The translations under genes were made by a program, and so were the position numbers. Shown here piece by piece: positions 1-63,900 of a stretch of 63,900 nt of DNA (positions are counted from its first letter, which is position 1; each line of letters opens with the position of its first letter). Under the pieces are notes generated by a model, which saw nothing but the letters and a program-made list of their open reading frames with translations, was not told the origin of the DNA and ran no database searches. The DNA is from Tepidisphaeraceae bacterium (lineage in GTDB: Bacteria > Planctomycetota > Phycisphaerae > Tepidisphaerales > Tepidisphaeraceae): the NCBI GenBank assembly GCA_035998445.1, contig DASYHQ010000037.1, positions 1-63,900 on the forward strand, written 5' to 3'.

Positions 1-816
1 GGCGTTCTTCTTGGTCATGGAGCTCATCTCCTCCAGGCTGCTGCTGGTCTCCTCCAAGGCCGCCGCCTGCTCGGACGCACCCTGGGCGAGCGACTGGCTG
101 CTGCTGGAGACCTGCCCGGCCGCCGACGACGTCTGCTCGGCCCCGGCCGACAGCGTGTTGGCCATGCGCGACAGTACCGAGTTCAAGCTCCGCACGATGA
201 AGAAGCCCATCGCGATTGAGACGGCGATCGCGCAACCCACACCAATGCCGACGCCGGTCTTGCCCGCCGCGACCGCGGCATGCGCCTCGGCGCTGATCGT
301 CTCACCGTTCTTGCGGTTCCACTCCGCGATTTCGTCCATCGCCTTCTGGGCCTTCTCGAAAGCCGGGTGTGCCGCGGTGTGGTACGCTTCCATCGCTTCT
401 TTGGACTTCAGGTCATGGCTGAACTTCACCACCGTGCCCATGGCCGTCAGCCATTCGCGCCGTGCCGCAGCGATGGCGTCGAACATCTTGCGGTCCACGT
501 CCAGCGCGATCGTGGCGTCGTACTGTTTGCTGACGTCGTCGAGATCCGCCTTCGTCTTGGCCATCTCCGCTTCGACCAGCGTGATTTCCTGCGCGTCCTG
601 GGCGATCACGTGCTTCAGCAGCAGCCCGCGGTTCTGCTGCATCAGCGCCACCATGCGGCCGGAGAGGAACGTGCCGGGCAACGCGTCGGCCGACATGCGG
701 TCGGACGCCGACCCGATCGTGACGAGCTGGTAAAACGCGAACGCGCCGAGCACGGTCGCGACGAGCGTGGCGCCGGTAAAGCCTAGAATGACGCGCTTGC
801 CAATGGTCATGGACAT
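1..816 (-). CDS. Methyl-accepting chemotaxis protein, partial (N-terminal 272 residues)
   Basis: A chemoreceptor that runs off the left edge of the window. From the ATG at 816 the minus strand stays open to base 1. It encodes a short cytoplasmic start (MSMTIGKR), a first membrane helix at about residues 9-32, a helical extracytoplasmic region of about 150 residues resembling the 4HB ligand-binding bundle, and a second membrane helix at about 187-208. The signalling helix then begins, with the signature ASEQAAALEETSSSLEEM near residues 240-257. No full HAMP domain is visible between the second helix and the signalling helix, a layout known in some 4HB receptors. CheW starts 52 bases further right on the same strand, so the pair probably feeds one CheA signalling array. 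The ligand cannot be read from sequence. Confidence 0.9.
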   Translation of the reverse strand, partial: MSMTIGKRVILGFTGATLVATVLGAFAFYQLVTIGSASDRMSADALPGTFLSGRMVALMQQNRGLLLKHVIAQDAQEITLVEAEMAKTKADLDDVSKQYDATIALDVDRKMFDAIAAARREWLTAMGTVVKFSHDLKSKEAMEAYHTAAHPAFEKAQKAMDEIAEWNRKNGETISAEAHAAVAAGKTGVGIGVGCAIAVSIAMGFFIVRSLNSVLSRMANTLSAGAEQTSSAAGQVSSSSQSLAQGASEQAAALEETSSSLEEMSSMTKKNA

Positions 817-868
817 GACGAACTCCCGAGAAAAGATGTTTGAAGAATTACCAATGAGATGAGCGACG

Positions 869-1369
869 CTACGCAGCGGCGCCGAGCGTACCGGCGAGCG
901 TGTCGCTGACGAGGACACGGTCGATGTCGAGCAGGATCTTCACTGCCTGGCCGACCTTGCCCATGCCGAGGATGAAGTCGGTGGGGACCGCAGAGCCAAA
1001 GGTCGGCGCCGGTTCGATCTGACCGGCGGCGATGTTCAACACTTCAGCGACGCGATCGACCACGATGCCGGTGCTGAACTTGCGCCCGTCCTGCGTGATC
1101 TCGACGACGATGATGCACGTCTCCTCGGTCCGCTCGACCGTCGGCATGCCGAACTTGGCGCGCAGGTCGACGATGCTGATCACCTGCCCGCGCAAATTGA
1201 TCACGCCGCGAACGTAGCAGGGCGTGCGTGGGACGGCCGTGATGTCCATGTAGCCGATGATCTCGCGGACCTTGAGGATCTCGAGGCCGTAACCCTCGTT
1301 CCCGAGGCCGAAGGTGAGGTACTTGCCCGCATGGGCGGACTGGCTATGCGTTTCGATTGGTTCTGACAT
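869..1369 (-). CDS. cheW: Chemotaxis coupling protein CheW
   Basis: Adaptor linking chemoreceptors to the CheA kinase in the cytoplasm. The 166 residues form one CheW domain from about residue 15 to 155: KYLTFGLGNEGYGLEI, the VREIIGYMDITAVPRTP segment, the strongly conserved VRGVINLRGQVISIVDLR at about 54-71, and a closing ILDIDRVL-like segment. Length is normal for the family. The ATG at 1369 is preceded by AAGGA about nine bases upstream. The gene lies 52 bases upstream of the receptor on the same strand and is probably co-transcribed with it. CheA and CheY are not in the window. Confidence 0.96.
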   Translation of the reverse strand: MSEPIETHSQSAHAGKYLTFGLGNEGYGLEILKVREIIGYMDITAVPRTPCYVRGVINLRGQVISIVDLRAKFGMPTVERTEETCIIVVEITQDGRKFSTGIVVDRVAEVLNIAAGQIEPAPTFGSAVPTDFILGMGKVGQAVKILLDIDRVLVSDTLAGTLGAAA

Positions 1370-1618
1370 GCGAGACGGTCCTTGGAAGTGATCGGTTGCC
1401 TAGATTACGCTGCAGTTATATTCGTCGTAAAAGATATGTTTCTTGAGCCGCAGCAGTTTTTCTTGAAGTCCGAAATTTATTGGACGCGTGTGTAAGTTGT
1501 AGTCAGGGCACTAACTTAAGTGCGTGCTATCCCGGAAGCGCGTCCGCGCTTGAACCTTCGACCTATCGCGGAGTGAGGGTGAACAATCCGGCGTTCGCAG
1601 GCGGGTGCGTGTTTGAAG
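1370..1618. other. Intergenic region upstream of cheW
   Basis: About 250 bases between the end of the flavin oxidoreductase gene and the cheW start. It is AT-richer near 1400-1480 and presumably holds the cheW promoter. I see no further gene, repeat or clear terminator. Confidence 0.5.
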
Positions 1619-2593
1619 CTACCGAACCCGACGCAGGACTTCGCGGCCGAACGTTTCGATGAAGCGCTCTTGTTCCGGCCCGACCTCGTGCAGGTAGATC
1701 GCGTCGAACCCGCGGGCGAAGTCGTTGCGGATCCACTCGGCGTGGCGGTCGAGGTCGGACGAGATGCGGACCGACTTGTCCATGTCCTCGGGACGTACAT
1801 GCTCGGCCGCGGCGGCGAGCTGCGCGGGGTGCCGCAGGTCGGTCGTCACGCTGCTGGGCAGCGCGTTCGTGCGCCACTCATCGAACGCGGCGCCACGCGC
1901 CTCGGCATCGGTGGGGGCGTAGGCGACGTGCGCCTGGAGGTACATCGGCTTGCCGGCCCCGCCGTTGTCGCGGAACGCCGCCACCACCTTGTCCAACTGC
2001 TCGTCGGGCTGCACCACAGTGATCAGCGCATCGGCCCACGTCGCCACCCAGGCGGCCGTCGTCGGCGTTACCGCGGCGCCAACCAATTCCGGCGGGCGCG
2101 CCGGGCGCGTCCACAGCTGCGCTTCTGAAACCGTCACGTGACCGCGGTGCGTGACGGTTTGGCCGGACCAAAGTTGGCGGATGACCTCGACCGACTCGCG
2201 CAGGCGGTCGTTGCGTTCATGCTTCGTCGGCCAGCGATCGCCGGTGATGTGTTCGTTGATCAGCTGTCCCGAGCCAACCGCGATCCAGAACCGTCCGGGG
2301 AACATGACCTCGATCGTCGCGGCCGCCTGCGCGATGATCGCGGGGTGGTAGCGCTGCCCCGGCGCGTTCACGACGCCGAACGGCAGCGACGTCGTCGCCA
2401 TCGCCGCGCCGAGCCACGACCATGCGAACCCGCTCTGGCCTTGCGACTCGCCGAACGGGGCGAAGTGGTCCGAGCACATGGCTGAATCGAAGCCCGCACG
2501 CTCGGCCTGCTGCACGAGGCGGAGCAATCGGTCGGGCGGGAACTGCTCATGGCTGGCATGAAAGCCAATCGAACGCGGTCGCTGCGCTGTCAT
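1619..2593 (-). CDS. LLM-class flavin-dependent oxidoreductase (non-F420 flavinoid type)
   Basis: A luciferase-like TIM-barrel monooxygenase/reductase of 324 residues. The N-terminus (IGFHASHEQFPPDRLLRLV, then AERAGFDSAMCSDHFAPFG) and the segment GRFWIAVGSGQLINEH are typical of the bacterial luciferase superfamily. Overall it resembles the TIGR03885 group of probable non-F420 flavin oxidoreductases. The substrate is unknown. Its ATG overlaps the stop of the upstream GH13 gene (ATGA at 2590-2593), so the two are translationally coupled. The coupling suggests a shared job in sugar or osmolyte metabolism, but that is inference only. Confidence 0.85.
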   Translation of the reverse strand: MTAQRPRSIGFHASHEQFPPDRLLRLVQQAERAGFDSAMCSDHFAPFGESQGQSGFAWSWLGAAMATTSLPFGVVNAPGQRYHPAIIAQAAATIEVMFPGRFWIAVGSGQLINEHITGDRWPTKHERNDRLRESVEVIRQLWSGQTVTHRGHVTVSEAQLWTRPARPPELVGAAVTPTTAAWVATWADALITVVQPDEQLDKVVAAFRDNGGAGKPMYLQAHVAYAPTDAEARGAAFDEWRTNALPSSVTTDLRHPAQLAAAAEHVRPEDMDKSVRISSDLDRHAEWIRNDFARGFDAIYLHEVGPEQERFIETFGREVLRRVR

Positions 2594-4260
2594 AAGCCCT
2601 CCCGGCGTCCGAACCAGTGATATCCGTACGGTTCCAGCTTGATCGTCAACCGTCCGTCGGCCGACGGTGGGGCGGGCGCCTCGCCGCGACGGTCGCCGAA
2701 CAAATGCCGCCAGACGGCGCCTTGACGAACGGCGCGAGGCAACTGCAACGTGACGGAGACGGGGCGATCGGCGAAGTTGTGCAGCGCCATGGCTGCGCCG
2801 CCGTCCCAGGTCGACAGGTGCGCCATCACTTCATTGCGGCGCGTCGCCAGCACCTGCCAAGTGCCCCAGCCGAACTCGGGCCACGCCTTGCGCGTTCGGA
2901 TGGCGCGCGTGGTCCAGTGGAGGAACGACCGATCGTCCTTTTGCTGCGCCTGCACGTTCACCTGCAGGTAACCGAATGGCCCGTCGCGCAGCGGGCGGCG
3001 TGGTGCGCTCGACTCGTCGGCGGTGGTGAACCCACCCCCTGGGGCGTCGGACCATTGCATGGGCAGGCGCACCGCCTCGCGACCGCGGGCGCGCTGGTCG
3101 TCGCCAAGCCCGATCTCCTCGCCGTAGAACAACACCGGCGTGCCGGGCAGGCTGTACATCAGGCTGTACATCAGTTCCATGCGACGCCGGTCACCGTTGA
3201 CCATGGGCGGAAAGCGCCTGCGCAGGCCGCGGTCGAAGAGCTGCATCGATTTCTTCGGTCCGAATGCGACGAAGACCTCTTCACGCTCGCGGTCGGTGAG
3301 CTTGTCGAACGACGCCTCGTCGTGGTTCTTAACGAAGTTCGCCCACTGCGACGCCGGCGGGATCTTGGGCAGCTTCCGCATCACCTTGATCGCCGGCCGC
3401 GCGTCGCCACGGGCCAGCGCCAGGTGCAGGGCCTGGTTGAGCAGGAAGTTGAACAGCATGTGCATCTGTTCTCCACGCTCACCGAAATACTTCGCGAGCT
3501 TGTTGGCCGGCTCGTTCGCTTCCGCCAGCAACATGGCATCACCGCGCCGCCGGGACAGGAACGATCGTATGTCGCGCAGGTAGTCGTGCGGGTCGCGTAC
3601 GGCCGGGTTCTCTGCACCGACCTGTTCGATCAGGAACGGGACCGCGTCGACGCGGAAGCCGGAAAGGCCCAGTTCCAGCCAGAACCCGATCACCTTGTGG
3701 ATCTCGTTGCGCACGAGCGGGTTGTTGATGTTCAGGTCGGGCTGGTGCGGGTAGAAGCGGTGCATGTACCAGCGTTTGGCCACGCGGTCGTACGACCAGG
3801 TGGAGCTTTGCTGGCCAGGAAAGATGATGCCCTCGTCGGCGTCCTCAGGTTTGGCGTCGGCCCAGACGTAGAAGTCGTGGTAGATGCTGTCGCGGTCGCG
3901 CCGCGCGATCTGGAACCACGGGTGGTCGCTGGAGGTGTGGTTGACGACGAGGTCGGCGATGACGCGGATGCCGCGGTCGCGCGCGGTGCGTACGAGTTCG
4001 ACGAGGTCGCCAAGCGTGCCGTACTTCGACGCGACGTTGAAGTAATCGGCGACGTCGTAACCGTGGTCCTGCTCTGGCGAGGGGTAGATGGGCATGAGCC
4101 AGAGGCACGTCACGCCAAGGTTCGCCAGGTAGTCCATTCGCCGCGTGAGCCCGTACAGGTCACCGACGCCGTCGCCGTTGGTATCCAGAAATGCCTGCGT
4201 GTCCACGCAATAGAGGATCGCGTTCTTCCACCACAGGTCGCTGGTTGCTTCGGTGCTCAT
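2590..4260 (-). CDS. GH13 family glucosidase / trehalose-synthase-like enzyme
   Basis: An alpha-amylase superfamily (GH13) retaining enzyme of 556 residues, similar in layout to trehalose synthase (maltose alpha-D-glucosyltransferase). All GH13 landmarks are present: DLVVNHTS (103-110), the nucleophile Asp205 in GFRVDAVP, the acid/base Glu247 in LLAEANE, and the third carboxylate Asp314 in VKNHDEAS. A C-terminal beta domain (about 450-556) ends in HWFGRREGL. There is no signal peptide, so it acts in the cytoplasm on maltose, trehalose or related alpha-glucosides. Separating TreS from an alpha-glucosidase is not safe from sequence alone. It is the first gene of a two-gene unit with the flavin oxidoreductase, and is divergent from the PL11 gene at 4703. 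Confidence 0.88.
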   Translation of the reverse strand: MSTEATSDLWWKNAILYCVDTQAFLDTNGDGVGDLYGLTRRMDYLANLGVTCLWLMPIYPSPEQDHGYDVADYFNVASKYGTLGDLVELVRTARDRGIRVIADLVVNHTSSDHPWFQIARRDRDSIYHDFYVWADAKPEDADEGIIFPGQQSSTWSYDRVAKRWYMHRFYPHQPDLNINNPLVRNEIHKVIGFWLELGLSGFRVDAVPFLIEQVGAENPAVRDPHDYLRDIRSFLSRRRGDAMLLAEANEPANKLAKYFGERGEQMHMLFNFLLNQALHLALARGDARPAIKVMRKLPKIPPASQWANFVKNHDEASFDKLTDREREEVFVAFGPKKSMQLFDRGLRRRFPPMVNGDRRRMELMYSLMYSLPGTPVLFYGEEIGLGDDQRARGREAVRLPMQWSDAPGGGFTTADESSAPRRPLRDGPFGYLQVNVQAQQKDDRSFLHWTTRAIRTRKAWPEFGWGTWQVLATRRNEVMAHLSTWDGGAAMALHNFADRPVSVTLQLPRAVRQGAVWRHLFGDRRGEAPAPPSADGRLTIKLEPYGYHWFGRREGL

Positions 4261-4566
4261 GCCGTGGCCCCACGGTTCGGCCGGGGCGGCGCGACTATAA
4301 CCCGGTCACAAGATGTGCGTAATCCACAAACTACGTGTCTTGACCGCCCGCAAAATCAAGATTGATCCGAAGCCCTCGATGTGCGGGAAGGACGTGCGGG
4401 CACCTCTGTCGTCGGTGCATGGACCGTACGCAAGGCCCAACGCTGGCGGACGTTCACGCGAGACCGCGGCGGCGACGCATTGGGTGACGGACCCCGATCA
4501 GCATTTGAAGGTGAAGGGGGACAGCCCATATCACCCAATCTTCCCAAACAAATCCAAAGGAAAAAT
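4261..4566. other. Divergent intergenic region between GH13 and PL11 genes
   Basis: About 300 bases with no gene that I can support. It must hold the promoter of the leftward GH13 gene. The rightward PL11 promoter and operator begin at 4567 and are listed separately. Confidence 0.5.
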
Positions 4567-4605
4567 TTGACCACTTCATACAACTGTTGTATGTATCAAT
4601 ACAAC
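4567..4605 (+). promoter_or_regulatory. Promoter with overlapping operator of the modular PL11 lyase gene
   Basis: A -35-like TTGACC at 4567-4572 is followed 17 bases later by TATGTA at 4590-4595. Three half-sites lie across and beyond the spacer: ATACAAC (4578-4584), GTTGTAT (4586-4592) and ATACAAC (4599-4605). The first two make a perfect 7-1-7 palindrome. The last two make a perfect inverted repeat with a 6-base spacer. A protein bound here would block RNA polymerase, so a repressor site is the natural reading. The core CAACTGTTG recurs upstream of two other enzyme genes in the window. Confidence 0.65.
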
Positions 4606-4702
4606 ACATGTAAAGTGAATGTGTGAGACGGGTTCGGCGGCTAATTCAGCGGCAGCGGAGTCCCGTGCGCACATTTCACCTCACCCTCCACGAGGAACCT
4701 TC

Positions 4703-7700
4703 ATGGCCCACTCTCGCCTAGTCGAATTTCTCGAACAACGCGTCCTGCTGTCTTCCACGACCGACAGCATCGGCTTGGCCAACGAGCCCAGTGCCTTAGC
4801 GATGGCGCTCAGCACCAGCGCCATCACGAACGTCGACAACCTGAACCGCGGGGTAAACGCGGCCTACACGGGGTCGAACGTTTACGTGAACTGGCGCCTC
4901 TTGAATACCGACCCCCATCAGATCGGCTTCAACGTCATGCGCAGCGTCAACGGCGCAACGGCCACGAAGGTGAACGCCACGCCGATCACGCATACCACCG
5001 ACTTTGTCGACCCCCTTACCAATGTCCCCGCGGGCGCCACGCTGACCTATCAGGTGCAGAAGGTGATTGGCGGCGTCTCGACGTTGGAACCCGGTACGTC
5101 CACGGTCAGCACCAGCACCGCGGCAAACTACCGGACGTTGGACATCGGCACCTCGGGCGGCATGGTTGGCATTGGTGACCTCAATGGTGACGGCAACCTC
5201 GACTACGTCGTCCGCACGCCGGAGGGGTCGATGGACCCCAGCAGCTGGAGCACGAGCAGTAGCAATAAGCGTTACTGGCTTCGCGGGTTCCTGCACGATG
5301 GGTCGAACGCGTTCAACATCGATCTGGGAACGAACATCGAAGGGGGCGTCTGGTATTCGCCGTTCGTCGTCCACGACTTGAACGGCGACGGCGCGGCCGA
5401 GGTGATCGCCAAGACGGCGCCCCTTAGCCCCAACTATCGCGAGGGCGGCACCGGGCGGGTCATCTCGGGTCCCGAATACCTGACCGTGTTCAGTGGCAGC
5501 GGCGTCCAGTTGGCGCAGACCGACTGGCTGCAGCGCGACGGGTACAAGCTGAGCACCAACGACACCGACTACAACCTCTCGTCGCGCAATCAGCTGGCGA
5601 TCGCCTACCTCGATGGTCAGCGGCCGTCGATCATCATGGAACGCGGCACCTACCAGCGCATCCGGGTGGCCGCGTGGAACTACAACGGGCCGAACGACAT
5701 GACCCGCGCCTGGGCGCAGGACTGGGACAGCACCACCGAGACGACTGTCACCCAGTTCACCGGTCCCTGGACTAGCAACACTAACTTCAACGGTGGCATT
5801 TGGAACGGCACCGGCGCCCACGACATTCGCTCGGTCGACCTGAACGGCGACGGTAACGACGAGGTCGTCATCGGCAGCAGCGTGCTCGGCAGCGACGGCA
5901 CGGGCTTCTGGACCACCGGGCAGGGCCACGTCGATTCCGTCTACATCGGCGACCTTCAACCCGACCGGCCGGGGCTGGAGATTCGCTATGGCCTCGAACG
6001 CACGAGGTCCCGCGAGGGCATCACCATGGTCGATGCTGCCACAGGCAACCAGCTCTGGCGCCTGGAGACCAGCAGCGTCGACATCCACAGCGAGGGCTTG
6101 GTATCCGACATCGATGCCTCGCGCCCGGGTGCCGAATCGTGGGGTCGCGAGAAGAACAACGCCAACTCGTACCTGCTGGATGCCTACGGCCAGCCGATGA
6201 GCAAGGGCGCGTTCTACGATAACGCCCACCAGTACGAGGCCGTTTACTGGGACAACGATGCGCAGCGCGAGATCATCGTGCGCAACCACATCGCCGACTA
6301 CCGATCGAGCGGCGTGACGCTGAAGAGCGATACCAGCTTCGCCACCGGCGCCAGTGGCTGGACGATCGCCAGCGACAACGGTCAGGCCACCGCGGCGACG
6401 CGCACGAACCCGAACGTGCTGGTGATCCGGCAGAGCCAGAACAGCGAATGGCGGTTCACGCAGGACGCCGCCACTGCCGTGCAGGCGGGCGAGCGCTACT
6501 TTGCCTCCGGCAAGCTCCGGCACTTCGCCGGCGACACGGTCCACCTGCGTGCCGTGGGTTACAACGCCGCCGGGCAGGTGGTGAGCACCGACCTGCTGAA
6601 CGGCGCCCTCAGCACCGGCGTAACGCCCGACACCACCACGCTCGCCGGTGGCTTCACCGTGCCGACCGGGGTCACGTCCGTGCGCATGCGGTGGTTAGGA
6701 CATCGCGCGCTAAACCTCGGCGAGGCCACCGGCACGTACCTCACCAATGCCACGCTCGTTCAAGAGCCCGACAGCACCCGCTACAAGAACACCGTCCAAG
6801 GCGACATCATCGGCACCGCCGACCTGTACGGCGACTGGCGCGAGGAGATCATCACCACCTACGGCAACGAGCTGCGCATCTACTCCACCACGACCGTCGG
6901 GGCGGCGCGCCGGGTGACGTTGATGCAGGACCCGATCTACCGCGCCGACGTCACGCAACTGTCGTCCGGCTATCGCCAGATCCCCACCACCAGCTACTCG
7001 CTGGCCCACACCCCGTCGCCGGGGCCCTTGGACTTCTCGATGCAGCTCAACGGCGCCGTCGTCGACCTCGGCGAGCCCACGCCCTACGGCAGTCAGGACG
7101 TCGACCCGGTCAACTACCACGCCAGGAGCGACGGTTCCGCCGCCACGCTGGTCGGCAATGCCTGGAAGAAGTTCGACTTCGGCAACTACACGGTCACGCC
7201 CAACACCACGCTCCAGTTCACGGTCGACGGCACCAACAACGGTGAAGTGATCGGCGTGGCCTTGGATAACGACAACGACCCGCTCAACAACCAACGCACG
7301 TTCCGCGTTGGCGGATCGCAGACCAGCAGTGCCGGGTTCGCGAGCCCGACGCTTTCACCGGCGTACGTCGCTGGTAGCGGCCCGATCACCTATACGGTGA
7401 ACGTCGCCAGCACGATCAGCAGCATGAGTGGACTGTCGGTCCGCTATCTGGGCCTCGTCGTCGACCAGGACGTTGCCAATCCGCAGGCAAACCTGACGTT
7501 CAGCAACATCAAGCTGTTCGAGAACGTCGGTTTGACTGCGAAGGTTAACGGTTCGACCGTGAACCTTGGCACGCCTGCCTCATACGGCAGCCTGGACAGC
7601 AGTAACGCGGCCGTCGGCGTGCTGCCGGGTGGAACGGTGCGCATCGGCGCCAATGCCGCCAAGCGGTGGGCGCTCAACTACAACGTGACGGCCAACACGC

Positions 7701-8509
7701 ATCTAATGTTCACCGTGAAGAGCGACGACGTCGGCCAGCTGATCGCCGTCGAACTGGATCCGGACAGCAACCCCACCGTCTCCCGCAACGGCTTCCGCTT
7801 CGCTGGCTCTCAAGTCGCACAGTCCAACTGGGACCAATTCAGCTGGCGACGCCCGGACTATACCGAGGGCAGCGGTGAGAAGACCTACGTGATTCCCGTT
7901 GGATCGTACTTCACCGGCGCGGTCAACAACCTTGGGTTGATCGCTCGCGACACGCTCGATAATTCGGGATGGGCCGAGTTCAGCAACATCCAACTGCTGG
8001 AGTATTCGCCGCTGGCCGTCGAGGTGAACGGAACGACGCAGTACCTCGGTCAGGCGCAGGCGTACAGCACGCAGGACTCCTCGATCTCGCAGTTGAAGAT
8101 CGACAACAACGGCAGGTCTGCCCAGCTCTGGAACAACGCCTGGAAGCGGTGGGGGTTCAACTACACCGCTACCTCCCAGACCATGCTGGAAGTGAAGGTG
8201 AACTCGAACGACGTCGGTGAGATCGTCGGTATCTCGCTCGACAACGACACCAGTCCGAACAATACCCCCAAGCGGGCGTTCACGTTCCACGACGGCGAAC
8301 CCGCTTCGTCGAACACGGCGAACTGGAGTTACAAGATGACGCCTGCCTACGTCGCCGGCTCCGGGACGCGCACGTTCGTGATCAACATCGGCGCGTACCT
8401 GAACGGCAGTTTCAACATTACCAACCTTGGCCTGTTCGCAGACGACGACGGCAACGGCTCGGGCAACGTCACGTTCAGCGACATCCGCATCTACGAGGGC
8501 GGCGCATAG
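4703..8509 (+). CDS. Secreted modular rhamnogalacturonan lyase (PL11) with LEQR tag and three C-terminal repeats
   Basis: A 1268-residue secreted protein. The ATG at 4703 has GAGGAA five bases upstream and starts MAHSRLVEFLEQRVLLSS, the planctomycete LEPR-type N-terminal tag. Residues about 50-775 form a PL11 rhamnogalacturonan lyase: a fibronectin-like start (VYVNWRLLNTDPHQIGFNV), calcium-binding DLNGDGNLD, DLNGDGAAE and DLNGDGNDE loops, DIDASRPGAESWG, and ADLYGDWREEIITT. An extra jelly-roll-like segment interrupts the PL11 domain at about 535-695. Residues 775-1268 are three tandem repeats of about 165 residues, each opening with a VNG...LG strand and closing with a TFSNI or TFSDI strand, probably carbohydrate-binding or wall-binding. 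A smaller PL11 enzyme is encoded at 46728-48656. Confidence 0.9.
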   Translation: MAHSRLVEFLEQRVLLSSTTDSIGLANEPSALAMALSTSAITNVDNLNRGVNAAYTGSNVYVNWRLLNTDPHQIGFNVMRSVNGATATKVNATPITHTTDFVDPLTNVPAGATLTYQVQKVIGGVSTLEPGTSTVSTSTAANYRTLDIGTSGGMVGIGDLNGDGNLDYVVRTPEGSMDPSSWSTSSSNKRYWLRGFLHDGSNAFNIDLGTNIEGGVWYSPFVVHDLNGDGAAEVIAKTAPLSPNYREGGTGRVISGPEYLTVFSGSGVQLAQTDWLQRDGYKLSTNDTDYNLSSRNQLAIAYLDGQRPSIIMERGTYQRIRVAAWNYNGPNDMTRAWAQDWDSTTETTVTQFTGPWTSNTNFNGGIWNGTGAHDIRSVDLNGDGNDEVVIGSSVLGSDGTGFWTTGQGHVDSVYIGDLQPDRPGLEIRYGLERTRSREGITMVDAATGNQLWRLETSSVDIHSEGLVSDIDASRPGAESWGREKNNANSYLLDAYGQPMSKGAFYDNAHQYEAVYWDNDAQREIIVRNHIADYRSSGVTLKSDTSFATGASGWTIASDNGQATAATRTNPNVLVIRQSQNSEWRFTQDAATAVQAGERYFASGKLRHFAGDTVHLRAVGYNAAGQVVSTDLLNGALSTGVTPDTTTLAGGFTVPTGVTSVRMRWLGHRALNLGEATGTYLTNATLVQEPDSTRYKNTVQGDIIGTADLYGDWREEIITTYGNELRIYSTTTVGAARRVTLMQDPIYRADVTQLSSGYRQIPTTSYSLAHTPSPGPLDFSMQLNGAVVDLGEPTPYGSQDVDPVNYHARSDGSAATLVGNAWKKFDFGNYTVTPNTTLQFTVDGTNNGEVIGVALDNDNDPLNNQRTFRVGGSQTSSAGFASPTLSPAYVAGSGPITYTVNVASTISSMSGLSVRYLGLVVDQDVANPQANLTFSNIKLFENVGLTAKVNGSTVNLGTPASYGSLDSSNAAVGVLPGGTVRIGANAAKRWALNYNVTANTHLMFTVKSDDVGQLIAVELDPDSNPTVSRNGFRFAGSQVAQSNWDQFSWRRPDYTEGSGEKTYVIPVGSYFTGAVNNLGLIARDTLDNSGWAEFSNIQLLEYSPLAVEVNGTTQYLGQAQAYSTQDSSISQLKIDNNGRSAQLWNNAWKRWGFNYTATSQTMLEVKVNSNDVGEIVGISLDNDTSPNNTPKRAFTFHDGEPASSNTANWSYKMTPAYVAGSGTRTFVINIGAYLNGSFNITNLGLFADDDGNGSGNVTFSDIRIYEGGA

Positions 8510-8575
8510 GCCGGCGTAACCAGCCTTTTGCGTCGAACCCATCGTGATCGATCTTAGGAGCTAACCATCTCTCAC

Positions 8576-8605
8576 CGAGCCCCACGGCAGTTGCCGTGGG
8601 GCTCG
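8576..8605 (+). terminator. Perfect 14-bp hairpin after the modular PL11 gene
   Basis: Two perfectly complementary 14-base arms (8576-8589 and 8592-8605) enclose a 2-base loop, 66 bases after the PL11 stop codon. The hairpin is very GC-rich but is followed only by GCGTTTCGC, so it lacks a long T tract. A transcription terminator is the likely role. Confidence 0.6.
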
Positions 8606-8663
8606 GCGCGTTTCGCTGCCACTCCGCTTGACCGCGTGCCACTTATGGTCAATCTATTCGGTC

Positions 8664-9455
8664 ATGCGCATTTCGATTGCCTCGTATTCATTTAATGGGC
8701 TAATCACGGCCAGGCGGATGGACGTCTTCGGGTACCTGGAATCGTGCCGGTACCGGTACCACCTGAACTCGGCCGACCTGTGGAACGGTCTGCTCGGCAA
8801 GACGGTTGATCAACAACTCGACCCTGCACTGTTAAAGGCCGTGCGCGAGGCGATGGACGAGCGGGACCTGGTCTGCTGTAACTTCCACGCCGACGGGTGC
8901 CACCCGTGGGAGGACGACGCCGATGTGCGCCAGCGTCAACATGCGCTGGCGCTGCGCTACCTGTCGGCGGCCAAGACGCTGGGGGCCAAGACGTTCCGCG
9001 TAGACACCGGTGGGCGCCTGCCCGCCTGGACGAACGAGCAGTTTGACCTCATCGTCAGCCGAATGCGCGAGTATGTAGCGATCGGCGAGCAATTCGGCTG
9101 CCGTGTGGGGCCGGAGGTGCATTGGGGAACTGAACTGTCGATAGGCGAGATGGAGCGGCTGGCCAAGGCGGTCGACTCGCCATGGTTCGGCATCCTGCTG
9201 CACAGCAAGGACGCCGCCGACGGTCCTGCCATCGAGATGGACCGCCGGCTCGCGCCGTACGCCATGCACACCCACATCGACGCCAAGACGACCGACGAGC
9301 GTCTGCCCGAGATGGTGCAGACGCTCCATGATGCTGGGTATCGCGGCTACTGGGGCGTGGAACACCACTCGGCCCAAAACGAGTACCGCGAGGTCGAGTA
9401 TCAGCTGGCGGCCGTCCGACGCGCGCTCACGAGCCTCGGCGTGAAGGCCGACTAG
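8664..9455 (+). CDS. Sugar phosphate isomerase/epimerase-like TIM-barrel protein
   Basis: A 263-residue xylose-isomerase-like (AP endonuclease 2 family) barrel with no signal peptide, starting MRISIASYSFNG. It has the family pattern of metal-binding carboxylates and histidines on successive strands: NFHADGCHPW, FRVDTGGRLP, GPEVHWG, HTHIDAKT and GVEHHSAQNEYREV. Members act on keto-sugars or inositols, and the exact substrate cannot be read. I chose the ATG at 8664 because the reading frame upstream offers only a TTG with an unlikely N-terminus. It follows the terminator of the PL11 gene and converges on the large glycosidase gene. Its job in the pectin context is probably processing of a released sugar, which is inference. 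Confidence 0.8.
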   Translation: MRISIASYSFNGLITARRMDVFGYLESCRYRYHLNSADLWNGLLGKTVDQQLDPALLKAVREAMDERDLVCCNFHADGCHPWEDDADVRQRQHALALRYLSAAKTLGAKTFRVDTGGRLPAWTNEQFDLIVSRMREYVAIGEQFGCRVGPEVHWGTELSIGEMERLAKAVDSPWFGILLHSKDAADGPAIEMDRRLAPYAMHTHIDAKTTDERLPEMVQTLHDAGYRGYWGVEHHSAQNEYREVEYQLAAVRRALTSLGVKAD

Positions 9456-9520
9456 AACGACAGCGATTCACTGTTGCCGTTCCGGTCGGCCTGCTGGTGG
9501 TGCGTCCGCGCCCGGCGGCG

Positions 9521-12500
9521 TTACTCCGCGACCAGCGTCACGTAGGAAATGTTGCCGTGCGAGGGGAATCGCACGATGAGCGAACCCGACGTCACCTCGA
9601 TCGGCAGGCTTTGCTTTTTGTCGTCGCGCGTGAACTCGATGGTCTTCGGCTCGCCACCGGCTTCGATGGCCAGCGTCTCTTTTTGTGACGCGGGACCATA
9701 GCAGATCTGCAGGTGGTACCGACCGGGCTCAACGTCCGCGCGGAAGGTCGTGCCGGGCTGCACGCGGGCACTGTCGCGCTCGGCGCGGTCCTTGATCCAC
9801 TTGGCGTCGTCGTTACGGACGGCGGGCTTCGATTCGAAGCCGTAGCCGCGCTCGGCGTTGTAGACGTCGCTGGCGTCCACGACCGTGTACGGCCGCGGTC
9901 CACCGATGTCGGCGCTGCCGACGAAGGCGTCCGTGCCGAAGTCGAACAGATAGGTCTTGGTGTTGGACAGGGCCGTCCGCTGTTGCTTCCACTGCTCCAA
10001 CTGCGCCTTGCCGGCATCCACGGCGCTGGTGATGGCGTCGGTCTGAGCGATGCCGTTGAGGTAGACCGGCATGTCGGTCAGCACGAGCGTGGCGGCGTCG
10101 TCGATCTTGATCTGCGATCCGAACGAGTCGACCACGGTCGCGGCGCCCCAGGGCAGCGCAAGTGGCTTATCGCCACCGATCGACCAAGCGGCCACGATCC
10201 ATGCGCCGTCGCGCTGCCAGCCGTACAAGTAAACCTCCGGATCGCTGTGCGGCAGGCGGGTGATTTCCCCGCCGCCATGGATCTGGCGGATGAGCGTTGC
10301 CATCGAGTAGTACGAGGGCTTGCGTGACTTGTCGTTGCGCCACAGGCCCGAGGCGGCGTAGAGGCCATCGGACGAACCGGTGTCGCGGTAAATCTGGACC
10401 GCATCGATGCCGCTGCCAAGCATGATCAGCGTGTTGCGCACGCTGTACGCCGCTTGGTCACGCTCGCTGACGGCACGTGGTCCACCGGTGTCGAAGCCGG
10501 TCTCAGACATCCAGATCGGCATATTCGGGCGATGCTGGTCGCGCCACGCATCAAGGCGGCGCAGCGTCTCCTCCTGCGTCACGCTGCTACCTTGTTCGCC
10601 GGCCGAGCGGTCGACGTTGGTGTCCTTGCTGGCGCGTTCGGTCGGCGTAGCGCCGGTGTAGGTGTGTACGCTCAGCACGTCCACGAAGTCCAGCGGCGAC
10701 TTGCCGTCGGGGTACTTGAACGTCCGCAACTGATCGACGAGGTCGAGCGTGATGCCCGCGAATCCACCGTTGGCGACCCGCGCGTCGGGGTCGGCCTTCT
10801 TCACAGCCTCAGCGCCCACGCGGAACATCTCGAAGTACTCCGCCATCGTGCCGACGAAGTGGCCCCAGTTGGGGTCGTTCAGGTTTGGCTCGTTCCAGAT
10901 CTCGTAGGTGTTCACGGTGCCGGCGCCGCTCTTCTTGTCGTCAGTCTTCAGCGTCGTCGGGTCGTGCTTTTTGCTGCCGTATCGCGCAACGGTCTGGAAG
11001 ACGAAGTCGCCGTAGTGGCTTAGGTCGGTCGGAGGATAGTGCGCGCGGTGCTTCGACTCGGCCGGCCCGGAACTGGCCCATTCCGGCGACATGAACAGGT
11101 AGGGCAGCACGTCGATGCCGTGCTCGGTCATCGTCTGCGTCAGCAAATCGTTGTTCACGCCCCATGGCAGCAGGCCGTCGAACTTGTAGACGCCCGGGCC
11201 GGGCGAGGTCATGCGCCACTTCATGTTCTCAAAGCGAATGCGCCCGATACCAAGGTCGCGGTGCAGCGGCGCCATCGTGTAGTCGGACGTGTTCAGGCCG
11301 ACGCGTTCCTCCAGCTTGCCCTCGATGGGCGCTGGCGCGACGAACAGTCGCTGCGTGACGATGTCGGTGCGGTCGCCTTGCGTGACGCGCGCGCTGGCAA
11401 GGTACGCGCCGGTGGGCAGCGAGGCGTCGGTCTCGATGGCGACCGATTCGATCGACTGGGGCTTCAGCGCGACCGTGAGGTCCTTACCGATGATCGTCTC
11501 GCCCACCGTTGGCAGGTCCCACGTTTCGTCGGCGATGCCATCGTAAACGCTCAGGCGGCCGAGCAGCGCGAGGGCCTTCATCGGCTCGCCATCCTTGTGA
11601 TAGCGCAGCCGCAGGAACTTGGCCTCGAACGGCGACTCGACCTTCAGCGACTGCCGGCCCCACTTCTTGTTCAGGTCGACGTTGGTCAGGCCGGGCACGT
11701 CGGTCCAGGCTTGGCCGTCGGGCGACGACGCAACGTCCAGCTTCCAGATCGAATTGCCGTCCTGCGATTCGTAGAACAACTCCGTGATCGTGCGCGCCTG
11801 CAGCAGTTCGATAATTTGATGCGCTTCGGTGAACGGCGCCTTCTCGCGGCTGATGCGGGCGGCGGTGCGGGGCTTCAGGTCGGTCAGCGAACCTGATTCG
11901 ATGCGCTCATCACCCACCAAGGTCCAACTGGCGGCGCCGGCGGCGTGGTCGGTGCCGCGGGTGGGTTCGGGCGTTGCGATGTAGGCCAGCGACGGGTCGC
12001 GCTGTAACTCCAGGCGCACCTTCGCGGTCGCGGACTGATCGCCGGTGTGGGTGAGGACGATCGGCAGCGACAACGTCTGCCCGGGTGGCAAATCGTCGGC
12101 GACGATCAGGCTGGGCGCGCTGGGAACCGGTTCGGTGGTCGCAGCGGCCAGTACGTTTGCGCCGACGGCGCTCGGGCCGGCGGCCTTGGCAAACCATGTG
12201 ACGTTCACGCCGCGTAAGGGATAGTCGATCGTCTTGTTCTTGTCGTCCTGCTTATACGCCTGCGCAATGTCGGCGGCGGTCAGGTCGAACTCCACCCATT
12301 GCCAGCCGGTCCAGTCGGCCGGTCGTGTGACGAGAAACGCTTCGCCGTCCTTATCGGCAAACTGGAAGCCCACGCGGTCGACGTTCGCATCGTCGGCCAG
12401 GTGCATCCACGCGCCCAGCGCCGTCAGCTGCCCGCCGACGCCACCGGCGACCGTGAAGTCCCCTTTAGCGCCACCGGAGCTGGCGTTGCCACCAAGCTTC

Positions 12501-12745
12501 ACGCCCGCGGCACCCAGCTTGGCATCGGCGGTCTTGCCAACCGTCAGCTTGTCCATCTTCCAACCCGCCGGCGTGATGCCGGCCGGTGAAGCCAGAGGAC
12601 TGATGAGCAGCACCGATCCTTCGCCCTTGCCCCCACCAACCAAACTGTCGGCCGGCACGACCGATTCCTGCTGCGCCCAAAGCGACGACGTGCAGAGTGA
12701 AACGGCGACGGCCAACGCGAGACGCGAATGATGTTGTGATACCAA
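9521..12745 (-). CDS. Large secreted clan GH-A glycoside hydrolase (GH39-like)
   Basis: A 1074-residue secreted protein. It begins at a TTG (12743-12745) with a perfect GGAGG at 12751-12755, five bases upstream. The first 25 residues are a signal peptide ending around SLWAQ. Residues about 40-480 are beta-rich, with a discoidin-like stretch. A TIM barrel follows from about 490 to 860 with the acid/base Glu619 in TYEIWNEPNL and the nucleophile Glu748 in IWMSETGFDT, matching clan A families such as GH39. A C-terminal beta domain (about 930-1074) resembles malectin-type carbohydrate-binding modules (FDFGTD, YHLQICYG). The substrate is uncertain; a xylosidase, arabinosidase or similar role on side chains is plausible. 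The promoter region carries the CAACTGTTG motif shared with two other enzyme genes. Confidence 0.82.
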   Translation of the reverse strand: MVSQHHSRLALAVAVSLCTSSLWAQQESVVPADSLVGGGKGEGSVLLISPLASPAGITPAGWKMDKLTVGKTADAKLGAAGVKLGGNASSGGAKGDFTVAGGVGGQLTALGAWMHLADDANVDRVGFQFADKDGEAFLVTRPADWTGWQWVEFDLTAADIAQAYKQDDKNKTIDYPLRGVNVTWFAKAAGPSAVGANVLAAATTEPVPSAPSLIVADDLPPGQTLSLPIVLTHTGDQSATAKVRLELQRDPSLAYIATPEPTRGTDHAAGAASWTLVGDERIESGSLTDLKPRTAARISREKAPFTEAHQIIELLQARTITELFYESQDGNSIWKLDVASSPDGQAWTDVPGLTNVDLNKKWGRQSLKVESPFEAKFLRLRYHKDGEPMKALALLGRLSVYDGIADETWDLPTVGETIIGKDLTVALKPQSIESVAIETDASLPTGAYLASARVTQGDRTDIVTQRLFVAPAPIEGKLEERVGLNTSDYTMAPLHRDLGIGRIRFENMKWRMTSPGPGVYKFDGLLPWGVNNDLLTQTMTEHGIDVLPYLFMSPEWASSGPAESKHRAHYPPTDLSHYGDFVFQTVARYGSKKHDPTTLKTDDKKSGAGTVNTYEIWNEPNLNDPNWGHFVGTMAEYFEMFRVGAEAVKKADPDARVANGGFAGITLDLVDQLRTFKYPDGKSPLDFVDVLSVHTYTGATPTERASKDTNVDRSAGEQGSSVTQEETLRRLDAWRDQHRPNMPIWMSETGFDTGGPRAVSERDQAAYSVRNTLIMLGSGIDAVQIYRDTGSSDGLYAASGLWRNDKSRKPSYYSMATLIRQIHGGGEITRLPHSDPEVYLYGWQRDGAWIVAAWSIGGDKPLALPWGAATVVDSFGSQIKIDDAATLVLTDMPVYLNGIAQTDAITSAVDAGKAQLEQWKQQRTALSNTKTYLFDFGTDAFVGSADIGGPRPYTVVDASDVYNAERGYGFESKPAVRNDDAKWIKDRAERDSARVQPGTTFRADVEPGRYHLQICYGPASQKETLAIEAGGEPKTIEFTRDDKKQSLPIEVTSGSLIVRFPSHGNISYVTLVAE

Positions 12746-12771
12746 GCGATCCTCCAGTAGGTCCTTATACT

Positions 12772-12780
12772 CAACAGTTG
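12772..12780 (-). promoter_or_regulatory. CAACTGTTG operator-like motif upstream of the GH39-like gene
   Basis: Read in the gene direction this is CAACTGTTG, 26 bases upstream of the TTG start, followed by GTATAAGG, which could supply a -10 element. It is identical to the core of the palindrome at 4581-4589, including the central T. Confidence 0.45.
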
Positions 12781-12842
12781 CGTTGGTGTTGTGGGTGCTC
12801 GTGGAAACTGCGGAGCGAAAGGTAGTAGGCTACATCTGCCTA

Positions 12843-13043
12843 CGACACGGCACAGCGGCTCTCGGCCTTAGCGACAACAACTCGTGGCACGGCCCCAAGT
12901 GCAAGTGGGGCCGCCCGACGGTCTTCGTCGACGGCCACGTGGCGGTGCCGAAGAAGCAGATCTACCTCTACGGCCAGGATATCCTGCGGGGCAACCTCGG
13001 CGACAACAACAACCAGATGACCATCACGTTCAGCGAGTACTAG
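12843..13043 (+). pseudogene. C-terminal remnant of a prepilin-type (H...DG) protein
   Basis: An open frame ending at 13043 encodes about 66 residues that match the end of planctomycete prepilin-like proteins: RHGTAALGLSDNN, then SWHGP, then VFVDGHVAV and a short polar tail. The spacing from the SWH histidine to DG is 13 residues, the same as in the intact prepilin at 39601-40503 (HLRNG to SDGHV). No leader with the prepilin cleavage site and no hydrophobic N-terminal helix lie upstream. The gene is therefore a 5'-truncated leftover, next to and divergent from the GH39-like gene. Confidence 0.6.
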
Positions 13044-13070
13044 AGGATGGCGCACCTTGCCGTCCCGTTT

Positions 13071-13151
13071 GGGTGCCACGGGTTGGTACTCCGAGCCGTG
13101 CTGTAGCGTAGACACAGCCGACACGGCTTGGAGTACCAAAGCGTGGCACCC
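13071..13151. repeat. Long imperfect inverted repeat (30-bp arms)
   Basis: Arms 13071-13100 and 13122-13151 match at 27 of 30 positions around a 21-base loop. The arms begin GGGTGCCACG and contain TTGGTACTCC. The element follows the prepilin remnant, and its GGTGCCAC start resembles the inverted repeat at 30729-30800. It carries no gene. Confidence 0.8.
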
Positions 13152-13436
13152 GAAGGACAAGCCGCTACAGGAATACGTCCGCTGTTCTAGCCGCGCCGCG
13201 CGCCCCCCTCGCAATTCGATTCAATCCCTCGATTGGGACGCCGGCGCCCAAGCCGCGTGCAGCAGACCAATCGTAAGACCGGGCGCGAGGTGAGCGTTGG
13301 GGTCATTCCCTCTCCATAGGGACGGTTGGGCGCATGGCCCACTCTCTAGCGATGCGGGGTTTCGCAGCAATATCGCCAGCGGACCGAATCGGGGAGGCCA
13401 AAGGCTTCGCCTGCCCCGAACGTTGTGCGCCTGCAA
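13152..13436. other. Intergenic region downstream of the SGNH gene
   Basis: About 285 bases without a supportable gene. A GC-rich stretch near 13392-13420 could pair as a bulged hairpin (GGGGAGGC with GCCTGCCCC) and may end the leftward SGNH transcript. Confidence 0.4.
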
Positions 13437-14261
13437 TTAGTTGGCCGCCGGTCGCTCTGGCAAGGGTTGCGCCTGCATCATGCGGTCGACGTGGGGCTTG
13501 ATCTGCTCGGCCATCACCCGGTAGCCGTCGGCCGACGGGTGCAGCAGGTCGGGCATCAGCTGTTTCGGCAGCAGGCCGGCGTCGTCGATGAACGCGTCGC
13601 CGACGTCCACGAACTCCACCCGCTCGTCGTCGTCCAGCTTCGCCAATTCAAGGTTGACGGCGGCGATCTTCTCGCGCCGGGCACGCACCGTGGGGTTCGT
13701 CATGTCCGAACCGCGGGGCAGGATGCCGATCAGCAGGATGCGCGTGCGCGGCAGCTTCTTCTGAATCGCGCTCACGACGGCCGTCACTCCATCGGTCATG
13801 CCCTGGGCGTTGCGGGCGTGGTTGTTCGTGCCGATCAGCAGCACGACGACCTTCGGGTCGATGTTGTCCAGCGCGCCGTGTTCGATGCGCCAGAGCACGT
13901 GCTGCGTGTGGTCGCCGCCGATCCCGAAGTTCGCGGACTTATACTGCCCGAAGAACTCGTCGAAGATCTCGCGGTTGCCCTCGCGACCCCAGCGTTCGGT
14001 GATCGAGTCGCCGATGAACAGCAGATCGACCGGCCCTTCGCTTGCGCGCTGCAGATGGCGCTCGTGGGCCCGCACGAACCCCTGGCTCTCGCTACCGTCG
14101 CGATTAAGCCGCATTGCCGGACGGGCGGGGTCCTGCCGGTCCATCATGCCCCAGCCGGGGTTGGGGTTCGCCCGCGTGGTGGCCGGGCTTGTGGTCGGCT
14201 GTGCCAGTACCGGGCCGACGATCGTCATCGCCAACAGAACCGCGAACGCGGGATAATTCAT
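13437..14261 (-). CDS. Secreted SGNH/GDSL-type esterase
   Basis: A 274-residue hydrolase of the SGNH superfamily, closest in pattern to platelet-activating-factor acetylhydrolase beta/gamma-like esterases. The catalytic blocks are present: Ser86 in FIGDSITERWG, the glycine block NFGIGGDHTQ, the asparagine block LLIGTNNHARN, and the Asp/His block PDLLHPSADGY. The ATG at 14261 has AAGGAG just upstream and opens a signal peptide (MNYPAFAVLLAMTIVGPVLAQ). A longer in-frame start at 14297 would bury that signal peptide and is rejected. The likely role is extracellular removal of acetyl or other ester groups from polysaccharide. The operator-like motif at 14306-14317 suggests co-regulation with the PL11 and GH39-like genes. 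Confidence 0.88.
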   Translation of the reverse strand: MNYPAFAVLLAMTIVGPVLAQPTTSPATTRANPNPGWGMMDRQDPARPAMRLNRDGSESQGFVRAHERHLQRASEGPVDLLFIGDSITERWGREGNREIFDEFFGQYKSANFGIGGDHTQHVLWRIEHGALDNIDPKVVVLLIGTNNHARNAQGMTDGVTAVVSAIQKKLPRTRILLIGILPRGSDMTNPTVRARREKIAAVNLELAKLDDDERVEFVDVGDAFIDDAGLLPKQLMPDLLHPSADGYRVMAEQIKPHVDRMMQAQPLPERPAAN

Positions 14262-14305
14262 AAGCTCCTTATGGGTAAGCGCATCCCAATATATCACATC
14301 AATTC

Positions 14306-14317
14306 CAACAGTTGTAT
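14306..14317 (-). promoter_or_regulatory. Operator-like motif ATACAACTGTTG upstream of the SGNH gene
   Basis: Read in the gene direction this is ATACAACTGTTG, identical over 12 bases to the left part of the palindrome at 4578-4592. It lies 44 bases upstream of the ATG at 14261, just ahead of an AT-rich TATATT that could be the -10 element. Confidence 0.55.
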
Positions 14318-14459
14318 TTTGAGGCCGTTGGCGGGACGCGCGGGTCGGATGGCTGGCTCCACCTGATGAGCTAAAGCGTGCTATGCATTTTCAAGTTCAG
14401 AAACTGGCACCCAGCGCCGTCATGCCTGCATTACTGACTCCGAAAGTGCATAATACGCT

Positions 14460-15332
14460 TCAGTTCCGCGGCTCCAAGTGCTGCTTCAAGAACGTGATCG
14501 TCTCCTGCCATGCCGCCTCGGCGGCGCGCTGATTCTTACCCTCGCGGGCGGATTGCTGGCGAAGGAAGCCGTGGCCGGCGCCGTCGTAGACGTGTTGGGT
14601 GAAGAACTTGCCCGCTTCCTTCATCGCCGTCGCGGTGCCTTCGACCGTGCTGGTGACGCGGGCGTCGTCTCCACCGTAGAGGCCAAGAACGGGCGCTTGA
14701 AGGTTCTTGAAGTCCCCCACATCGCGCGGGCCGGTGCCGTAGTAGACGACCGCCGCGTCCAGTTCGGGCTCGCGGGACGCGTAGGCGATGCTGGCGCTGC
14801 CGCCCCAGCAGAAGCCGATGGTGGCCGTCTGGTCGGTAGTCGACGGAAGCGCGACCGCCCAGTCGCGGACGGCGTTCAAACCGGCGTCGACCTCGGTGGC
14901 GCTCAGGCCGCGAATCGCGGCACGAACTTGATCTCCCTCGAACGATTCCGTCCCGCCACCACCCGGGCCCTTGCCCGACAGCAGGTCCGGCGCGACCGCG
15001 ACGAAGCCCTCGGCCGCAAGTTGGTCGGCGACCGAACGCACCCAGTCGGTCAGGCCGAAGATCTCGTGGATCACGATCACCACCGGTGCCCCATCCTTGC
15101 GCTCCGGATAACTGACCCACGTGCGGATCTTCGCGTCACGACCGGGCACGGCAACGTCCTGCCACTCGCCGTGGCGCGGCGAGTCGGTCAATGCCTTCGT
15201 CGCGTTCTCACCGCCAGGCGGAACGGGCGCCGTCGCCGACTTTGCCGAGTCTTGAGCGGCTACGGGAGGAAGAGTGAATGGCAGGATGGCACAGAGCGCG
15301 ATGATCGCAAGTGAAAGCCTCATGCGATCCAT
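14460..15332 (-). CDS. Secreted dienelactone hydrolase family protein
   Basis: An alpha/beta hydrolase of 290 residues with a signal peptide (RLSLAIIALCAILPFTLPPVAAQ), so it acts outside the cytoplasm. It shows the dienelactone hydrolase triad: nucleophile Cys175 in IGFCWGGSAS, an Asp at 222-223 in LYGGDDARV, and His254 in GAGHGFLRQ. The conserved VVVIHEIFGL-like strand (VIVIHEIFGLTDW, about 86-97) is also present. Two ATGs (15332 and 15323) fit; the first is used here. The natural substrate is unknown, and many such proteins are general esterases. It stands alone between the SGNH gene and the DUF5985 group. Confidence 0.88.
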   Translation of the reverse strand: MDRMRLSLAIIALCAILPFTLPPVAAQDSAKSATAPVPPGGENATKALTDSPRHGEWQDVAVPGRDAKIRTWVSYPERKDGAPVVIVIHEIFGLTDWVRSVADQLAAEGFVAVAPDLLSGKGPGGGGTESFEGDQVRAAIRGLSATEVDAGLNAVRDWAVALPSTTDQTATIGFCWGGSASIAYASREPELDAAVVYYGTGPRDVGDFKNLQAPVLGLYGGDDARVTSTVEGTATAMKEAGKFFTQHVYDGAGHGFLRQQSAREGKNQRAAEAAWQETITFLKQHLEPRN

Positions 15333-15400
15333 TGTTGTGCGGGTCGCAACATTCAGGCAAGTGCCGTTCTGGCTGCAAAGGAGATCGAACTGCAGAACGA

Positions 15401-15670
15401 TCAGGCGCTGCGGGTGCGGTTCTTGTCGATGATGCCGATCAGGATCAGGACGAACGCGCCCAGGCGCAGCAGGTAGAGCGCTGTGCGGACCTCGTCCTGC
15501 TGGATGAAGGCAAGCAGCATCCAGTTGAGGCCCATCGTCCAAAACGCGACGGCGAAGATCGCGAACAGGCGGTCGTTGGTCTTGCGCCAGAAGCGCAGGA
15601 AGTAGAGGCCGACGACCAGGCACGCGATGACCAAGGTGCCGAGCATGAACTGGTTAAGCGGATCGTTCAT
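15401..15670 (-). CDS. DUF5985 family small membrane protein
   Basis: An 89-residue inner-membrane protein with three predicted helices, about residues 8-25, 36-57 and 66-82. It matches the DUF5985 pattern in YFLRFWRKTNDRLF, FWTMGLNWMLLAF and YLLRLGAFVLILIGIIDKNR. No function is known for the family. It is the last gene of a three-gene group (winged-helix protein, DUF5985, DUF5985) read leftward with a 39-base gap to the next gene. Confidence 0.8.
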   Translation of the reverse strand: MNDPLNQFMLGTLVIACLVVGLYFLRFWRKTNDRLFAIFAVAFWTMGLNWMLLAFIQQDEVRTALYLLRLGAFVLILIGIIDKNRTRSA

Positions 15671-15709
15671 CGGGTCCTCCAGAGGTTCACGGCGCGCTGG
15701 CGAGCCACC

Positions 15710-15970
15710 TTATTCGGCGTCCCAAATAAGGCCGTAGAGCAGGATGAGCAGGCCCACCAGCGCCGCGAGGGTGCGCCAGATCGAGAGGTCAACCTGCGTG
15801 GGCAGCAGGACCTTGTCGATGTAGAGCATCGCGTTGTTGGCGGCAAAGCCGACGAAACAGAGGCTGCTCCACAACAACAGCCGAGCACGCGAACGCATGT
15901 ACCCGCGGGCCAGCATAATCGCGCAGGCGATGCTGGTGAGGGCGCAGAGGATGTAGACGGCTTCACCCAT
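15710..15970 (-). CDS. DUF5985-like small membrane protein
   Basis: An 86-residue membrane protein with three hydrophobic helices (about 5-20, 33-52, 62-82). The segments MRSRARLLLWSSLCFVG and FAANNAMLYID are characteristic of the second DUF5985 subtype, which usually sits beside the first. Its start overlaps the end of the upstream winged-helix gene by 8 bases, so the two are translationally coupled. The function is not known. The pairing of two subtypes suggests they form one membrane complex, which is inference. Confidence 0.78.
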   Translation of the reverse strand: MGEAVYILCALTSIACAIMLARGYMRSRARLLLWSSLCFVGFAANNAMLYIDKVLLPTQVDLSIWRTLAALVGLLILLYGLIWDAE

Positions 15971-16403
15971 CGGACCGGTCCTTCTCCTTGCGAATGCGGA
16001 ACGCGTCGGCGAACGTCTTGAGCGTGTCGGACGGCTTGGAGTAAATCAGGCTGATGACCGACACCCGCATGTCAGCGTACGCCTTGCTCAGCTCGTCAAC
16101 GGTGCGGCCAAGCTCATCGGTGGCCGGACGATACTGGTACGCCGTTACCGGGCCGTCGTTGTGGGGCGCGGCTAGACCGTGGTCGGTTAATTCGGCAAGC
16201 TGGGCCTCGGCCCAGGTGGGGTCGATGCGCAGGTTCGTCGCAACATCGGCAGCGGTCCAGAGGCGGTCGGCGTGCGCGTGCAACAGCAGCAGCACCTCCA
16301 GCTGCACGACCGAGCTGATCCGGTCGATGATCAACCCGCGAACTTGTGATGACAGTCCGTTTTCCACGAAATCGCAGTTCGACCCTTCGTTCGTAACCCC
16401 CAT
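15963..16403 (-). CDS. Winged-helix DNA-binding domain protein
   Basis: A 146-residue soluble protein. Residues about 18-95 look like a winged helix-turn-helix: IDRISSVVQLEVLLLLHAHAD, WTAADVATNLRIDPTWAEAQLAELTDHGLA, then a YQYRPA wing. The rest (about 95-146) is a helix ending in FADAFRIRKEKDR. The first gene of the DUF5985 group, it may control or sense with those membrane proteins. Similar three-gene sets occur in other bacteria. Binding site and signal are unknown. Confidence 0.7.
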   Translation of the reverse strand: MGVTNEGSNCDFVENGLSSQVRGLIIDRISSVVQLEVLLLLHAHADRLWTAADVATNLRIDPTWAEAQLAELTDHGLAAPHNDGPVTAYQYRPATDELGRTVDELSKAYADMRVSVISLIYSKPSDTLKTFADAFRIRKEKDRSDG

Positions 16404-16430
16404 TCTCTCGGCCGTCGCATCTCGCCCGCC

Positions 16431-16931
16431 CTAGGCCAGTCCCTGGCTCCGAAAATATGCGGCGGCAAAGCAGCGATCGGCCAACGCCAGCCGCATGCGG
16501 TCGGGCACGTCCTGCGGCGACTGCACGTTGATCGTCGCCAGCAGCGGCCGCTCCAGCACCTCCACCAGCCCGAACCCCGGTTCGTACCCGGTGTCCCGCA
16601 GCTCGGCCAGCAGGTGCTTCTGACAGGCCACCAATGTCGAGGCGTCGGTCTCGGCATCCCGCCCGCACACCAGCAGGCTGAGCGATCCCAGTTCCTGACC
16701 GATCCGCAGCGTCGCGATACCCGACGATTCCGACACCGCCCGCCATCGCAGGTGCAGGTTCGACCCGTCCAACCGAAGCTCGAACTCCTCCGGTGATCGG
16801 TAGATCGCACCGGCGGACTGCGCGATGATCTCGACGGCACCGGGCACGCGTTCGAGCAGGTCGTACGTGTACGGCTCCCGCATCAAGAGGTCGCCGCGCG
16901 CGTCGAGGTCTGCCACGAGAAACGATTGCAT
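16431..16931 (-). CDS. Hypothetical protein, 166 residues
   Basis: I do not recognise this protein. It is soluble, has no signal peptide or membrane helix, and is followed 27 bases later by the winged-helix gene on the same strand, so it may lead that operon. Visible features are an N-terminal MQSFLVADLDARGDLLMREPYTYDLLERVPGA, a beta-rich middle (FELRLDGSNLHLRWRAV) and a helical tail with LADRCFAAAYFRSQG. The codon use looks like that of its neighbours. Confidence 0.55.
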   Translation of the reverse strand: MQSFLVADLDARGDLLMREPYTYDLLERVPGAVEIIAQSAGAIYRSPEEFELRLDGSNLHLRWRAVSESSGIATLRIGQELGSLSLLVCGRDAETDASTLVACQKHLLAELRDTGYEPGFGLVEVLERPLLATINVQSPQDVPDRMRLALADRCFAAAYFRSQGLA

Positions 16932-17236
16932 TGCGCTCCCGATGACGTGTACCGGGACTGTTGTAGAGAACGGGCGCAGGGTCCGTCAATGCCGCTGGCG
17001 CGCATTTCCCGGCTCCCGAGCAAAATTCATTGCGAACGGCTGCCATTGCGCATTGAAAAAATTTGAACCTATTCTAAATTCGACTCTGAGATCAATATGT
17101 ACAGCTGGGCTCGGTTATCGGTTTCGTTGTTCCGCACGTCAAGGCGGTACAACCCGCGATCGATCCGTCCTCAGTTGCCCGCCATCTCCATGTGCCCAAC
17201 AGCTGCAAACAGTGCCTGCCGTAAGGGATGCTTCCT
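16932..17236 (+). other. Divergent intergenic region before the poly-HAMP kinase
   Basis: About 305 bases with no gene. It holds the AT-rich promoter at 17053-17080 and an untranslated leader of roughly 150 bases leading to the kinase start. No repeat was seen. Confidence 0.6.
17053..17080 (+). promoter_or_regulatory. Candidate sigma-70-type promoter of the poly-HAMP kinase
   Basis: TTGAAA (17053-17058) and TAAATT (17075-17080) are separated by 16 bases within the only AT-rich stretch upstream of the kinase. Confidence 0.5.
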
Positions 17237-23728
<6,492 letters not shown>

Positions 23729-23832
23729 AGGCGGCGGCGAGCGGGAACAGGGGGTTGGTGCAATCGCATTGCGGAACGGGATGCCCTGTACGATAACCGT
23801 CGTCCTGGCCGCGCGCCGCTCGTCACACTGTT

Positions 23833-25983
<2,151 letters not shown>

Positions 25984-26081
25984 CCTGCCTCGGTTGGACC
26001 CCGCTGCCATCGCTCGGGCGCGAGATGCGTCGTGCGAGTTTCTTCCGCGAGGCGAGCGGGGGTTTGGCGTATCATGGGGGG

Positions 26082-26981
26082 ATGACGAAGCACGAGGGGC
26101 CCACGGACGAGGCGATCGAGATCAGCAGTGATCGGCTACGGGTGGAGATCGCGCGGCCGGCGTCGTTGGGCAAGCAGATTCGGTTCGATCGCACGAGCTT
26201 CGTGCGCCAGGTGACGCTGGACGGCCAGCAGACGTTCTGCGCCGACGAGGACGCGGGTGGATCGAACGGCGCGGGGCTCTGCTGTGAGTTCGGCATCAGC
26301 ACGGCGCTGGGCTATCGCGAAGCGGGCGACGGCGGGGCGTTCGTAAAGCCGGGCGTGGGCATCCTGCGGCGCGCGGATGATCGGCCGTACGCATTTGATG
26401 AGGACTATCCGTACGAGTTGTTCGAGTTCGTCGTGGAGCGCCTTAGCGACAGCGCGGTCGAGCTGGCCGCGCTGCCCCGCGCGTGCAACGGGTACGCGTT
26501 GAAGCTGACGCGGCGGTTCAGCGTTCGCGAGAACGTGCTGGACGTGACGACGACGATGCGCAATGAGGGCACGCGGCCCATCGCGATCGCCGAGTACAAC
26601 CACAACTTCGTCGCGTTCAACGGCCGGCCGATCGACGGGCACGTGCGGCTGCGTACACCGTGGGTTACGGGGGCTGCCGAGACCGGTAAGGCGTCGCTGG
26701 CGATCGAGCCGGGCGTCGCCCAGCTCACGCGAACGCCCAGCAGTCGGTTCCACGTCACGTTCGGGCGCGATACGGCCATCGATTCCGATGCGCAGTCCTG
26801 GCAACTGGAAGATGCGCAGAGCGGCCTGTCGATTCAGGAGCAAACGAGCCTGCCGTGGTCGAAGCTGTGCCTGTACGGCACGCGTAAGGTGATTTGTCCG
26901 GAGGCGTTCGTCCAGATCGACGTGCTGCCGGGCAAGCAATTGATGTGGTCTCGCACGTTCACGATGCTCGGTCGACGCTAA
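26082..26981 (+). CDS. Galactose-mutarotase-like (aldose 1-epimerase fold) protein
   Basis: A 299-residue cytoplasmic protein with the beta-sandwich pattern of the galactose mutarotase superfamily. Landmarks are RLRVEIARPASLGKQIRFD, GLCCEFGISTALGYREAG, FVKPGVGILRR and the EYNHNFVAFNG segment, with histidines and acids placed as in sugar-binding members. Its closest relatives are uncharacterised proteins, so epimerase activity and substrate are not established. I chose the ATG at 26082 because it follows a run of six G (26076-26081) and gives the natural family start; an ATG at 26025 would add 19 unrelated residues. It stands alone between the kinase pair and the ABC operon. Confidence 0.72.
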   Translation: MTKHEGPTDEAIEISSDRLRVEIARPASLGKQIRFDRTSFVRQVTLDGQQTFCADEDAGGSNGAGLCCEFGISTALGYREAGDGGAFVKPGVGILRRADDRPYAFDEDYPYELFEFVVERLSDSAVELAALPRACNGYALKLTRRFSVRENVLDVTTTMRNEGTRPIAIAEYNHNFVAFNGRPIDGHVRLRTPWVTGAAETGKASLAIEPGVAQLTRTPSSRFHVTFGRDTAIDSDAQSWQLEDAQSGLSIQEQTSLPWSKLCLYGTRKVICPEAFVQIDVLPGKQLMWSRTFTMLGRR

Positions 26982-27470
26982 TGCGGATGCGTTGAAGTAC
27001 GCAGCCTTACGAACTCCGATGCACATTTGCGCGACGGCCGTTCCACTCGTGCTTAATTAGTGCGCTGCTGGCGGCAACGGGGCGGATGCTAAAGCGTCGT
27101 GATGCGTCTGAAACCCACCGTAAGCCGGTGCCCGTGAAGCGGCACCAGATTTGCATTGTCCCGATAGACAAGTTGATCCCGCCGCACGGCGTAGGAGCAC
27201 GATCGCGGGCTTTCGGCCCGATCGTGATCCGAGTTTCGGCTTTCGACCTCGTTCGATCGAGGTTGGACCGTCCGATCAATGACGTTTGCTATTGCCGCTG
27301 TCGCACTTCAGAAGCTGACGGCCAAACCACATAAAACCCGAGCATCGACCCCCGCGGCCTAACCGTTCGGCGGTGGTCGCGCAGCCGCTGTGCGCAGAAC
27401 CGCGATTGGCCCAGGCAGGGCGAGTGCGCGTCGGCGGTTGGTTTGGGCAAGACAAAGAAAGGTTCCGCCG
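26982..27470 (+). other. 489-bp leader region of the ABC operon with three hairpins
   Basis: No gene is supportable here. Three inverted repeats lie in a row: GGTGCC/GGCACC (27127-27146), a longer bulged stem starting CACGATCG with a GGGC top (27198-27226), and ACCTCG/CGAGGT (27246-27263). They could be an RNA leader for the downstream importer operon, or a terminator for the mutarotase-like gene. I found no match to the riboswitch cores I know (TPP, guanidine-I, NMT1-type). Confidence 0.4.
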
Positions 27471-28445
27471 ATGTTCTTCAAGACCGCATTTACCTTATGC
27501 ATGGCGATCGTGCTGGCGTCGCTATCGATCGTGGCGTCGCCAGCGTCGGCGGGCGGGAAGCTCGTGGTGGGGCACGACTCGTGGATCGGCTATTCGGGCG
27601 TCTTCATCGCCGACGCCAAGGGCTTCTTCAAAGAGGCTGGCATTGAGGTCGAACTGAAGCGCTTCCCCGGGCCCGGCGACTCGCCACCGGCGCTGATCGC
27701 GGGGCATCTGGATGTGGTGCTGACGACGCTGCACAACCTCGTGCTGGTGGCGGGCAACGACCCGGGCGTCAACCTGAAGACGGTTTACCTCATCGACAGT
27801 TCCAACGGCGCCGACGGCATCGTGAGCAAGACCAGCATCAACCGCGTAGCTGACCTGAAGGGCAAGAAGGTGGCCGTCACCGTGGGTGAGGCCAATGAAT
27901 TCTTCCTCATCACCGCGCTGGAGAAGGCCGGCCTGAAGATGACCGACATCCAGCCGATCAACGTGAGCGCCGACGACGCCGGCGCGGCGTTTCTGGCCGG
28001 CAATGTGGATGCGGCCGTGACGTGGGAACCCTGGCTGAGCAAGGCGACCACCGGCGGCGGCAAGGTGTTGTACTCGTCGAAGGACCTCCCCGACCTCATC
28101 ATCAACGCAATCGTGGCGACTGAGAAGACGCTGCAGACCCGGCCGGATGACGTGCGCGCCTTCGTGCAGGCGGTCGATCGCGGCGTGCAGTACCTGAAGG
28201 ACCATCCGGACGAGGGCATGGAGATCGTCGCGAAGAAGCTTGAGGCAAGCCCCGAGGACTGCAAGGGCATGCTGGCCGGCGACAAGATCTACAGCATCGC
28301 CGACAACGCCACGCTGCTGGGCGACGTGCAGAGCGGCACGATCGGCGCGCTCATGCGGAACATCACCACGTTCCTGAGCGATCGCGAGTTGATCAAGTCG
28401 AAGCCTGACGTCGCGTCGCTCGTCGACAACACCTTTGTGAAGTAA
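27471..28445 (+). CDS. ABC transporter substrate-binding protein (NMT1/SsuA-like)
   Basis: A 324-residue periplasmic binding protein with a signal peptide (TAFTLCMAIVLASLSIVASPASA). The fold family is the nitrate, taurine and thiamine-precursor binders: KLVVGHDSWIGYSGVFIADAKGFF, the ligand-loop segment SSNGADGIVSK, VNVSADDAG-like INVSADDAGAAF, and TWEPWLSKA. AAAGG lies eight bases before the ATG at 27471. It starts an operon with the deaminase, permease and ATPase. A second binding protein of the same family is encoded at 30872. The ligand is not readable; the operon suggests a small nitrogen heterocycle or ureide. Confidence 0.9.
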   Translation: MFFKTAFTLCMAIVLASLSIVASPASAGGKLVVGHDSWIGYSGVFIADAKGFFKEAGIEVELKRFPGPGDSPPALIAGHLDVVLTTLHNLVLVAGNDPGVNLKTVYLIDSSNGADGIVSKTSINRVADLKGKKVAVTVGEANEFFLITALEKAGLKMTDIQPINVSADDAGAAFLAGNVDAAVTWEPWLSKATTGGGKVLYSSKDLPDLIINAIVATEKTLQTRPDDVRAFVQAVDRGVQYLKDHPDEGMEIVAKKLEASPEDCKGMLAGDKIYSIADNATLLGDVQSGTIGALMRNITTFLSDRELIKSKPDVASLVDNTFVK

Positions 28446-28460
28446 GGAGCGCCGCACGCG

Positions 28461-28949
28461 ATGTCATACGATGATGCCCATTACATGCGCCTGGCACTGG
28501 CCCAGGCTGAGCTCGGCATGAGCCGGGGCGAGTTTCCGTTCGGCGCGGTCCTGATCGGCAGCGAGGGCGAGGTGGTGGCGGCCAATTACGACACGGTGGA
28601 GCGCGACAACGACTTCACCAGCCATGCCGAGACGATGCTGGTGAAGATCGCCTGCAAGGCGACCGGCCGGCGCGATCTGTCTGGCTGCACGCTGTACACG
28701 ACGGTGGCGCCGTGCCCCATGTGTTTCACGACCAGCTGGCTGGCTCGCGTCGACCGAATCGTGTGGGGCGCCACCATGAAAGAGGTCGCAGACCTGACGG
28801 GCAACGCCGTCCGTGAACTGGCGGTGCCGACGGAGCATATGAGCGACCTGGGCGGCCAACAGGTGGCGATTCAAGGTGGCGTGCTGCGCGATGAGTGCCT
28901 GGCGCTGTTCTCGCAGGTGATGGCGACAGTTGGGGAACAGCGGGCATGA
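28461..28949 (+). CDS. Zinc-dependent nucleobase/nucleoside deaminase
   Basis: A 162-residue enzyme of the cytidine/guanine deaminase fold. The zinc site and proton shuttle are clear: His55 and Glu57 in TSHAETML, and Cys85 and Cys88 in VAPCPMC. Members hydrolyse an exocyclic amino group of a base, releasing ammonia. The closest groups are guanine or cytosine deaminase-like, and the substrate is not certain. It sits 15 bases after the binding-protein gene and overlaps the permease start by four bases (ATGA at 28946-28949), so the transported compound or its product is probably the substrate. Confidence 0.85.
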   Translation: MSYDDAHYMRLALAQAELGMSRGEFPFGAVLIGSEGEVVAANYDTVERDNDFTSHAETMLVKIACKATGRRDLSGCTLYTTVAPCPMCFTTSWLARVDRIVWGATMKEVADLTGNAVRELAVPTEHMSDLGGQQVAIQGGVLRDECLALFSQVMATVGEQRA

Positions 28950-29857
28950 CAGACATGAGCGTACCAATGATCTCCAATCCCGCCGCCTCGATGACACGAC
29001 CTGGCGGCGGCAACGAGATGGCCGGGACCGGGGCGATGCCACCATCGGCGCCGCCACGCGCGCAGTACCTGGGGTTGCGCACGGAAATCCCGCGCAAGCT
29101 CTACATCACGCTCGCGGTGACGTCGTTCCTGCTGCTGGGGGCCGCGTGGTGCATCATGAGCTACTCGAAGCTCGTGTCGCCGATCTTCCTCCCCACGCCC
29201 ACCGCCGTCGCGGCGGCGGCGGGGAAGCTGTGGGAGTCGGGCCTGCTCGCGCAGGACCTGTGGATGAGCAACATGCGCATCCTGTCGGGCTTCGCACTGG
29301 CGGCCGTCGTCGCGATCCCGCTTGGCATGCTGGTGGGCAACTTGCGGGCGGTTGAGGCGCTGCTCGAACCGTTCCTGGGCTTCGTGCGATACATGCCGGT
29401 GCCGGCGTTCATCCCGCTGTTGATGCTGTACGCGGGCATCGGCGAGACGCCCAAGATCCTAGTGATCTTCATCGGCACGGTCGTGCAGATGATCGTGATG
29501 GTCGCCGACGTGACGAAGCAGACCCAATCCGACCTGCTGCGGGCGGCCCAGGTACTGGGGGCGAGTCGATGGGAATCGTTCACGAAGGTCATCTGGCCCA
29601 ACAGCCTGCCGGGCATTGTCGATGTATGCCGGCTGAACCTCGGCTGGGCGTGGACCTACCTGGTCGTGGCCGAACTGGTGGCTGCCAACACGGGGCTCGG
29701 GTATCGCATTCTGAAAGCGCAGCGGTTCCTGCAGACCGACGTGATCTTCCTCTACATCTTCATCATCGGCCTGCTGGGCGTAATGTCCGATCAACTATTC
29801 AAGCTGGTGGGGCGGCTGCTGTTCCCATGGGCGCGACAACGGATGAGGTCCAAGTGA
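28946..29857 (+). CDS. ABC transporter permease (SsuC/TauC type)
   Basis: A 303-residue inner-membrane permease with the binding-protein-dependent transport domain. It has a proline/glycine-rich cytoplasmic start, then about six helices beginning at LYITLAVTSFLLLGAAWC. The EAA loop reads AAQVLGASRWESFTKVIWPNSLPGI. The ATG at 28946 overlaps the deaminase stop; an upstream in-frame start at 28895 would lie inside the deaminase gene and is rejected. It partners the ATPase that overlaps its own 3' end. Confidence 0.9.
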   Translation: MTDMSVPMISNPAASMTRPGGGNEMAGTGAMPPSAPPRAQYLGLRTEIPRKLYITLAVTSFLLLGAAWCIMSYSKLVSPIFLPTPTAVAAAAGKLWESGLLAQDLWMSNMRILSGFALAAVVAIPLGMLVGNLRAVEALLEPFLGFVRYMPVPAFIPLLMLYAGIGETPKILVIFIGTVVQMIVMVADVTKQTQSDLLRAAQVLGASRWESFTKVIWPNSLPGIVDVCRLNLGWAWTYLVVAELVAANTGLGYRILKAQRFLQTDVIFLYIFIIGLLGVMSDQLFKLVGRLLFPWARQRMRSK

Positions 29858-30717
29858 ACGATCGCACTGACATCAACGAAGCAACCAACGCCGCGGCGCC
29901 ATTGCTGTTCGTGTGGGGGGTGACGAAGACCTTCAACGGTCGGTCAGGCCCGGTGAACGCGCTGAAGGAGGTCAGCTTCTCCGTCGCGCGCGGCGAGTTT
30001 GTGGCGCTGGTGGGACCGAGCGGGTGCGGCAAGAGCACGTTGCTGTCGATCGTGGCGGGGCTGGAGAGCGCCACCAGCGGGCGCATCGCGCTGGCGGGAA
30101 ACGTCATCACCGAACCGGGGCCGGACCGCGGGATGGTGTTTCAACGCGACAATTTGTTCCCTTGGCTTACGGTGCGCGAAAACGTTCGCTTCAGCCGCCG
30201 CCTGAAGAGCATCCGCCGCGCGCTGCAAGGCGACCGCCGGCGGACGTTCGAGGCGCGCTGCGAACAGTTGATCGACATCGTCGGCCTGAAGCAGTTCGCA
30301 GGTGCGTACCCGCACGAACTGTCGGGCGGCATGCGACAGCGGGCGGCATTGGCCCGCGCGCTGGCCAATCAGCCTGAGGTGCTGCTGATGGATGAGCCGT
30401 TCGGTGCGCTGGATGCGCAGACGCGCGAGGAGATGCAGGAGATGCTCGCGCGACTGTCGGAACGGCAGGGCACGACCACCCTCTTCGTCACGCATGACGT
30501 GGAGGAGGCCGTGCTGCTCGCCGACCGCATCCTAGTGCTGGCGGCGCATCCCGGGCGAATCGCCAAAGAGGTGCGCGTCGACCTGCCCCGGCCACGCACG
30601 CTGGAGATGCGGCTGGAGCCGGCGTTCGCGAAGGTGCGCGCCGAGGTGCTCGGTTCGCTCTACACGCGCCAGCGGCGGTCGCTGTCGGAGACTGCGCTGG
30701 CGGCGATGGTCGGATAA
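29854..30717 (+). CDS. ABC transporter ATP-binding protein (SsuB/TauB type)
   Basis: A 287-residue ATPase with Walker A GPSGCGKST, Q-loop FQRDNLFPWLTV, signature LSGGMRQR, Walker B LLMDEPFGALD and switch histidine FVTHDVEEA. The length is usual for this family. I chose the GTG at 29854, which overlaps the permease stop (GTGA) and has GAGG six bases upstream. An ATG at 29827 is possible and would add nine residues. It energises the permease encoded just upstream. Confidence 0.9.
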   Translation: MNDRTDINEATNAAAPLLFVWGVTKTFNGRSGPVNALKEVSFSVARGEFVALVGPSGCGKSTLLSIVAGLESATSGRIALAGNVITEPGPDRGMVFQRDNLFPWLTVRENVRFSRRLKSIRRALQGDRRRTFEARCEQLIDIVGLKQFAGAYPHELSGGMRQRAALARALANQPEVLLMDEPFGALDAQTREEMQEMLARLSERQGTTTLFVTHDVEEAVLLADRILVLAAHPGRIAKEVRVDLPRPRTLEMRLEPAFAKVRAEVLGSLYTRQRRSLSETALAAMVG

Positions 30718-30728
30718 GGCGCGCAGGG

Positions 30729-30800
30729 TGCCACCGGCGGCTTGCCCGCCCGTGTTCTGTTTTTCCCACAAGGACACGGGCGGACAAGCCGCCGGTGGCA
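30729..30800. repeat. Long inverted repeat between ATPase and second binding protein
   Basis: Arms 30729-30758 and 30771-30800 match at 28 of 30 positions around a 12-base loop containing a T run. The arms begin TGCCACCGGCGGCTTG. It could end or attenuate transcription between the two genes, or be a mobile palindrome. Similar in style to the repeat at 13071-13151. Confidence 0.85.
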
Positions 30801-30871
30801 CAGCGTACAAAGCACGGTCGGGCCACGATGGAATATTGAAGGGGAACGTTCTTTTCTGGAGATGCAACGTC

Positions 30872-31861
30872 ATGAAAATTGCCAAGAATCTCACCCGTAT
30901 GGTCGTCGGCGCGCTCGTCGCGGCCGGTTTGGTCGGTTCCGCGACGTTCGCCGAGGCCGCCACACCGGTGAAGGTGGCGCATAACTTGTGGATCGGGTTC
31001 GCGCCCGCCTACGTGGCTAAGGAAAAGGGCATCTTTGCCAAGCACGGACTGGACGTGGAGTTCGTCGCGTTCGCCGGGCCGGGTGATTCGCTGCCACCGG
31101 TATTGGCCGGGCACGTCGACTTCGCGCTAAGCTGCCCTGACAACGTCGTGCTGCTGCACGGCGGGCAGAGCGACGCGCTCGTCAGCGTCTATCAGATCGA
31201 CACCAGCGCCGGCGCCGATGGCATCGTGGCCAAGAAGGAGATCAAGACGCCCGCCGACCTGGAGGGCAAGAAGGTGGCCGCGACGATCGGCGCGGTCAAT
31301 CATCTACTGATGCTGATGACGCTGGAGAAGGGCGGCCTGAAGGAGAGCGACGTGGAGGTGGTGAACATGAATGCCGACGACGCCGGCGCAGCCTTCATCG
31401 CCGGCACGCTCGACGCGGCCGCGACGTGGGAACCGTGGCTGACGAAGGCCACCGAGGCGAACGGCCACGTGCTATTCAGCAGCAACGACGCCCCCGGCGT
31501 GCTGGGCGACTGCATTGTCGCCACGCGCAAGACCACGACCGACCGGCCCGAGGTGGTGACGGCCTTCATCGCCGCGATGGACGAGGGCGTTGCCTACCTC
31601 GCCGCCAACGAGACTGAGGGGCTCGACGTGGCCGCCAAGTACCTCGACATCAAGCCGGCCGAGGCGAAAGATATGTTGAGCGGCGTGAAGCTCTTCACGA
31701 TCGCCGACAACAAGCGGCTTTTCGGCACGCCCGACGCTCCCGGCCCGCAGTACGCCGTCATGCAGAAGCTGGCCGATTTCATGGTGGCGCACGACGTCAT
31801 TCAGGGTAAGCCCGAGGTGTCGAAGATGATCGAGCCGAAGTTCGTGATGGAAGCGAAATAA
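30872..31861 (+). CDS. Second ABC substrate-binding protein (NMT1/SsuA-like)
   Basis: A 329-residue periplasmic binding protein with a signal peptide (NLTRMVVGALVAAGLVGSATFAEA). It is a paralogue of the binding protein at 27471, sharing WIGFAPAYVAKEKGIF, DTSAGADGIVAKK, NADDAGAAFIAGTLDAAATWEPWL and the C-terminal helix layout. GGAG lies ten bases before the ATG at 30872; a longer frame would begin inside the upstream inverted repeat and is rejected. Two binding proteins for one permease/ATPase pair suggest two related ligands or one extra-affinity partner. Confidence 0.9.
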   Translation: MKIAKNLTRMVVGALVAAGLVGSATFAEAATPVKVAHNLWIGFAPAYVAKEKGIFAKHGLDVEFVAFAGPGDSLPPVLAGHVDFALSCPDNVVLLHGGQSDALVSVYQIDTSAGADGIVAKKEIKTPADLEGKKVAATIGAVNHLLMLMTLEKGGLKESDVEVVNMNADDAGAAFIAGTLDAAATWEPWLTKATEANGHVLFSSNDAPGVLGDCIVATRKTTTDRPEVVTAFIAAMDEGVAYLAANETEGLDVAAKYLDIKPAEAKDMLSGVKLFTIADNKRLFGTPDAPGPQYAVMQKLADFMVAHDVIQGKPEVSKMIEPKFVMEAK

Positions 31862-31868
31862 AGGGGCT

Positions 31869-32136
31869 TGTCCCTCTCCCATGTATTCATGGGAGAGGGA
31901 CAGGTGAGGGTGATTCGAACCGCTCGCGCTTTGGCGATTATATCGTCCTGCGCAACCTCGTCATCCTGAGGTACTCCGAAGGTTCGCTTCCGTTCCGCGT
32001 ACGAATACGGGGGAGATCCTTCGGAGTACCTCAGGATGACGAGGTTGGTAGCTGTTGCGATTATCGCTAGTCCCGGACGTTCTTGAGCAAGAACGAAAAC
32101 ACCCTCACCTAACCTCTCCCGGCGTACCGGGAGAGG
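31869..32136. repeat. Composite nested inverted-repeat element (outer hairpins plus 29-bp core arms)
   Basis: Outer left hairpin 31869-31902 (15-bp perfect stem, TATT loop) is followed by AGGTGAGGGTG. A core with perfect 29-bp arms (31954-31982 and 32018-32046) and a 35-base spacer comes next. Then CACCCTCACCT leads into an outer right hairpin (32113-32136, CCTCTCCCGG stem). The left and right outer parts are complementary to each other as well. It fills the gap between the second binding protein and the amidohydrolase and encodes nothing. Confidence 0.88.
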
Positions 32137-32176
32137 GACCGGAGAAGAACTTCCTCAACTTGTTGGAACTCTACCC

Positions 32177-32890
32177 GTGAACGAAGAACCAATCATAAAC
32201 CTGATCGCCCGCGATGGACGGCCGTTTCTGTTTCCGCTCGGGGCGAAGACGGCGCTGGTGTTGATCGACATGCAGCGGGACTTCCTGGCACCCGACGGTT
32301 ATTCGGGCGTGGGCGGGGAGGACGTCGGCGAGACGCGTAAGATCATCCCGCGCGTGCGGGCGGTGCTCGACGCCGCGCGGGCGGCCGGGCTGACGATCGT
32401 CCACACGCGCGAGGGACACAAGCCTGACCTGTCCGACCTTACCCCCGCCAAGGCCTTCCGCAGCAAGACGGCAGGTGCCGAGATCGGCGCAGAAGGGCCA
32501 CTGGGGCGATTGCTGATCCGAGGGGAGTACGGCCATGACTTCGTCGATGAACTGCAACCCATCGCAGGCGAACGCGTCATCGATAAGCCCGGCTTTGGCG
32601 CCTTCTACCAGACCGACCTCGGCCCGACGCTCGAGCGGCGCGGCGTAACGCATCTGATCTTCACCGGCGTGACCACGCAGTGCTGCGTCCACTCCACGCT
32701 ACGCGAGGCGGTCGACCGCGGTTATTGGTGCTTGCTGTTGGAAGACTGTACGGCCGCGTTCGACCCCGACGTGCAGAAGGCGGCCGTGGACGCGGTGGAA
32801 ACCGAAGGTGGCCTGTTTGGGTGGGTCAGTTCAAGCCAGCCCCTGATCGCCGCGATGGCCGCGGTGCGGTCGGTCGCGGCGCAACGTTAA
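32177..32890 (+). CDS. Isochorismatase-family amidohydrolase, biuret-hydrolase-like
   Basis: A 237-residue cysteine hydrolase starting at GTG. The catalytic triad is visible: Asp31 in VLIDMQRDF, Lys137 in VIDKPGFGAF and Cys170 in TTQCCVHSTLREA. The segment IVHTREGHKPDLSDL, followed by the RGEYGHDFVDEL and RGYWCLLLEDC stretches, follows the pattern I know from biuret hydrolase (BiuH) more than plain isochorismatase; the related RutB group is the alternative. It probably cleaves an amide or ureide bond, releasing ammonia. It lies on the same strand as the ABC importer and deaminase genes, separated by a repeat element. A joint role in nitrogen scavenging is inferred. Confidence 0.78.
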   Translation: MNEEPIINLIARDGRPFLFPLGAKTALVLIDMQRDFLAPDGYSGVGGEDVGETRKIIPRVRAVLDAARAAGLTIVHTREGHKPDLSDLTPAKAFRSKTAGAEIGAEGPLGRLLIRGEYGHDFVDELQPIAGERVIDKPGFGAFYQTDLGPTLERRGVTHLIFTGVTTQCCVHSTLREAVDRGYWCLLLEDCTAAFDPDVQKAAVDAVETEGGLFGWVSSSQPLIAAMAAVRSVAAQR

Positions 32891-32901
32891 CGGCCGCTGG
32901 T

Positions 32902-33759
32902 TCATCGGCGATCGGCATAATGCAGGGTGGCGGTCACCGCACAGTGGTCCGACGGAAATAGGCCGTTCTCCCCCTTCGACCGATCGATCATGGCGTTGCG
33001 CGCAATCAGGTCCGGCGAGTGCAGGATCCAATCGATGCGTGAGCCGTCCACGGTGCCTTGAAAGCCGTTGAAGCTCGCCTCGTCCGCCCGTCGGATTGGG
33101 TGCACGGTGCGGTAAGCGTCGATCAGCGCAATGGCGGCCGGCTCCGTCGGGTGCGTTAGTGCTTGATACGTCTGGGAACCCTCGTTGGTGTTGAAGTCAC
33201 CCGTTAGGATTACCGCCTCACCCTGGCGCATCGCCGCCACCCGCCGCGCGATTAATGCGCCGCTGTGCGTTCTGGCCATATCGCCCGCATAGTCCAGGTG
33301 GGCATTCAAGAACAAGATTTCCCGCCCGGCGGCGCGGTCTTGCAGCTTTGCCCAGGTGCAGATGCGCGTCAGGCCGGCATCCCAACTTTTCGACGCGATC
33401 ACCTCCGGCGTCTCGCTCAGCCAAAACGTACCGCTGTCGCGCAGGCCGAAGCGCGACTTGCGGAAGAAGATGCTGCAGGCCTCGCCATTGCGCTGGCCGT
33501 CGTCGCGACCGGTGGAGACCACGTCGTAGTCAGGGAACGCAGCCGTCAGGTCGTCCAGTTGCGGTGAGGTTACCTCCTGAAGGCCCAGCAGGTCGGGCGA
33601 CAGCTTGCGCGTCACGTCGAAGAACACCTGCCGTCGTAACGGCCAGTAGTGCGGCCCGTCATTCAACGTGGCGAGGCGGATGTTAAACGAGACCACCGTC
33701 AGGTCCATCGCGGTCGTTGCAGACGAGTCCGATGCGTTGTTTCTCGTATCGAAGGACAT
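32902..33759 (-). CDS. Endonuclease/exonuclease/phosphatase family protein
   Basis: A 285-residue metal-dependent phosphoesterase fold. Motifs appear in order: VVSFNIRLATLNDG, LLGLQEV (metal-binding Glu), FLNAHLDYAG, VILTGDFNTNEGS, SRIDWILHS and LFPSDHCAVTA (catalytic His). There is no clear signal peptide. Members include sphingomyelinase-like, nuclease and sugar-phosphatase types, and the substrate is not readable. I use the ATG at 33759; an in-frame GTG at 33771 is possible. It converges on the amidohydrolase gene with an 11-base gap. Confidence 0.88.
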   Translation of the reverse strand: MSFDTRNNASDSSATTAMDLTVVSFNIRLATLNDGPHYWPLRRQVFFDVTRKLSPDLLGLQEVTSPQLDDLTAAFPDYDVVSTGRDDGQRNGEACSIFFRKSRFGLRDSGTFWLSETPEVIASKSWDAGLTRICTWAKLQDRAAGREILFLNAHLDYAGDMARTHSGALIARRVAAMRQGEAVILTGDFNTNEGSQTYQALTHPTEPAAIALIDAYRTVHPIRRADEASFNGFQGTVDGSRIDWILHSPDLIARNAMIDRSKGENGLFPSDHCAVTATLHYADRR

Positions 33760-33850
33760 AGGGGGCAGCACCGATCCGGGGGTAAAGCAGCATCATAACG
33801 CGCACGACCGAATCGCTGTACCCGCCTGCCGCGAGAAGGCCGATCGGCCT

Positions 33851-34717
33851 TCATGTGCTTTGTCGTTTTCGATGGTCCTTCGGCGACCGCCCAGCCCATC
33901 GGCGGAAGGCGGTGGAGAACGCGAAGGTGTTCTGATACCCCACCTGTCGCGCAACGCCGAAGAGTTTGTCGTTCGTGGACCGCAGCAAGGCGTCGGCGCG
34001 GCGCATGCGCAGTGCCGTGACGTGCCGCATCGGGCTCACGCCGGTGCTGCGCAGGCAGAGCCGCCGAAGGGCCTCGGGGCGTATGTCGGCACGGGCCGCC
34101 AAGCGGTCGAGCGTCCACGGTTCGTTCAGCGATGCGTCGACCGTCGCCCACAGCCGCCACAGCGGGTCGACCGTGCCGCTGCCCATGGTGATAGACCGCG
34201 CGTAGCTGCTGATGAGGTCCGCGTAGGCATTCATTCGCTCGACCTGAGCCATTGCGCCCGATTCCAGGTAGAGGCCTTCAATCGAGTTGACGATTTGTCG
34301 CGGGTCGGCTTGCACCAGCCGCGCTGCGTTGCCAGTGATGGGTGACGGCGCATCGTCGGGCGCGGCCATGAAGACCCACGCGAACTGCCAGCGATCGCCC
34401 CGGATCGCCCGAAACGCCATCGGCGCCAGTGGCGGGGCGACGTACGCCTGCCCCGCGGCGCAGGGCTGCCACTCGCCATCCACCCAGACCTCGCCATTCC
34501 CACCGTAGCACGCCAGCAGATGCCCCGATGGTGGCCGCGGCCGCTGCATGTCGTAGCCGCGGCCGGCGTCGGTCAGGCCGACCACGCTCAGTCCGCGTGC
34601 CCGCATGCCCGGACAGACGTTGTCGGCGACGATGCGCTCGGGCGTGTCGCTGCCGACCGAGTGGATCTGGCGAATGATTTTGTACACTCCGCAGATGTTA
34701 TCACGCCCGCTGTGCAT
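33851..34717 (-). CDS. AraC-family transcriptional regulator
   Basis: A 288-residue regulator with an N-terminal cupin-like sensing part (about 25-130, including GHLLACYGGNGEVWVDG and YVAPPLAPMAFR) and a C-terminal pair of helix-turn-helices. The C-terminal end reads LDRLAARADIRPEALRRLCLRSTGVSP and RRADALLRSTNDKLFGVARQVGY, closing with FSTAFRRWAGRSPKDHR. I place the start at ATG 34717. The frame is open to 34870, but that would overlap the divergent GH51 gene. The divergent layout, with 75 bases between the two starts, suggests it controls the arabinofuranosidase gene, with arabinose or an arabino-oligosaccharide as a likely signal. Confidence 0.88.
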   Translation of the reverse strand: MHSGRDNICGVYKIIRQIHSVGSDTPERIVADNVCPGMRARGLSVVGLTDAGRGYDMQRPRPPSGHLLACYGGNGEVWVDGEWQPCAAGQAYVAPPLAPMAFRAIRGDRWQFAWVFMAAPDDAPSPITGNAARLVQADPRQIVNSIEGLYLESGAMAQVERMNAYADLISSYARSITMGSGTVDPLWRLWATVDASLNEPWTLDRLAARADIRPEALRRLCLRSTGVSPMRHVTALRMRRADALLRSTNDKLFGVARQVGYQNTFAFSTAFRRWAGRSPKDHRKRQST

Positions 34718-34792
34718 CACAATGAACAGCGTTGGCCGCGTGCCTTGGTGGGCACGTGTCGGCGGCTTCAGATGTAGTGAACGAGGCGCACG

Positions 34793-36322
34793 ATGAACAA
34801 GATCACGATCAACGCGGACTTGGGACAGCAGAAGATCTCGCGGCACCTGTACGGCCACTTCGCCGAGCACCTCGGGCGGTGCATCTACGAAGGGCTGTGG
34901 GTGGGCGAAGATTCACCGATCGCCAACACGCGCGGGTTCCGCAACGATGTGGTCGCGGCGCTGAAGCAACTGCGCATTCCCAACCTGCGATGGCCCGGCG
35001 GGTGCTTTGCTGACACGTACCACTGGATGGATGGCATTGGTCCGCACGAGAAGCGGCCGAGCATCGTCAACGTGCACTGGGGCGGCGTCACCGAAAGCAA
35101 CGCCTGCGGCACGCACGAGTTCATGGACCTGTGCGAGCAGCTGTCGCTGCCCGGCGCGCCGTGTGAGCCGTACATCGCCGGTAACGTGGGCAGTGGCACC
35201 GTGCGCGAGATGGCCGAGTGGCTCGAATACATCACCATGCCCGGCGAAAGCCCGATGGCGTCGCTGCGGCGCAGCAACGGGCGCGAGCAGCCCTGGCCGA
35301 TGCGCTTCTGGGGCGTGGGCAACGAGAACTGGGGCTGCGGCGGCAACATGCGCCCGCAGTACTACGCCGACCTGTATCGCCAGTACGCCAGCTACTGCCG
35401 GCACTTCACGCCGCAGGGCAAGCTGTACAAGGTGGCGTGCGGCCTGACCGACGAATGGAACGACATCCTGATGCGCGACGCTGGCCGGTTCATGGATGGG
35501 CTCAGCGTCCACTACTACACCGTGCCCGGCGATTGGGCCAAGAAAGGCTCGGCGACGGATTTCGACACCAACGCCTGGCGTGTGACGATCCAGAAGGCGG
35601 CGAACATTGAGACGTTCATCCGCGGCACGTCGGCCATTATGGACCGTTACGACCCGCAGAAGCGCGTCGGCATCGTGATGGACGAGTGGGGCACTTGGTT
35701 CGACGTCGAACCTGGCACCAACCCCGGCTTTCTGTACCAGCAGAACACGATTCGCGACGCCGTGGTAGCGGGGCTCAGCCTCAATGTGTTCAACAACCAC
35801 GCCGACCGCATGCAGGTGGCCAACATCGCGCAGACCGTGAACGTGATGCAGGCGATGATCCTGACGGAAGGCCGGAAGATGCTGCTCACGCCGACCTATC
35901 ACGTGTTCGAGATGTACAAGGTGCACCAGGACGCGACGCTGCTGCCGACGACCGTACAGGCCGCCGCCGGCTACCTGCCCGCAGCGCGGGTGACCGGAAC
36001 GGCCGGGGCTGGCGGTTATGACATGCTGTCGGCGGTGGCGCAGGTCAGCGCATCGGCATCGCGCGACGAGCAGGGGCGCATCCACGTGTCGTTGTGCAAC
36101 TTACACGAGCAGGACGCCGCGGAGATCGCGATCGACTTTCGCGGCGTGGGCGTCACCAGCGTCCGCGGGCGGGTGTTGACGGCGCCGGCGATGAACGCGT
36201 TGAACACGTTCGACTCGCCGGACGCCGTCAAGCCGACCGCGTTCGATAGCCTGAAGCTCAGCGGGTCGACGATCTCCGGCATGCTGCCGGCGCGCTCGGT
36301 TGCGGTGCTGGAGGTGCGATGA
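34793..36322 (+). CDS. abfA: Alpha-L-arabinofuranosidase, GH51
   Basis: A 509-residue intracellular GH51 enzyme that releases terminal arabinofuranose from arabinan and arabinoxylan oligosaccharides. The N-terminus [24 protein letters not shown] and [14 protein letters not shown] are textbook for the family. The acid/base is Glu178 in [11 protein letters not shown] and the nucleophile is Glu298 in [11 protein letters not shown]. The barrel is closed by a C-terminal beta domain (about 390-509). No signal peptide is seen. It is divergent from the AraC regulator, and its stop overlaps the start of a small Cys-rich protein (ATGA at 36319-36322). Confidence 0.97.
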
Positions 36323-36597
36323 ACGCCACCACCGACGATTCCTGCCGCGGCTGCAGTGCGACCGTACGCCTGGCCGCCGGCGAAGTGCAGCGGTTGCTGG
36401 CGGATTACCTGTCGGCCAACCCCGCGGCGACCATCGTGGACGACGCGACGTACGCGCATCGCATGAACGCGTGCGGCACTTGCCCCGACCTGAAGTACGG
36501 CACGACCTGCCGCCACTGCGGGTGCCTGGTGGCCGTTCGCGCCAAACTGGCGGGCAAGGCATGCCCCGCGGTGATGCCGGTATGGAACTCGGCGTGA
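36319..36597 (+). CDS. Small cysteine-rich DUF6171-like protein
   Basis: A 92-residue protein with conserved Cys pairs: SCRGCS near the start, then [34 protein letters not shown]. The pattern fits DUF6171-type proteins and looks like one or two small metal-binding knuckles. The function is unknown. Its ATG overlaps the GH51 stop, so it is translated together with the arabinofuranosidase. The reason for that pairing is not clear. Confidence 0.7.
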
Positions 36598-36607
36598 AAC
36601 GGCCTTT

Positions 36608-37729
36608 TCAGTCGGCGGTCACGTCCCACTGTTTGTGCGGCGCGGCTGCGGACGCCTTCGATTCGTCGGTTGGATGCTTTGCTTTCCACGTCGCGAAGCT
36701 ATCTGCGACGCGCTGTCCCCAGGGGCCGAACCAGCGGTAACCGTCGCGACGCTCTGCCGGCAGTTGGTCGTAATCCTGCAACGCCTGCCCGTCGCGATTG
36801 GCAAAGAGCGGGCGGTTGGTCTTCAGATCGTAAAAGCGTGCCCAGATCGTCGAATTCCGATCATCCACCAGCAATAGGTTCCGCGATCCGCCAGGGTTCT
36901 TGCGCTCTTCCAGACGCTTGCCCTTCACGGCGACGACGGCAAACCATTCCGCCGCCCCGGTGATCGCGGCGCGCATGCGGGCGTCGGGGGCGTCCAGTTC
37001 CATCAGCAGCAATGCCACGCCGGCCCCTTCGAAGCCGCTGAGCGAGGGCAGCTCGTACGCCCGCGCGCCCATCGGTTCAAATGTGTCGGGGTCGTGCTGG
37101 GCGCACCAGCCGGTGGGGCGGCCGTCGATGATGACCTGACAGCGGAGGATGCAGTCGATGCCGCGATCAAACGCGGCCTGCGCGTTGGACCTGCGGCCGG
37201 GGTCGACGAACCCGAATGAATCGGTCGTCGCGACATCGCGCATCAACCGTAGCACCGCGACCATCGCGCCATCGTTGAAGGTGATGTACCGTCCATACCC
37301 CTTCGCGGGCGGTGGGAACCGCTGCGGCCAGCCACCGTTGGCGTACTGAGCTTTCAGGAGGGCGTCCAACCCGCGGTTGAATGCTGTTAGCACGTGCGGG
37401 TCGTGCTTCAGCCGGAGGGACCGCCCGAGCAGGCGCAGTTCGCTGTAGGTTGAGCCGTTGTCGATTGTCGCGACGCCTTTCCAATCGCCGTGCGGCTCGT
37501 TGTCGCTGCGCGCACGGCTGGCGTCATAACCTTTGGCCCATCCACCCGTTGCGATTTGCCATGTGATGATGTTCCCAATCACGCGGCGGCCTTCCTCAGA
37601 CGCCAGCCACGCATCGGAACGGCCGGACAATGCCTGAACCGATATGGCGACAGCCTGTGAATAGGTGATGCAGAGCAAGGCGACCGCAATGCCTAGCAAA
37701 CGCAGGTTTACGCGCAGTTTCAATCTCAT
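36608..37729 (-). CDS. Secreted pectate lyase, PL10 family
   Basis: A 373-residue secreted lyase that cleaves polygalacturonate by beta-elimination. A signal peptide (LRVNLRLLGIAVALLCITYSQAVA) is followed by the (alpha/alpha)3 PL10 catalytic domain: QIATGGWAKGYD, TIDNGSTYSELRLLG, KAQYANGGWPQRFP, YITFNDGAMVAVLRLM, PTGWCAQHDPDTFEPMGARAYELPSLSG in two linked blocks, and YRWFGPWG near the end. The length is normal for the PelA group. It is divergent from the LacI regulator with about 246 bases between. That regulator may control it. Confidence 0.93.
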   Translation of the reverse strand: MRLKLRVNLRLLGIAVALLCITYSQAVAISVQALSGRSDAWLASEEGRRVIGNIITWQIATGGWAKGYDASRARSDNEPHGDWKGVATIDNGSTYSELRLLGRSLRLKHDPHVLTAFNRGLDALLKAQYANGGWPQRFPPPAKGYGRYITFNDGAMVAVLRLMRDVATTDSFGFVDPGRRSNAQAAFDRGIDCILRCQVIIDGRPTGWCAQHDPDTFEPMGARAYELPSLSGFEGAGVALLLMELDAPDARMRAAITGAAEWFAVVAVKGKRLEERKNPGGSRNLLLVDDRNSTIWARFYDLKTNRPLFANRDGQALQDYDQLPAERRDGYRWFGPWGQRVADSFATWKAKHPTDESKASAAAPHKQWDVTAD

Positions 37730-37925
37730 GGGCTGCCTCGCCGTTCAGAAATGAGTTGGCTGCACGATCATAATCTACGGCTGCAACTGAAAGGAAAATT
37801 AGCAGGCGGTGCCTCCATCATTCTTCACGAGGAGGAATTCGGTAGTTTCGTAAGGTTATCGCTGGAATACGTTTAAGGGGATTCAGGCTGTAACATTGCT
37901 GGCGGTCGAGTTTGTGAAAATTTCA

Positions 37926-37954
37926 TTGACCATGCTGCTGCGGCTTTCGATAAT
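37926..37954 (+). promoter_or_regulatory. Sigma-70-type promoter of the LacI regulator gene
   Basis: TTGACC (37926-37931) and GATAAT (37949-37954) are exactly 17 bases apart, 22 bases ahead of the ATG at 37976. The -35 is the same TTGACC seen at 4567. A short leader with AGGA is all that separates it from the coding region. Confidence 0.65.
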
Positions 37955-37975
37955 GGTTCGCATAGGACATCTCTT

Positions 37976-39070
37976 ATGGCATCGATCAACGAAGTAGCCG
38001 CTTTGGCGAAAGTTTCGGTTTCGACGGTTTCGCGGGTGATGAACAATCAACCACGCGTGGCCCCGGAAACCATGCAGGCGGTGCGCGATGCGATGGCCAA
38101 GCTCAACTATGCACCGTCGGAACGACGGCCCGGTCCAAAGCCCCAGCGGAACGGGTCGGGCGCGATGCCGACGATCGGCTTCCTGGTGTTCGGCACGTCG
38201 GAAGCCCGGGCGACGCCGGCGTTTGAAGGGTTGTTGTACGGGGTGTCGCTGGCGGCGTCACAGGCCAACCTGAACCTTGTCTTTAGTCACGTGCCCGATC
38301 CCACCCGCCTGCCGGCACGCATCGCTGAGCAGGGCATCAATGGGGTGCTGTTGCACGGGGCGGCGCCCTCGCAGGCGATCTGCGATCGCCTGAGCCGTCT
38401 GCCGACCGTATGGCTGATGGGCAATCGGCATCGGCCGACCTTTGGGGATAAGGTGATGCCCGACAGTTACGTCGTGGGCGAGGTGGCGGCCCGATACCTG
38501 CTGAAGCGGGGCCATCGCAAGCTGGCATTTCTGAACGTGAACGCAGGTCATTGGCCCTTCAAGGTTTCCGCGCACGCCTTCAACATGACGGCCGCTGAAG
38601 GTGGCGGTGAGGTGCAGGTGGTCGAACGGGCGGTGAGCGAGGAGTCCGGCGCGTACTGGCGCACGCACGACCCGGAGGTGATCCGGTCCGTCGTCCAGCA
38701 ATACCTGGCGCTGCCTGATCGGCCGACCGGCCTGTTCGTGGCCGACGACATGCAGGCGGCTCTATTGCAGCCTGAACTGCAGGCGCAGGGCGTCGTGATC
38801 GGGCCGGGCGGTGTCGAGGTCATTTCCTGCAACGACGAGCAACCCTACCTGGCCGGCCTCGCCCCCAAGCCCGCGACCATCGACATCCAGGTGGCCGCCA
38901 TCGGTCGCAAGGGGGTCGAGCAACTCGTCTGGCGCATGGCCAACCCCGACGCCCCCGAGCGCATCACCTGCATGGTCGAGCCCTCGCTGGTGCCCGCACC
39001 AGCCGCTTCCCCCACCGATCCCACGGCCAAGCATGGTCGTACGCGCTCGGCCATGGCCGGCATGGCCTAA
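37976..39070 (+). CDS. LacI-family transcriptional regulator (divergent from PL10)
   Basis: A 364-residue repressor. The helix-turn-helix lies at about residues 3-24 (INEVAALAKVSVSTVSRVMNN), followed by the hinge (AMAKLNYAPSERRPG) and a periplasmic-binding-type sugar-sensing domain with SVWLMGN-like TVWLMGNRHRPTFGDKVMPDSYVVG and EVISCNDEQPYLAGL. It resembles the other LacI regulator here (43459-44499) over the sensor domain. Divergent placement next to the PL10 gene suggests that lyase as a target. The prepilin gene downstream could also be under its control. Confidence 0.93.
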   Translation: MASINEVAALAKVSVSTVSRVMNNQPRVAPETMQAVRDAMAKLNYAPSERRPGPKPQRNGSGAMPTIGFLVFGTSEARATPAFEGLLYGVSLAASQANLNLVFSHVPDPTRLPARIAEQGINGVLLHGAAPSQAICDRLSRLPTVWLMGNRHRPTFGDKVMPDSYVVGEVAARYLLKRGHRKLAFLNVNAGHWPFKVSAHAFNMTAAEGGGEVQVVERAVSEESGAYWRTHDPEVIRSVVQQYLALPDRPTGLFVADDMQAALLQPELQAQGVVIGPGGVEVISCNDEQPYLAGLAPKPATIDIQVAAIGRKGVEQLVWRMANPDAPERITCMVEPSLVPAPAASPTDPTAKHGRTRSAMAGMA

Positions 39071-39108
39071 AGGCTAACGGACAAACCCTTGTCGCCTCGC
39101 ACGCACGT

Positions 39109-39148
39109 GTCATCCCGATGGGAGCCTAAGCGACCTGAGGGATCTCAA
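39109..39148. repeat. Single arm of the GTCATCCCGA inverted-repeat family
   Basis: A 40-base stretch starting GTCATCCCGATGGGAGCCT is nearly the same as one arm of the inverted repeat at 53765-53868. Only one arm is present here, after the LacI gene. Confidence 0.7.
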
Positions 39149-39178
39149 TCGACGGACGGTTCTCGGGCCTTGGGAGAG

Positions 39179-39213
39179 GTGTCAGGGCGGCAAGCCTCCC
39201 TTCGGGCTGACAC
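39179..39213 (+). terminator. Hairpin downstream of the LacI gene
   Basis: GTGTCAG (39179-39185) pairs with CTGACAC (39207-39213) with further partial pairing inside the GC-rich loop. No T tract follows, so this is a tentative terminator. Confidence 0.35.
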
Positions 39214-39600
39214 GTCCTTGGCCCACACAGGGGTTCTGCCCGCCTGCCTTGATGCTCATAACTCATCAAGTTGTGCGATAGTTTCATCTGCGTTCTGTTG
39301 GTGCTATTTCAGGCCCTAAATCTACGATTTAAGCCTATTTTTGGCTATTCGCCAAGCTGGCCTATGTGGGCCTCCGCATGCGGGGAAACCTCTAGATGAA
39401 AATTACCGTGATTATTATCATGAATTTTCATTGCCTCTCATAAAACTTGTGTCATAGTGTAAACGTACGAGAAAGCATGGCGGGCCTTGTGGCCGGAACC
39501 ATGGCTGTCTCTCACATCGAACTCAGGCTGCGGTGGCCGTCGCCACTCGCACTTTGGAACACTCGTTCTGGTCCCCTCTGCGTCTTTTCGGAGGCACGTC
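39214..39600 (+). other. Intergenic region upstream of the prepilin gene
   Basis: About 390 bases with no gene. The AT-rich part from 39290 to 39470 carries the 9-18-9 inverted repeat and promoter listed separately. The rest is a leader of about 135 bases. Confidence 0.5.
39396..39458 (+). promoter_or_regulatory. Inverted repeat plus candidate promoter of the prepilin gene
   Basis: ATGAAAATT (39396-39404) and AATTTTCAT (39423-39431) form perfect 9-bp arms with an 18-base spacer. Directly after, TTGCCT (39431-39436) and CATAGT (39453-39458) with a 16-base spacer make a plausible promoter. A regulator bound to the repeat would sit just upstream of the polymerase. Confidence 0.45.
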
Positions 39601-40503
39601 ATGCGTCAGAAACGAACTGGATTCACGCTGGTCGAACTGCTGGTCGTCATCGGCATCATCGCGTTGTTGATCTCGATCCTGCTCCCGTCGCTGTCCAAGG
39701 CCCGTCATCAGGCGCAGATCGTCGCCTGCTCGTCGAACCTGCGCCAGATCGCCATGGCGTCGATCATGTACGCCGGTGACAACAAGGGATACCTGCCGCA
39801 GCGGCAAGGCGACGGTGATCTGGCAACCCCTTTCGATCGGGCGTCGATGGCGTCGTACGTAACGTTAGGCGGTGGCACCACCGCACCGGCCACCGATCCC
39901 GGTGCGAACATCGGTCGGCTCATCATCACTGGGTACCTCGGGAAGAAGGCCCCGCTTTACGACTTCTACTGGTACGGAGAGTACAAGCCCGTCTACATGG
40001 TTCGTTTCTGCCCGGGACAGGAACCGACGCAGGCCTCAAACCACTGGGCGTTCATGAACAGCACGTACGCCTTCAACCCCCATTGGGCCTTCTACAACGG
40101 TGGCTGGCCCACGGTGACGGCGTACAAGAAGCTCGTCCACATGCCCAAGACCAAGACGCTCGTCATGGATCTGCTGACCGATGTCGGTTCGCTCTCGCAC
40201 CTCCGCAACGGCGTGGCGACGGTTAACCTGGCGTACAGCGACGGTCACGTCTCCTCCGTCACCGATCGCACGTTGGTCAACGCGTTGCGGTCGTTCCCGA
40301 TCGGCGACTTCGAGGAACGCATGGACGACTTCCGCGATCGCCTCGAGACGCTCGCCAACGGTCAGGATCCGAAGCGCACGACGCAGGCACCCGACGGCCG
40401 CGCCCCCAGCAACTCCAGCCCGGGCACCGGTTACTGGCGCTGGCGCCTGTGGCGCAACTACAGCGACATCCCCGGTGGCCACATCTCGGTCAACCAGTAC
40501 TGA
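39601..40503 (+). CDS. Prepilin-type (type II secretion pseudopilin-like) protein with H...DG tail
   Basis: A 300-residue exported protein. It starts [20 protein letters not shown], the class III prepilin leader with the cleavage site before Phe and the conserved Glu five residues on, followed by a long hydrophobic helix ending [12 protein letters not shown]. The C-terminal part carries [18 protein letters not shown], the H...DG signature of planctomycete prepilin-like proteins. GGAGG stands six bases before the ATG at 39601. Such proteins are very numerous in planctomycetes and their role is unknown. It lies between the LacI regulator and GH43 with no assembly genes nearby. Confidence 0.92.
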
Positions 40504-40544
40504 ATCGCCTGGCGATGTCGACCGCAACGTAGTAGCGACCGTCC

Positions 40545-40585
40545 AAACCGGCCATGATTGGCCCATCCGATCACGGCCGGTTTTT
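40545..40585 (+). terminator. Rho-independent terminator after the prepilin gene
   Basis: A 14-bp stem with one mismatch (AAACCGGCCATGAT at 40545-40558 with 40570-40583) and an 11-base loop runs into TTTTT. It stands 41 bases after the prepilin stop. Confidence 0.8.
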
Positions 40586-40642
40586 CGTTGGTACGGTCGG
40601 ATAGTGCACCCGCCGGCCCGCGTCCACTGGTAAGGAACGGCG

Positions 40643-41578
40643 ATGTCCAGATCAGCGCCCCTCATCCTCCAACGCGCCGACCCCTTCGTCCTCCGCCACG
40701 TGGACGGCTGGTATTACTTCACCGCGTCCGTACCGGAGTACGACCGCATCGAGCTTCGGCGTGCCCGGTCGATCGCTGCGCTGGCAACGGCAGAGCCGGT
40801 CGTGGTTTGGCGCAAGCACAGCGAAGGAGCGATGGGCGGGTACATCTGGGCGCCCGAACTGCACGTCATCGACGGCCGCTGGTTCGTGTACTTCGCCGCC
40901 GGTCATGCCGAGCGGGCGTTTGAGATCCGCATCTACGCCTTAGCCTGCGACGCGGCCAACCCGCTGGACAGCGCGTGGAGGGAGTGCGGGCAGATTCGCA
41001 CCAGCTGGGAATCGTTCGCGCTCGACGCGACCACGTTCACGCATCGCAACACACGCTACTTGGCTTGGGCGCAGAACGATCCGGCAATCGGGCCGGGCAC
41101 GTCGATCTACCTGGCGGCGATGGACGGGCCGTTGAAGATTGCCGGCCAGCAGGTGGCGATCGCGCGTCCCACGCATGCGTGGGAGCGAATCGGCCATCAC
41201 GTGAACGAAGGGCCTGCGGTGCTGGTGCGCAACGGGCGAGTCTTCATGACCTTCTCCGCCAGCGCGACCGACGCGAACTATTGCATGGGCCTGCTGACGG
41301 CCGCTGAAGATGCCGACCTGCTCGATCCTGCGTCTTGGAAAAAAGTGCCGACGCCGGTGAAGTGCTCATCGGAGGCGGCGGGCGAGTACGGGCCCGGCCA
41401 CAACAGCTTCACGGTTTCAGAAGATGGCCAGACCGATCTGCTGGTCTACCACGCGCGCGACTATCGTGACATTGAAGGCGAACCACTATTCGACCCGAAC
41501 CGGCACACGCGCGTTCAACCGATCATCTGGTCAAAGGATGGCGCGCCGCTGTTCGATGTGCCGCTGGTCGGCCGATAG
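40643..41578 (+). CDS. Glycoside hydrolase family 43 protein
   Basis: A 311-residue five-bladed propeller enzyme with no signal peptide, so it is probably cytoplasmic. The three GH43 acids are in place: Asp13 in QRADPFVLR (general base), Asp128 in SFALDATTF (pKa modulator) and Glu189 in HHVNEGPAV (general acid). The segments YIWAPELHVIDGRWFVYF and GPGHNSFTVSEDG are typical. Activities in the family are mainly arabinofuranosidase, arabinanase and xylosidase. With GH51 and pectin genes nearby, arabinan side-chain trimming is the best guess. Confidence 0.92.
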   Translation: MSRSAPLILQRADPFVLRHVDGWYYFTASVPEYDRIELRRARSIAALATAEPVVVWRKHSEGAMGGYIWAPELHVIDGRWFVYFAAGHAERAFEIRIYALACDAANPLDSAWRECGQIRTSWESFALDATTFTHRNTRYLAWAQNDPAIGPGTSIYLAAMDGPLKIAGQQVAIARPTHAWERIGHHVNEGPAVLVRNGRVFMTFSASATDANYCMGLLTAAEDADLLDPASWKKVPTPVKCSSEAAGEYGPGHNSFTVSEDGQTDLLVYHARDYRDIEGEPLFDPNRHTRVQPIIWSKDGAPLFDVPLVGR

Positions 41579-41597
41579 CGAAGACGGCGACTGCAGT

Positions 41598-43421
41598 TTA
41601 CAGAACGGCCAGTTCCCACCGGTTGAGTCGCACGTCGCTCGTCCAACCATTACGGCTGCGCGCGATGAACTGCACGGACGCTTCCATCCCCTCGTGGAAG
41701 AACATGCGGTAATGTTGGCCCGCCTTCACCACGTGGCGGACGCGGATGCTGGGTTGGGCGGGTTCGAGTAGTACGTCTGGCTCGACGATGGCATCGATCG
41801 AACTCACGCAATCAATCGCGTCGCGATAGTGGATCAACCGCCGTTCCAAGTCAGCCGTCTGAAGGATCTTCGTCACGCCAGGCCAGACCGCGGGCGCGTC
41901 GTCGGGCGCGTCTATCACTATCGCCTTGTAGTGCATGTCGCCGATGTGGACGCCCTGTTCGTCGACAGTCGCACGGCCGTCGATGATGTCCTGCATGTCC
42001 AAGTAGTTGAAATCGATCTGACGCTCGAAGCACGCCTTGGCGGCGCGCCAGGGCAGGTGATCGGGCCAGCCGAGGATGGCGACGTCGCACTGGTGAACCG
42101 AATCGGTGTTCAGCCAGCACAGGCGGGCGCAGTGGTCGGCCAGCGCGGGGAAATCGCTGTCCCACCATGGGCTGTTGGGCCCAACATCCGGCGGGCGCTC
42201 GTCGCGGCGCGGGCCGCGAACGCTGTAGTAGAACGCGTGCGGGATCAGCTGGTTGACGCCGCGAATGTGGCACCAGTCGGCCAGCCACTTCATCTGCGGG
42301 AAGGTCAGTTCATGGCCGTACGCGCCGCAGAACTCGTTGCTGTTCCGCCGGCGGCCCAAATGGATCATCGCCGACGACGAGCACTTGGCCTGCGTCGATT
42401 GCGGTCCCTCGAGCGCGTTCGCCTCGCCGGGCATCACCCACCGCCACACGAGGTCTTGCCCGGGCACGTGGAAGTACTTCATCAGGCCGATCTCGTCCGG
42501 CTGTGCGGGATGGCCCATGAGGGACACGCCGTGCGCCGCACACCATCGCGACAGCGGGGCGTAGTAGGTCTGTTCCAACCGATGATTCACGGCCCGCGCA
42601 TAGTCGGCGCGATACCGGGCGGCATCCGGCTCGTCATCAAACCAGAGCGCCGGCAAGTGGGGCGCGAAGTCGTAACCCAGATGGGCGTTCACGTGGGCCA
42701 AAATGTCCGACGTGCCGGGACGCACCAGCGCCCGCGGTTCGCGCAGCCGGCCGAGCAAATCGGGCTCGTCGGTGAAGAGGCCGATGATCGTCTTGCCGAA
42801 GTAAGGCCGCAGCGCGTCGTAAAACCGATCGTAGACGAGGCGGATGAAGCACTGCACCGCGGCGGCGTTCAACAGGTCGGCGGCCGGTGGCGTTTCCTCG
42901 GCGGCGTCGCTGTGCGTGCTGGTCGGCGCGTCGTTGAGATAGTGCAGCCCGCGAATGACCGAATCCACCGGCCGATCGATCACGTGCAGCCATCGCCCGT
43001 TCGCGCGGCGCGCCGTCGCGATGTGCGTCTGACCCGCTGACAGCAGCGGCAGCGCAGCGTCGTCAGATTCCGCCGCGCTCAGCCCGCGGCACTGGTAGGC
43101 GGCGTTTGTCGCGACAACCTGCCCGCTGGCCGAGCCGGACGGGTACATGCCCTCGTCGTACAGGACGACGCGCATGTCCAATCGTGCGGCTTCGGCGACG
43201 GCGATCTGCACGAAGTGCAGGAAGCGGTCGCTCATGAACGCGATGTCGCGCGGCAGGCCGACGCGCGGGTGGATCAGGAACCCGTGGACGCCGTGCGCCT
43301 GAAAGTCGCGGATCTGGCGAACGATCTCCTGCTCGTCCAGCGCGTCGTTCCAGAACCAGAAGGGGATCAACGAGAAATCGCGCAGCTCGGTCGGGGGAAC
43401 GAGTGGGAGGCGTGATTTCAT
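41598..43421 (-). CDS. GH106-like glycoside hydrolase (putative alpha-L-rhamnosidase)
   Basis: A 607-residue enzyme with no signal peptide. The N-terminus (FSLIPFWFWNDALDEQEIVRQI, GVHGFLIHPRVGLP, RVVLYDEGMYPSGSASG) and the middle (FTDEPDLLGR, GHELTFPQMKWLADWCHIRGVNQLIPHAFYYS) match the barrel of rhamnosidase-type families such as GH106. It is shorter than characterised GH106 enzymes, so the family call is tentative. It is the last gene of the five-gene rhamnogalacturonan operon, 37 bases after the LacI gene. Release of rhamnose from lyase products fits that place. Confidence 0.68.
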   Translation of the reverse strand: MKSRLPLVPPTELRDFSLIPFWFWNDALDEQEIVRQIRDFQAHGVHGFLIHPRVGLPRDIAFMSDRFLHFVQIAVAEAARLDMRVVLYDEGMYPSGSASGQVVATNAAYQCRGLSAAESDDAALPLLSAGQTHIATARRANGRWLHVIDRPVDSVIRGLHYLNDAPTSTHSDAAEETPPAADLLNAAAVQCFIRLVYDRFYDALRPYFGKTIIGLFTDEPDLLGRLREPRALVRPGTSDILAHVNAHLGYDFAPHLPALWFDDEPDAARYRADYARAVNHRLEQTYYAPLSRWCAAHGVSLMGHPAQPDEIGLMKYFHVPGQDLVWRWVMPGEANALEGPQSTQAKCSSSAMIHLGRRRNSNEFCGAYGHELTFPQMKWLADWCHIRGVNQLIPHAFYYSVRGPRRDERPPDVGPNSPWWDSDFPALADHCARLCWLNTDSVHQCDVAILGWPDHLPWRAAKACFERQIDFNYLDMQDIIDGRATVDEQGVHIGDMHYKAIVIDAPDDAPAVWPGVTKILQTADLERRLIHYRDAIDCVSSIDAIVEPDVLLEPAQPSIRVRHVVKAGQHYRMFFHEGMEASVQFIARSRNGWTSDVRLNRWELAVL

Positions 43422-43458
43422 GGATGTTGATCTCAGGGAACACGAGGCGCATCACGTA

Positions 43459-44499
43459 TCACACCGCCAAGGCGATGCGCGACGGCTCGATTAGCTTCGG
43501 CGCAATCATCACGCGCGTGCGGCCGGCGGAAAAGGGGTTGCGGATCAGGTCGATCAGCAATTCCATGCCGTGCCGCCCGATCGCGGCGGCGTTGATGTCG
43601 ATCGTCGCGGGCCGCATTTGCAGGCCGGCCAGATACTGACGCTCGTTGTTGCACGAGATTACGTCGATCGAACCGTCGGGCCCGAGCGACACGCCCCGCG
43701 CCGTCAGCGCCGCGTCGACGGCTGCCACCAGGCGGTCTTCAGAGATGAAGATGCCGGTGGGGCGCGGCGTCATCGATAGCATCTGGTCGACCAGCTGCGC
43801 CCCGGTGATCGCCAGTTGCGCGGGGCTCCAGGACCCGGCGGCCTCGGGCTCGATCGCGTTCAGCAGGGTGACGCGCATGTCGCGCTCCTTGCATGCCTCT
43901 TCAAACTCAAGAGCGCGAAACTTCAGCGACCAGCCACTGTTCGAGGCCGTCATGCCGACCACCTGGTCATGATTGCGATCGGCGAGATAGTCGGCGGCGA
44001 TGCTGCCGATCGCGGAGTTGTCGGGCATCACCTGGTGGCCCCACAGCGGGCGCTGGCGGTTGCCCATCAGCCAGACGCTCGGCAGGTGTTCGAGCCGGCG
44101 CTGGATCTCGGGCCCCGGCCGGTTACCGCCCAGCAGCAGCCCGTCGACGTCGCCGTTCAGCACGCGCGGTGAGATGTGCGCCAGGTCGGATGCGAAGCTG
44201 AAGATCAGGTCGACGTTCCGCCCGTCGGCCACCTCCGACACGCCACCGATCAACTGTTCGAACGCCGGCGCGGTGGATCGTCCCGAATCGCCGAAGACGA
44301 CGTAGGCGATGAGCAGCGTGCTTGCCGCCGAGCCACCATCGATCCGGTTACGCCGAACGACCGGGCGGAAGTTCAACGTCGCCATCGCCGCGCGCACGTT
44401 CTGTGCCGTGTTGGGAGAGATGCTGGGGTGGTCGTTAACGACGCGCGAAACCGTCGACATCGACACGCCGGCCAGCTCGGCCACTTTCTTCATCGACAT
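43459..44499 (-). CDS. LacI-family transcriptional regulator (in the rhamnogalacturonan operon)
   Basis: A 346-residue repressor. The DNA-binding helices are MKKVAELAGVSMSTVSRVVNDH (about 3-24), with a hinge and a sugar-sensing domain (SVWLMGNRQRPLWGHQVMPDNSAIG, IDVISCNNERQYLAGLQMRP). The ATG at 44499 has AAGGA seven bases upstream; an in-frame start at 44523 is less likely. It is encoded inside the operon between an acetylesterase and the GH106-like gene, so it probably controls its own operon. The sensor domain is similar to the LacI at 37976. Confidence 0.94.
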   Translation of the reverse strand: MSMKKVAELAGVSMSTVSRVVNDHPSISPNTAQNVRAAMATLNFRPVVRRNRIDGGSAASTLLIAYVVFGDSGRSTAPAFEQLIGGVSEVADGRNVDLIFSFASDLAHISPRVLNGDVDGLLLGGNRPGPEIQRRLEHLPSVWLMGNRQRPLWGHQVMPDNSAIGSIAADYLADRNHDQVVGMTASNSGWSLKFRALEFEEACKERDMRVTLLNAIEPEAAGSWSPAQLAITGAQLVDQMLSMTPRPTGIFISEDRLVAAVDAALTARGVSLGPDGSIDVISCNNERQYLAGLQMRPATIDINAAAIGRHGMELLIDLIRNPFSAGRTRVMIAPKLIEPSRIALAV

Positions 44500-44542
44500 A
44501 GGTACATCCTTGGTGCGAGGCAACCGCTTTCGAGCGCGGCCG

Positions 44543-45388
44543 TTATGGTCGTTTCAGGTAGTCCTTCAACGGCAAATCGCCCGCGCGAATGCCTTCGACC
44601 ACGCAGGCGGCGTTTAGCGCGGCGCCGGCGTCGTTCGTGTGCGTGTAGTCGGCCTCGCTGAAGAACCGCTCTTTGATCTCGGTCGGCGTGTGCTGCGAAT
44701 ACTTGGTGACGATCAGGTTGTGCAGATCAATGAACGTCGCGCCGGCGGCCGCGGCCGATTGCTTGGCCCACAGCGCGTAGCTAGTGGGCTCAGCGGTCGG
44801 CGTCGGGCTGACGGCCGGCTTCTCGGGCGTGCCGCGTGGGGCGCGGGGCACGTACGAGCAGACGATCGGGGTCATGCCCTTTTCCTTTGCCTCGTTGATG
44901 TAGGCGCGCATGTACCAGCCGAAGCTGCGCACGACTTCCTTCTTGCCTTCCTTCAGCGTCAGCGTGACCTCCTGGCTTTCATCGCCCACGCCGCGAATCG
45001 TGCCGCGCTCGCGGTTGTCACCGGACAGCGGGGCGGGGTCGTTGTGGCCGAACTGCATCAGCACGAAGTCGCCGGGTTTGCCTTCGCTGAGAATCTGCTC
45101 CCAACGGCCGTCGGTGCGAAACGTTCGGCTCGACCGGCCACCGATCGCGCGGTTGACGACGTTGATGCGCGACTCGTCGAACAGTTCCTTGATCGGGTCG
45201 CCCCAGCCGCGCTGGCCCTTGGTGTTGTTGCGCACCGTGGAGTCGCCGATGATCCAAAGCGTCGGCCGTGCATCCGCGTCTGCCTTGGAATCGGCCGGCG
45301 CTGTGGTGGGGGCGGCCTGGCCGTTCACGTAGGCCGCGAGCGTTGCGGTCAGCAGGACGGCGATGCAGAACGTGTCGAACTTCCACAT
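44543..45388 (-). CDS. Secreted rhamnogalacturonan acetylesterase (SGNH, CE12-type)
   Basis: A 281-residue secreted esterase that removes acetyl groups from rhamnogalacturonan I so lyases can act. After the signal peptide (about 1-24) the catalytic Ser50 sits in WIIGDSTVRN. The other blocks are NRAIGGRSSRTF, LMQFGHNDPAP and the Asp/His pair in ADYTHTNDAGA. The features match RhgT-type enzymes. It lies 39 bases after the two-domain acetylesterase and 43 bases before the LacI gene, within one operon. Confidence 0.92.
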   Translation of the reverse strand: MWKFDTFCIAVLLTATLAAYVNGQAAPTTAPADSKADADARPTLWIIGDSTVRNNTKGQRGWGDPIKELFDESRINVVNRAIGGRSSRTFRTDGRWEQILSEGKPGDFVLMQFGHNDPAPLSGDNRERGTIRGVGDESQEVTLTLKEGKKEVVRSFGWYMRAYINEAKEKGMTPIVCSYVPRAPRGTPEKPAVSPTPTAEPTSYALWAKQSAAAAGATFIDLHNLIVTKYSQHTPTEIKERFFSEADYTHTNDAGAALNAACVVEGIRAGDLPLKDYLKRP

Positions 45389-45427
45389 GTTGAACTCTCC
45401 AATCGGGATGAACGGTTCGGTACAGGC

Positions 45428-46711
45428 TTAGCGTCCTTCTGGAACCTCGGACGATCGGGCGACGCTGGCGGGCAGGTTGAAGGCGTCGACGTCGTCGGGC
45501 TTGGCCGGGTCGAACGGGGTCACGTCGCGTGACAGCTGATCGGCCAGCTTCAGGCCACTGGTGCGAATGCCTTCGACGACGCAGCGTGCCAACTCGTAGC
45601 CGCCGTACGCGCTGAAGTGCGAATCGTCCTTCAGCGGGGCGGACTGGCCGGGAAGCGTGTTGGCGGGGTAATGCAGGAACGCACGCTTCGAGTCCGCCTC
45701 GCCCAGCGTGGTGAAGAGCGTGCCGGACATTTCGTGCAGGTCGATCAGCGTTAGGTTCTGCTCTGCGGCAACGGCCCGCGTGGCGCGCGGGTAGTCGCCG
45801 AGCGAATCCTGCAACTTGCCATCCGACGAGAACCGCCGGCGGTACATGGACGTCACCAGCACCGGTGTTGCGCCCTTTGCTTGGACTTCGCGCACGTAGG
45901 ATTCGAGGTCGGCCTTGAAGCTCGTCATCGCACCGATGCCTTCACCTTTCTCCTTCATGTCGTTGTGACCGAATTGGATGAAGACGTAGTCGCCGGGCCG
46001 CGCGAGGCTGATGATCTTGTCGAAGCGGCGTTGCGCGCGAAAGCTGCGAAGCGCGCGCCCCGACTCGGCATGGTTGGCGACGGCGACGGTGTCGTTGAAG
46101 AACCGCGGCAGCATCTGGCCCCAGCCGACGTAGGGTTCGTCGCGCTGGTCGGCAACGGTGGAGTCGCCGGCGATGTAGATGGTAGTGACGTCGGTCGCGG
46201 GCACGATCTCCACGGTACGCACGGGGGTGACGCTCGGAAGGAACTCGAGCGTGAGCTTGTCGTCCCAGTTCAGCGATCCGCGGTCGCGCTCGCCCAGCCG
46301 GACCTCATCGCCACCACTACCGATTGCCCGACTGCGCACGTTGACCAGGAAGGTTGCCGTGGCAGGTTCGACAGCGGTTGCCTGCGCGCGTTCGACCATC
46401 AGCCGCCGGGTTTCCGCTTTAATGGTCAGGCCGGTGGCTTGGGTTTCGACGAACGTCACGCGCACGCGATAGTTGCCCTCTGTCGGTACGCGCACGGAAA
46501 ACTGGTTGGACGCATCGGGCTCGTAACCATACCCCTCGGCCTCGTCGTAACCTGTGCCCGGCGCGACCTGAACGTAATCGCCGTTCGTCGGGTCACCAGC
46601 GAGCTGAAAGCGCATCGGCGCCGCAGCTGCCACGGAAGCTGCTGAGCAGGCGGAGATGCCAATGCTTGTCATGATCATCATTGTGAGATTGGGCAGCGAG
46701 GTACGGATCAA
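45428..46711 (-). CDS. Secreted two-domain rhamnogalacturonan acetylesterase
   Basis: A 427-residue protein. I place the start at TTG 46711, which has GAGGGAG six bases upstream and gives a proper signal peptide; an in-frame GTG at 46738 would overlap the preceding gene and add nine residues before it. An N-terminal beta domain (about 32-165, FQLAGDPTNGDYVQVAPGTGY and FSVRVPTEGNYRVRVTF) is likely for carbohydrate binding. The SGNH esterase follows: Ser184 in YIAGDSTVADQ, ESGRALRSF, FIQFGHNDMKEKG and DDSHFSAYGG. It follows the PL11 gene after 16 bases. Confidence 0.9.
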   Translation of the reverse strand: MIRTSLPNLTMMIMTSIGISACSAASVAAAAPMRFQLAGDPTNGDYVQVAPGTGYDEAEGYGYEPDASNQFSVRVPTEGNYRVRVTFVETQATGLTIKAETRRLMVERAQATAVEPATATFLVNVRSRAIGSGGDEVRLGERDRGSLNWDDKLTLEFLPSVTPVRTVEIVPATDVTTIYIAGDSTVADQRDEPYVGWGQMLPRFFNDTVAVANHAESGRALRSFRAQRRFDKIISLARPGDYVFIQFGHNDMKEKGEGIGAMTSFKADLESYVREVQAKGATPVLVTSMYRRRFSSDGKLQDSLGDYPRATRAVAAEQNLTLIDLHEMSGTLFTTLGEADSKRAFLHYPANTLPGQSAPLKDDSHFSAYGGYELARCVVEGIRTSGLKLADQLSRDVTPFDPAKPDDVDAFNLPASVARSSEVPEGR

Positions 46712-46727
46712 CGGAAGCTCCCTCAAA

Positions 46728-48656
46728 TCAATCAGCACGTGACGACGTCGTACCGGCCGGTTCGGCCACCACGATGGCGGCCTTGGGCTGCTTGCCGGTC
46801 GACATGTCCCAACCCACGTGCGGCGGCTGGTTGTAGCTGACGTTCTGCCACGCGATGGACAGGCGGTACTGCGGGTCGTGCATCAACGTGTAGAACCGGT
46901 GCGACGTTGGGATGGTGGTCGTGTAAATCCGCAGCTCCTTGCCACCGGTGGTCGGCCAGATCACCTCTTCGCGCCAATCGCCGAAAAGGTCGGCCGACAG
47001 GCTGGGGTTGGCCTTGGTGCCGTTGACGCTCGTACACCCCTCTGCAGTGAAGATGCGGTCGGTCGTCTGCGACTGCACGTTCCACTTGCTCACGTGGTTC
47101 CGATCGAGCAGCTCGTCGTAGAGGTCGCCGTCCCAGTAGATGCGGAAGTTGCAGCTGGCGGGCTTTGTCTGTCCGATCTCGTTGCCGTTGGCGTCCCACA
47201 CGCCTTCGATGCCGGCGCCCGCAACCCAGCTTTCGGCGCCGGGGTGGCGCGGGTCGATATCGAACGCGACACCGCGGCCCGGGCCTTCGTTCTTGTCGCC
47301 ACCCGTCTTGGCCTTGGCGACGGAGGGCTTCTTCCACAGCGTCTTGCCGGTCTTCAGCGCGATCATGTGCGCGCCGGCATCGTCGAAGCGTTCTTGAATG
47401 CGGAACATCTCCAGGCCGGGGTTCGACGGCACCAGATCGCCCACGTGCATCGAATCGCCATGGCCGTACGCGGTGGAGAACAGGCCCGTGCCGTCGTCGT
47501 CGATCACGCAGCCGCCGTAGACGATTTCGTCCTTGCCATCGTCGTCGACGTCGACAACCGACAGGTTGTGATTGCCCTGGCCGAAGTACGGGTTGGACGG
47601 ATCGGCGCCCGTGTCGAACAACCATCGTTGAACGAGCTTGCCGTCCTTCAGGTCCCAGGCGCTCAGTGCAGTGCGCTCGTAATAGCCACGGCACATGACG
47701 GCCGAGGGGCGCTTGCCATCCAAATAGGCCACGGTGGCCAGATAGCGTTCGGAGCGGTTGCCGTACGAGTCGCGCCATAGCGCCTTGTACTCGGCCGGGT
47801 CGGGTTGCTCGGGATTGGTGTTCGTGCGGGCGGGAGTGTACTTCACGGTGTCGATCGCGCCGCCGGTGAGCCCATCGAACGCGGTCAGCAGTTCGGGCCC
47901 CGCCAGGATGTGACCGGCCTCGTTGACCCAGTTGGCGTTGGCGTCACCGATGACGTTGCCCTTGCCGTCGGTCGTGCCGTCGGCGGTTTTGCAGATCAAC
48001 TCGGAGCGGCCGTCACCGTCGAAGTCGTAGACGAGGAACTGCGTGTAATGGGCGCCGGCGCGAATGTTGCGGCCAAGGTTGATCGTCCAGAGCAGCGTGC
48101 CGTCGAGCTTGTATGCCTGCAGGATCGGCGGGTCGGTGACGCCGGAGTGCGAGTTGTCCTTCGCTACGCCGCTCTGCATGAGGACGATCTCGTATTGCCC
48201 GTCTCCATCGAGGTCGCCTGCCGACGCATCGCTCGGCAAGTAGCCGTCGATCGACTGCAGCGGCAACGACAGGTACGGCTTGTCCGCCGAATCGATCGAC
48301 AGCGCAGGCGCCGTGGGCGCGTCGGCGATCTCGGCGCCGTTCACCACCGCCCGCACCGTGTACGCCACAGCCGAGCCCGTTGGTGGGGCGGCGTCGATGA
48401 AGTTCGTCACGTCGGTGATCGGCTGGGCGTTCAGGCGCTTCGGCTCGCCCTTGGCATTGGCGCGGTAAACGTTGAAAGCAACCGTGGAATCGTCCGTCCC
48501 CAGCAGCCGCCAACTGAGCCAGACTCGGCCACCTTCCAAGCGAACCACGACCGCACCGCGGTTCAGCCGCTCCATCAGGCGCTCGGCGAGCGCATCGGTG
48601 GTCGCCAAGGCCAGACCTGCGGTTAAAGCGATTGTATATAGATGCTTACGAAACAA
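46728..48656 (-). CDS. Secreted rhamnogalacturonan lyase, PL11
   Basis: A 642-residue secreted lyase that cuts the rhamnogalacturonan I backbone. It starts at TTG 48656 with a perfect GGAGG at 48663-48667, six bases upstream, and has a signal peptide (LYTIALTAGLALATTDALA). The domain follows PL11 enzymes: MERLNRGAVVVRLEGGRVWLSWRLLG in two blocks, repeated calcium loops (DLDGDGQYE, DFDGDGRSE, DVDDDGKDE), DIDPRHPGAESW and ADLFGDWREEVIWPT. It has no LEQR tag and no C-terminal repeats, unlike the PL11 at 4703. First gene of a five-gene operon. Confidence 0.95.
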   Translation of the reverse strand: MFRKHLYTIALTAGLALATTDALAERLMERLNRGAVVVRLEGGRVWLSWRLLGTDDSTVAFNVYRANAKGEPKRLNAQPITDVTNFIDAAPPTGSAVAYTVRAVVNGAEIADAPTAPALSIDSADKPYLSLPLQSIDGYLPSDASAGDLDGDGQYEIVLMQSGVAKDNSHSGVTDPPILQAYKLDGTLLWTINLGRNIRAGAHYTQFLVYDFDGDGRSELICKTADGTTDGKGNVIGDANANWVNEAGHILAGPELLTAFDGLTGGAIDTVKYTPARTNTNPEQPDPAEYKALWRDSYGNRSERYLATVAYLDGKRPSAVMCRGYYERTALSAWDLKDGKLVQRWLFDTGADPSNPYFGQGNHNLSVVDVDDDGKDEIVYGGCVIDDDGTGLFSTAYGHGDSMHVGDLVPSNPGLEMFRIQERFDDAGAHMIALKTGKTLWKKPSVAKAKTGGDKNEGPGRGVAFDIDPRHPGAESWVAGAGIEGVWDANGNEIGQTKPASCNFRIYWDGDLYDELLDRNHVSKWNVQSQTTDRIFTAEGCTSVNGTKANPSLSADLFGDWREEVIWPTTGGKELRIYTTTIPTSHRFYTLMHDPQYRLSIAWQNVSYNQPPHVGWDMSTGKQPKAAIVVAEPAGTTSSRAD

Positions 48657-48724
48657 GAAATGCCTCCAATCGTCAGCAGAAAGAGTGGAAGTCCTCCAAC
48701 AGAATACCTCACCACAGGAGGTTT

Positions 48725-48760
48725 GCAATAATTTATGCAATTTTGAGTGGTAATTATTGC
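48725..48760 (-). promoter_or_regulatory. 9-18-9 inverted repeat upstream of the PL11 operon
   Basis: GCAATAATT (48725-48733) and AATTATTGC (48752-48760) form perfect 9-bp arms with an 18-base spacer in the AT-rich promoter region of the operon. The geometry is the same as the repeat at 39396-39431 though the arms differ. A regulator site is likely. Confidence 0.45.
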
Positions 48761-48798
48761 GATAAAGGTGAAAATCACTCGACTGCGGCGCGCCGAGT

Positions 48799-49083
48799 GC
48801 CGGTGATCCAGACCGCACCAAAAAACGGGACCATTCGCGCGCGACCTTGCCTGCGGGTGCGGTCGTCAAAGGGGCCACGCTGGTGTTCACGAAGACGACC
48901 GGCAGCACTCGCAACGACACGCTCCGCACCGGTCGCTTCGCGACCTAAGGTCTGCTGAACGTCGCTGGCAACACCGCCCAGAATTGGGGCGAGACCTCCC
49001 TTACCTTCGCCGGGCCGGGCGACGAGTACATCGCGAACAGTGACGTGCAGTTCGACACTGCGACGTTGATGGTGGCGTCCTAA
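48799..49083 (+). pseudogene. Decayed fragment of a DNRLRE-like carbohydrate-associated domain
   Basis: In one frame this reads LPAGAVVKGATLVFTKTTG, then GRFAT, a TAA stop at 48946-48948, then GLLNVAGNTAQNWGETS and LTFAGPGD, ending VQFDTATLMVAS and a stop at 49081-49083. The pattern is that of DNRLRE-type modules found in secreted planctomycete proteins. The 5' part is missing and the internal stop interrupts a conserved stretch. It is a dead remnant between the PL11 operon promoter and the AEC transporter gene, whose stop overlaps it by three bases. Confidence 0.6.
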
Positions 49084-50057
49084 AACACGCTGCGGATGAC
49101 CAGCAGCCACACCGGCAGCGTGACGCAGGAGAAGACGGTCGTCCAGAAGACGCAGTCGGCGGCGAGGTCGGCGTCGCCGTCGAGCTCCAGCGTCATCAGC
49201 AGCGTATTGACCGCGGTCGGCACGGCCGCGGTGAGGATCAGCAGCTCGGCCGGCCAGGCGTTCTCGCCCCAGAGGTCGACGCTGCGGTAACCCGTGCGGT
49301 GCAACGCGTACAGCAGCGCCGCCATCTGGATCGGTCCGAAGATCAACCGCAAAAACAGCACCATGCCCACCGGTCGCCACCTCGGCCACCGCGGGCGGGC
49401 GGCCAATTGCGCGCCCAGCGTGAACAGCGCCACCGGCACCAGCGCGCCCGCGATGTAGGCGGCCGGCTTGGCGATGACGATCGGCAGCGTGCGCGACGCG
49501 TCGCCATCGAGGTATAGCTTGCAGAGCATGCCGCCGGCCAGCGCCGGCAGCATCGGTAAGCGCACGATGCGCTTCACGTTCGTCCAAAGCGACACCGGCT
49601 TGGCGGCGGCGGCGATCCAGAGGCCGACGGTGAAGTTCAGCAAGTTCATCGTCATCAGCACGAACGCCTGCACCGCAGCGCCGTTCCCCACCGTACCGCG
49701 GCCCGGGTAGGCCAGCTCCGCCAGCGGCAACCCGTAGTTGCCACTGTTATAGAACATCGTCGCCAGCGCGATCGCCGCCAGGGTCGGCCGGCTGATGTGC
49801 AGCAGGCGGCCGATGCCCACGACGACCAGCCCCAGCGTCATGCACTGCAGCATTGTTACCAGCACGATGCCGCCCATGTCGCTCCAGGGCAGCGTGCTGG
49901 TGGAGACGTAGTGGAAGATGAACGCGGGGACCAGAAAGTAGATGTTGAGCTTCGACAGCGTGTTGATGTCCAGCGTGAACTTCCGCCGTACGAGCACGCC
50001 CAAGCCGATGATCAGCATGATCGGGGCGAAGACGTCGAGGAGGATTGAGGTGAACAT
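49080..50057 (-). CDS. AEC-family (auxin efflux carrier-type) transporter
   Basis: A 325-residue inner-membrane transporter with about ten helices. It starts MFTSILLDVFAPIMLIIGLGVLVRR, typical of the AEC family, and has the conserved YNSGNYGLPLA segment near residue 105. Members move organic acids or auxin-like compounds across the membrane. The substrate here is unknown; an acid from pectin breakdown is a speculative fit. Confidence 0.88.
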   Translation of the reverse strand: MFTSILLDVFAPIMLIIGLGVLVRRKFTLDINTLSKLNIYFLVPAFIFHYVSTSTLPWSDMGGIVLVTMLQCMTLGLVVVGIGRLLHISRPTLAAIALATMFYNSGNYGLPLAELAYPGRGTVGNGAAVQAFVLMTMNLLNFTVGLWIAAAAKPVSLWTNVKRIVRLPMLPALAGGMLCKLYLDGDASRTLPIVIAKPAAYIAGALVPVALFTLGAQLAARPRWPRWRPVGMVLFLRLIFGPIQMAALLYALHRTGYRSVDLWGENAWPAELLILTAAVPTAVNTLLMTLELDGDADLAADCVFWTTVFSCVTLPVWLLVIRSVF

Positions 50058-50142
50058 GAGGGCGATGCGATCGGACGGCCATCGGGCGAAGCAACTTAGC
50101 GTGGCTGGGCAAGCTGTCGCATGATCGTGCGGGACTGATCGT

Positions 50143-50409
50143 TCAAAGCCATCGGAACGCGGCGGCGGCGGCGAGGGGGGCGACCAGCATCGCGATCATC
50201 GTCATGCAGCCGGACTTTGACGATGACGCGGAAAACTTCTCGGGGTCGCTCGCTCGCAGCTCGGCCGTCATCGCATCGACGGCGTCCTTCGCTTCCTTCA
50301 ATCCCTGCCCCGTGGCGCCGCGGTACAGCTTAATCGCCTGGATCTTGCGCCCGGCGAAGATCAACGCCTGAATTTTTGCTCTATCGCCATCCGACAGTGT
50401 TGCGCCCAT
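50143..50409 (-). CDS. Small tail-anchored protein with an L7/L12 C-terminal-like domain
   Basis: An 88-residue protein. Residues about 8-52 (LSDGDRAKIQALIFAGRKIQAIKLY, then GQGLKEAKDAVDAM) match the KxxAIKxxRxxTGLGLKEAK pattern of the ribosomal L7/L12 C-terminal domain and ClpS-like folds. A hydrophobic C-terminal segment (MTMIAMLVAPLAAAAAFRWL) would anchor it in the membrane. The ATG at 50409 is chosen because the open frame upstream overlaps the next gene and is not protein-like. Function unknown. Confidence 0.65.
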   Translation of the reverse strand: MGATLSDGDRAKIQALIFAGRKIQAIKLYRGATGQGLKEAKDAVDAMTAELRASDPEKFSASSSKSGCMTMIAMLVAPLAAAAAFRWL

Positions 50410-50510
50410 TCGCGTCCCCGATGTTTGGTCTGCACCGTTTGGCGACCGGTTCAACGGCCACCCGCGCGCAAAGCTTAACACAGAGTGGGACGGCCGTCGG
50501 CGCAGGCCCG

Positions 50511-50942
50511 TCACCGCGCCGCGGGGTAGGCGTTGCCGTCGCGCACGAAGGCTTCGTAAACGAACATGCCGAACACCGGCCACCAGAGCAGGTCGTTGGT
50601 CAGCAGCGTCAGCCCGACCACGCCCGGCATTTGCCCGGTCGACCAGCCCCAGAGGAAGCCGATCGGCCCGAAGATCTTGCCGAGCAGGCCGATGAGCGCA
50701 AACGGCGCGTAACGTTCCGGATCGCGCGACAGGTACCAGTAACCGATCGAGAAGACCATCACGAACATGCCGATGCACTGCCAGAACTGAACCGCCAGCG
50801 CGTCCGGCTGCGGCAGTTCAATGCCCGCCAGCCGGAACGGCACGCGCGGGAAGAGGATCACCAGCACGCCCCAAACCAGGTTGTAGATCGCCGCTGCGAG
50901 GAACCACTTCTGATAGAGCCGGCGGCGGGTGGGGCTGATCAT
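50511..50942 (-). CDS. Four-helix membrane protein of unknown function
   Basis: A 143-residue inner-membrane protein with about four helices (17-31, 54-69, 81-97, 105-128). Conserved-looking motifs are YQKWFLAAAIYNLVWG, QFWQCIGMFVMVFSIGYW and RYAPFALIGLLGKI. I do not recognise a named family. It sits 101 bases upstream of the L7/L12-like gene on the same strand. Confidence 0.6.
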   Translation of the reverse strand: MISPTRRRLYQKWFLAAAIYNLVWGVLVILFPRVPFRLAGIELPQPDALAVQFWQCIGMFVMVFSIGYWYLSRDPERYAPFALIGLLGKIFGPIGFLWGWSTGQMPGVVGLTLLTNDLLWWPVFGMFVYEAFVRDGNAYPAAR

Positions 50943-51018
50943 GTTCGCATCTTAGGTGCAGCGGACTCGGCGGGACGGGTTTCGGGGGATTTGAACAAAA
51001 CGGCGCTAGGGATCTGAT

Positions 51019-51136
51019 CCTCTTTCCCGGTACGCCGGGAGAGGGTTAGGGTGAGGGTGATCTGATCTACCGGAATCGTCAGCATTTCAAAATGCACCCT
51101 CACCTGGCCTCTCCCGGCGCACGCGGGAGAGGGACC
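51019..51136. repeat. Composite inverted-repeat element
   Basis: Left hairpin CCTCTTTCCCGG with CCGGGAGAGG (51019-51044) is followed by GTTAGGGTGAGGGTGA. A short core includes the perfect hairpin GCATTTCAAAATGC. CACCCTCACC then leads into a right hairpin CTCTCCCG (51111-51133). This is the same outer design as the elements at 31869, 55871 and 62330. Confidence 0.8.
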
Positions 51137-51165
51137 GGAAGCCCCTCGCTCGATCCATGAACACC

Positions 51166-52047
51166 CTACGGCGTCGCCATCCACGGCCGCGCCCGGAACG
51201 TGGCAGGGGTGACGCCGGTGTGTTTCTTGAAGATGCGGCAGAGGTAGTTGGCGTTGCTGAAGCCCGACCGCCTCGCGATCGTTTCCAGTTTGTCGTCGCT
51301 GGCGCGCAACGCCCCGGCGGCCAGGCGCAGGCGGTGCTGGGCGAGGTAGTCGCTGGGCGTGACGCCGACGGCGGCGTGGAAGCGGCGGGCCAGGTACTCG
51401 CGCGAGCAGTCCAACTCCTCGGCCAGCGCCAGAATGTTGAAGTCCGCCTGCGTGGCCCGCGCGGCGATCAGCCCGATCGCCCGGCCGATGCGCGGGTCGG
51501 TCGCCACGCGCGACGTCGACAGCGTGCTGAAGACCGCCATGTACAACTGGTACAGCAGCCCGCTCGTCACGTAACGGTCGCCGAGCGTGCCCTCGGCATA
51601 TCGGCGGACGATCTCCCGCATCAACGACACCGGCGCCGCATCGCCGAAGCGCAACACCTGCCCGAAGTTGCGGGCGATGCGCTTGGCCCAGCGCATCGCG
51701 ACCGGGCCGGTGGTGGAGACGAAGATCAGCTCGTACGGCTCGTCGTGGTGGTACTGGTAGCCATACGAGAACGGCCCGGGGATGACGTCCATGAACGCAT
51801 CGCCCGGTTGCAACGCGATGCGTTCGCCGCGCTGCGGCTGGTAGAAGCTGCGTCCCGTCAGGGTGAGCTGCAGCACGAGGTGGGCCGCGTCGTCGCGCGT
51901 GAAGGCGTTGAAGCCGTACTCGGGCCCGCGCGTCTCGTGACCGCAGCCGTGGAACCAGATCAACGGCTCGTTCGTGCGCGTCCACGGGCTGGCGGCGTGA
52001 CCGATCGCCGCGTCCGGTAACACGATCGGTTTATCCTGCTCGGCCAC
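51166..52047 (-). CDS. AraC-family transcriptional regulator (divergent from GH4)
   Basis: A 293-residue regulator with an N-terminal AraC-type sensing domain (WFHGCGHETRGPEYGFNAF, LQLTLTGRSFYQPQRG) and two C-terminal helix-turn-helices (NILALAEELDCSREYLARRFHAAVGVTPSDYL, ETIARRSGFSNANYLCRIFKKHTGVTP, each split here only for reading). It starts at GTG 52047 and no good ribosome-binding site is seen. It is divergent from the GH4 gene at 52187 with 139 bases between, and probably responds to an alpha-linked sugar to control it. Confidence 0.92.
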   Translation of the reverse strand: MAEQDKPIVLPDAAIGHAASPWTRTNEPLIWFHGCGHETRGPEYGFNAFTRDDAAHLVLQLTLTGRSFYQPQRGERIALQPGDAFMDVIPGPFSYGYQYHHDEPYELIFVSTTGPVAMRWAKRIARNFGQVLRFGDAAPVSLMREIVRRYAEGTLGDRYVTSGLLYQLYMAVFSTLSTSRVATDPRIGRAIGLIAARATQADFNILALAEELDCSREYLARRFHAAVGVTPSDYLAQHRLRLAAGALRASDDKLETIARRSGFSNANYLCRIFKKHTGVTPATFRARPWMATP

Positions 52048-52186
52048 ATCACAAATGTACTATATTAGTCTGCGGCGTGCTATTCCTAGTTGTGAAGGCG
52101 ATGGTAGCCTGTTCACCATAGGGTTATCGCGGTTGGGCAGACGTTCCCGCTCGCGATGGTTCACTCATCCACAAAGGACGCAAAAC

Positions 52187-53722
52187 ATGGCAACCGAGAC
52201 GCTCGAAGAGACCAGCAAGGGCCACGCCGCTCACACGAAGGCCGCCGACTCGCAGGAGGGGCTGCGCGGCAAGTTCACCCGGCCGATCCACGTCACGTTC
52301 TTCGGCGCCGGCTCGGGCTTTTGCCCCACGCTGTGCAAGGACGTGCTGCTGACGCCCGGCGCCGAGCGCGGCGAGTTTCGCCTGGTCGACGTTGACCGCG
52401 AGCGGTTGACCACGATGCACCAGGTGATCGTGAAGCTGGTCGCCGACGCCGGCCGCAGCGATGGTTGGACCGTGCGCTCGACCACCAACCGCCGTGAGGT
52501 GATTCCGGGGACCGACTACGCGATCTGCTGCGTGGAAGTTTCGGGCATGGCCTGCGTGGCGTTCGACAACGACATCCCGCTGAAGTACGGCGTCGACCAG
52601 TGCATCGGCGACACGCTCGGGCCTGGGGGGCTCTTCAAGGGCCTGCGCACCGTGCCGGTCTTCCTCGACATCCTGCGCGATTTGCGCGAGCTGGCGCCGC
52701 AGGCGATCATGCTGAACTACACCAACCCCATGAGCATGCTCGTGCTGGCCGCGGGGCGCGCGGTGCCGGAGATTCCGGTGGTGGGGCTTTGTCATAGCGT
52801 GCAGGGCACCAGTCACCTGCTGGCCAAGTACGCCGAGGTGCCGTACGACGAGATGGAATGGGAATGCGCGGGCGTAAACCACCTGGCGTGGTTCACCAAG
52901 CTGAAGCACAACGGCGAGAATTTGTACACGAAGACGCTGTACGAGAAGTTCGCCAAGCAAATCGAGGAAGGCGTCGCCGAGGCCGAGGCGGGGCTGGCGC
53001 CGTACAAGACCGATGAGAAGTGGCACTGGTCCAAGGACAGCAAGGACAAGACCTGGAAGCAGGGCGATCTGATCCGCAAGGACATGTGCGTGCAGTTCGG
53101 CGCGTTCATCACCGAGTCCAGCGGCCATTTGTCCGAATACCTGCCGTACTACCGCAAGAACGACGAAGGCCGCAAGCTGCTGCGCCTGGGCTACGAGGGT
53201 GGCAGCCGGTTCTACGCCAGCAACTGGCCCGATTGGCGCAAGAACGCCGACGAGAATCGCAACAAGCTCGTCAGCGGCGAGACCAAGACCGAACTGAAGC
53301 GCTCGTGGGAATACGCCAGCTGGATCATCGAGGCGCGCGAGAAGGACACGCCGGTGCGCATCCACGGCAACGTGATGAACAACGCCGAACGCCCCGGCCA
53401 GCGCGGCAGCGGCGAGGGTGGCAAGCTGATCACCAACCTGCCCGGCGACGGCGCGGTGGAAGTGTCGTGCATGGTCGACCGCAACGGCGTCAACCCCACC
53501 CGCTACGGCGCGCTGCCGTCACAGATGGCCCACATCTGCCATAGCCAGATGGCCTACTTTGATTTGGCCGCCACCGCCTGCATCGAACGCAGCAAGGAAG
53601 CGGCCGTCCACGCGCTGCTGCTCGACCCGCTCACGAGCGCGATCCTGAGCCCGCGCGAGATCCGCAAGATGACTTACGAGATGTTCGACGCGGAGAAGGA
53701 ATTCCTGCCGGGGTATAAGTAA
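52187..53722 (+). CDS. GH4 family alpha-glycosidase
   Basis: A 511-residue cytoplasmic GH4 enzyme. GH4 enzymes use NAD and a divalent metal to cleave alpha- or beta-glycosides by an oxidation-elimination route. The nucleotide-binding loop is VTFFGAGSGF. The metal-binding pair is Cys202 in GLCHSVQGT, with Cys227 and His232 in CAGVNHLAWF. It also has NYTNPMSM and the FITESSGHLSEYLPYYRKN segment. AAAGGA lies eight bases before the ATG at 52187. Substrate candidates are alpha-galactosides, alpha-glucosides or alpha-galacturonides. A pectin context favours the last, but this is inference. Confidence 0.93.
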   Translation: MATETLEETSKGHAAHTKAADSQEGLRGKFTRPIHVTFFGAGSGFCPTLCKDVLLTPGAERGEFRLVDVDRERLTTMHQVIVKLVADAGRSDGWTVRSTTNRREVIPGTDYAICCVEVSGMACVAFDNDIPLKYGVDQCIGDTLGPGGLFKGLRTVPVFLDILRDLRELAPQAIMLNYTNPMSMLVLAAGRAVPEIPVVGLCHSVQGTSHLLAKYAEVPYDEMEWECAGVNHLAWFTKLKHNGENLYTKTLYEKFAKQIEEGVAEAEAGLAPYKTDEKWHWSKDSKDKTWKQGDLIRKDMCVQFGAFITESSGHLSEYLPYYRKNDEGRKLLRLGYEGGSRFYASNWPDWRKNADENRNKLVSGETKTELKRSWEYASWIIEAREKDTPVRIHGNVMNNAERPGQRGSGEGGKLITNLPGDGAVEVSCMVDRNGVNPTRYGALPSQMAHICHSQMAYFDLAATACIERSKEAAVHALLLDPLTSAILSPREIRKMTYEMFDAEKEFLPGYK

Positions 53723-53764
53723 GCCACGCATCATGGCGTCCGGATGACGCGAAGGTAAATAGAT

Positions 53765-53868
53765 GTCATCCCGAGCGGAGCCTAAGGCGACGGGAGGGAT
53801 CTCGACCGGACGAGAATCGTTAGTCCATTCGAGATCCCTCAGGTCGCCAAGGCTCCCATCGGGATGAC
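53765..53868. repeat. Inverted repeat with about 40-bp arms
   Basis: Arms 53765-53805 and 53829-53868 begin GTCATCCCGA and end ATCTCGA, matching at about 35 of 41 positions around a 23-base loop. A single related arm is at 39109-39148. It lies between the two GH4 genes. Confidence 0.82.
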
Positions 53869-53948
53869 GGGGGATGATGGCGGCCTGTTCCGATGAACAG
53901 GAACGCGACGAGTCGCAACGAGCCCGAACTTAACACGAGACAGCAATC

Positions 53949-55844
53949 ATGATTAAAGTCGCAATGATCGGCGCCGGCAGCGTGGTCTTCTCCAAGAACC
54001 TCACCGGCGACATCCTCGGGTTCCCCGAGTTCAAGGATGCCACGTTCAGCTACATGGACATCGATGAAGAGCGCCTGCAGGTGGGCGCCGATCTGTGTCG
54101 CAAGGTGGGCAAGGCGCTGGGGGCCAACCCGAAGATCGAGGCGACCACCGACCGCCGCAAGGCGCTGGAGGGGGCCGACTTCGTCATCAACATGGTGCAG
54201 ATCGGCGGGTTCGATTCGACCTTGGTCGACTTCGAGATTCCCCGCAAGTACGGCCTGAACTTCACGATTGCCGACACCACCGGGCCGGGCGGGTTCTTCC
54301 GGGCGCTGCGCACGTTTCCGATGCTCAAAGGGCTCGTGACAGACATGATGGCCGTTTGCCCAAAGGCCACGCTGTTGAACTACAGCAACCCGATGAGCAT
54401 GAACATGCAGACGATCACGCGCACGAGCGACATCCGTGCGGTCGGTTTGTGCCACAGCGTGCAGGGCACCTACAACCAGCTCATGGGCTACATCAACGAG
54501 AAGCCCGAGGACACGAATTTCATCTGCGCCGGCATCAACCACATGGCCTTCTACCTGAAGATGGAGAAGGACGGCCAAAGCCTCTACCCGCGCCTGTTCG
54601 AGGCGATGAACGACCCCAAGGTCTACAACACCAACAAGGTGCGCTTCGAGATGATGAAGATGCTCGGCCACTTCGTCACCGAAAGCTCGGAGCACAACGC
54701 CGAGTACAGCGCCCACTTCATCCCGCATGGCAAGGACGTGATTCAGAAGTACGACGTGCCGATCGACGAGTACCTGCGCCGCTGCGACGGCATCGTCGAC
54801 GAGTTCGAGCGCATGAAGACGTTCAGCAAGAGCGACGAGCCGATGAACGTGCACCGCAGCCACGAGTACGGCAGCACGATCATCCACAGCATCGTCACCA
54901 ACACGCCCAGCGTGGTCTACGGCAATATGCCCAACAACGGCGCGATCTCGAACTTGCCGCGCAACGCGATCGCGGAAGTGCCGACGCTCGTCGACCGCAG
55001 CGGTCTGCAGTTCACCACGGTGGGCGAGCTGCCGCCGCAATTGGTGGCGTACATGAACCCGCACGTCACGCAGCACGAGCTGTTCATCCGCGCCGCGCTG
55101 GAGGGCCGCCGCGATTACATCTACCAGGCGGCGATGTTCGACCCGCTGACGGCGGCCACCATGCCGATGGACAAGATCCGCGAGCTGTGCGACGAACTGA
55201 TCGCCGCCCACGGCTTCGAAAAAAACGGCGGCTTCCTGCCGGAACTGGACACCGTGAAGACGCTGGTGCCGACCAGCGGCCAGTCGTTCGGCAAGGTGGA
55301 CCCCAAAGTGCTGCGCAAGAGCTGGGACGACACGCAGGCCAAGGCAGGTCAGGATTACATCACCGATTGGCACGTCATCGGCCCGTTCAAGGGAACCGAG
55401 AAGGGCAAGGTCAACCTCGACGTGAAGACGCCGTTCGAGGACGACTTCACCAAGCAACCGGATGCCGCGATCGACCTGAAGGCGGCCTACAAGATCGGCG
55501 ACGCGTCGCTGAAGTGGAAGCCGGTGCAAGCATCTACCAAGAACGGGTTGGTCGACTTGGCCCGGGCGCTGGGCGCGACCGATTACTGCGTCGCCTATGC
55601 GGTGGCCGAGGTCGAGTCGATCCACGCCCGCGAGACCGTGCTTCGCTGCGGCAGCGACGACGGCATCATGATCTGGCTGAACGGCAAAGTCGTGCATTCG
55701 ATGGAGGCCATGCGCGGCTACAGCCCCAACTCCGACGAGGCCCCGATCTACCTCAAGGCCGGCGTCAACCGGATCGTGGTGAAGATCACCAACCTCACCG
55801 CCGGCTGGGGCTTCGGCGTCGCGGTGCCGAAGGCGAACTTCTAG
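53949..55844 (+). CDS. GH4 alpha-galactosidase-like enzyme with extra C-terminal beta domain
   Basis: A 631-residue protein. Residues about 1-450 are a complete GH4 enzyme: MIKVAMIGAGSVVFSKNL, Cys168 in GLCHSVQGTY, Cys193 and His198 in CAGINHMAFY, NYSNPMSM and FVTESSEHNAEY, closest to the alpha-galactosidase (MelA) pattern. Residues about 465-631 form a separate beta-sandwich: ITDWHVIGPFKG, then LRCGSDDGIMIWLNGKVVHS, then LKAGVNRIVVKITNL and WGFGVAV. That kind of domain is usual in secreted planctomycete proteins. No signal peptide is visible. GH4 enzymes are usually about 450 residues, so the fusion is unusual. Confidence 0.9.
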   Translation: MIKVAMIGAGSVVFSKNLTGDILGFPEFKDATFSYMDIDEERLQVGADLCRKVGKALGANPKIEATTDRRKALEGADFVINMVQIGGFDSTLVDFEIPRKYGLNFTIADTTGPGGFFRALRTFPMLKGLVTDMMAVCPKATLLNYSNPMSMNMQTITRTSDIRAVGLCHSVQGTYNQLMGYINEKPEDTNFICAGINHMAFYLKMEKDGQSLYPRLFEAMNDPKVYNTNKVRFEMMKMLGHFVTESSEHNAEYSAHFIPHGKDVIQKYDVPIDEYLRRCDGIVDEFERMKTFSKSDEPMNVHRSHEYGSTIIHSIVTNTPSVVYGNMPNNGAISNLPRNAIAEVPTLVDRSGLQFTTVGELPPQLVAYMNPHVTQHELFIRAALEGRRDYIYQAAMFDPLTAATMPMDKIRELCDELIAAHGFEKNGGFLPELDTVKTLVPTSGQSFGKVDPKVLRKSWDDTQAKAGQDYITDWHVIGPFKGTEKGKVNLDVKTPFEDDFTKQPDAAIDLKAAYKIGDASLKWKPVQASTKNGLVDLARALGATDYCVAYAVAEVESIHARETVLRCGSDDGIMIWLNGKVVHSMEAMRGYSPNSDEAPIYLKAGVNRIVVKITNLTAGWGFGVAVPKANF

Positions 55845-55870
55845 GCAGGCCGCACGCGCCTTGCCTGGTC

Positions 55871-56054
55871 CCTCTCCCGGTATTCCGGGAGAGGTTAGGT
55901 GAGGGTGATTTGGAACGACGAGCGATCGTCGATCTTGCATGTTCCATCATGAGTTGTGGATATCAATTCACGGCTCGCATCGATTTCCGTACAGACTTGG
56001 TCGCTCACGATCCCGAATCACCTCACCCAGCCTCTCCCGGAGTACCGGGAGAGG
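55871..56054. repeat. Composite inverted-repeat element
   Basis: Left hairpin CCTCTCCCGG-TATT-CCGGGAGAGG (55871-55894), then TTAGGTGAGGGTGA. A roughly 115-base core and ATCACCTCACCCAG come next, then a right hairpin CCTCTCCCGG-AGTA-CCGGGAGAGG (56031-56054). It fills the gap between the second GH4 and the UDP-sugar dehydrogenase. Confidence 0.85.
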
Positions 56055-56158
56055 GGCCGGAGGATGATCGTCGTACGTGATCTCCCATCCGTGTCCGTCG
56101 CCCATTTATGGGCGCTTTCCTCAACTTACGCTGGCCCCTCGGTTACAATCGACGTCCC

Positions 56159-57487
56159 ATGAATTTGCGTGACAAGATCGATAACAATACGGCCGTCGTT
56201 GGGGTGATCGGGTTGGGGTACGTGGGCCTGCCGTTGCTGGCGGCGTTCTGCAAGGGAGGCTTTCCGGTCATCGGGTTCGACGTGGACCCGAAGAAGATCG
56301 AGCAGCTCAAGGCGGGCCGGAACTATCTCAAGCATCTCGGCGACGCGCTTGTCAGCGACATGGTCGCCACGGGGCGGTTCGATGCGACGACGGACGCGGC
56401 CCGCCTTGGCGAGTGCGACGCGATCATCGTCTGCGTTCCCACACCGCTCGGCACGCACCGCGAGCCGGATCTGTCGTACATCGAGAACACCGCCGTCGAC
56501 ATCGCCAAGACGCTGCGCGAGGGGCAGTTGATCGTGTTGGAAAGCAGCACGTACCCGCGCACGACGCGCGAGATCATGCTGCCGAAGTTCGAGGCGCGCC
56601 AGACGGCCGGTGGCAAGCCCATGATTTGCGGCAAGGACTTCTACCTCGCCTATTCGCCCGAGCGGGAGGATCCCGGCCGCAAGGACTTCAATACGCAGAC
56701 CATTCCGAAGCTCGTCGGCGGCATCGAGTCGCGCAGCGGCGTGCTGGCGACGGCGCTGTACGAGAAGGTGATCGCCCAGGTCATCCCCGTCGCCAATGCC
56801 GAGGTCGCCGAGGCCGCCAAGCTGCTGGAGAACATCTACCGCGCGGTGAACATCGCGCTGGTGAACGAGATGAAGATGGTGCTGACCGCCATGGGCATCG
56901 ACGTGTGGGAGGTCGTCCGCGCCGCCGCCACCAAGCCGTTCGGGTTTCAGGCGTTCTACCCCGGCCCCGGGCTCGGCGGGCACTGCATCCCGATCGACCC
57001 GTTCTACCTGACCTGGAAGGCCGCCGAGGTCGGCATGCCGACGCGCTTCATCGAACTGGCCGGCGAGATCAATCACGCCATGCCCGAATGGGTCGTCCAG
57101 CGGACGATGCTCGCGATGAACGGCCAGGGCAAGGCCGTCATGGGCAGCCGCATCCTGGTGCTGGGGCTGGCGTACAAGCCCGACGTGGATGATGTCCGAG
57201 AGAGCCCGAGCTTCGAGTTGATCGAGAAGCTGATCGACCTTGGCGCCGAGGTGGACTACAACGACCCCCACGTCGCGGCGACGCACAAGATGCGGCATCA
57301 CGACTTGCGGATGGAAAGCGTACCGCTGACGAGCGAGTCGCTGGCGAGTTATGACTGCGTACTGATCGCGACGCACCACGCCGCTTATGACTGGCAGTTC
57401 GTGGCTGACCATTCGCGACTGATTGTCGATACCCGCAACGCCATGGCGGGCGTAAAGGGCCGGCGGAATCACATCGTGTCCGCGTAG
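56159..57487 (+). CDS. UDP-glucose/UDP-N-acetyl-hexosamine 6-dehydrogenase
   Basis: A 442-residue NAD-dependent nucleotide-sugar dehydrogenase that oxidises the C6 hydroxyl to a carboxylate for polysaccharide synthesis. The NAD loop is VIGLGYVGLPLLAAF (about 16-30). The catalytic Cys276 lies in GPGLGGHCIPIDPFYL. The middle domain has NAEVAEAAKLLENIYRAVNIALVNE (two blocks), and the C-terminal domain LGLAYKPDVDDVRESP. It resembles WbpA/WecC-type UDP-HexNAc enzymes more than plain Ugd, though substrate is not certain. The ATG at 56159 is only 10 bases after a TACAAT box, so the message may have almost no leader. Confidence 0.93.
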   Translation: MNLRDKIDNNTAVVGVIGLGYVGLPLLAAFCKGGFPVIGFDVDPKKIEQLKAGRNYLKHLGDALVSDMVATGRFDATTDAARLGECDAIIVCVPTPLGTHREPDLSYIENTAVDIAKTLREGQLIVLESSTYPRTTREIMLPKFEARQTAGGKPMICGKDFYLAYSPEREDPGRKDFNTQTIPKLVGGIESRSGVLATALYEKVIAQVIPVANAEVAEAAKLLENIYRAVNIALVNEMKMVLTAMGIDVWEVVRAAATKPFGFQAFYPGPGLGGHCIPIDPFYLTWKAAEVGMPTRFIELAGEINHAMPEWVVQRTMLAMNGQGKAVMGSRILVLGLAYKPDVDDVRESPSFELIEKLIDLGAEVDYNDPHVAATHKMRHHDLRMESVPLTSESLASYDCVLIATHHAAYDWQFVADHSRLIVDTRNAMAGVKGRRNHIVSA

Positions 57488-57525
57488 TGCTGAACTGCCC
57501 CAAGCTACGTAGACGACCAATCCGG

Positions 57526-57664
57526 CCGTGGCATGGGCGTCTCGCCCATGCTTTTAATGAGGCCATAGGATGTTTTTCATCGCTGCTGCTGGGTCGAAGC
57601 GGTCTGCCCTTAAATGAAGCTTCCCTTTCAATCCACACGCATGGGCGAGACGCCCATGCCACGG
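57526..57664. repeat. Perfect 26-bp inverted repeat with self-complementary arms
   Basis: Arms 57526-57551 and 57639-57664 are perfect complements, with an 87-base spacer. Each arm contains GCATGGGCG-TCT-CGCCCATGC or its complement, itself a perfect 9-bp hairpin. The element can fold as two small hairpins or one large one. Confidence 0.88.
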
Positions 57665-57686
57665 TTGGAGAACGCGCGTATCAACG

Positions 57687-57716
57687 AAAAAGGCCGACCC
57701 TAAATAAGGCCGGCCC
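57687..57716 (-). terminator. Terminator of the PPOX-fold gene
   Basis: On the minus strand GGCCG pairs with CGGCC across a 14-base loop, followed by five T (57691-57687), 31 bases after the stop of the gene ending at 57747. Confidence 0.55.
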
Positions 57717-57746
57717 GTGGGAGGGGAGGATCGATAACGGCGGGTG

Positions 57747-58244
57747 TTACGCCAACTTCACCTTCGCGTGTTCCCCCGGTTGATAACGGTCGCCGGTGAG
57801 GGTGGCCTTCACGAAGCCGATCAAATGCACGACCGCGCCGCCCGGCGAGTCCCAGTATTCGGCTTGTTCCACATCAACGCGCAGTAGCGCGATCTTCGGG
57901 TCATCAACGCCATCGGGGAACCACGCCTTCAGCGGTGGGGTCCAGAGTTCCTTGATCTTCTCTTTATCCCGCACCAGCACGGCACGGCCCGAGACCGAAA
58001 TGTAGCGGCTTGAACTGGGCTCGGCGTAGGCCAGGTTCACGTGGCGGTCGCGCTGGATCTCGAACACCTTGCCGGCATCGGCATCGGTGAAGAACCACAG
58101 CTGCCCGTCGAACTTGTCCTTCTGCGTCGACATCGGCCGGCTCCGCAGCGAGCCGTCCTCCGCCATCGTGGTCATCATGCAGATGTCGATGCCGTGGATC
58201 ATCTTGCCCAGCTTCTTCACATCGTCGTCGTGGTTGCCGCTCAT
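57747..58244 (-). CDS. Pyridoxamine 5'-phosphate oxidase-fold (general stress protein 26-like) protein
   Basis: A 165-residue split-barrel flavin-binding protein. The run IDICMMTTMAEDGSLRSRPMSTQK, then GQLWFFTDADAGKVFEIQRDRHVNLAYAEP, each in order, and YISVSGRAVLVRD match the general stress FMN-binding group. WTPPLKAWFPDGVDDPKIALLRVDV and the tail AEYWDSPGG also fit. The cofactor is probably FMN or F420; the reaction is unknown. It is next to a copper-binding protein and a PfpI-like protein, a stress-response neighbourhood. Confidence 0.9.
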   Translation of the reverse strand: MSGNHDDDVKKLGKMIHGIDICMMTTMAEDGSLRSRPMSTQKDKFDGQLWFFTDADAGKVFEIQRDRHVNLAYAEPSSSRYISVSGRAVLVRDKEKIKELWTPPLKAWFPDGVDDPKIALLRVDVEQAEYWDSPGGAVVHLIGFVKATLTGDRYQPGEHAKVKLA

Positions 58245-58299
58245 AATAATTCTCCGATCGTGGGTGAAATCCGAGGGTGTGGAACAGTGGGTGACAGGG

Positions 58300-58662
58300 T
58301 TACGCGTGCGCCCCGGACATCTGGCGGCACGATTCCGCGCAGCGGCGACACTCGTCGGCGCAACGCTGCATATGCTCGCGCATCTGCGGATCTTCGTCGG
58401 CCAGCCGCTGACAGTCGTCGGCGCAGCGCTGGCAGACCTCGGCGCAGGCGCCGCAGGTGTGCACGTGCAACTCTGAGCCGCGAATCATGAAGTCGGCCGA
58501 CGTGCGGCAGATCTCGATGCAGTCCATCATCAGTCGCACGTGGTCGGCCTGCGTATGTGCACCGCCGGCCTGCAGGCAGTGCTGCAGCGTCTCGGCGCAG
58601 GTTCGGTTGCAGTGCAGACATTGGTCGATACAGCGGTTCATTTCAGCATGATTGTGGCTCAT
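58300..58662 (-). CDS. Four-helix bundle copper-binding protein
   Basis: A 120-residue cytoplasmic protein rich in Cys, His and Met. Regular CxxxC spacings run the whole length: CIDQCLHCNRTCAETLQHC, CIEICRTSADF, HTCGACAEVCQRCADDCQ and CADECRRCAESC. This is the pattern of four-helix bundle copper-storage (Csp-like) proteins. GGAGG lies six bases before the ATG at 58662. It would bind many Cu(I) ions within the bundle and buffer copper. Confidence 0.92.
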   Translation of the reverse strand: MSHNHAEMNRCIDQCLHCNRTCAETLQHCLQAGGAHTQADHVRLMMDCIEICRTSADFMIRGSELHVHTCGACAEVCQRCADDCQRLADEDPQMREHMQRCADECRRCAESCRQMSGAHA

Positions 58663-58712
58663 GGTGGACCTCCGAATGAAGCAAACAAGGGTTATGGGCA
58701 CCACGCCAAAGG

Positions 58713-59351
58713 TCACATCGTCAGGTTGCGGCCGACCGGATCGCTATCGCGGCGGCCCTTCTTTTCAGGATGCGCTCGCTTCGACGACGCGGCACTCTGT
58801 CCCGGATGCACGCCCTCGGCGATCTCCTCGATCATCTTGCGGTTGAACGCTGGGATATCGTCGGGCTTGCGGCTGGTGACCAAACCGTTGTCGGTCACCA
58901 CCTCTTCGTCCACCCAATCGGCCCCGGCGTTGCGCAAATCGGTCTTCAGCGACGGGTAGCTCGTCAGCTTTCGCCCGCGCACGACGTCGGCCTCCACGAG
59001 CGTCCACGGACCGTGACAGATGGCCGCGACGGGCTTGCCGGCGTCGAAGAAGGCGCGCACGAAGTCGACCGCCTTCTGGTTCATGCGCAGCGTGTCGGGG
59101 TTCTTCACACCGCCGGGCAGCAGCAGGGCGTCGTAGTCGTCAGCGTCGGCCTTCGACAGGGGCAGATCGACGTCGAAGGCATCTCCCTTCTCGTCGTGGT
59201 TCATCCCCTGCACCATGTCCCGTGCTGGCGAGATGAGCTCGGTGTGGGCACCGGCTTCCTCCAGCGCCTTGCGCGGCTCGGTCAGTTCGATTTGTTCAAA
59301 TCCATCGGCGACCAGAATGGCGACTCGCTTTGTGGACAGTTCACCTGGCAT
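58713..59351 (-). CDS. DJ-1/PfpI family protein (type 1 glutamine amidotransferase-like)
   Basis: A 212-residue protein with the PfpI fold. The nucleophile elbow is VAAICHGPWTLVEA with Cys112 and His113, and Glu19 lies in VADGFEQIELTEP. The segments YDALLLPGGVKNPDTLR and SRKPDDIPAFNRKMIEE fit the general stress YhbO/PfpI group. Such proteins act as glyoxalases or deglycases, or as proteases in archaea. The activity here is not certain. The lysine/arginine-rich tail (about 190-212) is extra. Confidence 0.92.
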   Translation of the reverse strand: MPGELSTKRVAILVADGFEQIELTEPRKALEEAGAHTELISPARDMVQGMNHDEKGDAFDVDLPLSKADADDYDALLLPGGVKNPDTLRMNQKAVDFVRAFFDAGKPVAAICHGPWTLVEADVVRGRKLTSYPSLKTDLRNAGADWVDEEVVTDNGLVTSRKPDDIPAFNRKMIEEIAEGVHPGQSAASSKRAHPEKKGRRDSDPVGRNLTM

Positions 59352-59428
59352 AACGTGTCTCCGTTAAGCCGTTCCTGTGTCAAAGCAGGTGCCAGTTCGG
59401 TTCGATCCAGTCGATTCCACTAAAATCG

Positions 59429-60136
59429 TTACGCTACAACGCTACGCTTCAGCTTGGCGACCTCAATATCGGCTTGGCGGGTGGGTTCTGGCACGCGGTA
59501 GCGGGTGCTGCACGCCAGTACTAGCTCGGCCGCGCTAGCCAAATCGACGCGGTGTCCGACGCTAACGAACAGCGGCCGGGTGGCGCGCTTCGTGCGCAAC
59601 ACGAGGCCGATCTGCTCCTGCTTGTCATACAACGGCGACGTGGCACCTGCGGCAACGCGTGGCTCGTCAAACGTACCGATGAGCCTGCTTTTGGCGACGC
59701 CCACGCTCGGCACGTCCAGCGACACCCCGACGTGCGCCGCCAGCCCACAGCGGCGGGGGTGGGCCATGCCTTGACCATCGAAGCAGATGACGCCAAACGG
59801 GTGCTTCAAGTTACCGATGGCCGCCGTCACCACCGGGCCTTCGCGGAAGCTGAGGTAACCGGGGATGTAAGGCACGTTCACCGGCGCGGAGGCGTGGGCG
59901 ATCTCGATGATGCGCTGTGCCTCGCGATCGTAAACCACCGCCGCCGCGAGGACGGTCGACTTGTCTTTGGAGAACGCCGCGTCGACGCCCGCTACGAATC
60001 GCGGCAAGGGGGATAGCGGCGCGATGACGAGGCGCTCGCGGAGCGATTGTTGTGTGGCCTTCCAACTGGCGAGTAACGCGGCGTCCACAACTCTCTCGTA
60101 CCACGGGCGGCCCGCCCGTGTCTTCCATGAATCCAC
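59429..60136 (-). CDS. nfi: Endonuclease V
   Basis: A 235-residue DNA repair enzyme that nicks near deaminated bases such as hypoxanthine. Conserved blocks are VAGVDAAFSKD (metal Asp), YIPGYLSFREGP, FDGQGMAHPRRCGLAAHVG and VGVAKSRLIG. The frame opens at ATG 60136, but the first 15 codons lie in a palindromic repeat (60102-60120). An internal GTG at 60088 is a credible true start. It closes a group of stress-related genes on the minus strand. Confidence 0.92.
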   Translation of the reverse strand: MDSWKTRAGRPWYERVVDAALLASWKATQQSLRERLVIAPLSPLPRFVAGVDAAFSKDKSTVLAAAVVYDREAQRIIEIAHASAPVNVPYIPGYLSFREGPVVTAAIGNLKHPFGVICFDGQGMAHPRRCGLAAHVGVSLDVPSVGVAKSRLIGTFDEPRVAAGATSPLYDKQEQIGLVLRTKRATRPLFVSVGHRVDLASAAELVLACSTRYRVPEPTRQADIEVAKLKRSVVA

Positions 60137-60196
60137 TCATATAGCCCCGGGCTTGCCCGGGGGCATTTCGGTTCACCCGGGCAAGCCCGGGGCTAT
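60102..60196. repeat. Two adjacent hairpins between endonuclease V and the DUF6785 gene
   Basis: A small hairpin CACGGGCG-GCC-CGCCCGTG (60102-60120) is followed by perfect 21-bp arms (60141-60161 and 60176-60196) with a 14-base loop. The second stands just after the end of the DUF6785 gene on the minus strand and may terminate it. Confidence 0.8.
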
Positions 60197-60217
60197 GTGG
60201 AGACGACGACCAGGATC

Positions 60218-62251
60218 CTACTGGGGCAAGAACTGAACCACCTGATACCCGTAGCCCGTCCAGACGAGCACCAGCGCCACCAGAAGCCAGAACCCCGCCG
60301 CCAGCGCTTCACCCACGATCAACCCCACGAAGACCGGCTTCATCGTCTGATACAGCCCCGCGCCGCCGAAGCGCAGGATCAGCACCTTGGCGGTCCACCC
60401 GAGCAGGATGCTCCACCACGCCAGGCGCACGTACCACGTGTGGCTGACCAGGTACGCCACCGGCATGAACGGCCACCCCGCGAACCGCAGCGCGCCCCAT
60501 TGTAGCACGCCCGTGACCACCGCGCCCGTGCCCACGTGCAACGGCACGTTATGCGACTTGGGTGGATACGCTTCGCGCGCATGGTCGACCAAGCCATTGG
60601 CGATGTACTGCCGCGGCAATTCGACGGCGCCCCAGTGGTTCTCCATTACGTTCGCGTTCACGCTGAGCGGAAGCGCGTACGTGTAATAACACCACAGCGA
60701 CGCGACGGCCGACACCGAGAACGCCACCAGCAGCGCCCAGACCATTGCCGCGATCACCCCGCGGCGCTGGCGGGGCGTCGTGTCGTCGCCGGCGGCGATC
60801 TGCAGCCCGTGCAGCGCGTGCGGCAGCACGCTCTCGCGGCTGGCGATGGGCCCGAAATAGCTCGACAGCCCACCGGCGAACACGTCGCGGTTGGTCAGCA
60901 GGCTGGGCGCGAAGTTCGACGTCACCTGCGCGCTCGTCACCATCACGCGAATGAACGGCAACCCCGTCTCGGCGACGATGCGCGCCACGATGATGTGCGC
61001 CGCCAAAATCAGCCCCACCAGCGCCACCGCGAACGCCGGCGATACGCCGATCATCAACAGCCACGCGATCATGCCCGCGATCGCCAGCAGCAGCACGCGG
61101 GCGCGCGTCGCGTAGCTCGGTTCGCCGGGCACCGCTGCGGTGCGCAGGCCAACGGCTTGGCGCACCACGGTTGCCCAGTGCCTGCGCCCGATCCAGATGG
61201 TGGCCAGCAGGAAGACGACGCACGCGCCCAGGTGCTGGTCGTCCCAGACAGCGTTCGGCATGTCGGCGCCCGTCGAGCGCACGCTCATCAGGATGACCTG
61301 TTCAATCAGGAAAATCGCCCAAAGGCTAAATCCCACGCGCGACTGGATGAAGTAGGTGATGCCGACGAACGTGAAGTACAGCGTCGAGCGCTTCACCTCG
61401 TGCATCAGGTGCCGCCAAGGTTCTTCCGACAGCGTCTTGGTCAGATCGTAGGTGAAGCTAAGGTCAGGGAAGTAGGTGGGCTGGTAGCGGTACATCGCCC
61501 CCATGCCTTGCAGGACGAAGACGCTGGCGGTGGCGATCCAGAACGACTTGTTGCTCATCAGCCGGTTGAACGCCCGCCCGGCGGCGGGGGGCTCGATCAG
61601 CATGATGCCCACCTGCGCCAGCGGGAACGGCAACCGTTCGTTCACTGCCCACTGCTGGCGCAGCAACGTCGCCAGCGCGATGAGCGCCGTGAACATGCAC
61701 GCCGCGAACGCCCCCCAGCCCAACAGCGGCACGACCCACGCGCTCCACGGGATCGACCCGCCCTCGGGCGTGCGGCTGTAGAAGTCCAGCACGACCTCAT
61801 TGCCGCGACCGCTCTCCACATCGGCAACCGGAAACAGCCACTCGGGCAGGCCCAGGTTGATGAACGCCTGCCAGATCTGATCGTTCCCCCGCCCCAGGTT
61901 GAAGAACGCCACCGGCAGCGGCACCAGGTTGCGCATCAACCCCTGTCCCGGCACCGCGCACGACACCAGCAGCATCGCCGTGATGACCCCCATCTCGCCG
62001 CGCGACAACGCCACGCGCGGCCACCACCGGTGCAGCAGCCCGTTGGCCACCACCACCAGCACCAACGCCAGCACCAGCGCCGGCGGGATGTAACTGCCCG
62101 TGAAGAAGCTGTTGTTGATGACGTAATCGTTGTACGGCGTAATCGTGCAGATCGCCGCGACGCCGATCGTCCCCAACAACAAACTTCGCCACGTAATGGC
62201 GCCCCGGCGGGGCGGTTCGGTCGCCGATGGATCCAAAGGCAGCGGGGCCAT
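60218..62251 (-). CDS. DUF6785/DUF6784 family polytopic membrane protein
   Basis: A 677-residue inner-membrane protein with about fourteen helices. It has TPYNDYVINNSFFTGSYIP near residue 38, a P-rich SCAVPGQGLMRNLVPLP loop, PFPLAQVGIMLIEPP, FGPIASRESVLPHALHGLQ and a C-terminal GWPFMPVAYLVSHTWY region. The architecture resembles the oligopeptide transporter fold and DUF6785/DUF6784 proteins, abundant in planctomycetes and related phyla. No substrate is known. It stands alone, with repeat elements on both sides. Confidence 0.82.
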   Translation of the reverse strand: MAPLPLDPSATEPPRRGAITWRSLLLGTIGVAAICTITPYNDYVINNSFFTGSYIPPALVLALVLVVVANGLLHRWWPRVALSRGEMGVITAMLLVSCAVPGQGLMRNLVPLPVAFFNLGRGNDQIWQAFINLGLPEWLFPVADVESGRGNEVVLDFYSRTPEGGSIPWSAWVVPLLGWGAFAACMFTALIALATLLRQQWAVNERLPFPLAQVGIMLIEPPAAGRAFNRLMSNKSFWIATASVFVLQGMGAMYRYQPTYFPDLSFTYDLTKTLSEEPWRHLMHEVKRSTLYFTFVGITYFIQSRVGFSLWAIFLIEQVILMSVRSTGADMPNAVWDDQHLGACVVFLLATIWIGRRHWATVVRQAVGLRTAAVPGEPSYATRARVLLLAIAGMIAWLLMIGVSPAFAVALVGLILAAHIIVARIVAETGLPFIRVMVTSAQVTSNFAPSLLTNRDVFAGGLSSYFGPIASRESVLPHALHGLQIAAGDDTTPRQRRGVIAAMVWALLVAFSVSAVASLWCYYTYALPLSVNANVMENHWGAVELPRQYIANGLVDHAREAYPPKSHNVPLHVGTGAVVTGVLQWGALRFAGWPFMPVAYLVSHTWYVRLAWWSILLGWTAKVLILRFGGAGLYQTMKPVFVGLIVGEALAAGFWLLVALVLVWTGYGYQVVQFLPQ

Positions 62252-62673
62252 GTGGTGCAGACGGTACCTTATGAGCGGCGGAAGATGAATAAGTCGCCGT
62301 CAGCCACCGCGAAGAAGATTCGTCTGGTCCCCTCTCCCGCCTGCGCCGGGGGAGGGTTAGGGAGGGGGCGTTTTGAAATGACCAATGCCCAAACCAGAAT
62401 GACCAATGAATGTCCAAGCACCAATGACCAATGAGGACGACGAGGACTTTCCGTCATTGGTCATTGGTCATTGGTCATTGTGAATTGATTGGTCATTCGG
62501 ACTTGGTCATTGGTCATTGGTCATTCTCCCCTCACCCCCTCCCAGCCTCCCCCGGAGTACCGGGAGAGGGGCCGGAAGTCGCTCGCCGCCCGCGCCGGCC
62601 GCCATCCTTCCACTTTCCGAACTGGAACCTTTCCCCCGCTCCCTCTAAAATGAGACAACTTGGAGTTACCGCC
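62252..62673. other. Divergent intergenic region between DUF6785 and nuoB genes
   Basis: About 420 bases with no supportable gene. Most of it is the composite repeat at 62330-62570. The nuoB promoter must lie in or after that element. Confidence 0.5.
62330..62570. repeat. Composite element with ATTGGTCATT repeat core
   Basis: Outer hairpins (CCTCTCCCGC at 62331 and CCTCCCCCGG-AGTA-CCGGGAGAGG at 62546-62569) enclose two blocks. The left block (about 62384-62431) repeats AATGACCAAT and the right block (about 62452-62526) repeats ATTGGTCATT, its complement. The element has direct repeats inside each block and inverted repeats between them. Confidence 0.85.
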
Positions 62674-63249
<576 letters not shown>

Positions 63250-63474
63250 AGCCGCTCCTTTTGCTGCACTGCTCGCGTCCGTCCGCCCCGCATATTGCGC
63301 GAGTCAGCGGAACCGAGCCGTCAACGTCCAGCAGGCCGCGGGTATCCCTCAGTTCAACGCGCCGGTGTCACTGCGGTTAGCAAACGCGCAGCCTCGCTGC
63401 CGCGCACCGCTCCTTCGCGGAATGCTCCGTACGCCCTGCAATTTTTCCGCGGGGCTCGCGTTTAACCGATCATA
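63250..63474. other. Intergenic region after nuoB
   Basis: About 225 bases with no gene, clear repeat or terminator that I can support. Confidence 0.5.
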
Positions 63475-63900
63475 ATGACCAAGACGTATTCATCGGACAA
63501 ACTGCGCCCGATCGTGTTGTTTCTGGCCGGCGTGCTCAGCATGCAGTCTGCGGGCGGTGCCGAGAGAGCGAACGTAGCAGCGGGCGATGCCGCTCGCTTG
63601 GCCGGTGCGGCGCTTGCGCCGAAGACGGCCGTCCTCGAGATGGGCGGCGTGTTCGACTACGAGTGCGACGATGCGTGTCTGGCGCCGGGCGCGCCGGTGC
63701 CTGCGGGGAAGTACGCGGTCGTGTCGCCGGTGGGCAAGCCGACCGTGCAGATGATCAAGCAGGCGCCGCGCCTGGAGACGCTGGACGGCAAGACGATCGC
63801 GGTCGTGGGCGGCAGCTTTATGGCCAGCATCACGCACGTCGAGATCAAGCGGCTGATCCTCGCCAATCACCCGACCGCCAAGGTGATCCTGCTGAACGAA
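63475..63900 (+). CDS. Unrecognised protein, partial (first 142 residues)
   Basis: From ATG 63475 the frame stays open to the window end. The start (MTKTYSSDKLRPIVLFLAGVLSM) has a hydrophobic stretch that might be a signal sequence, but the region is short. Further on are VLEMGGVFDYECDDACLAPGAP and RLETLDGKTIAVVGGSFMAS, split here for length, then LILANHPTAKVILLNE. The strand-loop TLDGKTIAVVGGSF recalls UGSC-like or reductase-associated Rossmann-type proteins, but I cannot name a family. The rest of the gene lies outside. Confidence 0.55.
   Translation, partial: MTKTYSSDKLRPIVLFLAGVLSMQSAGGAERANVAAGDAARLAGAALAPKTAVLEMGGVFDYECDDACLAPGAPVPAGKYAVVSPVGKPTVQMIKQAPRLETLDGKTIAVVGGSFMASITHVEIKRLILANHPTAKVILLNE

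Follow-up and report, generated by a model that had tools for sequence, protein, structure and literature searches.

A predicted rhamnogalacturonan I degradation operon with a compact GH106-like enzyme and a LacI-type regulator in a Tepidisphaeraceae pectin cluster

The DNA analyzed here, referred to as the window, comprises positions 1 to 63,900 of the forward strand of contig DASYHQ010000037.1 (assembly GCA_035998445.1) from a Tepidisphaeraceae bacterium. Five minus-strand genes lie in the order PL11 lyase, CE12 esterase with a YxiM-type N-terminal domain, CE12 esterase, LacI regulator and GH106-like enzyme. The spacing of 16-43 bases given by the initial annotation is correct, as the successive gaps measure 16, 39, 43 and 37 bases, and no minus-strand terminator-like hairpin was seen in any of the four. 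Pfam, PDB and fold matches also agree with the families it had named (PL11, two acetylesterases, LacI and GH106-like). Judged by sequence, the five genes appear to be a real rhamnogalacturonan I (RG-I) degradation set, and this role is well supported.

The PL11 rhamnogalacturonan lyase gene (46728..48656, minus strand) starts with TTG at 48656, preceded by GGAGG, and stops at 46728. Its product is predicted to be secreted from the signal-peptide-like start that follows the TTG. It combines the RGL11 catalytic domain with the N-terminal beta domain expected of PL11 (Pfam RGL11_C 9.6e-198, RGI_lyase 7.8e-23), and a phmmer search against PDB matched 4cag (2.9e-189), YesW (5.2e-181) and YesX. The first CE12-type acetylesterase gene (45428..46711, minus strand) also starts with TTG, at 46711 with GAGGGAG upstream, and stops at 45428. 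Its product, likewise predicted to be secreted, matches Pfam GDSL_2, and the extra N-terminal beta domain proposed for one of the esterases is found in it as a match to the YxiM structure 2o14 (3.6e-26, residues 36-349). The second gene (44543..45388, minus strand) encodes a predicted secreted CE12 rhamnogalacturonan acetylesterase that matches 1deo at 2.2e-22. Both esterases carry the GDS(x)T, GHND and DxxH motifs of CE12 (GDST in the first), and the nearest PDB matches of these GDSL esterases are YxiM (2o14) and the RG acetylesterase 1deo. On these matches, the PL11 and CE12 assignments are strong.

The operon belongs to a larger pectin cluster that also contains another PL11 gene and another LacI gene. 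Profile matches were found for each of the surrounding enzymes that had been listed. A PL10 pectate lyase gene (36608..37729, minus strand; TIGR02474 273 bits, cut-off 189.8) is divergent from the second LacI gene, LacI_B (37976..39070, plus strand). These are followed by a pseudopilin-like gene with N_methyl and DUF1559-like features (39601..40503, plus strand) and a GH43 glycoside hydrolase gene convergent with the operon (40643..41578, plus strand; Pfam GH43 1.6e-62), while a GH51-type arabinofuranosidase gene lies at 34793..36322 (plus strand; Pfam Alpha-L-AF_C 5e-51). Two GH4 glycosidases were assigned by Pfam at 52055..53722 and 53949..55844, both on the plus strand. The nearest PDB entry of the former is 5c3m, with the LplD alpha-galacturonidase 3fef third, and for the pair the scores of 6-phospho-beta-glucosidase relatives and LplD alpha-galacturonidase relatives are comparable. 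The absence of SusC/SusD is borne out for those window genes that were compared with Pfam, in which no such pair was found. The second, divergent PL11 of 1296 aa (4619..8509, plus strand; RGL11_C in two stretches, 3e-80) was missing from the initial annotation.

The last gene of the operon (41598..43421, minus strand) encodes a 607-aa protein in which no signal peptide was seen. Its score against Pfam PF17132 is 27.2 bits, below the cut-off of 29, and GH106-like is therefore the right wording, while the short orthologues L122 and L103 exceed the cut-off with 39.1 and 39.9 bits. Searched alone with phmmer, the protein found no PDB relative; its own profile gave only a marginal one, and a mixed profile of short and long forms was needed. 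NCBIfam gave a weak match to the BT_4145 model, which is 897 positions long. The AlphaFold2 model (pLDDT 89.9) has BT_0986 and RHA-P as its best fold matches, with 5mqm as the top Foldseek match (1.8e-21) and VIA structure comparison Z values of 28.4 over 555/607 residues for 5mqm and 25.0 for 6q2f. The protein could instead be another glycosidase of GH42-like build, acting for example on galactose or arabinose side chains, since GH42 enzymes come next among the fold matches (Z up to 22.4), the Pfam score is sub-threshold and the BT_0986 general acid position is not conserved. However, the GH106 structures are clearly ahead of GH42 in the predicted model, also by Foldseek (1e-21 vs 3e-13), and the catalytic base and Ram106B-type residues are conserved, which makes a GH42-like enzyme improbable.

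The profile alignment to BT_0986 pairs E363 with the catalytic base E593, D323 with E561 and H304 with E538, and E363 is invariant in short and long GH106 forms. The BT_0986-type site, in which E461 is the general acid and S459, E538 and E561 bind the metal, is not reproduced; the 607-aa protein reads D218-E219, H304 and D323 instead. Judged against the positions reported for Ram106B, the protein has the Ram106B-like combination of D-E, His and Asp without a signal peptide, and members of Ram106B are still filed in GH106 (PMC6828813). Based on the predicted model, we consider the 607-aa protein to be a compact GH106, which probably removes rhamnose inside the cell.

The compact GH106-type unit is present in several phyla, and we know of no characterized member. 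Within Phycisphaerae, PL11 is found in 17/20 genomes with the short GH106-like gene, in 10/64 with only the long form and in 19/214 with neither (17/20 against 29/278, Fisher 7e-13, with counts uncorrected for phylogeny or genome size). Three further genomes (G074, G078 and G006) have the short gene no more than about 20 kb from PL11. In KatS3mg104 the gene content recurs in rearranged form, with PL11, both CE12, two LacI, pseudopilins and the short GH106 within about 11 kb. L047 has PL26-type, GH42 and CE12 neighbors, and L049 a PL26-type neighbor.

Most relatives of the short GH106 elsewhere lack RG-I neighbors, and the enzyme might act broadly in the cytoplasm as an alpha-L-rhamnosidase on varied rhamnosides, such as oligosaccharides and glycoconjugates, with its place in this operon incidental and RG-I as one source only. 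PL11 was not found in those Chloroflexota carriers of the short form that were checked, and we therefore only infer RG-I as the substrate. In Caldilineaceae the gene adjoins HAD hydrolase and branched-chain transporter genes, and Thermotoga Ram106B acts on pNP-rhamnoside while its natural substrate is not known (PMC6828813). Against such a broad role, the short GH106 strongly tracks PL11 within Phycisphaerae, and the RG-I-linked members L103, L047, L049 and L122 form one supported clade. Weighing both sides, we regard a general rhamnosidase as rather unlikely and favor an enzyme acting on RG-I products.

The LacI gene of the operon, LacI_A (43459..44499, minus strand), has its ATG at 44499 and its stop at 43459, and its product matches Pfam LacI (3.4e-16) and Peripla_BP_3 (5.9e-13). 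LacI_B is 41% identical to it, and both combine the LacI helix-turn-helix (HTH) with a periplasmic-binding-like sensor, each over the Pfam cut-off, as in PurR/RbsR-type regulators. In PurR and LacI, the hinge helix serves to open the minor groove, and in canonical proteins a Leu wedges at the central CG of the operator. The canonical hinge sequence is absent from the LacI proteins here: LacI_A has RPVVRRNRIDGG where it would stand, LacI_B has ERRPGPKP, and the alignment shows a conserved (R/N)RPGPKP-type motif at that place. Unlike PurR, with the hinge PSAVARSLK, the proteins read PSERRPGPKP or similar. The predicted regulator model has no helix at residues 43-65 and pLDDT <50 at 48-61, from a shallow alignment. 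LacI relatives occur near PL11 in G006, G074, G078 and G109. The LacI regulator probably senses a sugar and controls the operon. More tentatively, a Phycisphaerae LacI clade may have replaced the hinge helix by an AT-hook-like basic Pro/Gly motif, (R/N)RPGPKP or RRGPQP, which would bind AT-centered operators of the TGRWAATTYCA type and control pectin clusters. Nothing on a LacI hinge with an AT-hook was found in the open-access literature.

Candidate operators were sought with a motif learned from LacI promoters of other genomes, with the window held out of training. The divergent PL10/LacI_B promoter contains a candidate site at 37904..37927 (plus strand) with the core GTGAAAATTTCATTG, ranking first at W20 and second at W24. 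The promoter of the pseudopilin-GH43 unit has a 9-bp inverted repeat with an 18-base spacer (39396..39431), ranking first in the window at W14, W18 and W24 and second at W20. Before the PL11 operon, the 9-bp inverted repeat GCAATAATT-N18-AATTATTGC (48725..48760) is the weakest of the three, with held-out matches of about 10-15 bits. Unlike operators of the PurR/RbsR type, the candidates are AT-rich at the center and lack the usual central CG. Three other patterns were compared with expectation or a control: the canonical LacI operator TGNAANCGNTTNCA was rejected with 16 window matches vs 19.4 expected; TGAAANTTTCA was rejected as the operator of a wide regulon, with 3 genome-wide sites vs 2 for the control; and a looser pattern, derived in part from the site in the window, had one perfect genome match (39413) but was not enriched with one mismatch, at 7 matches vs 13 in the control.

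It is possible, if short of an even chance, that the LacI proteins do not use these sites and that the shared motif reflects ordinary AT-rich promoters. The W20 motif likelihood is 68.1, compared with 69.5 for the top AT-matched control; a few motifs in the set of 48 controls give the three promoters about equally good ranks; and the pattern is not enriched genome-wide. However, the W13 and W24 motifs exceed all AT-matched controls, the held-out W20 scan places the PL10/LacI_B and pseudopilin-GH43 promoters as the top two matches of the window, and LacI_B and some orthologues have a motif site about 40-70 bp ahead of them. Candidate LacI sites in all three promoters have moderate support.

Collectively, we put the probability of an RG-I degradation operon within a larger, LacI-controlled pectin cluster at roughly 70%. 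The strong family matches suggest that RG-I would be deacetylated outside the cytoplasm by the two CE12 esterases, and that its backbone would be cut there into unsaturated oligosaccharides by the PL11 lyase. The oligosaccharides would then enter the cell, where the compact GH106-type enzyme may take off terminal L-rhamnose. As long as no RG-I-derived sugar is bound, LacI_A and the neighboring paralogue LacI_B probably keep the cluster repressed. The pathway that had been proposed stands for the secreted lyase and esterases, the LacI-type regulator and the cytoplasmic GH106-type enzyme, but not for later sugar use. RhaA and UxaC were not found in the genome and GH105 gave a single weak match, so the full pathway is only partly supported; a rhamnose mutarotase is present, and no sugar uptake system was recognized in the window. 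A LacI gene does lie inside the operon, but the regulatory unit seems to extend beyond these five genes.

The yes cluster of Bacillus subtilis contains the PL11 enzymes YesW and YesX, CE12 esterases, GH42, GH105 and a sugar ABC transporter under AraC-type control. Both loci cluster PL11 and CE12 for RG-I with regulators, and the closest relatives of known structure for the present PL11 include YesW and YesX. Unlike the yes cluster, the present locus has LacI-type control and a compact GH106 inside the operon, while a sugar ABC transporter, GH105 and GH42 were not recognized. In Bacteroides thetaiotaomicron, BT_4145 is located in an RG-I locus and is likewise a GH106 enzyme for RG-I. BT_4145 is a rhamnogalacturonan alpha-L-rhamnohydrolase of GH106 (PMC6828813); the locus studied here differs in lacking SusC/SusD and in its shorter enzyme without signal peptide. 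The Ram106B alpha-L-rhamnosidases of Thermotoga, Caldicellulosiruptor and Thermoclostridium are about 116-121 kDa (PMC6828813), and compared with them the 607-aa enzyme is short of roughly 400 residues of accessory domains.

The RG-I pathway is already known, and the compact GH106-type enzyme and the build of the LacI proteins are unusual variants. RG-I breakdown in Phycisphaerae is little described in the open literature, and the locus provides a testable enzyme set. A GH106-type unit stripped of accessory domains may mark out the core that rhamnosidase activity requires, and the hinge-less regulators, if the proposal is true, would represent a second mode of DNA recognition by the LacI fold.

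The operon comprises five minus-strand genes, encoding the rhamnogalacturonan I (RG-I) lyase PL11 (48656-46728), a CE12 acetylesterase with an added N-terminal domain (46711-45428), a second CE12 (45388-44543), the LacI-type regulator LacI_A (44499-43459) and a GH106-like protein (43421-41598), separated by 16, 39, 43 and 37 bases. Re-reading on the sequence returned the same genes, strand, order, coordinates and gaps as the initial annotation. The first two genes have TTG starts, both with a good ribosome-binding site ahead of them, and no terminator-like sites were found on the minus strand within the operon gaps. The operon and the GH43 gene converge end to end with about 20 bases between them. 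The operon is real, and a role in RG-I is likely.

Judged by its sequence, the assignment of the operon lyase to PL11 is beyond doubt. The matches of the two esterases are rhamnogalacturonan acetylesterase and the structure of YxiM, and the beta domain earlier described on the first is indeed present. As it equals the domain solved in YxiM, this arrangement is already known. Among the neighbours said to cover homogalacturonan and side chains, the PL10, GH43, GH51-type and two GH4 genes were confirmed. The GH4 enzymes are not assignable to galacturonides. Two PL11 genes were found in the genome, both inside the window: the operon copy and a divergent one of 1296 aa (4619-8509, +), whose RGL11_C match is split into two stretches. 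Beside this second PL11, a minus-strand gene (9524-12745) encodes a GH39-like protein that has a galactose-binding domain of the YxiM type.

A rhamnose mutarotase was found in the genome, and the ABC transporter of the window has NMT1-type binding proteins. Since RhaA and UxaC were not found in the genome, its one GH105 match is weak and on another contig, and no sugar uptake system was recognised within the window, the proposal that the gene order tracks a complete pathway is something we infer.

The GH106-like protein scores slightly below the Pfam cut-off, which same-length orthologues exceed. In a search of 298 class genomes, this short form has about 600 residues and is 42-60% identical, while the usual form has about 1050 residues and is around 30% identical. 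Carriers of the short form belong to Planctomycetota, Chloroflexota, Bacteroidota, Verrucomicrobiota and Lentisphaerota, among others. An AlphaFold2 model built from 38 relatives (mean pLDDT 89.9) matched GH106 structures best, clearly above GH42. Because the alignment to GH106 covers the whole model, the compact enzyme is predicted to keep the catalytic barrel and following domains, with about 400 residues of accessory parts gone. Its catalytic base and metal/acid-position residues fit the pattern given for the Thermotoga-type Ram106B rhamnosidases, for which a cytoplasmic location and an oligosaccharide substrate were also proposed (PMC6828813).

PL11 is present in 17 of 20 short-form genomes, compared with 10 of 64 genomes whose GH106 is all long-form and 19 of 214 that have neither form (class sample, related genomes counted as independent). 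In three further genomes the short form lies at most about 20 kb from PL11, and in KatS3mg104 every operon function recurs within ~11 kb, arranged differently. In the tree, the Phycisphaerae members linked to RG-I group in a supported clade; the window protein stands apart on its own long branch. None of the Chloroflexota-type short-form genomes checked contained PL11, and the short family as a whole is therefore not tied to RG-I. In genome G078 the gene immediately downstream of the short GH106 encodes a protein with a partial RGL11-like propeller (L103:11810-13225), possibly a lyase-derived binding protein.

LacI_A has a paralogue (41%) in LacI_B, at 37976, and relatives of the pair lie near PL11 in four other genomes. 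Where PurR has the hinge-helix segment PSAVARSLK, confirmed in a PDB alignment, LacI_B and its relatives have PSERRPGPKP, PSENRPGPKP, PPARRRGPQP or similar. The block stands out in the alignment as better conserved than the following linker; LacI_A carries a degenerate version. The block's prolines and glycine argue against a helix, and the predicted model has none there, at low confidence. We infer a resemblance to an AT-hook. Across Phycisphaerae LacI-type regulators (37976-39070, L141-L161), (R/N)RPGPKP, RRGPQP or RRGRR is conserved at this position. The KatS3mg104 LacI_B orthologue (L122:6921-7950) is broken near 7720 by a frameshift or sequencing error.

To derive an operator motif, expectation-maximisation was run on the upstream sequences of LacI relatives from other genomes, leaving the window out of the training; the non-redundant training set of ten genera gave a 20-base motif, roughly AATtnGTGnnAATtnCanTG. 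Its scores are 26.8 bits for the PL10/LacI_B promoter and 20.3 bits ahead of the pseudopilin-GH43 unit (39601-41578, +), the best site elsewhere in the 64 kb reaching 16.7. The PL11 promoter scores 13.4 bits, with three better sites elsewhere in the window. Column-permuted matrices were equally good in 1 to 7 of 400 trials (first, redundant training set), and motif likelihood exceeded every control at width 13 and at width 24, but not at width 20. A candidate site lies ~40-70 bases ahead of LacI_B in the window, L142, L146 and L122. Together these results argue moderately for a putative autoregulated local regulon, and less strongly for the operon itself as part of it.

Pseudopilin-like genes (N_methyl, DUF1559-like) recur inside these pectin clusters (39601-40503; L122:4423-6595). 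A DUF6785/DUF6784 protein is encoded at 60218-62251 (-); as its homologue adjoins CE12 in L047 (7972-9999), the family may be a pectin-cluster component. The window also encodes a very large hybrid histidine kinase (17228-23728, +; 2166 aa) with some dozen HAMP domains; a further hybrid kinase follows at 23833. A short, mostly intergenic, REP-like palindrome of the CCTCTCCCGG-N4-CCGGGAGAGG type is repeated at 31870, 32113, 51108, 55871, 56031 and 62535, and two 21-base palindromes, GCATGGGCGTCTCGCCCATGC and GCATGGGCGAGACGCCCATGC (57531 and 57639, 108 bases apart), are mutual reverse complements.

As a system, the operon adds a further case of a known kind; two of its parts are unusual, the compact GH106-type enzyme and LacI-type regulators that lack the canonical hinge sequence.
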